A stretch of DNA of 34,578 nucleotides, from NCBI GenBank assembly GCA_028280575.1, contig JANQLN010000112.1:1-34578 (forward strand), given 5' to 3'. The notes below the pieces were generated by a model that saw only the letters and a list, made by a program, of their open reading frames with translations, had not been told where the DNA came from and ran no database searches. Positions 1 through 34,578 of this stretch are shown piece after piece (within the stretch, counting starts at the first letter, position 1; each line of letters opens with the position of its first letter). The position numbers and the translations under genes were made by a program. This DNA comes from Clostridia bacterium. Its GTDB lineage: Bacteria > Bacillota > Clostridia > Acetivibrionales > STF1-152.

Positions 1-112
1 ACGGCGAATATCTGGATATTTAACGCTTTTTTTGAAGAATTCGGGCGGAAACAATGGACAAAAAGATGTTGTGCAGGAGTTTTGTCCCAGGCTCCTAGGC
101 GAATGTATTCAC
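1..112. other. left-edge stretch, no gene called
   Basis: This short edge region holds no gene I can support. On the plus strand, frame 1 is open from the first base to a TAG at 145-147 (about 48 codons) with no start inside the window. It could be the tail of a gene cut by the window edge, running 35 bp into the end of the convergent isomerase gene. The peptide is rich in Arg, Lys and Cys and I recognise no family. No convincing terminator is seen for the leftward transcript; an AGGAG/CTCCT inverted pair around 77-96 lacks a T-run. Confidence 0.25.
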
Positions 113-964
113 TTACAAACCGGATAAAACATCTTTCAAAGCATTAGCCGCAATAGAAAATTTACCCGGGCCGCCCTTTTCCATCTGCGAAACATCAAGC
201 TCCTGCTCCAAACCTGCCATCCCTTCAAATGATCCCAGGTGAGGCTCCAACGACAAGAAAGCCTTAAATCCCATATCATTGAGCTCCTTCAATATCTCCG
301 GTATTTTACCGTCTCCGTAACCTGCAAGTACTACCTGTCCGTCGCTGTAAAGAGCATCCTTTATATGTACATAGCCTATATGATTTTTCAACATGTTAAA
401 AGCACGGGGATAGGTTTCTTCCCCGCACTGGACAAAGTTGGCAGGATCAAAGACGGCTTTGACATAATCACAATCCAGTGTTTCTAAAATATCCAGGCAT
501 CTTTTTGCCGTGTCGCCATAAATGCCCTTTTCGTTTTCATGGGATAATATTACATTGCAGCCTTTTGCCTCGTGCACAAACAAAGACCATCGTTCCAGTA
601 CTTCATCCCTGTATATGCCTGGATCTTCTTTCCCGGGCATAAAAAAGCTGAACATACGTATATATTTAACTTCCATAACATGGGCTATTTCCAAGGTATG
701 CCTGAACAAATCCAGATGGGCAGAAAAGTCGTCTGTTATTTTTATTTTTCCGAGAGGTGAGCCAACTGCCGACAGCTTGAATCCTCTATCATCCAGTTGC
801 TTTTTTATCTCTTTCGCCTCACTGGCGGAATACTCCACAAGCCCTTTTCCATTTACACCGCGCATTTCAATATATTTTATTCCGTGCTCGTCCAGTGTAT
901 CCATCTGTTTTTTCAAATCCATATCAATTTCGTCGGCAAACGCACTAATTATAAAATTACTCAT
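113..964 (-). CDS. sugar phosphate isomerase/epimerase (xylose isomerase-like TIM barrel)
   Basis: A 283-residue protein of the AP-endonuclease-2/xylose-isomerase-like TIM-barrel superfamily, whose members isomerise, epimerise or dehydrate sugars, inositols and keto-sugars with a divalent metal. The expected metal-ligand strands are visible in order: a Glu in SHENEKG, an Asp/Asn pair in FDPANF, a His in GYVHIKDA and a Glu in LSLEPHLG. There is no signal peptide, so it is cytoplasmic. The ATG is preceded by GAGGTG at 7-nt spacing. It follows a second protein of the same superfamily (1060-1824) on the same strand after a 95-bp gap, so the two are probably co-transcribed. The substrate cannot be read from sequence; hexulose, inosose or 3-keto-sugar chemistry are all possible. 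The family is confident, the reaction is not. Confidence 0.85.
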   Translation of the reverse strand: MSNFIISAFADEIDMDLKKQMDTLDEHGIKYIEMRGVNGKGLVEYSASEAKEIKKQLDDRGFKLSAVGSPLGKIKITDDFSAHLDLFRHTLEIAHVMEVKYIRMFSFFMPGKEDPGIYRDEVLERWSLFVHEAKGCNVILSHENEKGIYGDTAKRCLDILETLDCDYVKAVFDPANFVQCGEETYPRAFNMLKNHIGYVHIKDALYSDGQVVLAGYGDGKIPEILKELNDMGFKAFLSLEPHLGSFEGMAGLEQELDVSQMEKGGPGKFSIAANALKDVLSGL

Positions 965-1059
965 TTACAGGCACCTCATTTATTTTGGGCATTTTCTTGC
1001 TGCTTCTTATTAATAAAAACCATGCTTCCGGCAATTTGCTTATGCTGTATTTTTGCTGC

Positions 1060-1824
1060 TTACTTCATCAATTCCTGCAGGTTTTTAAAGCTTATTTCAA
1101 GACTTTCAAAGGGACTTCTAAAGCTTGTGTCCTGCTCAACCGGTGCCCATACCACACCTGTATCCCTGCATGCCTTGATAATATCAGGCCAGTTAAGGTT
1201 TCCTTCGCCAATTTCAGCAAAATGCTGCGCATCGCCTTTGATCATCATATCCTTAAAGTGGACCACACTCATCCTTCCGTCTACCTTTTTAATCCAATCA
1301 ACCGGATTTGCACCACCGGCTTGAATCCAGTATGTATCCAACTCAAACTCAAATGCGTCAGGGTCGGCATTTTCCAGCATAATATCCATCATTGTCTTTC
1401 CTTCATATTTTTCAAACTCAAGCTTATGATTGTGATAAATAAACTTTAAACCTTCATTCTTAAGCTTAACGGCAATTTCACTATACTCTTTTATAAATGC
1501 CATCAATCCTTCCTTGTCCTTCCTGTATTTGCCCGGCATCATTCCAATACCTACATATTTGCAGTTCCAGAGCTTGTGCTCCTTTATTACATTATCAAGG
1601 TCATCTTTAAGCCTTTCCCCGGAAATGTGAGTTGCACATATCTCAAGCTGGTATTTATCGGCCAGTTCTTTTATTTTTAAAGGTTCAACAGGTCCTACAC
1701 CCGAAAGCTGTATTGCTTCATAGCCTATGTCTCTTACTTTTTTAAGGGATTTATCAACATCTTCCTCTGTTTTCAAATACTCCCTGAGAGTATATAGCTG
1801 GGCTGCTATTTTAAAATCTCCCAT
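1060..1824 (-). CDS. sugar phosphate isomerase/epimerase (second TIM-barrel paralogue)
   Basis: A 254-residue cytoplasmic TIM-barrel protein of the same superfamily as its downstream neighbour, but not a close duplicate. Ligand strands: YHNHKLEF (His), ELDTYWIQAGG (Asp), VVHFKDM (His) and APVEQD (Glu). The opening MGDFKIAAQLYTLRE is typical of bacterial IolE/xylose-isomerase-like proteins, whose first strand begins with GxQLYxxR. The reading frame stays open upstream to 1995, but that part is low-complexity and Tyr/Cys-rich. The ATG at 1824 has AAGGAGTGG just upstream, so I use that start. A cupin/AraC regulator gene is transcribed divergently 113 bp away and is the likely controller. The substrate is unknown. 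Confidence 0.86.
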   Translation of the reverse strand: MGDFKIAAQLYTLREYLKTEEDVDKSLKKVRDIGYEAIQLSGVGPVEPLKIKELADKYQLEICATHISGERLKDDLDNVIKEHKLWNCKYVGIGMMPGKYRKDKEGLMAFIKEYSEIAVKLKNEGLKFIYHNHKLEFEKYEGKTMMDIMLENADPDAFEFELDTYWIQAGGANPVDWIKKVDGRMSVVHFKDMMIKGDAQHFAEIGEGNLNWPDIIKACRDTGVVWAPVEQDTSFRSPFESLEISFKNLQELMK

Positions 1825-1863
1825 TTTACCACTCCTTCTTGTTTTTTCTATATGTATATAGTA

Positions 1864-1886
1864 ATATATATTGAAACAATATATAT
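1864..1886. promoter_or_regulatory. perfect 10-bp dyad in the divergent promoter region
   Basis: The arms at 1864-1873 and 1877-1886 (ATATATATTG and CAATATATAT) are exact inverted repeats around AAA. The dyad lies between the isomerase gene (start 1824) and the divergent AraC gene (start 1938). It is very AT-rich, but the symmetric TTG/CAA core makes a binding site for the neighbouring regulator plausible. A TTGACA at 1895-1900 could be the -35 box of the araC promoter, although the matching -10 (GATTGT at 1918) is weak. Role inferred from position only. Confidence 0.4.
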
Positions 1887-1937
1887 AGTTTTTTTTGACA
1901 AAAATATTGGTTTTTGTGATTGTGAGGATGTACAAAA

Positions 1938-2789
1938 ATGAATGACATTTATAAGAATATAGACAGGGACATACAATTTGGCAGAACCCGGACAAATAAT
2001 CCTATGGACACTCAAAAATATGAGTTTCATTTGCATAATTTTTTTGAAATATATTACCTGATAAGCGGAGACATCAATTATTTTGTAGAAAAAAACAGCT
2101 ATAAGCTTGAAGACGGAGACCTTTTGGTGATGAATAAAAATGAAGTGCATAAACCTTCCTTTACCTCCAACAGGGCATATGAAAGAGTGTCCATACACTT
2201 TAATCCTTACATATTAAATATATTCAGCTCCGAATACTATAACCTGAAGGATTTTTTTATAAACCGGAAAAACGGTGAAAATAACAGGCTTCTTTCCAAT
2301 ACCCTTGAAAAAGAAAAGCTTTATAATATGATCATGAAGCTTCTAAGTCTCAAAAGAAGTAATCCTGAATATCCAATCCTTAAAAGCCTTTATTTTATTG
2401 AACTCGTTGTCTTTCTTAACCAGATCTTCAAAAGAAGCCCCTCGCGGGAGAATAATCTGATACTGCCGGAAAAGCTCAGACCCATAATAGATTATATTGA
2501 TTCTCATCTTGATTCCGACCTGACCTTAAAAACCCTGGAAAAGCAATTTTTCATAAACAGGTATTATCTAAGCCGCCTGTTTAAGAAAAGCATTGGAAAC
2601 AGCCTGCATGAATACATACTTATAAAAAGAATATCACTGGCAAAAAAACTGCTCTATGAAGGCTTAAATGCCACGGAAGCTTCAAATTCAAGCGGCTTTA
2701 ACGACTACTCAAATTTTGTTAAAATGTTCAAAAGATTTGTAGGCACCACACCGAGCCTGTACAAGAAAAAACACCGGGCGGATCACTAA
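1938..2789 (+). CDS. AraC family transcriptional regulator (cupin sensor + double HTH)
   Basis: A 283-residue DNA-binding regulator. Residues ~20-110 form the cupin-type ligand pocket of AraC proteins (EFHLHNFFEIYYLISG, then DGDLLVMNKNEVHKP, a typical jelly-roll strand and turn). Residues ~180-280 carry the two helix-turn-helix motifs, including TLEKQFFINRYYLSRLFKKSIG and the closing FNDYSNFVKMFKRFVGTTPSLYKK (AraC signature). Divergent transcription from the two isomerase genes suggests it controls them in response to a sugar. The start is the first ATG of the frame; a weak GTGAGG lies upstream. Its 3' end overlaps the convergent histidine kinase gene by 4 bp. Family assignment is strong; the ligand is unknown. 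Confidence 0.92.
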   Translation: MNDIYKNIDRDIQFGRTRTNNPMDTQKYEFHLHNFFEIYYLISGDINYFVEKNSYKLEDGDLLVMNKNEVHKPSFTSNRAYERVSIHFNPYILNIFSSEYYNLKDFFINRKNGENNRLLSNTLEKEKLYNMIMKLLSLKRSNPEYPILKSLYFIELVVFLNQIFKRSPSRENNLILPEKLRPIIDYIDSHLDSDLTLKTLEKQFFINRYYLSRLFKKSIGNSLHEYILIKRISLAKKLLYEGLNATEASNSSGFNDYSNFVKMFKRFVGTTPSLYKKKHRADH

Positions 2790-4276
2790 GAGCCTTTATC
2801 CAGTTCAAACCAGAACTCAACGCCTTTGTCAACATTTTTGGCACCAAATCTGTTATGATGCAGTTCAATTATCGCTTTTACAATTGAAAGCCCAAGACCT
2901 GTACTGCCGTTGTTTCTGGTTCTTGCCCTGTCAACTTTGTAAAAGCTTGACCAGATTTTTTCCAGCTCTTTTTCCGGGATATGTCTGCCTGTATTAAATA
3001 CTTTAACCTCTACCTTATTTCCTTTATCTTCGTAATTTATTTTTATTGTACCATTTTCATAAACATGGTTAATGGCATTGCTTACATAATTCATAAGCAC
3101 CTGCTCAATTTTCGAGCGGTCGGCATGTACCTCAACGGATTCATTATCATTAAAAACCGCTTTTACATTCTTTTGCTGGAACAATATGCTGTTTTTTGCT
3201 GCTACTTCACTGATAAGATTGGTTATGTCAAACTTTTCTATATTAAGCTTCATATGTCCCGACTGAATATAAGCAAGGTTTAAAAGCTGTTTTACAAGCA
3301 TATTCATTTTATTCGCCTCATCCACAATAACATCACAATAAAAATTCTTGCTTTCCTCGTCATCGTTCACATTGACCTTAAGCCCTTCCGCATATCCCTG
3401 TATTAATGCTATGGGTGTTTTCAGCTCATGGGAAACATTTGATATGAATTCCTTCCTCATTTTTTCAATTTGCCTTTCTTTTTCAATTTCCTTTTTAAGT
3501 GCCATATTGGATTCCAAAAGCTCCTTTATGGAATTTGAAAGCTGCCCTGACATGGAATTGATGCTTTTTCCAAGCATGCCAACCTCATCATTGCTTTTAA
3601 CCTTGTATTTTTGGCTAAAATCAAGCGTTGCCATCCTCCGTGCTATTTTATTGAGCTCAAGTATGGGACTGGTAACACTTTTAGAAAAAATAAGAATAAG
3701 TATGCTGCCCAGTAGTATTATTAAAAGGCCTGTATAAAGAGAAAAACGGTTGGCAATTTTAACGCTCTCATAAATGGCTGTAACAGGAGTATTCAATATG
3801 AGGAATGCTCCGCTGTCAAGCTTTGAAATCAAAGTTATCAAATCCGTTCCCAGTCTTACGTCCCTGTTATTAATAAAAATAGGACTGTCCTTTGCTACTT
3901 CAGGCAGATATTTCCTTATTAGCGCTTCAGAATGCTGCATTGACTGTCTTTTATTTGAAAAGTGCTGTTTCCCCCTTTCCGGTAATATTATATTTCTATT
4001 GGATGAGGTGTCATATATTTTTTCCATATGCCCATTAAAGATAATAACATGCAGTCCTTTTAGCCTTTCTATTAATTCAAGGTCAAAAGCAATGTCAAGC
4101 AGCGAATCCTTATAAATGCTGTTAACCATTTTATAGCTTTCCAGAAGGCTTTTTTGCTTTGTCCTGTGGTAGTACTCCTCCAAAAAGCTGCTGTTCATAA
4201 ACCAGGTAAGAACAACAAAAAGAATAATTAAACCATTTACCCAAACAAATAATTTCCACCTTATCGACAGCTTCAT
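2786..4276 (-). CDS. sensor histidine kinase (HAMP-HisKA-HATPase)
   Basis: A 496-residue membrane kinase. TM1 is at about residues 9-28 and TM2 at about 179-198. Between them lies an extracellular sensor of roughly 150 residues with no recognised ligand motif. A HAMP linker follows (about 199-250, SPILELNKIARRMATLDF), then the dimerisation/phosphoacceptor helix with His283 in VSHELKTPIALIQGYAEGL. The catalytic ATP-binding domain shows the N box (VLMNYVSNAINH) and G2 box (GSTGLGLSIVKAI). It partners the response regulator just upstream; their ORFs overlap in an ATGA, so translation is coupled. The secreted DUF2680-like protein encoded divergently beyond the regulator is a likely target or accessory, suggesting an envelope stimulus. 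Confidence 0.95.
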   Translation of the reverse strand: MKLSIRWKLFVWVNGLIILFVVLTWFMNSSFLEEYYHRTKQKSLLESYKMVNSIYKDSLLDIAFDLELIERLKGLHVIIFNGHMEKIYDTSSNRNIILPERGKQHFSNKRQSMQHSEALIRKYLPEVAKDSPIFINNRDVRLGTDLITLISKLDSGAFLILNTPVTAIYESVKIANRFSLYTGLLIILLGSILILIFSKSVTSPILELNKIARRMATLDFSQKYKVKSNDEVGMLGKSINSMSGQLSNSIKELLESNMALKKEIEKERQIEKMRKEFISNVSHELKTPIALIQGYAEGLKVNVNDDEESKNFYCDVIVDEANKMNMLVKQLLNLAYIQSGHMKLNIEKFDITNLISEVAAKNSILFQQKNVKAVFNDNESVEVHADRSKIEQVLMNYVSNAINHVYENGTIKINYEDKGNKVEVKVFNTGRHIPEKELEKIWSSFYKVDRARTRNNGSTGLGLSIVKAIIELHHNRFGAKNVDKGVEFWFELDKGS

Positions 4277-4950
4277 TTATCCACCTCAAACCTATATCCA
4301 TAACCTCTCACAGTCTTGATATATTCACCCTTTTGTTCAAGCTTGAGCCTTATCTTTTTAATATGTGTATCCACAGTTCTCGAATCCCCGTAATAATCAA
4401 AATCCCATACCGCATTCAAAATTTGTTCCCTGCTGAGTACAATTCCGGCGTTCTCAGCCAAATAGCCAAGTAATTCAAATTCCTTAGGGCTGAATTCAAC
4501 TCTTTTTTTATCAACGCATACCGTATGCTTGTCTATATTAATTTCAATTCCACCGTATATTTTTTTATTCTGCTTTGTGTTTTCTATTCTCCTGAAAAGC
4601 GCTTTAATGCGCGCAATAAGGATTTGCGGACTGAATGGCTTCGTTATGTACTCATCGGCACCTAAGTCAAATCCAAAAATTTCATCCGATTCTTCCCCCC
4701 TTGCCGTCAGCATAATAATAGGAATCTTTGCATTTTTTCTAATCATCCTGCATACTGTCCACCCGTCATATTCAGGCATCATAACATCAAGGATTACAAG
4801 GTCGATATTTTTTTCCTGTTCAAATTTTTCCAGTGCGTCTTTACCATTTTCGGCCTCTACAACCAAACAATTCTCTTTTTTTAAAAAGTCAGCTATAAGC
4901 TTTCTCATTCTAGACTCATCTTCTGCTATTAAAATCTTTTTTCCCTGCAT
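4273..4950 (-). CDS. OmpR/PhoB family response regulator
   Basis: A 225-residue two-domain regulator. The receiver domain (about 4-118) has the acidic pair E10/D11, phosphoacceptor Asp55 in LVILDVMMPEYDG, the switch Thr in IIMLTARGEE and the Lys of ITKPFSP. The C-terminal winged helix (about 130-222) ends in the typical SRTVDTHIKKIRLKLE and TVRGYGYRFE. The frame is open further upstream to 5190, but the ATG at 4950 begins the receiver fold exactly (MQGKKILIAEDES) and has GGGAGAAG before it. It is first in a two-gene operon with the kinase (ATGA overlap). The divergent start at 5096 makes the 145-bp spacer the expected binding region. Confidence 0.96.
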   Translation of the reverse strand: MQGKKILIAEDESRMRKLIADFLKKENCLVVEAENGKDALEKFEQEKNIDLVILDVMMPEYDGWTVCRMIRKNAKIPIIMLTARGEESDEIFGFDLGADEYITKPFSPQILIARIKALFRRIENTKQNKKIYGGIEINIDKHTVCVDKKRVEFSPKEFELLGYLAENAGIVLSREQILNAVWDFDYYGDSRTVDTHIKKIRLKLEQKGEYIKTVRGYGYRFEVDK

Positions 4951-5007
4951 TTTCTTCTCCCATGTTTTTATTTTATTATATACCAGATCCATGTGTATAT
5001 TGTCTTC

Positions 5008-5040
5008 TTCACTTAAATTATATCTAAAGTTCACAAAATC
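5008..5040. promoter_or_regulatory. candidate tandem response-regulator site
   Basis: The spacer between the response regulator and the divergent secreted protein contains TTCACTTAAAT starting at 5008 and TTCACAAAATC starting at 5030. The copies are 22 bp apart, i.e. two helical turns, as expected for tandem binding by OmpR-type dimers. It is a short AT-rich match, so it is tentative. Confidence 0.3.
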
Positions 5041-5095
5041 TACACATAACACGGATACAATAATTTTATCATAATTGATGAGAGGAGAATCACAT

Positions 5096-5938
5096 ATGAA
5101 CAAAAACAAGAAATTTTTGAAAATTGCAGGCAGCATATTCATAACAGGAATAATTGCCACAATAAGCATTTCCGTATTTGCCGATAACATCGGATGGGCT
5201 TTTGGAAGAAAAATGGCGTTGGAAGAAAGAGAAGGCTTTACCCCCGGTGAAAATTACCGGATGCCAAAAGGCAGAGGCTTCAATATGCCGAAGCAGATGA
5301 AAAAGCCTCACTCTTTCATACGGGGAAATTGCGAAGAGTTGGAAGCGGCTATTGATAGCCTTATCGAAAAGGGAAGCTTTGCACAGGAAAAGAAGGATGC
5401 CGTTTTAAATTACCTGGATGAAAAGGAAGAAGAAAGAGCTGCCAAGATGGAAGAACTAAAGCAAATGACTTTTGAGGAACGCATAGAATATATGAAAGAA
5501 AATGCCCCTGAAAAACCTGCCGAACCCTTTGCCGATATGGTGAAGGAAGGTATAATAACAACACAAGAAGCAGAGTTGATAAAAGAGCAATTATGCGATA
5601 TGAAAAATGAGCAGCGTAAAAAAATCCTGGATGAAAAATTATCACAAATTGTTGAAGAAGGTATAATTACCGGAGATGAAAAATCAGATATTACCGCCTG
5701 GCTTGAAGCGGAACATGCTAAAAAAATTGCAGAAAAAGAAAATTTGAAATCAATGACTGAAGAAGAACGCAAGGAGTACTTTGAGCAAATAAAAGACGAG
5801 TGGAAGGACCCTGTAAGCAGAATGGTTGAAGACGGTGTAATTTCCGAAGATCAGGCAGAATCCTTGGGCAAAATACTTCCAGGCAGGGGAAGGATGAAAA
5901 AAAATGCACCCGGAATGTGCAGACCCAGGAGGCAGTGA
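5096..5938 (+). CDS. secreted DUF2680-like acidic repeat protein
   Basis: A 280-residue exported protein. Residues 1-29 form a signal peptide (Lys-rich start, hydrophobic stretch, likely cut after ISVFA). The mature part is highly charged and helical. Two similar segments, about 117-165 and 213-258, share LKxMTxEERxEY... followed by (R/D)MVxxGxIxxxxAE. The short unit E(E/D)G(I/V)I recurs near 150, 188 and 246, with a looser copy near 91. This resembles the DUF2680/YckD-type secreted proteins of Bacillota. The start at 5096 is chosen because AGAGGAG lies 8 nt before it and the signal peptide starts there; an in-frame ATG at 5075 has no better site. It is divergent from the two-component operon, which probably controls it. 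Molecular function unknown. Confidence 0.8.
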   Translation: MNKNKKFLKIAGSIFITGIIATISISVFADNIGWAFGRKMALEEREGFTPGENYRMPKGRGFNMPKQMKKPHSFIRGNCEELEAAIDSLIEKGSFAQEKKDAVLNYLDEKEEERAAKMEELKQMTFEERIEYMKENAPEKPAEPFADMVKEGIITTQEAELIKEQLCDMKNEQRKKILDEKLSQIVEEGIITGDEKSDITAWLEAEHAKKIAEKENLKSMTEEERKEYFEQIKDEWKDPVSRMVEDGVISEDQAESLGKILPGRGRMKKNAPGMCRPRRQ

Positions 5939-6020
5939 CAAAAGACCCGGAAAAGTATTTAAAGGCAGTTTGTAAGACAGCTTTATATTGAGCTATTTTC
6001 GCTGTATCGGCTTAAAGTAT

Positions 6021-6047
6021 ACAGCCCGGTTAAAACCGGGCTGTTTT
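6021..6047 (+). terminator. rho-independent terminator after the DUF2680-like gene
   Basis: A perfect 10-bp GC-rich stem (ACAGCCCGGT at 6021-6030, ACCGGGCTGT at 6035-6044) with a 4-nt loop is followed by TTTT. It lies 82 bp past the stop of the secreted-protein gene and before the next plus-strand gene at 6113, so it separates the two. Confidence 0.85.
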
Positions 6048-6112
6048 AGTGTGTTTGAATAAATACTTCCCTACAATCCATACTACTATAAAAGTCTTAA
6101 AGGAGAAATATA

Positions 6113-6907
6113 ATGTCAAAAAACACCAAAACCGATGAAGAAGTAAAAAATACGGAAGTCAAAATACTTCTTAAAAGAGACACAGTAATGGAAAAAGGAT
6201 TTGAATTAAAAAGGGATTTTGAAGAATACTTTATGATAAAAAAAAGGGCCGCCGTAATGAAAATATGGTATCTTGATACAATAGGCCAGGATTTCAATAA
6301 TGAAAACTGGAGTGTACGGTACCGCTATCATGACGGCTGCGAGCTTGAGCTGACATACAAAAAGCGATTTGACACCGGGATAGCCGATAGTGAAAAAATT
6401 TCAAGTTCAGATATTTATAAAAGGTTTTTAGATAATGGGTTCCAGGCAGAATATGACAAAGGCTACAAGGAAAACACCCTCAGTTTTTCCTATGCGGTAA
6501 AAATTCCCCATGAAAATAAAATGGAACTGGCCCTGTATACGGCAAAAAATATAGCGCTGGAAAATTGTCCCCGGGTATTAACCGGCTGGAAGAATGATAA
6601 TTGGGCAATAAATTCCTTGCAAAGGTCCCGGTTTTACGGACCTGTTGATGCCCGTGAGTATAAAGGCTCATATAATGATTTGAAGATTGGTATTGAAATA
6701 TGGAAATTAAGCAGGTATATGCCTGAATTATCCTTTGACATTAAAACCGGAAAGGCACAGGAAACACATGACGAACTCATAAAAATACTTAGCAGCAAAA
6801 ACTGGTTTGTCCCAAAAGATTTTCTTAAAACACAAATGCTGTATGATGAGAGCTATATTAATAATCCGGCTCTTTCCAAATATCCTGCTAAAAGCAATTT
6901 ACTCTGA
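6113..6907 (+). CDS. CYTH-like domain protein of unknown function
   Basis: A 264-residue cytoplasmic protein. The N-terminal half looks like a CYTH (triphosphate tunnel metalloenzyme) fold. A charged first strand (EVKILLKRD, residues 15-23) sits where the family has ExExK. It is followed by IWYLDTIGQD and WSVRYRYHDGCELELTYKKRF, matching the usual YxDTxxxxL...LRxR......LTxK pattern. The ExExK signature is degenerate (only one Glu), so catalytic activity is uncertain. CYTH enzymes hydrolyse triphosphates or make cyclic nucleotides or polyphosphate; none of these can be assigned. The ATG has AGGAGA 6 nt upstream. Its last 9 bp overlap the convergent MFS gene. No functional link to its neighbours is obvious. 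Confidence 0.6.
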   Translation: MSKNTKTDEEVKNTEVKILLKRDTVMEKGFELKRDFEEYFMIKKRAAVMKIWYLDTIGQDFNNENWSVRYRYHDGCELELTYKKRFDTGIADSEKISSSDIYKRFLDNGFQAEYDKGYKENTLSFSYAVKIPHENKMELALYTAKNIALENCPRVLTGWKNDNWAINSLQRSRFYGPVDAREYKGSYNDLKIGIEIWKLSRYMPELSFDIKTGKAQETHDELIKILSSKNWFVPKDFLKTQMLYDESYINNPALSKYPAKSNLL

Positions 6908-8050
6908 TACAGGTGTGTTAGACATTATGATTGCTGCTGCAATTCCTACTGCGCCCGTAACCATAAAACCTGCATCAAGCGATAAAACATCGCCTAAAAT
7001 GCCTACAACAGCAGGCCCCCCAAACATTCCCAGCCCGTATATTGCTTGAAAAAATCCCATTGCACTGGCTCTTTTTTCAGGCTTCACACTTTTTATGCTC
7101 ATACCCATTAATAACGGGAAAACCATTCCTCTGCTGAATCCGCCGATAATCTGGGACACAAAGAGCAGGAACAGGGAGCCTGTATACGGAATAGCAAAGC
7201 ATGACGCCGCTGAAATAAGAAATCCTGTAATTATTACATTTTTTTCTCTAAACCTCCTTGCAAAGAATGCACCGCTTAAAGCACTTGCTATCACTCCGGG
7301 CAGGGCCGACAGCGTAGTCAGCAGCCCGAGCTGGTAGCTGGAGGCTCCAAGCTTTTCGGCGGCAACAGGCGTAAATCCGTAAAGTGTTGCAAAAGTCATA
7401 AACTGTATAAATATTGCAAGTACGGAAACCAGCATCAATTTCTTATCCCGTGCAACCTTCAGCAAATCATTCACTTTTAGGGGTTTCCTGTTTACATCTC
7501 TATTTTCTACGACCCCGGTGCTTAAAATAAGACCTGCTGCTGCCGCACCGCCGGCCAATATGAAGGTAGAACGGTCTCCCAGTGTTTTTGCAAAAACACC
7601 TCCCAGGTATACCGCACAAACCTGTCCAAAAAAGGTTATTGAAGTTAAATAGCCAATTGCTTTAGGAGTCTCTTGAGGCATATAGTAGCTTGAGTACAAT
7701 ACGGAATACGCAACCCAGGTCGCCGCAGCAATACCGGAAACCGAACGGAATATCAAAATAAAACCGGGTTCGGAAAAAAACCACAGTCCCAGGCTGCTGA
7801 CCAGACCGAACAGCAAACCCGCCATGACAAATATTTTCCTCCGGTTGAGAGTATCAGAAATAATGCCCAACGGAATCCTGACCAGCATCTGGGCAAAGCC
7901 GTATGAACCCAATATTATGCCAACCATACTGTATGAAACTCCCTTTGATTCTACATAAGTAGGAAAAATGGGGACATATGCATACATTGCAAACCAAAAC
8001 AGTGCGGTGGTAATATGAAAAAGTGTTTTCCTATTGGTCTTGGCATTCAT
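6899..8050 (-). CDS. MFS family transporter
   Basis: A 383-residue integral membrane protein of the major facilitator superfamily with about 12 hydrophobic segments. The signature loop between TM2 and TM3 is visible as RIPLGIISDTLNRRKIF (the G-x-x-x-D-x-x-x-R-R-K/R motif). A second, weaker copy at the start of the C-terminal half is SGAFFARRFREKN. The size fits small drug/sugar/metabolite exporters. The gene starts 3 bp after the stop of the SanA-like gene, so both are one transcript and probably translationally coupled; the nearest purine-rich tract is GGAAAGAG inside the preceding gene. The substrate cannot be predicted. Confidence 0.88.
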   Translation of the reverse strand: MNAKTNRKTLFHITTALFWFAMYAYVPIFPTYVESKGVSYSMVGIILGSYGFAQMLVRIPLGIISDTLNRRKIFVMAGLLFGLVSSLGLWFFSEPGFILIFRSVSGIAAATWVAYSVLYSSYYMPQETPKAIGYLTSITFFGQVCAVYLGGVFAKTLGDRSTFILAGGAAAAGLILSTGVVENRDVNRKPLKVNDLLKVARDKKLMLVSVLAIFIQFMTFATLYGFTPVAAEKLGASSYQLGLLTTLSALPGVIASALSGAFFARRFREKNVIITGFLISAASCFAIPYTGSLFLLFVSQIIGGFSRGMVFPLLMGMSIKSVKPEKRASAMGFFQAIYGLGMFGGPAVVGILGDVLSLDAGFMVTGAVGIAAAIIMSNTPVSE

Positions 8051-8053
8051 ACC

Positions 8054-8743
8054 TTAGCTCTTTCCGTCATCTGTCATACTTCCGTCCAGCCATACAGGTA
8101 TTGTATCACCAAGAAATTTTGGTTTTGTTTTAAGTATGTTAACCTGTACAAAATCCTTGAATCTTGCAGCAATCTCTCTGTTTTTATAATATCTCATATA
8201 TGCATACGTTCTTTTATCGGCCGGAACTCCATAAGCCTCAATGCCCAGTTTCCTGGCAATATAAAGTGCTCTTTTCAAGTGGTATTCCTGTGTAACTATA
8301 ACAGCCTTATTTATCAAAAAGATGTCCCTTGCCCTGTACATACTGTCATAGGTATTAAATCCCGCATGATCCATAAAGATATCCTTGCGGTCTATGCCTT
8401 TTGACTGTGCATACTCTCTCATTGCGTTTACTTCATCATAATTTACCTGCCCGTTGTCACCTGTTACGACCAGCTTGCGGGCCTTGCCTTTTTTATAAAT
8501 ATCAATACCGGTGTCAAGCCTGTCCTTAAGCATTACGGAAGGTTTCCCGTCCGGAAAAACATACGCACCCAAAACAATAACGGCATCAGCTTCAGGAATT
8601 TTATCCTGTCCCATAATGTACTTTGAACCGGTATTCTTTACATGAAAATTGACACCCATTACGGTAAACACTCCCGAGAGTATAATAATGAGGCCTAATA
8701 TGACAACCTTTTTCAGCATTTTTATTGATTTAACCCTTCCCAA
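8054..8743 (-). CDS. SanA/YdcF (DUF218) family membrane-anchored protein
   Basis: A 229-residue protein. One N-terminal transmembrane helix (about 9-29, VVILGLIIILSGVFTVMGVNF) is followed by an extracytoplasmic DUF218 domain. Family landmarks: ADAVIVLGAYVFPDGKPS, LKDRLDTGIDIYKKGKARKL, VVTGDNGQ, the acidic DEVNAM segment and ITQEYHLKRAL-like IVTQEYHLKRAL. SanA/ElyC/YdcF proteins are linked to envelope barrier or lipid-carrier metabolism. It appears to start at TTG (8743): AAAGGTGA lies about 5 nt upstream. An ATG eight codons later (8719) has only a distant purine tract. It is co-transcribed with the MFS gene 3 bp downstream. Exact role unknown. Confidence 0.85.
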   Translation of the reverse strand: MGRVKSIKMLKKVVILGLIIILSGVFTVMGVNFHVKNTGSKYIMGQDKIPEADAVIVLGAYVFPDGKPSVMLKDRLDTGIDIYKKGKARKLVVTGDNGQVNYDEVNAMREYAQSKGIDRKDIFMDHAGFNTYDSMYRARDIFLINKAVIVTQEYHLKRALYIARKLGIEAYGVPADKRTYAYMRYYKNREIAARFKDFVQVNILKTKPKFLGDTIPVWLDGSMTDDGKS

Positions 8744-8902
8744 AATATCACCTTTAAAAACAGTTTTTCTTCCATTTTCCCTTTACATAATATGATGAAT
8801 ACCATACATTGAAAAAAAGCGTCCGTACTTGAAATTCCTTACTAATTTTTGCTGTATGTAACATCATAATCCGTCAAAGTCCATATTGCAAGAATAATTG
8901 TT

Positions 8903-8931
8903 ATTATATCCAATAACCTATTATGCGTCAA
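8903..8931 (-). promoter_or_regulatory. sigma-A promoter for the SanA-like/MFS pair
   Basis: On the minus strand TTGACG (8931-8926), a 17-bp spacer and a perfect TATAAT (8908-8903) are followed by an untranslated leader of about 150 nt to the TTG start at 8743. The spacer end TTGGA plus TATAAT is identical to that of the third sulfatase promoter (13309-13337). The box begins just 9 bp upstream of the sulfatase stop codon at 8940. Confidence 0.65.
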
Positions 8932-8939
8932 TAAAAGCC

Positions 8940-10391
8940 TCAATTTTGCCTGAACAGGCTGTAGCTTTTTATAAATTCCTCATAAATTTCATCAGGTATT
9001 TTAATTAAGTCGTTTGTCTTTTCCATATGTTCTGCAAGGCTCTTGACCATATCCTTAATCATATTTTCATGTTCTTTTTCAAATGCCAGGTTATACATTT
9101 CCTGGCTGTCTGTTTTAACATTATACAGCTCAAGGTAGCTTTCATCTTTGAAAATGTCTGCAATCAGCTTGTATTCACCACGTACGACACACCTTTGAAA
9201 GTTCCCCCTGGCACCGTTTCCGTCAAATTGAATATAAATATCCCTTCTGTCCGGCTTTTTACCTTCCAATATTGGCATAAGAGAAATCCCTGACAAATTA
9301 TCCGGCAATTCAACATCAAGATATTCACAAATCGTAGGCAATACATCCACCGAGCTCACCGGTTCGTCGGATACCTTTACAGCCGGCACATGCTTGCGGG
9401 GAAATTTTATATACAGGGGAATGCGTACAGATTCTTCATACATGCACATCTTTTGCCACAGGCAATGTGAACCGAGCATTTCACCATGGTCACTTGTGAA
9501 TATGATCAGGGTATCTTCATATATGCCTTGATTTTTCAATTCATTTATAATCATACCAACACAATAATCCAAAAGAGAAACCAGTCCCATATAAACAGGC
9601 CATATTTTTCCCCAATCCTTGCGTGTATAGCGTGCTCCAAGCACTCCCGGCAAATTGTAAAGCTGAAGAGGCGATTGGTCAGGGCACCATTTCCCCACAT
9701 TTTCAGGCAGATCAATATTTTTAATTTTTGAATACCAAGGCTCAGGAATTTCCAGCGGGGGATGGGGTGCCAGAAACATGGCATTCAGGAGCAGGGGCCT
9801 GTCCTTATCCCTCTTTTGTATTGCATCTATGGCCCCATTTGCAAAATACCCGTCAAAAAAGTATTCAAATCCTTCATTATAACAGCCTGTAGTTGGAATG
9901 GAATAATTTTTCCTGCGTGTTACCCTGCCCATTGCCATTTCCGGTACAATACCACTATAATCCGCGCCTCCCGGAGTCCTTTTACCATTTGACTTAAGGA
10001 AGCTTTTGTATTTTTCCTGGGTATTAATCCAATGGGTCCTGGAATCCGGGGACTTATCCATTTTTTCCTCCGTATATAAATGCTGTTTTCCCGTATGCCA
10101 GCTGTCCCAATCTTCCTCAAGCATCTTATATAAATTTTTTATTCCTGCCCGCACATTGCCATGGTGTGCGTCATTTTCATCCCACGGGTTTATTAAAGAC
10201 CCGTTTGAATTAGGATACCTGCCGGTAAAAAATGCCCCTCTTGCCGGAACACAAATTGGTGAAGCGCAATAAGCCCTGTTAAATGCCGCACCTTCTTCAG
10301 CTATTTTATTAATATTTGGCGTGTGCTCACCCAGGGCGTCTGCCCTAAGCTGGTCGGCCATTATTATGACTACGTTAGGTTTTTCTTTCAT
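8940..10391 (-). CDS. sulfatase (Cys-type, intracellular)
   Basis: A 483-residue alkaline-phosphatase-superfamily hydrolase. The metal-binding opening is NVVIIMADQLRADALG (D13, Q14). The maturation motif is C47-V-P-A-R51 within SPICVPARGAFFTGR; Cys47 must become formylglycine. A second metal site is in FTSDHGEMLGSH. No signal peptide is present, so it acts in the cytoplasm on imported substrate, where an anaerobic radical-SAM maturase could reach it. Such proteins hydrolyse sulfate esters, though phosphonate/phosphodiester hydrolases share the fold. The ATG has AAGGGGG about 6 nt upstream. It is last of three sulfatase genes in a row, after a 142-bp gap that holds a perfect palindrome. The sugar specificity cannot be read off. 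Confidence 0.9.
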   Translation of the reverse strand: MKEKPNVVIIMADQLRADALGEHTPNINKIAEEGAAFNRAYCASPICVPARGAFFTGRYPNSNGSLINPWDENDAHHGNVRAGIKNLYKMLEEDWDSWHTGKQHLYTEEKMDKSPDSRTHWINTQEKYKSFLKSNGKRTPGGADYSGIVPEMAMGRVTRRKNYSIPTTGCYNEGFEYFFDGYFANGAIDAIQKRDKDRPLLLNAMFLAPHPPLEIPEPWYSKIKNIDLPENVGKWCPDQSPLQLYNLPGVLGARYTRKDWGKIWPVYMGLVSLLDYCVGMIINELKNQGIYEDTLIIFTSDHGEMLGSHCLWQKMCMYEESVRIPLYIKFPRKHVPAVKVSDEPVSSVDVLPTICEYLDVELPDNLSGISLMPILEGKKPDRRDIYIQFDGNGARGNFQRCVVRGEYKLIADIFKDESYLELYNVKTDSQEMYNLAFEKEHENMIKDMVKSLAEHMEKTNDLIKIPDEIYEEFIKSYSLFRQN

Positions 10392-10418
10392 ACGCTGCCC
10401 CCTTCTTATAAAAAACCG

Positions 10419-10438
10419 GCATACTAAATTTAGTATGC
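10419..10438. repeat. perfect 20-bp palindrome between two sulfatase genes
   Basis: GCATACTAAATTTAGTATGC is an exact 20-bp palindrome, 28 bp upstream of the sulfatase start at 10391. Two readings are possible. As RNA it makes a 7-8-bp stem, and on the minus strand CGG plus TTTTTT follows (10418-10410), as in a terminator or attenuator for the upstream sulfatase. As DNA it resembles an operator, and a looser relative (TACTAAAATATAGTA, 13422-13436) sits before the alpha-mannosidase gene. The sequence does not decide between them. Confidence 0.55.
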
Positions 10439-10533
10439 TCCTGATTAAAGCGCAAATTGTTTAAAAGCCCTGTCAATAATTTTAAATAACCAATAGATTA
10501 AAGTAAATAGCCGATTTTGAAGATTTATCCTCA

Positions 10534-11877
10534 TTAACTGGTATTACAGCTGCTGCAGCGGAAAAAACCTTCCAGTTCCCTTTCGGCCTCCGGCATTGAG
10601 CCTATAATGTTATTAACTTCAAATTTGTCGTTCTCAATATCATATACTTCCGCTAAAGATGCGTTTTTAAAAACGCCTTTATACTTGCCATTTGAAACCA
10701 TTCTCCATTCATTTAAGCCGGAAATTTGAAACTGTCTCATTTCTTGATGGCTCCGGCCCGTTATAAAAGGCTTGAGCGAAATGGAATGTACCGCTTCAGG
10801 CATGGCCGTCCCGCACAATTCCACTATGGTTTTGGTTAAATCCTGCAATTCAACCATCATGCGTGAAACAGCTCCCTTTATTATGCCCTTTCCCCAAATG
10901 ACTAATGGAATGGAAACAGAACCCCTGTAAGGAACACTTTTACCAAACCGGTTCTTGTCCCCGAGCATCTCCCCATGGTCTCCCGAATAAATTACTATGG
11001 TATTGTCAAGCTCTTTTCTTTTCCTGATTTCATCTATCAGCAGTCCTGTGTTCCTGTCGATATTTTCAAGCATTGCAGCAAAATTCTGCCTTATTTTGTT
11101 TAATGTGTCGCGGCTGTGTTCGTCGTTAGCGGCAGGCTGGGGCATTTGTATTTTTTCCCATGATTTTTTCATATCTTTTGTAATGTCCCACGGACTATGG
11201 GGACCTGCAAAGTTCACCTGCAAAAACCAGGGCCGGCCTTTGGGAAATTTTCTGATCATATTGATACCATTACCGGAAATCCAATTGTCGCAGTAGGCTT
11301 CTTCAGGCAGCCCTGTCGGAAAAACAGCCAGCTTGTCACCTCTTCTGCTCTTATAGTCTTCTACATGCATATCAACCAGCTTATTATCATGGAGATATTT
11401 GAAATACGGGCCCTTGGGCCTTTCCTTACCGGAATCATATCCATCCCATTTGCCCTCATTATCTATGGCATGGGTAAATCCCATTTTACCAAGGTCATCC
11501 ACCCAGCCGTCAAGGCCCCAATACCGTGTCTTTTTATGAAGGTCAAACTTTCCTACACCTCCCACATTATACCCGGCTTCCCTTAACACCGAATAAAATG
11601 TCTTTTGACTCACAGGGTAATCCTGATCGTTATTGGTTACCCCGCATGAATCATAATTCAGGCCCGAAGCAAGACAGGCCCTGGCAGGAGCACATAGGGG
11701 AGATGGTGTTATGCAGTTTGTAAATGTTGTCCCTCCCGTCATCATGCTTTTCAAATTAGGCATTTTGACAGGCAGCTTTTCCATCCCAAGCATTTTAAAT
11801 ATCTCATCGCTGTATGGCAGCCAGTCTCCCCTGTGATGGTCGGGAAAAAGCAATAGAATATTAGGCCTGTTTTCCAT
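10534..11877 (-). CDS. sulfatase (Cys-type, intracellular)
   Basis: A 447-residue sulfatase-fold enzyme. It opens with NILLLFPDHHRGDWLP (D13 and H14 as metal-site residues) and has the maturation motif C62-A-P-A-R66 in SPLCAPARACLASG. The second metal site is YSGDHGEMLGDKNRFGK. No signal peptide. The frame is open 16 codons further upstream, but MENRPNILLLFPDHH matches the family start and AAAGG lies 7 nt before it, so I start at 11877. That start lies inside the last 17 bp of the preceding sulfatase gene, indicating coupled translation. It is divergent in sequence from both neighbouring sulfatases, so the three probably remove sulfate from different positions or sugars. The C-terminus ends in a short Cys-containing tail (CSSCNTS). 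Confidence 0.9.
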   Translation of the reverse strand: MENRPNILLLFPDHHRGDWLPYSDEIFKMLGMEKLPVKMPNLKSMMTGGTTFTNCITPSPLCAPARACLASGLNYDSCGVTNNDQDYPVSQKTFYSVLREAGYNVGGVGKFDLHKKTRYWGLDGWVDDLGKMGFTHAIDNEGKWDGYDSGKERPKGPYFKYLHDNKLVDMHVEDYKSRRGDKLAVFPTGLPEEAYCDNWISGNGINMIRKFPKGRPWFLQVNFAGPHSPWDITKDMKKSWEKIQMPQPAANDEHSRDTLNKIRQNFAAMLENIDRNTGLLIDEIRKRKELDNTIVIYSGDHGEMLGDKNRFGKSVPYRGSVSIPLVIWGKGIIKGAVSRMMVELQDLTKTIVELCGTAMPEAVHSISLKPFITGRSHQEMRQFQISGLNEWRMVSNGKYKGVFKNASLAEVYDIENDKFEVNNIIGSMPEAERELEGFFRCSSCNTS

Positions 11878-13270
11878 TTTTATACCTTTCCCAAAAAATC
11901 TTCCCTTTCGGATGTTTTTCATCATCCCATTTTTCCTTATAATTAATCATATCCGCTTTTAACCTGTTAATTATTTCCGCGTATTCTTCATGTTCATACA
12001 AATTCTCTTTTTCCCCCGGGTCTTTCATCAAATCAAACAACTGGCTCACAGCTTTTTTGCCGTCCCGGTATTCTATAAGCTTATAGCGTGAATCCTTTAT
12101 GCCCCTCACAACTTCCGAAAAAGCAAAATATAATATTTCCCTGTGCTTGGCTTCCCTGTCCCCAATGGCAGGAACAAGGCTTTTCCCCTCTACGCTTGCA
12201 GGCACGCTCAGCCCCAGCATTTCACAAATGGTCGGGTAGATGTCCAAAAGATAAGCATAAGTGTCTCTTTTTTCATTCCGGGGAATTCCGGGGCCTGAAA
12301 AAATGAGCGGAACCCTTACGCTGTGTTCATAATTGCTCTGCTTTCCCATAAGTCCATGCTGCCCAAGTGCAAGGCCATTATCACCTGCAAATATAATAAT
12401 AGTGTTTTCGTATGCTCCCTTTTCCTTTAATGAATCAATCACCTTGCCAAGCTCATTGTCCAGGTGGGTTATCATCCCATAGTACTCTGCAATATGCCGC
12501 CGCACCTCGTCTTCAGTCCTGGGATAGGAGGCCAGGACTTCATCCCTTATGCTGTATACTCCGTAATCAAAAGGATGCTCCTGCATAAAATTTTCAGGCA
12601 GGCTTATATCTCCAGGGTCATACATATCCAGAAACTGCTCCGGCATTGACCTGGGATCATGGGGAGCCATAAAAGAAACATACATAAAAAAAGGATTTTC
12701 TCCATTATATTCTTTAATCCAGTCTGCGGCAGCTTCACAGAACAGTTCACTGGAGTGTTTACCCGCATTTATATGGTCACAGGTATATTCTGCAGCCTTG
12801 TTGCTGTAGTACGGGTTGTGTATAACCTTCCTCTTTTCCGTGTATTGACCGTCAGGGTCAAAATCACAGGCAGGTACATTCCAGTGGTCATTCATGCCCC
12901 CGAAAAATATTTCCCCGCCGTCCGTAAAGCTTCTTGCATAAGAATCCGTGCCATTATGCCACTTTCCCGTGCCAAATGTACGGTATCCTGCCTTTTGCAA
13001 AGTTTCTCCCAATAAAACATGATCCGTGGGAATGGTCATCCCATCATCCTTAAGCCGGAACAGGGTTTTGCCGGTATGAAGCATTGCCCTGCTTGGCATG
13101 CAGACAGCACCAACCGTTCCTCCCGGTATATGTGCCTGTGTAAAGGATATTCCGTTTCCAACCAGCTCATCAAGGTTTGGTGTTTTAACCTCCGGATTTC
13201 CCAGGGCTGCAATAGTATCAAAGCGCTGGTCATCTGTAAAGAAAAACAAGACATTCGGTTTTTCCTGCAT
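11861..13270 (-). CDS. sulfatase (C-x-P-S-R type, intracellular)
   Basis: A 469-residue sulfatase. The metal-binding start is NVLFFFTDDQRFDTIAALG (D13, D14). The classical maturation motif is C57-M-P-S-R61 in GAVCMPSRAMLHTGK, and the second metal loop is FAGDNGLALGQHGLMGKQ. The DNG...GQHG form is typical of iduronate-2-sulfatase-, choline-sulfatase- and N-sulfoglucosamine-type members, unlike the DHGEMLG form of the next two genes. No signal peptide. GGAGGAG lies 8 nt before the ATG. It is first of the three-gene sulfatase block and overlaps the next gene by 17 bp. A good promoter (13309-13337) with an adjacent CG-centred half-site suggests shared control with the importer operon. Substrate not determinable. 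Confidence 0.92.
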   Translation of the reverse strand: MQEKPNVLFFFTDDQRFDTIAALGNPEVKTPNLDELVGNGISFTQAHIPGGTVGAVCMPSRAMLHTGKTLFRLKDDGMTIPTDHVLLGETLQKAGYRTFGTGKWHNGTDSYARSFTDGGEIFFGGMNDHWNVPACDFDPDGQYTEKRKVIHNPYYSNKAAEYTCDHINAGKHSSELFCEAAADWIKEYNGENPFFMYVSFMAPHDPRSMPEQFLDMYDPGDISLPENFMQEHPFDYGVYSIRDEVLASYPRTEDEVRRHIAEYYGMITHLDNELGKVIDSLKEKGAYENTIIIFAGDNGLALGQHGLMGKQSNYEHSVRVPLIFSGPGIPRNEKRDTYAYLLDIYPTICEMLGLSVPASVEGKSLVPAIGDREAKHREILYFAFSEVVRGIKDSRYKLIEYRDGKKAVSQLFDLMKDPGEKENLYEHEEYAEIINRLKADMINYKEKWDDEKHPKGKIFWERYKNGKQA

Positions 13271-13308
13271 TTTATCACTCCTCCAAGAGTTCTTGGCTCT
13301 TTAGGATA

Positions 13309-13337
13309 ATTATATCCAACGGTTTTATTTTCGTCAA
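13309..13337 (-). promoter_or_regulatory. sigma-A promoter of the sulfatase block
   Basis: On the minus strand: TTGACG (13337-13332), a 17-bp spacer and a perfect TATAAT (13314-13309). Transcription would start near 13302, giving a leader of about 30 nt before the sulfatase start at 13270. Confidence 0.7.
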
Positions 13338-13338
13338 T

Positions 13339-13354
13339 ATTTAAGCGTTTTCCG
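13339..13354 (-). promoter_or_regulatory. CG-centred operator-like site next to the sulfatase -35 box
   Basis: The minus strand reads CGGAAAACGCTTAAAT directly upstream of the -35 box. The right half ACGCTTAAAT is identical to that of the strong site at 34317-34332; the left half is not symmetric. Centred near -44, it would be an activator position for a LacI/CcpA-type protein. Moderate-to-weak evidence. Confidence 0.35.
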
Positions 13355-13421
13355 GCTTCACAACTTGGATAATTGCGCCATCATTTTTAGTTATAAGTCG
13401 TTCTTTATTATACCATTGTGG

Positions 13422-13440
13422 TACTAAAATATAGTATACT
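13422..13440 (+). promoter_or_regulatory. candidate operator and -10 region of the alpha-mannosidase gene
   Basis: TACTAAAATATAGTA (13422-13436) is a 5-bp-arm dyad. Possible -10 boxes are TATACT (13435-13440), overlapping the dyad, and TATAAT (13456-13461). Neither has a good -35 at proper spacing, as in activator-dependent promoters. The core matches the palindrome at 10419-10438 (TACTAAATTTAGTA). Confidence 0.35.
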
Positions 13441-13484
13441 TGACTATGAAATATTTATAATTCTTGTTACAAGGAGCTGGTATA

Positions 13485-16400
13485 ATGTCACTTAATCCTG
13501 AATGGAAATCACGGATTAAAAACTGGAAAGACAAATTGCCTGATTTATTTTACAGGCCGTTGGGAGAAATACTGCTCAAAGGCCATGTTACATCAGATTT
13601 GCTTACCTTAAAGGAAGCTGTTAAAAGGGATTTTAAAAGCATGCCCCATGGTACAGGGTGGGGTGGCAAATGGGAATACGGATGGTTCTGCGGAAACGTT
13701 GAAATGCCCGGGGAAGCCGAAGGCAAACGTATTGTATTAAAAGCCGATACCGGAGCAGAAGGCGCTGTTTATATAAACGGAATAAATGCGGGTGCATACG
13801 ACCGTTTTCACAAGGAAATTACACTTGCTTCCCATGCAAAACAGGGTGACAGGTATGATTTTATGATAGAGGCATATGCAGGTCACGGCCCAAGGGTTTG
13901 CGAAGGCGGACCAATAGAGCACGGCAGGGAATCGGTGCCTGAACCTCCTGAAACCCAGGCTGTGGTCGGAAATTCAACATTTGGCATCTGGAGTGAGGAA
14001 ATTTACCAGCTCTGGATTGACATCGAAACACTTTACCAGATTAGAGAAAATATTGATGGGGACAGCCTAAGGGTTGCAAAGATAGATGAAGCATTAAAGA
14101 AATTCACCCTTACCGTTGATTTGGAGCTTGAGCATGAAGAAATGCTTGAAACGGCCATTAAATGCAGAAATGATTTAAAGCCTCTTTTTGATTGTGTCAA
14201 CGGTTCAACAGTACCTGCAATGTTTGTATTTGGAAACTCACACATTGATGTTGCATGGCTGTGGCCTCTTGCCGAAACGGAAAGAAAATGCTGCCGTACT
14301 TTTTCAACACAGCTTGAATTGATGAAGGAATACCCTGAATATAAATTCCTGCAAAGCCAGGCACATCTTTACCTTATGATTAAGGAAAACTATCCAAAGC
14401 TCTATAATTCGCTAAAAGAAGCCATAAGTAAAGGGCAGCTGATACCCGACGGGGGGATGTGGGTTGAGCCTGATACAAATGTCACAGGAGGAGAATCGCT
14501 TATAAGGCAGTTCATCCACGGTAAAAGGTTTTTCATGGAAGAGTTCGGTGTAGAAAGCAAACTGTGCTGGCTGCCCGATGTATTTGGTTACACCGGCGCT
14601 TTTCCGCAAATCATGAAAGGCTGTGAAATAGACTATTTCAGCACCCAGAAAATTTTCTGGACTTACAACGGAGGAGAAAGATTCCCCTATCATACCTTCT
14701 GGTGGGAGGGCATTGACGGAACAACAATTCTTTCCCATATATACAATGACTACACCTCGCACACAAAACCTGAGTCAGTAATAAAGAGATGGGATGACCG
14801 TGTCCAGAAAGACGGGATCTCAACAAGAATGTTTCCATTCGGATATGGTGACGGCGGGGGAGGACCTACGAGAGATCACCTGGAATACTTGAAAAGAATT
14901 GAAAACCTTGAAGGGGTACCTAAAACCAAAATGTGTGAGCCCGTTGAATTTTTTGAGGACCTGGAGAAAATAGGTGCTCCTGATGAAAAATATGTTGGAG
15001 AATTGTACCTGCAAGTTCACAGGGGAACTTATACTTCCCAGGCTAAAACAAAAAAAGGAAACAGAAAAAGCGAGATCGCATTAAGGGAGGCAGAGCTCTG
15101 GGGCACAGCGGCAAACGTAATAAAAAAACATTCGTTTGACAATATGACCCTGGACGGTCAATGGAAGACAATACTGTTAAACCAATTCCACGATATATTG
15201 CCCGGCTCATCCATACACAGGGTTTACGAAGAGGCCGAGGCCGACTATGAAAGTGTATTAGCCACTACGGCCGGTATAACCGAGAGTTCTTTGAAATCCT
15301 TAACATGTGAAGATAAAAATGGGGTGAGTATTTTTAATTCCCTGTCATGGGAGAGCAAAAAGCTTGTTGAAATTCCCGGAGATTACACCGGAGCAGTTGA
15401 CGCTGAGGAAAACATACTTGAGGTACAGAGAGCCGGGGACAAATTATATGTTGAAGCCAGCGTACCCTCCTGCGGCTGGACAACCGTATACCCCCGCTGC
15501 AATGGGGCAAGCAGTAGCCATAATGTTGCTGCTGAAAAAGGCCGCCTGGAAAATGAGCTGATCAGGGTAAGCATTGACGAAAACGGAGAAATAACAAGCA
15601 TATTCGACAAGGAGAATAACAGGGAGCTTGCGGCGTCTGGCTGCAATGTGTTCAAAATGTACAAGGATGTGCCAAATGTTTACGACGCATGGGACATTGA
15701 CAGCATGTACCGTCAGACACCTGTCCATTTAGATTCAAAGGCAGAAATTGATGTGGTTTCGTCAGGACCCCTGTTTGCATCTGTAAAAGTGAGGAAAACC
15801 TTGAACAACTCGCAGATGGAACAAGAAATCATATTGAGGAGAAACAGCCGGAGGGTTGACTTTAAAACCAGTATAAACTGGCAGGAAAGCCACAAGCTGC
15901 TTAAGGTGAATTTCCCCGTAAATGTGCACTCAAACGAAGCAGTTCACGAGATCCAGTTCGGCTACCTTAAAAGACCCAATCATCGTTCAACCAACTATGA
16001 AAAGGACAGATTCGAGGTATCAAACCATAAGTGGTCCGCACTTGTGGAGGGAAATCACGGGTTTGCCGTACTAAATGACTGCAAATACGGGCTGGATGTG
16101 TATGAAAACAGTATTAACCTTACGCTTTTAAAATCCGCTCTGGCTCCTGATATGTATGCCGACAAAGGTATACAGGAATTTACCTATTCCATTTACCTGT
16201 GGGAAGGCAGCCTTTCGGAAAGCGGAATCGTCAGGGAAGGCTATGAGCTTAACTGCCCTCCTTTGGTCAAATTGGGCGAAGCCGGCAGGAGATCGTTGTT
16301 TAGCGTTGATAAGGACAATATCATTATCGACACGGTCAAATTTGCCGAGGACGGTTCGGGTGACATTATCATACGTATGTATGAATCCATGCATATGTCT

Positions 16401-16553
16401 TCAAAATGCAGCCTTTCCACATCCGTAAACTTTGAATCCGCCGTGGGGACCAATATGATGGAAAAGCCTGAAGAGAATCTTATAAATGATGAAAAAACAA
16501 TAAATCTTGATTTCAGGCCCTTTGAAATAAAAACGGTAAAACTCAAATTATAA
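13485..16553 (+). CDS. alpha-mannosidase, glycoside hydrolase family 38
   Basis: A 1022-residue retaining alpha-mannosidase of the large GH38 type. The N-terminal beta-sandwich (about 1-235) is followed by the catalytic barrel. This has the zinc-site motif FGNSHIDVAWLWPLAETER (H253, D255) and the nucleophile D365 in CWLPDVFGYTGAFPQ, a GDGGGGPTRDHLEYLKR loop, and the end-of-domain NQFHDILPGSSIHRVYEEA. Central and C-terminal beta domains fill about 640-1022, with ENELIRVSIDENGEITSIFDKEN typical of the family. No signal peptide, so it cleaves imported manno-oligosaccharides or glycopeptide glycans in the cytoplasm. The ATG at 13485 has AAGGAG 8 nt upstream; an in-frame ATG at 13464 does not. It is divergent from the sulfatase block and separated from the AraC regulator by a shared terminator. 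Confidence 0.95.
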   Translation: MSLNPEWKSRIKNWKDKLPDLFYRPLGEILLKGHVTSDLLTLKEAVKRDFKSMPHGTGWGGKWEYGWFCGNVEMPGEAEGKRIVLKADTGAEGAVYINGINAGAYDRFHKEITLASHAKQGDRYDFMIEAYAGHGPRVCEGGPIEHGRESVPEPPETQAVVGNSTFGIWSEEIYQLWIDIETLYQIRENIDGDSLRVAKIDEALKKFTLTVDLELEHEEMLETAIKCRNDLKPLFDCVNGSTVPAMFVFGNSHIDVAWLWPLAETERKCCRTFSTQLELMKEYPEYKFLQSQAHLYLMIKENYPKLYNSLKEAISKGQLIPDGGMWVEPDTNVTGGESLIRQFIHGKRFFMEEFGVESKLCWLPDVFGYTGAFPQIMKGCEIDYFSTQKIFWTYNGGERFPYHTFWWEGIDGTTILSHIYNDYTSHTKPESVIKRWDDRVQKDGISTRMFPFGYGDGGGGPTRDHLEYLKRIENLEGVPKTKMCEPVEFFEDLEKIGAPDEKYVGELYLQVHRGTYTSQAKTKKGNRKSEIALREAELWGTAANVIKKHSFDNMTLDGQWKTILLNQFHDILPGSSIHRVYEEAEADYESVLATTAGITESSLKSLTCEDKNGVSIFNSLSWESKKLVEIPGDYTGAVDAEENILEVQRAGDKLYVEASVPSCGWTTVYPRCNGASSSHNVAAEKGRLENELIRVSIDENGEITSIFDKENNRELAASGCNVFKMYKDVPNVYDAWDIDSMYRQTPVHLDSKAEIDVVSSGPLFASVKVRKTLNNSQMEQEIILRRNSRRVDFKTSINWQESHKLLKVNFPVNVHSNEAVHEIQFGYLKRPNHRSTNYEKDRFEVSNHKWSALVEGNHGFAVLNDCKYGLDVYENSINLTLLKSALAPDMYADKGIQEFTYSIYLWEGSLSESGIVREGYELNCPPLVKLGEAGRRSLFSVDKDNIIIDTVKFAEDGSGDIIIRMYESMHMSSKCSLSTSVNFESAVGTNMMEKPEENLINDEKTINLDFRPFEIKTVKLKL

Positions 16554-16564
16554 ATTGTTTTTAT

Positions 16565-16606
16565 ATTGCTGCGGCAAAAAATAACATGATTTTTCGCCGC
16601 AGCAAT
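16565..16606. terminator. bidirectional terminator between alpha-mannosidase and AraC genes
   Basis: Exact 11-bp inverted repeats (ATTGCTGCGGC at 16565-16575 and GCCGCAGCAAT at 16596-16606) flank an A-rich then T-rich loop. The element lies in the 58-bp gap between two convergent stop codons and probably serves both genes. Confidence 0.75.
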
Positions 16607-16611
16607 TTATG

Positions 16612-18918
16612 CTATATTTCCTTATATCTGCCGGGTGTAATTCCCTCATACTTTTTAAATGTTCTTATAAATACGCTGCTGTTGGTAAAACCTGTCTTGC
16701 CGGCTATTTCCCTGATACTAAGCCTGCCTTGCGAGAGTAACCGCTTGGCATTTTCAAGCCTGACACTGTTTATGCTGTCCAGTAACCTGCTGCCTGTCTG
16801 GTCCTTATACAGCTTTGATATATAAGGGGGGGTCATATTGAATTGTTTCCCAATCATAGAAATACTCAAGTTGACATCCTGATATTTCTTCTCAATGAAA
16901 TCAATAATATCCTTGCTTAACTGGTTTTGCCCATTATCGTTATACTCTTTGCAGTATCTGCACACTACTTCAAGCAAGTGTATGGTTTCTTCCTTCATCT
17001 TTATTATTGTCTTGCAGCTTTGCAGACGCTTGTACGGCTGCTGCTCTTCCATCAATGTGCTGACAAAGCTCTTGTCGACATTTTTCTGTATTGAGACTAT
17101 TATGCCAAACATTAATCCCTTCAAGACTTCAATTGAAGACGGCTTATCGGTAAAATCATTAATAAAACACTCCTCCAAAAGTCCGCTTGCTCTTGCAAAG
17201 TCCCCCGTTTTAATATAGTTTATAAGTTTTTCTTCAATATCGGCCGGATAATTATACATTTTTTCAGGACTTTGGACGTCCTCATATCTGATAATGGTCC
17301 TGTTCTCCAGCATCATCTTGCATTCCATTGTACCCACGGCCTGCCGGTATGCCGATGAAACCCCCTCTATGCCTTTATTAATATCGCTTATGGAAGCAGT
17401 AAAATATATCTTGAAATTTTGGCGGATAAACGATTGGGCTTCTTTGGTTATTTCAACAATTTCCTGTATTCTTTTGCCCTGGTTACCCTCTTTGAAATTA
17501 ACAATGCACGCAAGCATATCGTCAATTTCCACAATATAGCCAATATGGCTGCGGTTTAAAAGCTCTTCCACCACATTCCTTATTGTAAATTTGACAAGCT
17601 TGACAGTTGACTCCATATCCATTATTACATCCTGCTTGAAAAAGTCGCTGAAATCATCTATATACAGCAAAAGCACCGCAAAATAGTCGGAGTTAAACCT
17701 CACATTGTATGACATCAGTACTTCTTCTACAGGCATTGCATAATCAATACTGCCCCTGAGTATTCTTACCAGGCTGTTTGTCCTCAATACATTGTTCTGC
17801 TGCTCAAGCCTCTGGGTTATTTTTTCCTTTTCATCCATGCTGCTGTTGATTGCCTGGAGTATAAAGCCATACTCATCATATTGATCACCAAAAGATAGCA
17901 TGCCTTTTTTGTCTAAAATGCCTATTATCTTGTTAATAGGATTGTAATTCATCCTTGAGAAAAAATATGCAATAAATCCTCCCAGAATAATACATACAGC
18001 AACTCCATATAATGTGAGCTTTCTGATATACTCCACTTTTTCCCAGAATACCCTGGACGGCATCATTGTTACATACTTCCAATCGGTGAATGTGGACGAA
18101 ACATATGAAATTGTATAGTTTTTACCCTGGATTGTGTCCTCAAATACATCCCTTTCCTTTTGGAGTAAATCATATTGCAATGAGGGTATTTCAATACCCG
18201 TAGAGACCAGGACCCTGTCCTCATCATTAATAATAAAAATGCCACTCTCAGCTTCCCACTTCATATTCTCAAGTATTTCCTCATATTTGGACACATCTAT
18301 TATTTGAACCACCGTACCCGGCGGTATTCCCAGGGGCTTTGAAAGAAAACGGATAGGCTTTGCAAATGCTATAATTTTTTCAACCGTCTTATTTTCCCTT
18401 GTCCGGTAAAGAAGGGCCAGAACATTTGAATTCTGGTTTAAAAACTCCAGCCAGGATTCATAGTCCATATATTTATTATCGTAAAAGTACCTGTAAAAAG
18501 TTTTTACATCCATCTGTGCCTGGTTATCCAATACTGTTTCCGTATTCTTGAAGAATATATAAACATCATCAATAAATCCATTGGCCGACTTTTTAACCTC
18601 CAGGTCCCTCAATATATTGTAAATGTTCATCTGGTGGTTTCTTTCAAATGTCCCTTTTACCAGCAAAGCTGCCTGGACACCTTTATTGAATGCTATTTGA
18701 TTACCAATCTGTTCAATATCATTCAATCTGCCGTCTACCTGGTATTTAACCTGGTCCAGCATGGACTCGTTTGCCCTGTTTATTTCACCTTTGACTATTC
18801 CTGCCGACTCCAGGTATACAATTCCACTGGTTATTACAGGTACGGACAAAATAAGCATATAAGACAGAAGCCAGTTGTAAAAAAGCTTTTTTTTCTGCCT
18901 GTAGTATTTAAATGCCAT
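16612..18918 (-). CDS. membrane-anchored AraC family regulator with extracellular sensor
   Basis: A 768-residue regulator of the large YesN/AraC-like class found beside sugar importers in Bacillota. TM1 is near residues 15-33 (WLLSYMLILSVPVITSGIVY). An extracellular Cache-like sensor follows to about residue 300, then TM2 (about 306-326, GVAVCIILGGFIAYFFSRM) and a cytoplasmic linker of about 330 residues. The C-terminal 100 residues hold the double HTH (LSISMIGKQFNMTPPYISKLYKD, then LSIREIAGKTGFTNSSVFIRTFKKYEGITPGRY). It probably senses an extracellular sugar or the loaded binding protein and activates the neighbouring catabolic genes. No histidine kinase partner is needed in this architecture. 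GAGGTC lies about 8 nt before the ATG. Fold assignment is strong; ligand and targets are inferred. Confidence 0.92.
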   Translation of the reverse strand: MAFKYYRQKKKLFYNWLLSYMLILSVPVITSGIVYLESAGIVKGEINRANESMLDQVKYQVDGRLNDIEQIGNQIAFNKGVQAALLVKGTFERNHQMNIYNILRDLEVKKSANGFIDDVYIFFKNTETVLDNQAQMDVKTFYRYFYDNKYMDYESWLEFLNQNSNVLALLYRTRENKTVEKIIAFAKPIRFLSKPLGIPPGTVVQIIDVSKYEEILENMKWEAESGIFIINDEDRVLVSTGIEIPSLQYDLLQKERDVFEDTIQGKNYTISYVSSTFTDWKYVTMMPSRVFWEKVEYIRKLTLYGVAVCIILGGFIAYFFSRMNYNPINKIIGILDKKGMLSFGDQYDEYGFILQAINSSMDEKEKITQRLEQQNNVLRTNSLVRILRGSIDYAMPVEEVLMSYNVRFNSDYFAVLLLYIDDFSDFFKQDVIMDMESTVKLVKFTIRNVVEELLNRSHIGYIVEIDDMLACIVNFKEGNQGKRIQEIVEITKEAQSFIRQNFKIYFTASISDINKGIEGVSSAYRQAVGTMECKMMLENRTIIRYEDVQSPEKMYNYPADIEEKLINYIKTGDFARASGLLEECFINDFTDKPSSIEVLKGLMFGIIVSIQKNVDKSFVSTLMEEQQPYKRLQSCKTIIKMKEETIHLLEVVCRYCKEYNDNGQNQLSKDIIDFIEKKYQDVNLSISMIGKQFNMTPPYISKLYKDQTGSRLLDSINSVRLENAKRLLSQGRLSIREIAGKTGFTNSSVFIRTFKKYEGITPGRYKEI

Positions 18919-19139
18919 TCCTACCGACCTCTTTTCATAAATACGAAAAAGATATTATAAAATGTTAACCACTATAAAAGCAGCATTCCATAGCTGCACA
19001 ACTGTTTTGCCATAGCCTTCAAAATTTATGATCTGCTTTTATATAATACCATTTTCCCCTGTTTAATTCAATTACAAAAACCTTTGAGTATTCCCATTTT
19101 AAAAAGAGAAAACGCACAAATCCTTTAAAATAAGAATGT
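18919..19139. other. 221-bp spacer upstream of the membrane AraC gene
   Basis: No gene is seen. It holds a probable promoter for the AraC gene (19043-19071), a leader of about 120 nt, and a small GCAGC...GCTGC hairpin (18980-18997). No clear terminator is seen for the seven-gene operon that ends at 19140: ATTTTAAA/TTTAAAAT arms near 19095-19130 are AT-only with a long loop. Confidence 0.5.
19043..19071 (-). promoter_or_regulatory. probable promoter of the membrane AraC gene
   Basis: On the minus strand TTGAAT (19071-19066), a 17-bp spacer and TATTAT (19048-19043). Four of six -35 and five of six -10 positions match consensus. The start would be near 19036, leaving a leader of about 120 nt to the ATG at 18918. 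Confidence 0.45.
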
Positions 19140-20294
19140 CTAAATAAGCGTCAGCGGAGGTATCTCCAGTACTTTTCCTCCGGCCCTCATTGATTCGGCG
19201 GCTGCACATCCTGCGGCCACACTCATTCTTGCAGCAAGGGGATTAGTAGGCGGCTTTTTATTGTAAAGAATCATATCAATAAAATCCTTGCACAAATCCG
19301 GGTCGGCTCCCCAGTGCCCGCCTTCCGACTCCTTGATATCATAAGTCCTGTCCGAAAGCTCGCACCATGTATTGGATTTTCTGGTCTTGACCCATATTTT
19401 GTTGTCCGGCTGGGAATTTTCCACACTTCCCTCAGTACCAATGAAAACAAAATTCCTGTGGTAGTCCGGAGTAAAATGGCACTCCGTATAGGTAGCCTTG
19501 ATTTTGTTGTCAAGTTCCATTATCATGACATTATTATCCTCCACATCTACTTCCTTTCTGAATGCACACATGTATCTCCCATTATGGTCGTCAAGGACCG
19601 CTTCCGTACAGGTTTCCTTTTCAGGACATTTTGGGCAGGTAAGGTCATCCGGTTTATCACCGCCGAAGAAATCCAGGCTTCCAAAGGCAGTAACTTTTTT
19701 AGAGTAGCTGCCCGTAATCCAGTGAATCAGGTCAATATCATGTGATCCTTTCTGCAGCAGCAGCGATGTGGTATTCCTGGCGACGGCATGCCAGTCATGA
19801 TAATAATACAGTGAGCCCTTGCCCACAAAATGCCTTACCCATACGGCTTTAATCTGCCCAATCACACCGGAATCAACTATTCCCTTAACTGTCCTGAACA
19901 TTCTTGTATATGGCATATTAAACCCAATCATAAGCTTTTTGCCCGATTGCTTCCAGGCTTTTAATATCCTGTCACAGCCCTCCACGGTTATTGCCAGGGG
20001 TTTTTCACAAAAAACATGTTTCCCCGCCTCCAATGCAGCTATTGCCTGTTCTTCATGAAATTGGTCCGGAGAAGCTACGGCAACTGCATCTATGTCTTTT
20101 CTCTCCAATAATTCTTTGTAATCGGTGGTTAAAAATGCGTCTTTGTTGACCCTGTCTTTAAAATCCTCAAGCTTTTTAAGGTATACATCGGCGCCCGCTG
20201 CCACAATGGATTTTCCTCCCGGCCTGTGCCAGTGGCTTGCAAGATTCCTTCCTCTCCCGCTTACTCCTATCATACCGATTCTAACCTGGTCCAT
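19140..20294 (-). CDS. Gfo/Idh/MocA family NAD(P)-dependent oxidoreductase
   Basis: A 384-residue cytoplasmic dehydrogenase for sugars or sugar derivatives. The N-terminal Rossmann fold has GMIGVSGRGRN (residues 7-17) and the catalytic-lysine motif E97-K98-P99 in HVFCEKPLAIT. The C-terminal domain carries the KGSHDIDLIHWITG helix (182-195) expected for this family. An insertion holds four cysteines, C220-x2-C223-x5-C229-x13-C243, which could bind zinc; I know of no fixed role. It is the last gene of the importer operon, 36 bp after the propeller gene, with AAGGAT about 9 nt before the ATG. Members oxidise a sugar hydroxyl, often at C3, or act in inositol or keto-sugar pathways. The substrate here is unknown. 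Confidence 0.92.
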   Translation of the reverse strand: MDQVRIGMIGVSGRGRNLASHWHRPGGKSIVAAGADVYLKKLEDFKDRVNKDAFLTTDYKELLERKDIDAVAVASPDQFHEEQAIAALEAGKHVFCEKPLAITVEGCDRILKAWKQSGKKLMIGFNMPYTRMFRTVKGIVDSGVIGQIKAVWVRHFVGKGSLYYYHDWHAVARNTTSLLLQKGSHDIDLIHWITGSYSKKVTAFGSLDFFGGDKPDDLTCPKCPEKETCTEAVLDDHNGRYMCAFRKEVDVEDNNVMIMELDNKIKATYTECHFTPDYHRNFVFIGTEGSVENSQPDNKIWVKTRKSNTWCELSDRTYDIKESEGGHWGADPDLCKDFIDMILYNKKPPTNPLAARMSVAAGCAAAESMRAGGKVLEIPPLTLI

Positions 20295-20330
20295 TAAAAC
20301 TATCCTTTCCTTTTTGTTTATTTAAAAATA

Positions 20331-22343
20331 TCAGTCCCATTTTGGGTAGGAAAATTCTCCCCTGTAGTTTGAACCGTTAAAATGGGGATACTTTAACGGT
20401 GTATATACCTTCTCCCCTCTAACCTGGTTGTCCTGGGTGTATATATACATCCTCCTTTCATCCCACAATACTATTTCATCCCGTCTGTCTCCTGTCAAAT
20501 CAATTACCTCTGCACACAGCTCCGGATGCCCGTCTTCCGGGAATTTGACTACCTGGCTGCCGTGCCCGTCTATCATGCCTCCAAATTGATTATTGCCGTT
20601 TAGAAGTATCAGCTCCGTTCCGTCTCCGTTCCAGTTTACCGGAGCAATAATGTTTCCATTTGCAGAGGGCTCAAACTGGTGGAGAAGGTCCCCTTTGCAG
20701 TCAAATATATATATTATTCCCTGGTGTCCCCAGTATGTGGTAATGCAAATCTCCAGTCCGGGCAAATCCGGCCTGTAGTTTCCGGCACTAATACGCTGGG
20801 CATGGCCAATCAATTGTTTTGTAAGGATGTTTCCCCCGGTATCAACAAGCATAAATCCCTCGTGACCGGAAGCCATTCCTATAACTATTCCCGGGTTGGA
20901 AGGATCAAAATGCCCGATTATAATTTCATCGGTATGGTCTTTTTCAATGGGAAGGGACCACAAAAGCTTGCCCTTATGGTCAACAAGGTTGTAGCATGAT
21001 ATCATTTCATCCCTTCCGTCACCGTCGACATCAAAGGTATAGGGAAAATGTCCGGTGTTTCCATGCCGGAATTTCCACATGAAATTCAATTCGCTGTCAT
21101 AAACCCATACCCTGTTGTACCTGTCCTTTATTAAAATATCCGTGGCCTTTTCCCTGCCTGAAAAGTTCGCAATACGTATGGAGTCAACGTTTATCCGGTC
21201 AAAGGCAAATTTCCCCGAGGGCAGCATAATAAGCTCTTCGTCAGGCTCTTCGGAAAGTGGTGTGGGCACTGATTTTTTTATTTTCCCTGTTTTGCCGTCC
21301 AGAATCATAAGCTTGAAATTCCTTGCAATGATAACCTCGTCCACACCGTCCAGGTCCACGTCGCACACCTGGAATGGAAGGTCCGCCGTAATATATGCAT
21401 TGTCAAGTGCCAAAGAAGGCTCTCCAACCTGCCACAGAATATTCCCGTCAAGGTCAGCCGCAGTAAGGCAGCTGATATGGGCATAGGCATCATTATGTAC
21501 CCTTTTTTGATTCTGGGCCAGTACCATGAACATCTCTTTTGTACCTGTCAAATGGCCGAACCGTATCTGCCTTCCCGCTCCAAAATCCTTAAGCTCCAGT
21601 GCCTTCCATAAAACAGGCAGCGGGTATTTCCTTCTTAGCCTGGAAAGCCTTGCCTCCCTTTGTTTTATTGCACTGTAAAACCTGTCTGCATCACCCCTGT
21701 TCATGGATACCACTATGCCGGCAAACTGTGCGGGAACCCTTGAAGCAAGGCCGATTTTTCCATTTTGCAGGCTTCTATCATCTGCGGACAGGCACTCTTT
21801 TCCATCCACAAAGCAAACAATTTTGCTGCCGTTTAACTCTACCTTGAACCTGTAATAAGTATCGCAGTCATAAATGTATTCAATAGCGGCCAGATCTTTT
21901 ATATCCTCCTGCTCCTGCTTAAAAAGACGCAGCTTCCTCCCTTGGAAGCAAAGTCCGTAGTGGAGGCGGCTGTGCACATACCTGAACAGAATGCCCGTAT
22001 ATGAACAGGTGGAAAGCATCCTTACGTCAGCCTCCAGCGTATAATCCTGCCACAGCTCTTCTCCTGTAACAAGCATGGGACACACATCTAAAACAGGGTC
22101 GTCCGAAGGCAGCTGCAGCCTTGTCTGTTCCATGTATTTCTCCCCGTTTTCCTCCGTCACAATCCATGAAGGGCCGGTCCACTGGGGACATGTCACAGGG
22201 TCGTACCATCTGCCCCTGTATCCCTTCGGCGGATAATAGTGATATTCACCCATTGCAGAATGGGCAGGGTCATAGGGAAATTCCCCAATGGGAAAATCCC
22301 TGAAATCCTCCTTGATTAAGTTAACCTTTGCCTCTTCACTCAA
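20331..22343 (-). CDS. lectin-like/FG-GAP beta-propeller protein
   Basis: A 670-residue protein without a signal peptide. Residues ~1-215 look like a laminin-G/DUF1080-type jelly roll (VTGEELWQDYTLEADVRM, GILFRYVHSRLHYGLCF, FVDGKECLSADDRSLQNGKI, LASRVPAQFAGI). Residues ~250-660 form a propeller of FG-GAP/VCBS-like repeats with calcium-type loops: DVDLDGVDEVIIAR, FDVDGDGRDEMISCYN, NWNGDGTELILLN and DLTGDRRDEIVLWD. The propeller recalls rhamnogalacturonan lyases of PL11, but the lectin-like N-terminus does not fit and no catalytic assignment is safe. It starts at TTG (22343), inside the last 8 bp of the preceding gene and with AGGGGG about 8 nt upstream, so translation is coupled. It may be a lyase, an epimerase scaffold or a glycan-binding protein. 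Confidence 0.75.
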   Translation of the reverse strand: MSEEAKVNLIKEDFRDFPIGEFPYDPAHSAMGEYHYYPPKGYRGRWYDPVTCPQWTGPSWIVTEENGEKYMEQTRLQLPSDDPVLDVCPMLVTGEELWQDYTLEADVRMLSTCSYTGILFRYVHSRLHYGLCFQGRKLRLFKQEQEDIKDLAAIEYIYDCDTYYRFKVELNGSKIVCFVDGKECLSADDRSLQNGKIGLASRVPAQFAGIVVSMNRGDADRFYSAIKQREARLSRLRRKYPLPVLWKALELKDFGAGRQIRFGHLTGTKEMFMVLAQNQKRVHNDAYAHISCLTAADLDGNILWQVGEPSLALDNAYITADLPFQVCDVDLDGVDEVIIARNFKLMILDGKTGKIKKSVPTPLSEEPDEELIMLPSGKFAFDRINVDSIRIANFSGREKATDILIKDRYNRVWVYDSELNFMWKFRHGNTGHFPYTFDVDGDGRDEMISCYNLVDHKGKLLWSLPIEKDHTDEIIIGHFDPSNPGIVIGMASGHEGFMLVDTGGNILTKQLIGHAQRISAGNYRPDLPGLEICITTYWGHQGIIYIFDCKGDLLHQFEPSANGNIIAPVNWNGDGTELILLNGNNQFGGMIDGHGSQVVKFPEDGHPELCAEVIDLTGDRRDEIVLWDERRMYIYTQDNQVRGEKVYTPLKYPHFNGSNYRGEFSYPKWD

Positions 22344-25233
22344 CGGGCTTCCCCCTTTTTAATTCCTGTTTTTTTAAAATAACCTTTTGAATATGCCTTT
22401 TCAACCTCTCCAGGTTTTCATTTCCAATATCCTCGAATTGTACATACCCTGCATCGTCAAAATGTTTTATTTGGTTTTCCCCTTTAAGATTAATAAAGCT
22501 TTTTATATACTCCTTAAGCTGTATATCATTAAAAGCACATATTGTTTTAAAGGTATGCAGGTACTTTTGTATTTCCATTCCCTTCCTTATGGCTTTAAGC
22601 CTCAGGCTGACCGCTGGCTGTTTCAAGCCGAAACGGCTGCCGGGATATAGTATGGCCGTATCCTGGGGGTGCTCATAGTTTCTGTCAATGCCAAAATTAT
22701 TCCATGGAAGTATCCTGGAAGCACCGTTAACATACGCGTTGATAATCCAGACACAAAGGCTTGCATTTGATTCATAAATCTTGCTTAATCCTCCATATCC
22801 CCAGTATTCCTCGTTGAAAACCTTTTTCCTTTTTTTTGCCCGGTCGGCAAGATATTTAAAAGACCTCAAATTAAGGGCAGCTATATCCAGCTTGTTGTCA
22901 AGGTAATCAAAAATATGATGATAGCGGGATATATCCGACCTGTACTTTATGTTGCTGCCTGATTTAAGTTCCTTTTGAGCCTCTTTTAAAATTTCCCCGA
23001 AAAAGGCGGTTGCTTTGAAATCAGAAGGATATACCTGTTCCTCTAAAATCCACCATGAAGTACCCTTGCCGTCGTCCCCCATAACCTCATAGCTGGTCCA
23101 GAAATCCTTACGGCTGCGTCCCCTTTTTGAAAGATGGTTCTTTATCCTGCTGTAATGCTTGTTGTTCGTATAAAACAAAAACTCAACATTCTGCCAGCCC
23201 TTTTCGTCAAAATGCTTTATAAAATCCTTGACAACACTTTTTATGCCCAGGCGGTATCCTGGCTTAAAATCATTTTTTATTCCTCCGGACTTTAATGCGT
23301 ATTCATTTATCATCCCCGGATAATCCCTGTTTTCAATATCATGTCCCATATACCTGTCGACGGGCATAGGCCAGTTTTCATGAAAGGGAAGGTAAATATG
23401 GGTAACCGGCACTTTTTCTCCCTCCGACTCCATCATATAGCTACCGTCAAGATATCTTCCAAAGTGTGCATCCCACTCACTCCAATCGGTCACCCTGGCT
23501 TCTCCGTCAATATATCCTATTTTTGGGGCGAACCCTTCAAATACTTTTCCGTATTGGGTATAGGGCAGGATATTAATACCGCAGTTGTGCCTGTAGGCCG
23601 TTTCATAGTATGCGTCCTCAACCGCTTCCCTGTCCGCGTCCCTGTAATTGTAGCCCATAAACCTGTAAACAGGCATATAACCATTTAGTTCAAAACCAAA
23701 ATCCGCCTTCTCAAGGCTTATATCCTCAACCTTTATATAAACCGGGATATTTGCCCTGCTGCTCCCGTTTCCAATTGTTATCTCCAATTCAAAATCCCCT
23801 GCCATACAGTCTTTTAAAATCTCAAAATCCACAAATAAAGACTGGAAACGCTGTCCGGGTATCTTATTCTCTTTAAACGGTATATCAAATTCTGCTGCAT
23901 TCCCAGCCGGAACCGCAACCTCGGGATACCAGCCCTCATTGCACTTTAAATACCACACCCTGTTAAGATTGACCCTGCACCCGTCCCACTGCTTGCTCTT
24001 TGCCGCAGCGGTAAAACTTTGCCCTTCATTCATCCTGTTTTCAATTAAGAGCTGAAGCCCCAGTTTTTCTCCCGGTGCAGCCGTCAATCTTATCTTTTCC
24101 CCGTCAAAGCAGCGGTTTTTATAGTCTAAAAGATTGCATACGCCCTCCGGCAAATAGTCCCCGGAATCCATTTCAAATATATTCCCGTTAACAGGATTCG
24201 CTTTGCTTATATCGTCCAGTACATATACTGCAAAGCCGCCCTTTGAAAGCATTGCCCCCTTTGTAAAAGCATCCTCAATATTTACGTTCTCTATTTCCGG
24301 CCTTTTTACCGCAGCTCCTGTTTTTACCTCTGCATAGACAGGCTCCGACTCAAATCCGTTATTTGCAACGGTAAGGGCAAACCGGTAATGCCTGCCGGGC
24401 TTTAGGTGCCCTATTTCAGTACTTATATGCCCTTTTTCCGTATTATAATCCGGTATGTCGAATTTTTGGACCCTCTTCATCCTTCCCAGGGCTGTTTTTT
24501 CTTCCGATACATATATATTAAAAAAACGGTATTCTCCGGGAGGCCCGTTTTCAATTTTCCATGACAGTTTTACCGAAGTATATTCAAAGCTGTATTCGTC
24601 ACTCACAGCTTGGGCCTTTAGGGAATAAGCCCTGTCCGGCACATTGTATTCAAAGTCTTCATAATCAACCACCAGCTTGGGAACCATTCCGTTTCGCGGA
24701 TTTACATTGAACAGTTTAGGCTGCATATCCCTTTCGGCATCCTTGTACGGCTGTGATTTTTCATCAATAAGCCCCAGTCCGAAGCTTTGCCCGTTAATCA
24801 TTGCGTAAACAAATTTAGGAGGCAAATGTATACAGGCAATCCTTGTATCACTTTCGTACTCCACATTTTCAACGGAATGAAAGGAGTTGCCGTTCCCCAT
24901 TATAACGTCTGTAAACCATTTATCATCAGCCCAATTCTTCCCCCTGTCACAGTATACCAGGGTTGCAAAGCTGCTGTTCCAATCCTGTGATATACTTGTT
25001 ATATCAAGCTTTAAAGGATGCTTTTCACCCTCAACCTTGAGATAAAGCCTGGCCCCGTTGATTTTTTTGTTTTTGAGCCTGCCTGCATCAAAGCTTATAA
25101 TTGGAATCCTGCATATTGCAGCCATCTTGAGCACATCACGGCTATCCTCAGGCGGCAGGTCCATATGCCAGTCTTTTTCATAGATATTACTGTTTATTGT
25201 TCCCCACTTCCGTGCCTTAAAAGTTTCCTTCAT
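22336..25233 (-). CDS. DUF4091-like glycoside-hydrolase-type protein
   Basis: A 965-residue multidomain protein, cytoplasmic (no signal peptide). Residues ~1-200 resemble a DNRLRE-type beta-sandwich (ARLYLKVEGEKHPLKLDI, FGLGLID, PKLVVDYED). A fibronectin-III-like module follows (~215-320, SVKLSWKIENGPPGEYRFFNIYVS...HYRFALTVANNG). After a further beta domain, ~530-920 looks like a TIM barrel of the DUF4091 type: FGFELNGYMPVYRFMGYNY, HIYLPFHENWPMP, VEFLFYTNNKH, VFNEEYWGYGG, ASRILPWNNFG and the closing RLKAIRKGMEIQKYL, matching the xRLKALRxGxEDYEYL end of DUF4091 proteins. Candidate acids include the Glu pair in FNEEYWGY; catalysis is unproven. GGGAGAGGAT precedes the ATG. It follows the M14 gene after 23 bp and overlaps the propeller gene by 8 bp. 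Confidence 0.75.
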   Translation of the reverse strand: MKETFKARKWGTINSNIYEKDWHMDLPPEDSRDVLKMAAICRIPIISFDAGRLKNKKINGARLYLKVEGEKHPLKLDITSISQDWNSSFATLVYCDRGKNWADDKWFTDVIMGNGNSFHSVENVEYESDTRIACIHLPPKFVYAMINGQSFGLGLIDEKSQPYKDAERDMQPKLFNVNPRNGMVPKLVVDYEDFEYNVPDRAYSLKAQAVSDEYSFEYTSVKLSWKIENGPPGEYRFFNIYVSEEKTALGRMKRVQKFDIPDYNTEKGHISTEIGHLKPGRHYRFALTVANNGFESEPVYAEVKTGAAVKRPEIENVNIEDAFTKGAMLSKGGFAVYVLDDISKANPVNGNIFEMDSGDYLPEGVCNLLDYKNRCFDGEKIRLTAAPGEKLGLQLLIENRMNEGQSFTAAAKSKQWDGCRVNLNRVWYLKCNEGWYPEVAVPAGNAAEFDIPFKENKIPGQRFQSLFVDFEILKDCMAGDFELEITIGNGSSRANIPVYIKVEDISLEKADFGFELNGYMPVYRFMGYNYRDADREAVEDAYYETAYRHNCGINILPYTQYGKVFEGFAPKIGYIDGEARVTDWSEWDAHFGRYLDGSYMMESEGEKVPVTHIYLPFHENWPMPVDRYMGHDIENRDYPGMINEYALKSGGIKNDFKPGYRLGIKSVVKDFIKHFDEKGWQNVEFLFYTNNKHYSRIKNHLSKRGRSRKDFWTSYEVMGDDGKGTSWWILEEQVYPSDFKATAFFGEILKEAQKELKSGSNIKYRSDISRYHHIFDYLDNKLDIAALNLRSFKYLADRAKKRKKVFNEEYWGYGGLSKIYESNASLCVWIINAYVNGASRILPWNNFGIDRNYEHPQDTAILYPGSRFGLKQPAVSLRLKAIRKGMEIQKYLHTFKTICAFNDIQLKEYIKSFINLKGENQIKHFDDAGYVQFEDIGNENLERLKRHIQKVILKKQELKRGKPVE

Positions 25234-25256
25234 TTTATCCTCTCCCGGTTTGTTTA

Positions 25257-26351
25257 TTACAGTCTTTCAATGCAATACTCCGCAGCACAGCCGTATAAAA
25301 GGTGCAGAAGCTTTAAAATGTCCTCATACCCGTAAAGATTCTTTTCGTATATGGTATGGTCCGGTTTCCTGGTGTCCGAACACCCCTGGGGGCTCTCATA
25401 TGCAAAACAAATATTCGCACCCGTGTGGTAGAGCATGCTGGTAAGCGAAAATGAAGCTTCATCCTCATTGTCAAGGCCCTCTTCATTAAGTATATCGAAT
25501 TTCCTGCCCGTATATCCATACTGCTCCAGCACGGAATAAAATCTCTTGCAAAACTCAAATATGCTTTTCCTGGCTTTATAAGGGATATATGAAACGGGAA
25601 GTATGGAGGGGTCATATTCATGGCTGTGCATGTTTAAAAGCATATCCGGAGCTTCTTCCCTTGCAAGCTTGAGGATCGCCTTTGTGGTTTCGCTCATGGG
25701 TGAAGACCAATCGTCATGCTGCATGTTAATTCCTGCGTCGTCAAAATATCCCCCCAGTATTCCCACATCGCCGACCATGGGATGTATGGCCTTGCAATAA
25801 GGCCAGTAATAGGGCTTTCCGTTTTTACGGGTACCCTGTCCCCACTTTGACATTTCTGTTTTGGGAAGGCCCACCCAGCCGTCATACGGAACCCTTGCCC
25901 TTCCGTCAGGATTGCCCAGGGGAACTATCACAAGCCTTAGCTGCTCAAGCTTTTCCAAAAGGGCAGGCTGCTTTTCACCTTTTATGTCTTTTCCTGTTTC
26001 CATAAGGCTAATCAGTGACAGGGCTCCCACCATTGATTCCATTTCCTGGCCGTGCACTCCGGCCAAAATCATCAAAACAGGACTGGTGCGTTCTTCCCGC
26101 CTGTAATAATGGCCCTTGTATCCGGCCGCCACGGCCGAACCAAAATTAGCCCTGCCTTTAAGCCCTGGTTCCGGGTCTCCGTAAAAAACGGCCCTGACCT
26201 TTCTTCCCCCGGGTGAAACAGAAAGCAAGGCGACCTTGCCTTTACTTATTTTATTGTCAATAAAGCCTTGTATCTTATCCTCACGGGAAATCCACCAGCC
26301 AGGTATTTCCACAGGGCTTGCCATCACACTGCCGCCTTTGTAATTATCCAT
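25257..26351 (-). CDS. M14 family zinc carboxypeptidase-like protein
   Basis: A 364-residue cytoplasmic protein with the M14 active site. Zinc ligands H100 and E103 are in AGVHGQEMES, followed by NPDGRAR (147-153). The third zinc His is in LLNMHSHEYDP (H242 or H244) and the catalytic Glu is E319 in CFAYESPQG. The start at 26351 is chosen because GGAGG lies 8 nt upstream; the ATG five codons earlier (26366) has no site. M14 enzymes remove C-terminal residues or deacylate amide-linked groups; several bacterial ones act on cell-wall peptides or amidated sugars. Its position inside a sugar-import operon, 77 bp after the second permease, suggests a glycopeptide or amide-decorated sugar as substrate. 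Specificity is inferred, catalytic motifs are seen. Confidence 0.88.
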   Translation of the reverse strand: MDNYKGGSVMASPVEIPGWWISREDKIQGFIDNKISKGKVALLSVSPGGRKVRAVFYGDPEPGLKGRANFGSAVAAGYKGHYYRREERTSPVLMILAGVHGQEMESMVGALSLISLMETGKDIKGEKQPALLEKLEQLRLVIVPLGNPDGRARVPYDGWVGLPKTEMSKWGQGTRKNGKPYYWPYCKAIHPMVGDVGILGGYFDDAGINMQHDDWSSPMSETTKAILKLAREEAPDMLLNMHSHEYDPSILPVSYIPYKARKSIFEFCKRFYSVLEQYGYTGRKFDILNEEGLDNEDEASFSLTSMLYHTGANICFAYESPQGCSDTRKPDHTIYEKNLYGYEDILKLLHLLYGCAAEYCIERL

Positions 26352-26396
26352 ATTCTGCGCCTCCATTGTTTTTTCATATGCTTATCCTGTATTTTA

Positions 26397-26412
26397 CTTA
26401 AGCTAACTTAAG
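26397..26412. repeat. small inverted repeat between permease and M14 genes
   Basis: CTTAAG-CTAA-CTTAAG gives 6-bp AT-rich arms in the 77-bp gap between the second permease and the M14 gene. It is too weak for a terminator; possibly an mRNA processing or stabilising site, or nothing. Confidence 0.2.
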
Positions 26413-26428
26413 GCTTAAAGCTTTATGT

Positions 26429-27313
26429 TCAACCCTTAAGCGCCCCTATCATAACGCCCTTGGCAAAATATTTCTGGATAAAGGGGTACACACACAGTAT
26501 TGGGACCGTACCCGTTATTGTTACCGCATGTTTTATTGTGTCGGACACCTGTGCAACTTCCGCAGTTGCAGCACCTGTAGACATTGAATCTGTTTCATTG
26601 TTGATCAAAATCTCCCGCATAACCAGCTGTAATGGAAATTTATCCCTGTCCCTTATGAAAATTGCCGCCCCAAACCATGCATTCCAGTGGGCCACGCCAT
26701 ACCATAGAAACATAACGGCAATAACGGGCAGTGACAGGGGAAGTATTATCCTGAACAATATTGTGAACTCACTTGCCCCATCTATAACTGCCGATTCTTC
26801 AAGGCTTCTCGGTATTCCCATGAACGAAGTCCTCATGACAATAATATTATATGTTGATACAAGGCCCGGTATTATAAGCGCCCATAAGGAATTATAAAGC
26901 CCAACGCCGTTTACAAGCAAAAACAATGGAACCAATCCTCCGCTGAAATACATGGTAACAAGCATCATGACCATAACCGGCTTTTTGAGCATTACTCCTC
27001 TCCTGGAAAGGAAGTAGCCTGCTATACTGGTAGCCAGGACATTTATTGAAGTCCCTGCGACCACTATAAAAAGAGTGTTTTTATAACCTATTAAAATCAT
27101 GGGGTTTTTGAATACTTCCCTGTATGCATCCAAATGTACGCCTCCAAGGGGCCTTATCAGCAACCCCCTGTGCTGCATAAGCAGTCCGGCATTGCTCATA
27201 GATGAAAAAAATACGTATATAAAGGGATAAAGCGTAACCAGCATAACCAAAATCATAAACAATATGTTAAAGACATCAAACAGTATTTCTCCTGCGCTTC
27301 TTTTATTTAACAT
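26429..27313 (-). CDS. carbohydrate ABC transporter permease (MalG/YtcP type)
   Basis: A 294-residue inner-membrane protein with six predicted helices. The EAA loop that contacts the ATPase is seen as EESAVIDGASEFTILFRIILPLSLPVI. It pairs with the LplB-like permease encoded 15 bp upstream to form the channel of a CUT1-type importer. The length and the motif HWNAWFGAAIFIRDRDKFPLQL are typical of YtcP-like permeases that work with LplA/YtcQ-type lipoproteins in Bacillota. Such systems import oligosaccharides, often uronate- or mannose-containing. GGAGGGG precedes the ATG. The operon encodes no ATP-binding subunit, so a shared MsmK-type ATPase is presumably used. Confidence 0.95.
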   Translation of the reverse strand: MLNKRSAGEILFDVFNILFMILVMLVTLYPFIYVFFSSMSNAGLLMQHRGLLIRPLGGVHLDAYREVFKNPMILIGYKNTLFIVVAGTSINVLATSIAGYFLSRRGVMLKKPVMVMMLVTMYFSGGLVPLFLLVNGVGLYNSLWALIIPGLVSTYNIIVMRTSFMGIPRSLEESAVIDGASEFTILFRIILPLSLPVIAVMFLWYGVAHWNAWFGAAIFIRDRDKFPLQLVMREILINNETDSMSTGAATAEVAQVSDTIKHAVTITGTVPILCVYPFIQKYFAKGVMIGALKG

Positions 27314-27328
27314 AAAATATCCCCTCCT

Positions 27329-28285
27329 TTACCATAGGCTGTAATCGCTTACTTTTCTGCTTACGTTGTTGGCAATTATCAGCAGTGTAAAATTTATCAC
27401 CGAGTTAAATATCCCCACAGCCGTACTATAGCTGAAATCATATTGCTCCAGGCCCTTTCTGAATACAAATGTTGATATGACATCTGCTGTTTCATATGTG
27501 ATAGGGTTATACAAAAGGAGTATTTTTTCAAATCCAAGGCTCAAAAGCCTCCCAATATTTAATATCAATAATATTACAACAGTAGGTGCAATACCGGGAA
27601 GCGTTATATGCCACGCCCTTTTCAGCCTTCCCGCCCCATCTATTATTGCTGCTTCATATAATTGTTGGTCTATTTGTGATAATGCTGCAATGAATATAAT
27701 TGACCTGAAACCCATTCCCTGCCAGATACCTGATGAAATGTAGATGGTGCGGAATAAGCCGGGTTTTTGCAGCAATGGCGCCCTCTCTCCGCCCAAAAGT
27801 ACAATTAAATCGTTTATAAGCCCGTCTGAGGCAACAAAATCCGTAATCATACCGCATATGACAACTATTGATATAAAATGGGGCAAATAGGATATTGTCT
27901 GGACTGTCCTTTTAAATTTATTGCTTCTTAATTCGTTCAGCAGCAGCGCAAAAAGTATGGGCATTGGAAAAGAGAAAATAAGCCCGTAGAAATTTATCAA
28001 AAATGTATTTCTTATAAGCCTCCAAAAATAATAGCTTCTGAAAAAATTTACAAAATGGTCCAGACCGACCCAGGGGCTTCCGAGAATGCCCAGTCCCGGA
28101 GAATACTTTTTAAATCCGATCTGCAGCCCATATATCGGCCCATAGTGAAAAACTATATAATAAGCTATTATGGGCAGTATCATAAGATACAGTACTTTAT
28201 TGGCAGCCAAATCCTTTAAAAGCCTTTTAAAAAAACCTGCAGAACTGTTTTCATAAGCTTTTGTTCCAGTATGAATGGTACCCAT
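27329..28285 (-). CDS. carbohydrate ABC transporter permease (MalF/LplB type)
   Basis: A 318-residue inner-membrane permease with six helices. Its EAA loop reads EAAIIDGAGRLKRAWHITLPGIAPTV. The ATG at 28285 has AAGGAG 6 nt upstream and begins the protein just before the first cytoplasmic segment; the frame is open to 28354 but that extension runs through an intercistronic hairpin, so it is rejected. It forms the importer with the MalG-like permease 15 bp downstream and the binding lipoprotein upstream. YteP/LplB-like motifs (FHYGPIYGLQIGFKKYSPGLGI, GSPWVGLDHFVNFF) are well conserved. The transported sugar is unknown. Confidence 0.95.
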   Translation of the reverse strand: MGTIHTGTKAYENSSAGFFKRLLKDLAANKVLYLMILPIIAYYIVFHYGPIYGLQIGFKKYSPGLGILGSPWVGLDHFVNFFRSYYFWRLIRNTFLINFYGLIFSFPMPILFALLLNELRSNKFKRTVQTISYLPHFISIVVICGMITDFVASDGLINDLIVLLGGERAPLLQKPGLFRTIYISSGIWQGMGFRSIIFIAALSQIDQQLYEAAIIDGAGRLKRAWHITLPGIAPTVVILLILNIGRLLSLGFEKILLLYNPITYETADVISTFVFRKGLEQYDFSYSTAVGIFNSVINFTLLIIANNVSRKVSDYSLW

Positions 28286-28319
28286 ACAAAGCTCCTTTCT
28301 TTCCTGAAAATATAGCACT

Positions 28320-28345
28320 CCGGGGGTATCCTGCAATACCCCCGG
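28320..28345 (-). other. GC-rich intercistronic hairpin between binding-protein and permease genes
   Basis: Exact 10-bp arms (28320-28329 and 28336-28345, CGGGGGTAT type) with a 6-nt loop lie between the binding-protein stop and the permease start. No T-run follows on the minus strand. This is the usual place for a stem that protects the binding-protein mRNA or partially terminates, giving more binding protein than permease. Confidence 0.65.
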
Positions 28346-28365
28346 GTATATCATATCCGGTTCAT

Positions 28366-30003
28366 TTAATCGCTCAAGTACCTGTCATAGGCCTTTTGGT
28401 AAATCTCTATTGCCCTTTCTATGCCCATTTTTTTCAATTGATCCATGTATTTGTCAAATTTATCCAAGCTTTCTTCTCCAAGGAGGAATTTTAAATACAT
28501 TTCATCATTATAGGTCTTGATTTGTGCCATTATGTTTCCCATCTCTTCAGCGTCGGCCACATCTGTCCTAATAGACGGAAACTTGTGGTCAAGCTCATTC
28601 GAATCTGACCATAACTCGACCGCCTCCCATTGGGACGGCAAAGTAAGATCAAATGTTGTCATTTGCGGATGCCTTACATAGGGCCCTGTAGCATAGGACC
28701 TGGTGTATATTCCCTTCATCTGGAAAAAGCTTCTTTCATCAGGGTCATTATGCATAATTTCCGTAGGCACGATTTTTCCTCCGGCCTCAACGTTATAGCT
28801 TATTCCTTCAATTCCAAAGTTGGCAAGCATCTGCCCTTCTTCACCGTAAATATAATCAAGAAGCCTTGCGGCAATCTCAGGGTGTTTACAGGCTGCCGTT
28901 ATTGAAGCCACCCTGTTATTTAAAGAAAATGCCCATGATTTATGTCCGAACTTCGGAGTATCACCCTTTTTCAAAACAGGCCATTTGGTCGCTGTCAGGG
29001 TGTAATTTGAATCCGTTTCCCTTGCTATATCTTCCAAGAGACTGATATGTCCCGTATATCCTACAAGGGCTCCCGATGTGCCGTTGGTCATTTTGGCATA
29101 TTCAAGATTTTTGTTCATTGTTACAATATCCTTATCCAGCAAGCCTTCTTTATACCAGTGGTTCACAAGTCCCATAACATCCTTGTACCTGGAATCGTAT
29201 GGCCCGTAGTGTACCTTTCCGTCTTCCACAAAAAAACTGGTGCCTACGCCATAAATGGAATGGAAAAATGTTGCAAAACGTGAGCTTCTTTTTGTCATGG
29301 GTGCTTCGGCGCCCTTTTTGTCCCTGAAGGCAACAAGCATTTCATACCATTCGTCACTGGTTTCCGGACGGTCCAGGCCTAAATCATCCAGCCAGTCCTT
29401 TCGTACCAGGGGACCAAGTATCGACTTTCCGTCTTCAATAGGTGCCAGTCCTCCATACAGGCCTTCATTGGTTTTTATCATCTTGTCAAGCATGGGATTC
29501 TCAGACAGCCATTTGACATAATTAGGCATATATCCTTCTTCCATCAGACCGTTAAGGGGTATAATTACTTTATCTTCAATTGCTTTAGGCGTGCCGCCTG
29601 AATAAAATTTATCCCATGAGTATTCAACTATATCGGGCAGTTCACCTGTGGCAACCATTAATCCGAACTGCTCGTCACTTGTGGGATGCATAAATTCAAT
29701 ATCAATGCCTGTTTTCTTTTCAAGCTCCTTGGCAAATTCTGTTTCATTTGCACTTTCAAAGCTTTTGCTTACATTGGGATTAAGACCATGCCACCATGTT
29801 ACTTTGACATTTGTATCCATAGGATAAGAAAATTCTTCTTCTTGCGCTTCGGTTATAGCATCATCACCTTTGCCGGTGTCCATATCCTGTCCCTTATTGG
29901 GCTCGTCATTATCGCCGTTTTCTTTTGCACACCCTGCAAACAAGCTTACCGTTAAAAACGCAGCCAGAATTAGAGAAAAAAGTTTGAAAAATTTCTTTTC
30001 CAT
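28366..30003 (-). CDS. extracellular sugar-binding lipoprotein (LplA/YtcQ type)
   Basis: A 545-residue solute-binding protein of a CUT1 importer. The lipoprotein signal peptide has a Lys-rich start, a hydrophobic core and lipobox L-F-A-G-C25, so the mature protein is lipid-anchored outside the membrane. An acidic linker (about 30-57, GDNDEPNKGQDMDTGKGDD) precedes the binding fold (VKVTWWHGLNPN, then MVATGELPDIVEYSW, typical of family-1 sugar-binding proteins). Its long size is characteristic of LplA-like proteins. AGGAGG precedes the ATG. It is first of a probable seven-gene operon and has a strong promoter and operator upstream. Ligand unknown; the neighbouring enzymes suggest a sulfated or mannose-containing glycan. 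Confidence 0.95.
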   Translation of the reverse strand: MEKKFFKLFSLILAAFLTVSLFAGCAKENGDNDEPNKGQDMDTGKGDDAITEAQEEEFSYPMDTNVKVTWWHGLNPNVSKSFESANETEFAKELEKKTGIDIEFMHPTSDEQFGLMVATGELPDIVEYSWDKFYSGGTPKAIEDKVIIPLNGLMEEGYMPNYVKWLSENPMLDKMIKTNEGLYGGLAPIEDGKSILGPLVRKDWLDDLGLDRPETSDEWYEMLVAFRDKKGAEAPMTKRSSRFATFFHSIYGVGTSFFVEDGKVHYGPYDSRYKDVMGLVNHWYKEGLLDKDIVTMNKNLEYAKMTNGTSGALVGYTGHISLLEDIARETDSNYTLTATKWPVLKKGDTPKFGHKSWAFSLNNRVASITAACKHPEIAARLLDYIYGEEGQMLANFGIEGISYNVEAGGKIVPTEIMHNDPDERSFFQMKGIYTRSYATGPYVRHPQMTTFDLTLPSQWEAVELWSDSNELDHKFPSIRTDVADAEEMGNIMAQIKTYNDEMYLKFLLGEESLDKFDKYMDQLKKMGIERAIEIYQKAYDRYLSD

Positions 30004-30056
30004 TAATATTACCTCCTGTTTTATTTATTTTTTTAAAGCTTGTAAAAGCAATTATT

Positions 30057-30072
30057 ATTGCAACGCTGCAAT
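30057..30072. promoter_or_regulatory. CG-centred operator at the start of the importer operon
   Basis: ATTGCAACGCTGCAAT is symmetric at seven of eight position pairs around the central CG. It overlaps the predicted transcription start (centre near +5), a repressor position. The site at 34317-34332 shares 12 of 16 bases. The form (even palindrome with central CG) fits LacI/CcpA-family regulators, none of which is encoded in the window. Confidence 0.6.
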
Positions 30073-30075
30073 TTT

Positions 30076-30104
30076 ATTATAGGAAGAATGCTTTTTAATG
30101 TAAA
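30076..30104 (-). promoter_or_regulatory. sigma-A promoter of the importer operon
   Basis: On the minus strand: TTTACA (30104-30099), a 17-bp spacer and a perfect TATAAT (30081-30076). The start would be near 30069, 66 nt before the lipoprotein ATG. AATGCT occurs twice as a direct repeat (30087-30092 and 30103-30108), 16 bp apart, as a possible activator half-site. Confidence 0.75.
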
Positions 30105-30200
30105 TGCTCAATTATTTGAATTTATATACCAATATTAGAATAAAAATCGACAATTTATCGGTTCTGTTTACTTTATCTAAAATTAAGATCTCCTTTTTCC

Positions 30201-32066
30201 TTAATTTAAAGGATTTAAGAATTCAATATATCCATGCCTTTGCAAAAATACATAATATTCCACCAAGTCCTCAAGCAGCTGGCAAGCATTTTCTTTCCCA
30301 AGCTCAACTGCGGTAAGTCCGGCTATTTCCAACAGGTTTCTTTTGCCGTCGGTCCAAAAAAGCGGACAGTTCATATCATAGCTGTAAAAGGGCCTGTATT
30401 TTGTACTGTTTCTTGTCTTTTCGTCCAGTGTATGAAATGTCAGGCATCCCCTGACTATCCTTCTGGGAACAATGGACCTTGCCCTTGCCTCCAGCTTCCT
30501 TCCCACGTCAAAAATAAAATCGGGATATGCTTTGGGTTTAAGCCTTTTGGCAGTCTCTTCAACGGCAAATAAAATATCCGTGCCTCCGGCCAATTTTTTA
30601 AGCTTAAGGCATCCCTTGAAAAAGGCATTTCTTACAAGCTTTTCGTACGCCTTGTTTTGACAGGGTTTCTCATCGGCAAGCTGATCCGCATGCTCCTCTA
30701 TCCTTTCAAGCAGCCATATTATTTTATCCTTTTCAGGGTATGCCATAAAATATAAAAATGCCCCGCATATTAATCCGTTCCGCTTTAAAATTGAAGGCTC
30801 CAGCCTTTCCGGTATATCAATTGAAGAATGATAGCTCTTTGCAGGGTGCATAAGCATTGATACCGTTGGGACATTAAGCATGGGATCGGATAAAAGCCCG
30901 TCTCCTAAATCAAAGCTGCCTTCAACAAACTCAAAAGCATCCTTTTTATATGACTGGTATACACGGTTTAATTTTGAAATAAGCGTATCTGTGTAGGACC
31001 AGTTTGAAAGAGGATTATGCCATATGTGCATCATTGCCTTATCGGCACTTCCAGCTCCGACCATATCCATATTTAGGGCACCAACTGCCTTCTGTATCCT
31101 TTCGGGATATTTTATGCAGTAGCCCATAATCCCCATACTTTCATATCCCATTATTATACGGATATTATTAAGCGGTTTTTTAATCCTTTTATCTTTTATT
31201 GCCTTTACAATAGCTGCAGCAAGCTCCAGTACAGCTCCACACCCGGACGCATTGTCGTTGGCGCCCGGTTCGTACAGGTGGCCGCAGAGCAGGACATCTT
31301 CATTTTTGCTGCCTGTCCCGGGTATCATTCCCGATACCGTATATACTGTCCCGTCATAAAACCTTGTGTCCACCTGTGCATGAAGCTTGAGCCTTTTGTT
31401 TTTTACAGCCGCCTTATGAATTTCATTTCTCAGATTATCTCCTTCCCGCGGGGAGAGGCTGAAGCCGAAAAGTCCCGTATTGTTTACCGGTATTATAAAG
31501 CTGTTCTCCCACCTGGTGGCGTCATATACATCGCTTCTTTTTTCCCTTGCTCCGGGGAGCATGGGCATAAAGTCCGAAATAATCCCGGAAGCTCCCCCAT
31601 TTATAGCAGGCTGCAGCACAGTCCGGGGACTGCGCGACGTAAATACCAATTTATCCTTTACATCCATTCCCCTTAACTTCTCCGGAGCATCAGCCTCTAT
31701 AACCTCAGCAGTTATTCCGCCTTTTGGGGTAGGCGCGCTGCACATCATCAGGCAGCACGGAACCCTATTATAATCCGCAATTACCGAATTTTGCGAATCA
31801 GCTGTTCTTAGAACCGCACCGGAAACATCCCACGCACGTGGTATTACCCAATCTCCGTATGCAGTTTTTCCGTCTGCCTTAAGGGGAAGCATCTCAACCT
31901 CTTTAAGCCCTGCAATTTTCATCTGCTCCGCACAATAAAGCGCCGTCTTTTTAAAATTTGCAAAATCAAACCATCTATCACTGCGGTGTATTTTCTCAAC
32001 ATGATAAAAACAGCTCTTTTCATTAAAATACTCCGACAGGATGGAAAAAATTTTTTCATACCACAT
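30201..32066 (-). CDS. M28/DUF4910-type aminopeptidase-like protein
   Basis: A 621-residue cytoplasmic protein. An inserted PA-like domain (about 115-240) interrupts an M28-type metallopeptidase fold. Metal-site motifs are LCGHLYEPGANDNASG (H263, D271), GYESMGIMGY (E309), NMDMVG (D334) and YHSSID (H413). In standard M28 enzymes E309 would be followed by a second, zinc-binding Glu; here it is Ser310, as I recall for DUF2172/DUF4910 relatives (PETIG-like). The C-terminal ~80 residues (FWTDGKRNLLEIAGLTAVELG, LVEYYVFLQRHGYIEF) look like a winged helix, also typical of that group. GGAG lies about 8 nt before the ATG. It follows the serine hydrolase fusion gene after 158 bp. Natural substrates of this group are poorly known. 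Confidence 0.82.
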   Translation of the reverse strand: MWYEKIFSILSEYFNEKSCFYHVEKIHRSDRWFDFANFKKTALYCAEQMKIAGLKEVEMLPLKADGKTAYGDWVIPRAWDVSGAVLRTADSQNSVIADYNRVPCCLMMCSAPTPKGGITAEVIEADAPEKLRGMDVKDKLVFTSRSPRTVLQPAINGGASGIISDFMPMLPGAREKRSDVYDATRWENSFIIPVNNTGLFGFSLSPREGDNLRNEIHKAAVKNKRLKLHAQVDTRFYDGTVYTVSGMIPGTGSKNEDVLLCGHLYEPGANDNASGCGAVLELAAAIVKAIKDKRIKKPLNNIRIIMGYESMGIMGYCIKYPERIQKAVGALNMDMVGAGSADKAMMHIWHNPLSNWSYTDTLISKLNRVYQSYKKDAFEFVEGSFDLGDGLLSDPMLNVPTVSMLMHPAKSYHSSIDIPERLEPSILKRNGLICGAFLYFMAYPEKDKIIWLLERIEEHADQLADEKPCQNKAYEKLVRNAFFKGCLKLKKLAGGTDILFAVEETAKRLKPKAYPDFIFDVGRKLEARARSIVPRRIVRGCLTFHTLDEKTRNSTKYRPFYSYDMNCPLFWTDGKRNLLEIAGLTAVELGKENACQLLEDLVEYYVFLQRHGYIEFLNPLN

Positions 32067-32224
32067 AATTTAACTCCACTCATAACATGTTTTAGTAAAT
32101 TGTCATTTTTTTAATTGTAATACAATATATCCATACTGCTAATTTTATATTTGACCTCATAATTTAAGGAATTAAATCCGTTTCATACTCCTTTAAAGAA
32201 ATCTTAACATAAGCAAAATGCCCA

Positions 32225-34270
32225 TTATATATTTTCGTTCACAGTTAGCTCAGCTTTACGCAAACAGAAGTTATCGTTACCTGCAAATGCCAAATATACC
32301 GTTCTGCCGTCATCACTCATCCATTTGGTTGGAAAGCAGCCAAGGTCACCGGGCCCCACATCCCATTTTTCGAAGAAATAAACGGTGCTCCATGGTCCCC
32401 ACGGCTCAGGAGCTTCATAAATACCCACCCCTCCAATAAATCGCGTATCACTTCCCGCCGCATTAATCTGCTGCCACATAAGGTATCTTCCAATTCCCTC
32501 ATTATAGCTGATGCTTGCCCTCCTGCAATTGTTGGCGTGTTCCAGTATAGGTCCCCGTTTGCCTATCTCCTTGCTCCATAAAGGCTTGTTTTTTTCATCA
32601 GCCGAAACAAAAAATTCGTATGAACTCCGGTCCGTTATACGGTCTTTATGTACCCGCATCAGTATAAATTGGCTTGCCTGCTCATAGGCGCTGGGATTGT
32701 CATGACTTGCCATATACACAAAATTATCACGGGCTCCACTGTAGTTCCTGCCGTAATTTACAAAAAGAATATGCCCAAACTGCTCAAATTTCCAATCGTT
32801 CCATTCCCATGTCTTTGAATAATCCCTTGAACAGGCCAAACGGGAGTGTTTTCCATTTTTATCCGCATTGCGCACCCATAAATAAAGTATCCCGTCTGCC
32901 ATAAGCAAACCGCTGCACTTTTCACCCCTGGCTCCATATCCGCGGTTTTCGATGCTGGAACGGATGTTTTCACACTTAAAATCAGCAGGGGTTCCACTGA
33001 TTTTTGCAAAACCAAGTCCAAGCTTTAAGGGAAGTGAAGGCTCAAATCCATATCCGTCTCCATAAGCCGTATATATGTTACCGTCGTCGGCCCATGTCAT
33101 TGGCCAGTTATCACTTCCGTCCCTTTTGGCCCCACCGGCTGCATGCCTTATAACACTTGAAGCAGGCGCCCATTCAATACGGGTAATCTTTTTACTCCAC
33201 GGGCACGGAACAGCACTTTCCAGTGCTTCCATCAAAGGTTCACCTATATACTTATCCACATCCGAATCTCCAAACTCTTTAGGCCTGGCATTGTCAAATC
33301 CTTTGCCGTTTCTTACAACAATCAGCTTCCTGCCGGGAATCACCAGCAGTATCTGCCCGCCTGCTCCTATGGCCAGAAAGGAATCCCATGGAAGGGAAGG
33401 CCAGAGCTTGCTTCCTTTAAGGTCGGAATTAATCCTCCATGTCATTCCATAGCAAAAGGGATGACCACTGTGGCTTAAGGCTCTTTTGACAGCCGCTTCA
33501 TCAATAAGCTGCATGCCTTCCCAGCAGCCCTTGTTAAGCATAAGCCTCCCTATTTTCGCCATTGTGCCGGGAGTGATTAATCCGCCTCCCCATGCAGCTA
33601 CAAGCTTTAAGCCGTCTAATTCAAATGTCTTTCCATAACCAACGGACCATTCGTCCCTGGAAATGCCCATTGGATTTATAATACGCTCCCAGAGCAGGGT
33701 ACGTATGTCTTTATACCCGGAATTCCCTAAAGCTGCCGTAACCGTATAGGCAAGCATGGCAATGCCGGTATTGCTGTAAAGGTAATCTGTTCCCGGTGCA
33801 AAGACTACCGGAGCCTCATCCCTTGCTATCTGAAACGGGACCGGGTCCTGCCTCCAGAAATTCCCTTTCCATCCCGCAAGCTCTTCATGAGGCGTATCTC
33901 CGTCCCTGGCATCATCAAGGCCGGATGTGTGAGAGGCAAGATGCCTTATGGTAATATTTGATTTTACCCTGTCACTTTCCCATTGAGGTATATATTTACA
34001 GGCATAATCATCTATATCAATAAGCCCGTCCTGTATTGCCAGCATTAAAGACAGCCCTCCCACAACAGCTTTTGCGGCGGATGCGGTACTATGCCTTCTG
34101 TTCTTATTCCATCCATGGGAATATTTTTCAAAAACAATTTTGTCGTTCCTGATAACCAGGTAAGCTTTACTGTTGTTTTTCAACAGCCCATGCCATTGTT
34201 CTTCAAGCTTTTCAAAATTCATCCCCTGGCTTTTGGGCGTTGCGCTTTGCCATTTAAACACGTCACTCAT
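32225..34270 (-). CDS. serine hydrolase (class C beta-lactamase fold) fused to a propeller-like domain
   Basis: A 681-residue cytoplasmic two-domain protein. Residues ~15-330 are a beta-lactamase/esterase-type serine hydrolase: nucleophile S64 in S64-A-A-K67, Y165-S-N167 as the second motif and GAGGQ (302-306) in place of the third (K/H-x-G). Residues ~340-681 form a repetitive beta domain resembling DUF4185/sialidase-like five-bladed propellers (MTWADDGNIYTAYGDGYGF, GLLMADGILYLWVRNAD, SRDYSKTWEWNDWKFEQFG, DDGRTVYLAFAGNDNF). The first domain probably removes an acyl or peptidyl group; the second probably binds or cleaves the glycan. GGAGGT precedes the ATG. It has its own strong promoter and an operator shared with the importer operon. 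No signal peptide, so it acts on imported material. Confidence 0.85.
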   Translation of the reverse strand: MSDVFKWQSATPKSQGMNFEKLEEQWHGLLKNNSKAYLVIRNDKIVFEKYSHGWNKNRRHSTASAAKAVVGGLSLMLAIQDGLIDIDDYACKYIPQWESDRVKSNITIRHLASHTSGLDDARDGDTPHEELAGWKGNFWRQDPVPFQIARDEAPVVFAPGTDYLYSNTGIAMLAYTVTAALGNSGYKDIRTLLWERIINPMGISRDEWSVGYGKTFELDGLKLVAAWGGGLITPGTMAKIGRLMLNKGCWEGMQLIDEAAVKRALSHSGHPFCYGMTWRINSDLKGSKLWPSLPWDSFLAIGAGGQILLVIPGRKLIVVRNGKGFDNARPKEFGDSDVDKYIGEPLMEALESAVPCPWSKKITRIEWAPASSVIRHAAGGAKRDGSDNWPMTWADDGNIYTAYGDGYGFEPSLPLKLGLGFAKISGTPADFKCENIRSSIENRGYGARGEKCSGLLMADGILYLWVRNADKNGKHSRLACSRDYSKTWEWNDWKFEQFGHILFVNYGRNYSGARDNFVYMASHDNPSAYEQASQFILMRVHKDRITDRSSYEFFVSADEKNKPLWSKEIGKRGPILEHANNCRRASISYNEGIGRYLMWQQINAAGSDTRFIGGVGIYEAPEPWGPWSTVYFFEKWDVGPGDLGCFPTKWMSDDGRTVYLAFAGNDNFCLRKAELTVNENI

Positions 34271-34294
34271 TTAAGCATACCTCCATCTTTCCAT

Positions 34295-34311
34295 AATATC
34301 TTTAAGATATT
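34295..34311. repeat. 8-bp inverted repeat in the fusion-gene leader
   Basis: AATATCTT-T-AAGATATT is an exact inverted repeat 25 bp upstream of the ATG at 34270 and just upstream of its ribosome site. It could fold in the leader mRNA or bind a protein. It lies downstream of the operator. Confidence 0.4.
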
Positions 34312-34316
34312 CTCGT

Positions 34317-34332
34317 ATTTAAACGCTTAAAT
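34317..34332. promoter_or_regulatory. CG-centred operator of the serine-hydrolase fusion gene
   Basis: ATTTAAACGCTTAAAT is symmetric at seven of eight position pairs around CG. It lies just after the predicted start (centre near +13), where a bound repressor would block elongation. It contains the AANCGNTT core seen in LacI/CcpA-type sites. Confidence 0.6.
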
Positions 34333-34343
34333 TACTTATGTCA

Positions 34344-34372
34344 TTTATATCACTTTTATATATTAATGTCAA
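34344..34372 (-). promoter_or_regulatory. sigma-A promoter of the serine-hydrolase fusion gene
   Basis: On the minus strand: perfect TTGACA (34372-34367), a 17-bp spacer and TATAAA (34349-34344). The block TTGAGCATTGACATTAA around the -35 matches the importer promoter at 16 of 17 bases. Expected start near 34337. Confidence 0.78.
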
Positions 34373-34390
34373 TGCTCAAAGCATTTTGAG
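34371..34390. repeat. two overlapping dyads upstream of the fusion-gene promoter
   Basis: AATGCT-CAA-AGCATT (34371-34385) and CTCAAA-GCAT-TTTGAG (34375-34390) are both exact inverted repeats and overlap the upstream edge of the -35 box. AATGCT also occurs twice at the importer promoter, so it may be an activator half-site. Confidence 0.45.
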
Positions 34391-34578
34391 TTTTCACAGC
34401 AATGACACGGGGATCCCTTTAAAAATTTGATTTCCGGGACATATTTTCAATCATAAATTTAAGTTTCCCCAATTTTAAAATTTAGAAGATTTATGTGTAT
34501 AATGAAACAGTTATCATTGGGAATGAATTTAGACCAGCTAATAGTTGTCAAGGGTTTTTTAAAAAAAAGTTAAAAAAC

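Follow-up and report, generated by a model that had tools for sequence, protein, structure and literature searches.

In Caldicellulosiruptor bescii, local regulators of the AraC family (e.g., PecR2 and HemR) are predicted activators of CUT1 importers, and their predicted sites fall within the promoter or ahead of it, in some cases as tandem repeats (PMC8579813; comparative work). LacI-family repressors, of which 72% are autoregulated, mostly bind even palindromes with a central CG, and most of their sites are located 30-140 bp ahead of the start codon (PMC4052901). For two-TM dCache-AraC one-component regulators (TM-dCache-TM-HTH_18) encoded beside a binding protein and two permeases, the literature that we searched held no defined operator. 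The locus described here has this architecture, and we propose TTG-N3-ATTKACA as one such operator. The locus is like those of PecR2 and HemR (PMC8579813) in that an AraC-type HTH regulator is encoded at the importer locus. It differs in that the proximal half-site overlaps the -35 box and in that the motif appears to be lineage-specific and shared, judging from its letters, with a hydrolase gene 4 kb away.

The window, i.e., the whole 34,578-nucleotide stretch of DNA that was analyzed, is an entire contig (C95) of a 4.35-Mb genome in 143 contigs. Its minus strand carries a glycan-utilization locus in which the genes are ordered toward lower coordinates, starting from a serine-hydrolase fusion gene (Table 1). 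Between this gene and the importer operon lies a peptidase gene, which may be transcribed from P2. Beyond the AraC gene, there are a GH38 gene and three sulfatases. The first permease is ~60% identical between related importer loci. In the 768-aa AraC protein, two hydrophobic segments (residues 16-36 and 298-323) surround a dCache domain (42-284) and are followed by a C-terminal HTH_18 domain (E = 5.9e-17), which identifies it as a membrane one-component regulator.

The beta-lactamase plus DUF4185 architecture of the fusion gene is widespread, with 36-51% identity over most of the length (L160-L189) to homologs in MAGs of Planctomycetes, Verrucomicrobia, Bacteroidetes, Chloroflexi, and other phyla. 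In its own order, 39 genomes were sampled and yielded partial matches only, and the genes are absent from one small genome of the same family. Neither the block nor the 16-mer described below was found upstream of any of the 13 homologs from other phyla that were checked.

Table 1. Features of the window, by position from its first letter
Feature	Position	Strand	Description or basis
P1, predicted importer-operon promoter	30076..30104	-	-35 TTTACA 30104-30099, 17-bp spacer, -10 TATAAT 30081-30076; consensus match
P2, predicted fusion-gene promoter	34344..34372	-	-35 TTGACA 34372-34367, 17-bp spacer, -10 TATAAA 34349-34344
P1 17-base block	30111-30095	-	TTGAGCATTTACATTAA; sequence
P2 17-base block	34379-34363	-	TTGAGCATTGACATTAA; sequence
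P1 putative activator element	30099..30111	-	TTG-AGC-ATTTACA, final six bases are the -35 box; framework common to paralogous importer promoters
P2 putative activator element	34367..34379	-	TTG-AGC-ATTGACA, final six bases are the -35 box
Inverted repeat at P2	34371..34385	-	AATGCT-TTG-AGCATT, a form that P1 lacks; sequence
P1 16-bp near-palindrome	30057..30072	-	ATTGCAGCGTTGCAAT; overlaps predicted start, putative LacI-type operator
P2 16-bp putative operator	34317..34332	-	ATTTAAGCGTTTAAAT; core identical (R/Y) to operator of C113 LacI gene
Possible repeat of P1 element	30120..30132	-	TTGGTATATAAAT; 21 bp upstream of element, TTG in register; weak, inference
Possible distal half-site of P1	30141..30153	-	TTGTCGATTTTTA; 42 bp upstream of element, best-scoring offset, individually not significant
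Fusion gene	32225..34270	-	Beta-lactamase-fold serine hydrolase + DUF4185; downstream of P2
M28/DUF4910 peptidase	30201..32066	-	Between the two units
Importer substrate-binding protein (SBP_bac_1)	28366..30003	-	First operon gene under P1
Two importer permeases (BPD_transp_1)	26429..28354	-	CUT1-type importer
M14-like peptidase, 965-aa protein, RGL11_C-like protein, GFO/IDH oxidoreductase	19140..26366	-	Downstream in importer unit; predicted operon members
AraC-family protein, 768 aa	16612..18918	-	Candidate activator
End of dispersed MITE-like repeat	34453..34532	-	Upstream of P2, context outside the module; profile search

An initial annotation had read P1 and P2 as two minus-strand promoters with 17-bp spacers and a common block differing at one base, and all of these letters proved correct. 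The block, TTGAGCATT[T/G]ACATTAA, is identical at 16 of 17 positions. The annotation had also noted paired AATGCT elements near the -35 of both promoters; both pairs are present, but their layout is not common to the two: at P2 (34385-34371) the copies are inverted around a 3-bp gap, and at P1 they are repeated directly, 16 bp apart. Outside the block, the identity of P1 and P2 is at random level (13/45 bases upstream, 20/60 downstream), so we rejected the idea that the block is the remnant of a promoter-segment duplication. It is the longest -35-spanning block common to non-duplicated promoters in our sample (254 promoter-like sites, 191 sampled upstream regions). Several unrelated promoter pairs reach a -35-spanning match of 16 bases when one mismatch is allowed, so the block by itself is only moderately unusual. 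Genome-wide, its pattern has two exact, one one-mismatch, and four two-mismatch matches, and four of the five near-matches are coding.

We compared the promoters of paralogous binding-protein genes, and the closest of them (38-42% identical) retain TTG-N3-ATTTACA in position: TTGTTGATTTACA on contig C62, TTGTTAATTTACA on C84, TTGAAGATTTACA on C45, and TTGAGCATTTACA at P1. The remainder of these promoters has diverged. P1 and the C45 promoter nevertheless agree at 26 of the 50 bases upstream of the element, above the maximum of 22 in a shifted control. Within 36.8 kb (the 191 upstream regions), TTG-N3-ATTTACA occurs five times, all at importer loci, namely P1, the SBP paralogs on C62, C84, and C45, and a gene beside the C84 importer, where the site lies within a duplicated promoter region. 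By this count, four of five close SBP paralogs and one of 186 other regions carry the motif (Fisher p = 4.6e-7), in a framework that was picked out after inspection rather than beforehand and of whose ten fixed bases six are partly expected because the element overlaps the -35 box. A TTG 7 bp upstream of TTKACA was found at 7 of 62 sites, every one on importer contigs. Across the genome, TTG-N3-ATTKACA has 41 matches, compared with 22 for a reversed control; of the 40 distinct places that we classified, about two-thirds fall within coding DNA, and intergenic matches followed by a good -10 belong mostly to these importer loci and P2. In two related genomes of other families, the framework is present at G009:C34 and G030:C3, and at G009:C74 with one change. 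A blind test of 29 homologous importers class-wide found the motif in one, which is not above expectation and suggests that the motif is lineage-limited.

That class-wide result, together with the 16-base blocks of unrelated pairs, would fit a simpler reading in which the block is a chance or generic likeness of AT-rich promoters and the SBP paralogs have kept ancestral promoter letters. We consider this somewhat unlikely, because none of the remaining 55 TTKACA sites has the TTG at -7, the framework persists in SBP promoters that have otherwise diverged, and P1 and P2 agree at 16/17 positions in the block but only at random level in its flanks. Based on its distribution, we conclude that the block is a real regulatory element, of a putative activator type.

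Longer promoter segments are also shared among these importers. On C84, a uroporphyrinogen-decarboxylase-like gene and the importer operon have a long near-identical promoter segment (elements at 6647-6659 and 8285-8297, minus strand), and this duplicated promoter adjoins the dCache-AraC gene. The importer paralogs at G009:C34 and G009:C74 (L069, L302) have a common promoter segment, in which 42 of the 50 bases preceding the element are identical. Relative to the start codon it is located at about -222/-224, so that transcription from the predicted promoter would produce a leader of ~180 nt.

Both window promoters have AGC as their N3 triplet, and the other sites have TTG, TTA, AAG, ATG, or TTC. 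The exact sequence TTGAGCATTKACA occurs at P1 and P2 only in the whole genome, which, with the common AGC, points to one local regulator for both units of the window. In this genome, each element-bearing importer locus has an AraC-family gene, mostly a two-TM dCache-AraC as in the window. In all, dCache-type AraC genes were found at six importer loci (the window, C62, C84, C106, G009:C34, and G030:C3), and the other five proteins share 23-34% identity with that of the window over nearly their full length; the C45 importer locus has a soluble AraC instead. The C106 locus includes a close SBP paralog with an AraC neighbor, and the element is not present there. The first recognition helix of the C106 AraC reads AANTGK, while most others read Y[IL]S[KH]; this difference may accord with the missing motif, although it is suggestive only.

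Altogether, the claim of one activator for both units is strengthened, as the framework recurs at AraC-linked paralogous importers and N3 is identical only between P1 and P2. The membrane AraC protein, first put forward as a candidate activator, becomes the leading one through the linkage of the element to AraC genes. The best reading is thus that a single local activator would serve both units, with the 768-aa AraC as the best candidate. The -35 and -10 of P1 come close to consensus, a feature not required of a promoter that depends on an activator. At P1, TTG recurs in register at both -21 and -42. Possible upstream repeats of the element have their best offsets at -42 (P1), -42 (C84), -43 (C45), and -36 (C62), with p values of 0.05-0.39 each, and P2 has no clear distal half-site upstream of its element.

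Downstream of the block, the two 16-bp near-palindromes are as the annotation described them: CG-centered, symmetric in seven of eight pairs each, with 12 of 16 bases in common. Even and CG-centered, they have the form of LacI operators, and their positions before the start codon (-69 to -54 at P1, -62 to -47 at P2) fall within the range of LacI sites. CG palindromes with at least seven of eight symmetric pairs occur in 16 of the 191 upstream regions, compared with 2.0 expected after shuffling, an excess which suggests that each 16-mer is probably a real operator. One could also take the palindromes as transcript hairpins rather than protein sites, given that the P1 16-mer can pair into a 6-bp stem where the transcript is predicted to begin. 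The leaders, however, fold no better than shuffles (z of -0.2 and -1.1), the P2 16-mer is unfolded in the best structure, and neither leader has an Rfam match, so that this explanation seems highly implausible.

With the palindromes taken as LacI-type operators, we asked which repressors could own them. An exact copy of the P2 core, TTTAARCGYTTAAA, occurs just twice in the 4.35-Mb genome: at P2 itself and on contig C113, where it lies 20-33 bp ahead of the start of a LacI gene. This gene carries TTTTAAGCGCTTAAAT at -34, just past its -10, and is directly followed by a sulfatase (C113:308-2969, L197). The P1 core has no second exact place in the genome and was found upstream of none of the 19 LacI genes; with 0/19 matching, the other LacI genes of the genome were rejected as owners of the P1 site. 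The half-sites of the two 16-mers differ at two adjacent bases per half (TA vs GC). A pattern pooled from both 16-mers is exact at P1 and P2 only, and its near-matches are nearly all coding, an outcome that the initial annotation had named as counting against its own proposal.

The annotation had proposed one LacI-family repressor on both 16-mers, combined with one activator on both blocks. A shared repressor would account for the 12 common bases, the same AGCGTT center, and the similar placement at the start, and one LacI protein can tolerate degenerate sites. Yet the differences are symmetric, as expected for two specificities, only the P2 core matches the operator of a LacI gene, and the near-matches of the pooled pattern are coding. 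A single repressor common to P1 and P2 is therefore not supported by these sequence comparisons, and the combined reading appears quite improbable. For P2 itself, we lean slightly toward the 16-mer being an operator of the C113 LacI protein, given the match of the cores.

Global carbon repression is another potential link between the promoters, if both 16-mers were CcpA/cre sites. The cre-like consensus is TGWAARCGYTWWCA, and TTTAAGCGTTTAAA at P2 is two changes away from it. P1, however, differs at five positions, the outer G/C of the consensus (outer TG and CA) are replaced in both 16-mers by inspection, and the P2 core is exact at one LacI gene only rather than at many promoters. We regard the cre reading as very improbable.

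As in described LacI-family operators (PMC4052901), the sites here are even 16-bp CG-centered palindromes, and the P2 core precedes the start of the C113 LacI gene itself. The difference is that two different half-sites are found at two otherwise similar promoters, with the C113 gene on another contig. CG palindromes precede many of the LacI homologs found in the order, and none of the P2 type was seen among them. The HTH of the C113 LacI protein (SIATVSYVING) has Tyr where most LacI proteins have Arg. In the window, ATTTAAGGAATTAAAT (32162-32177), before the M28 gene, has the arms of the P2 operator without the CG center.

P2 lies ~80 bp from the end of a MITE-like repeat that has at least 41 copies in the genome, often at contig ends, and interrupts the assembly at many of them. 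Full copies are about 217-269 bp long, and their ends form imperfect inverted repeats (79-81% over 57 bp). Members of the family, full or partial, lie at 34453-34532 (minus strand) in the window, C9:23432-23648, C73:16146, C50:14429, and C113:166-235. At the 30 repeat loci that we read, the next gene mostly starts within ~130 bp and is oriented away from the repeat. We also considered whether TTGAGCATT is itself an end of this repeat. The ends read TTTGAGTTTCCCC or TTTGAGCATTCCCC, and a profile search found the window copy and not the P1 and P2 blocks, so this origin was rejected. Contig C113 also begins in a copy of this repeat family. With P2 near one copy and C113 beginning in another, it is possible that the C113 LacI gene is the divergent neighbor of the fusion gene.

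The explanation that we favor, with somewhat better than even confidence, is a two-unit regulon that is switched on by the membrane dCache-AraC through the -35-overlapping element and has separate LacI operators. The analysis shows the sequences and where in the genome they occur, their linkage to AraC genes, and the match with the C113 operator; binding, activation, ligand sensing, and repression we infer. P1 and P2 would be two promoters of one local regulon in the glycan-utilization locus, each with an activator half-site TTG-AGC-ATTKACA that ends in the -35 box. The 768-aa AraC would sense an extracellular ligand via its dCache domain, and its HTH domain would bind the element and contact RNA polymerase (class-II-type activation), thereby turning on the importer operon jointly with the hydrolase fusion gene. 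At or just after the start of each promoter, a LacI-type operator would be bound by a different repressor, the C113 LacI protein at P2 and another one at P1.

We judge that this would be a new example of a type already described, in which AraC controls a CUT1 importer and the LacI operators are separate, and that the possible framework-plus-triplet site code is the sole part of specialist interest. It is a tentative and rather unlikely generalization that dCache-AraC importer regulators have the common framework TTG-N3-ATTKACA, in which the N3 upstream of the -35 serves as an address label for each paralogous regulator. If so, many importers would be insulated from each other within one genome, and a regulator could gain targets, such as the hydrolase gene, by copying its triplet. 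If the two-unit regulon is real, the element would be the first concrete operator for two-TM dCache-AraC regulators beside importers, and each unit would have a repressor arm of its own. Because one sensor would switch on both units, the serine-hydrolase/DUF4185 fusion would be connected with uptake of one specific, probably sulfated, glycan. Linking genes through a regulon in this way is a practical means of finding substrates for uncharacterized enzymes.
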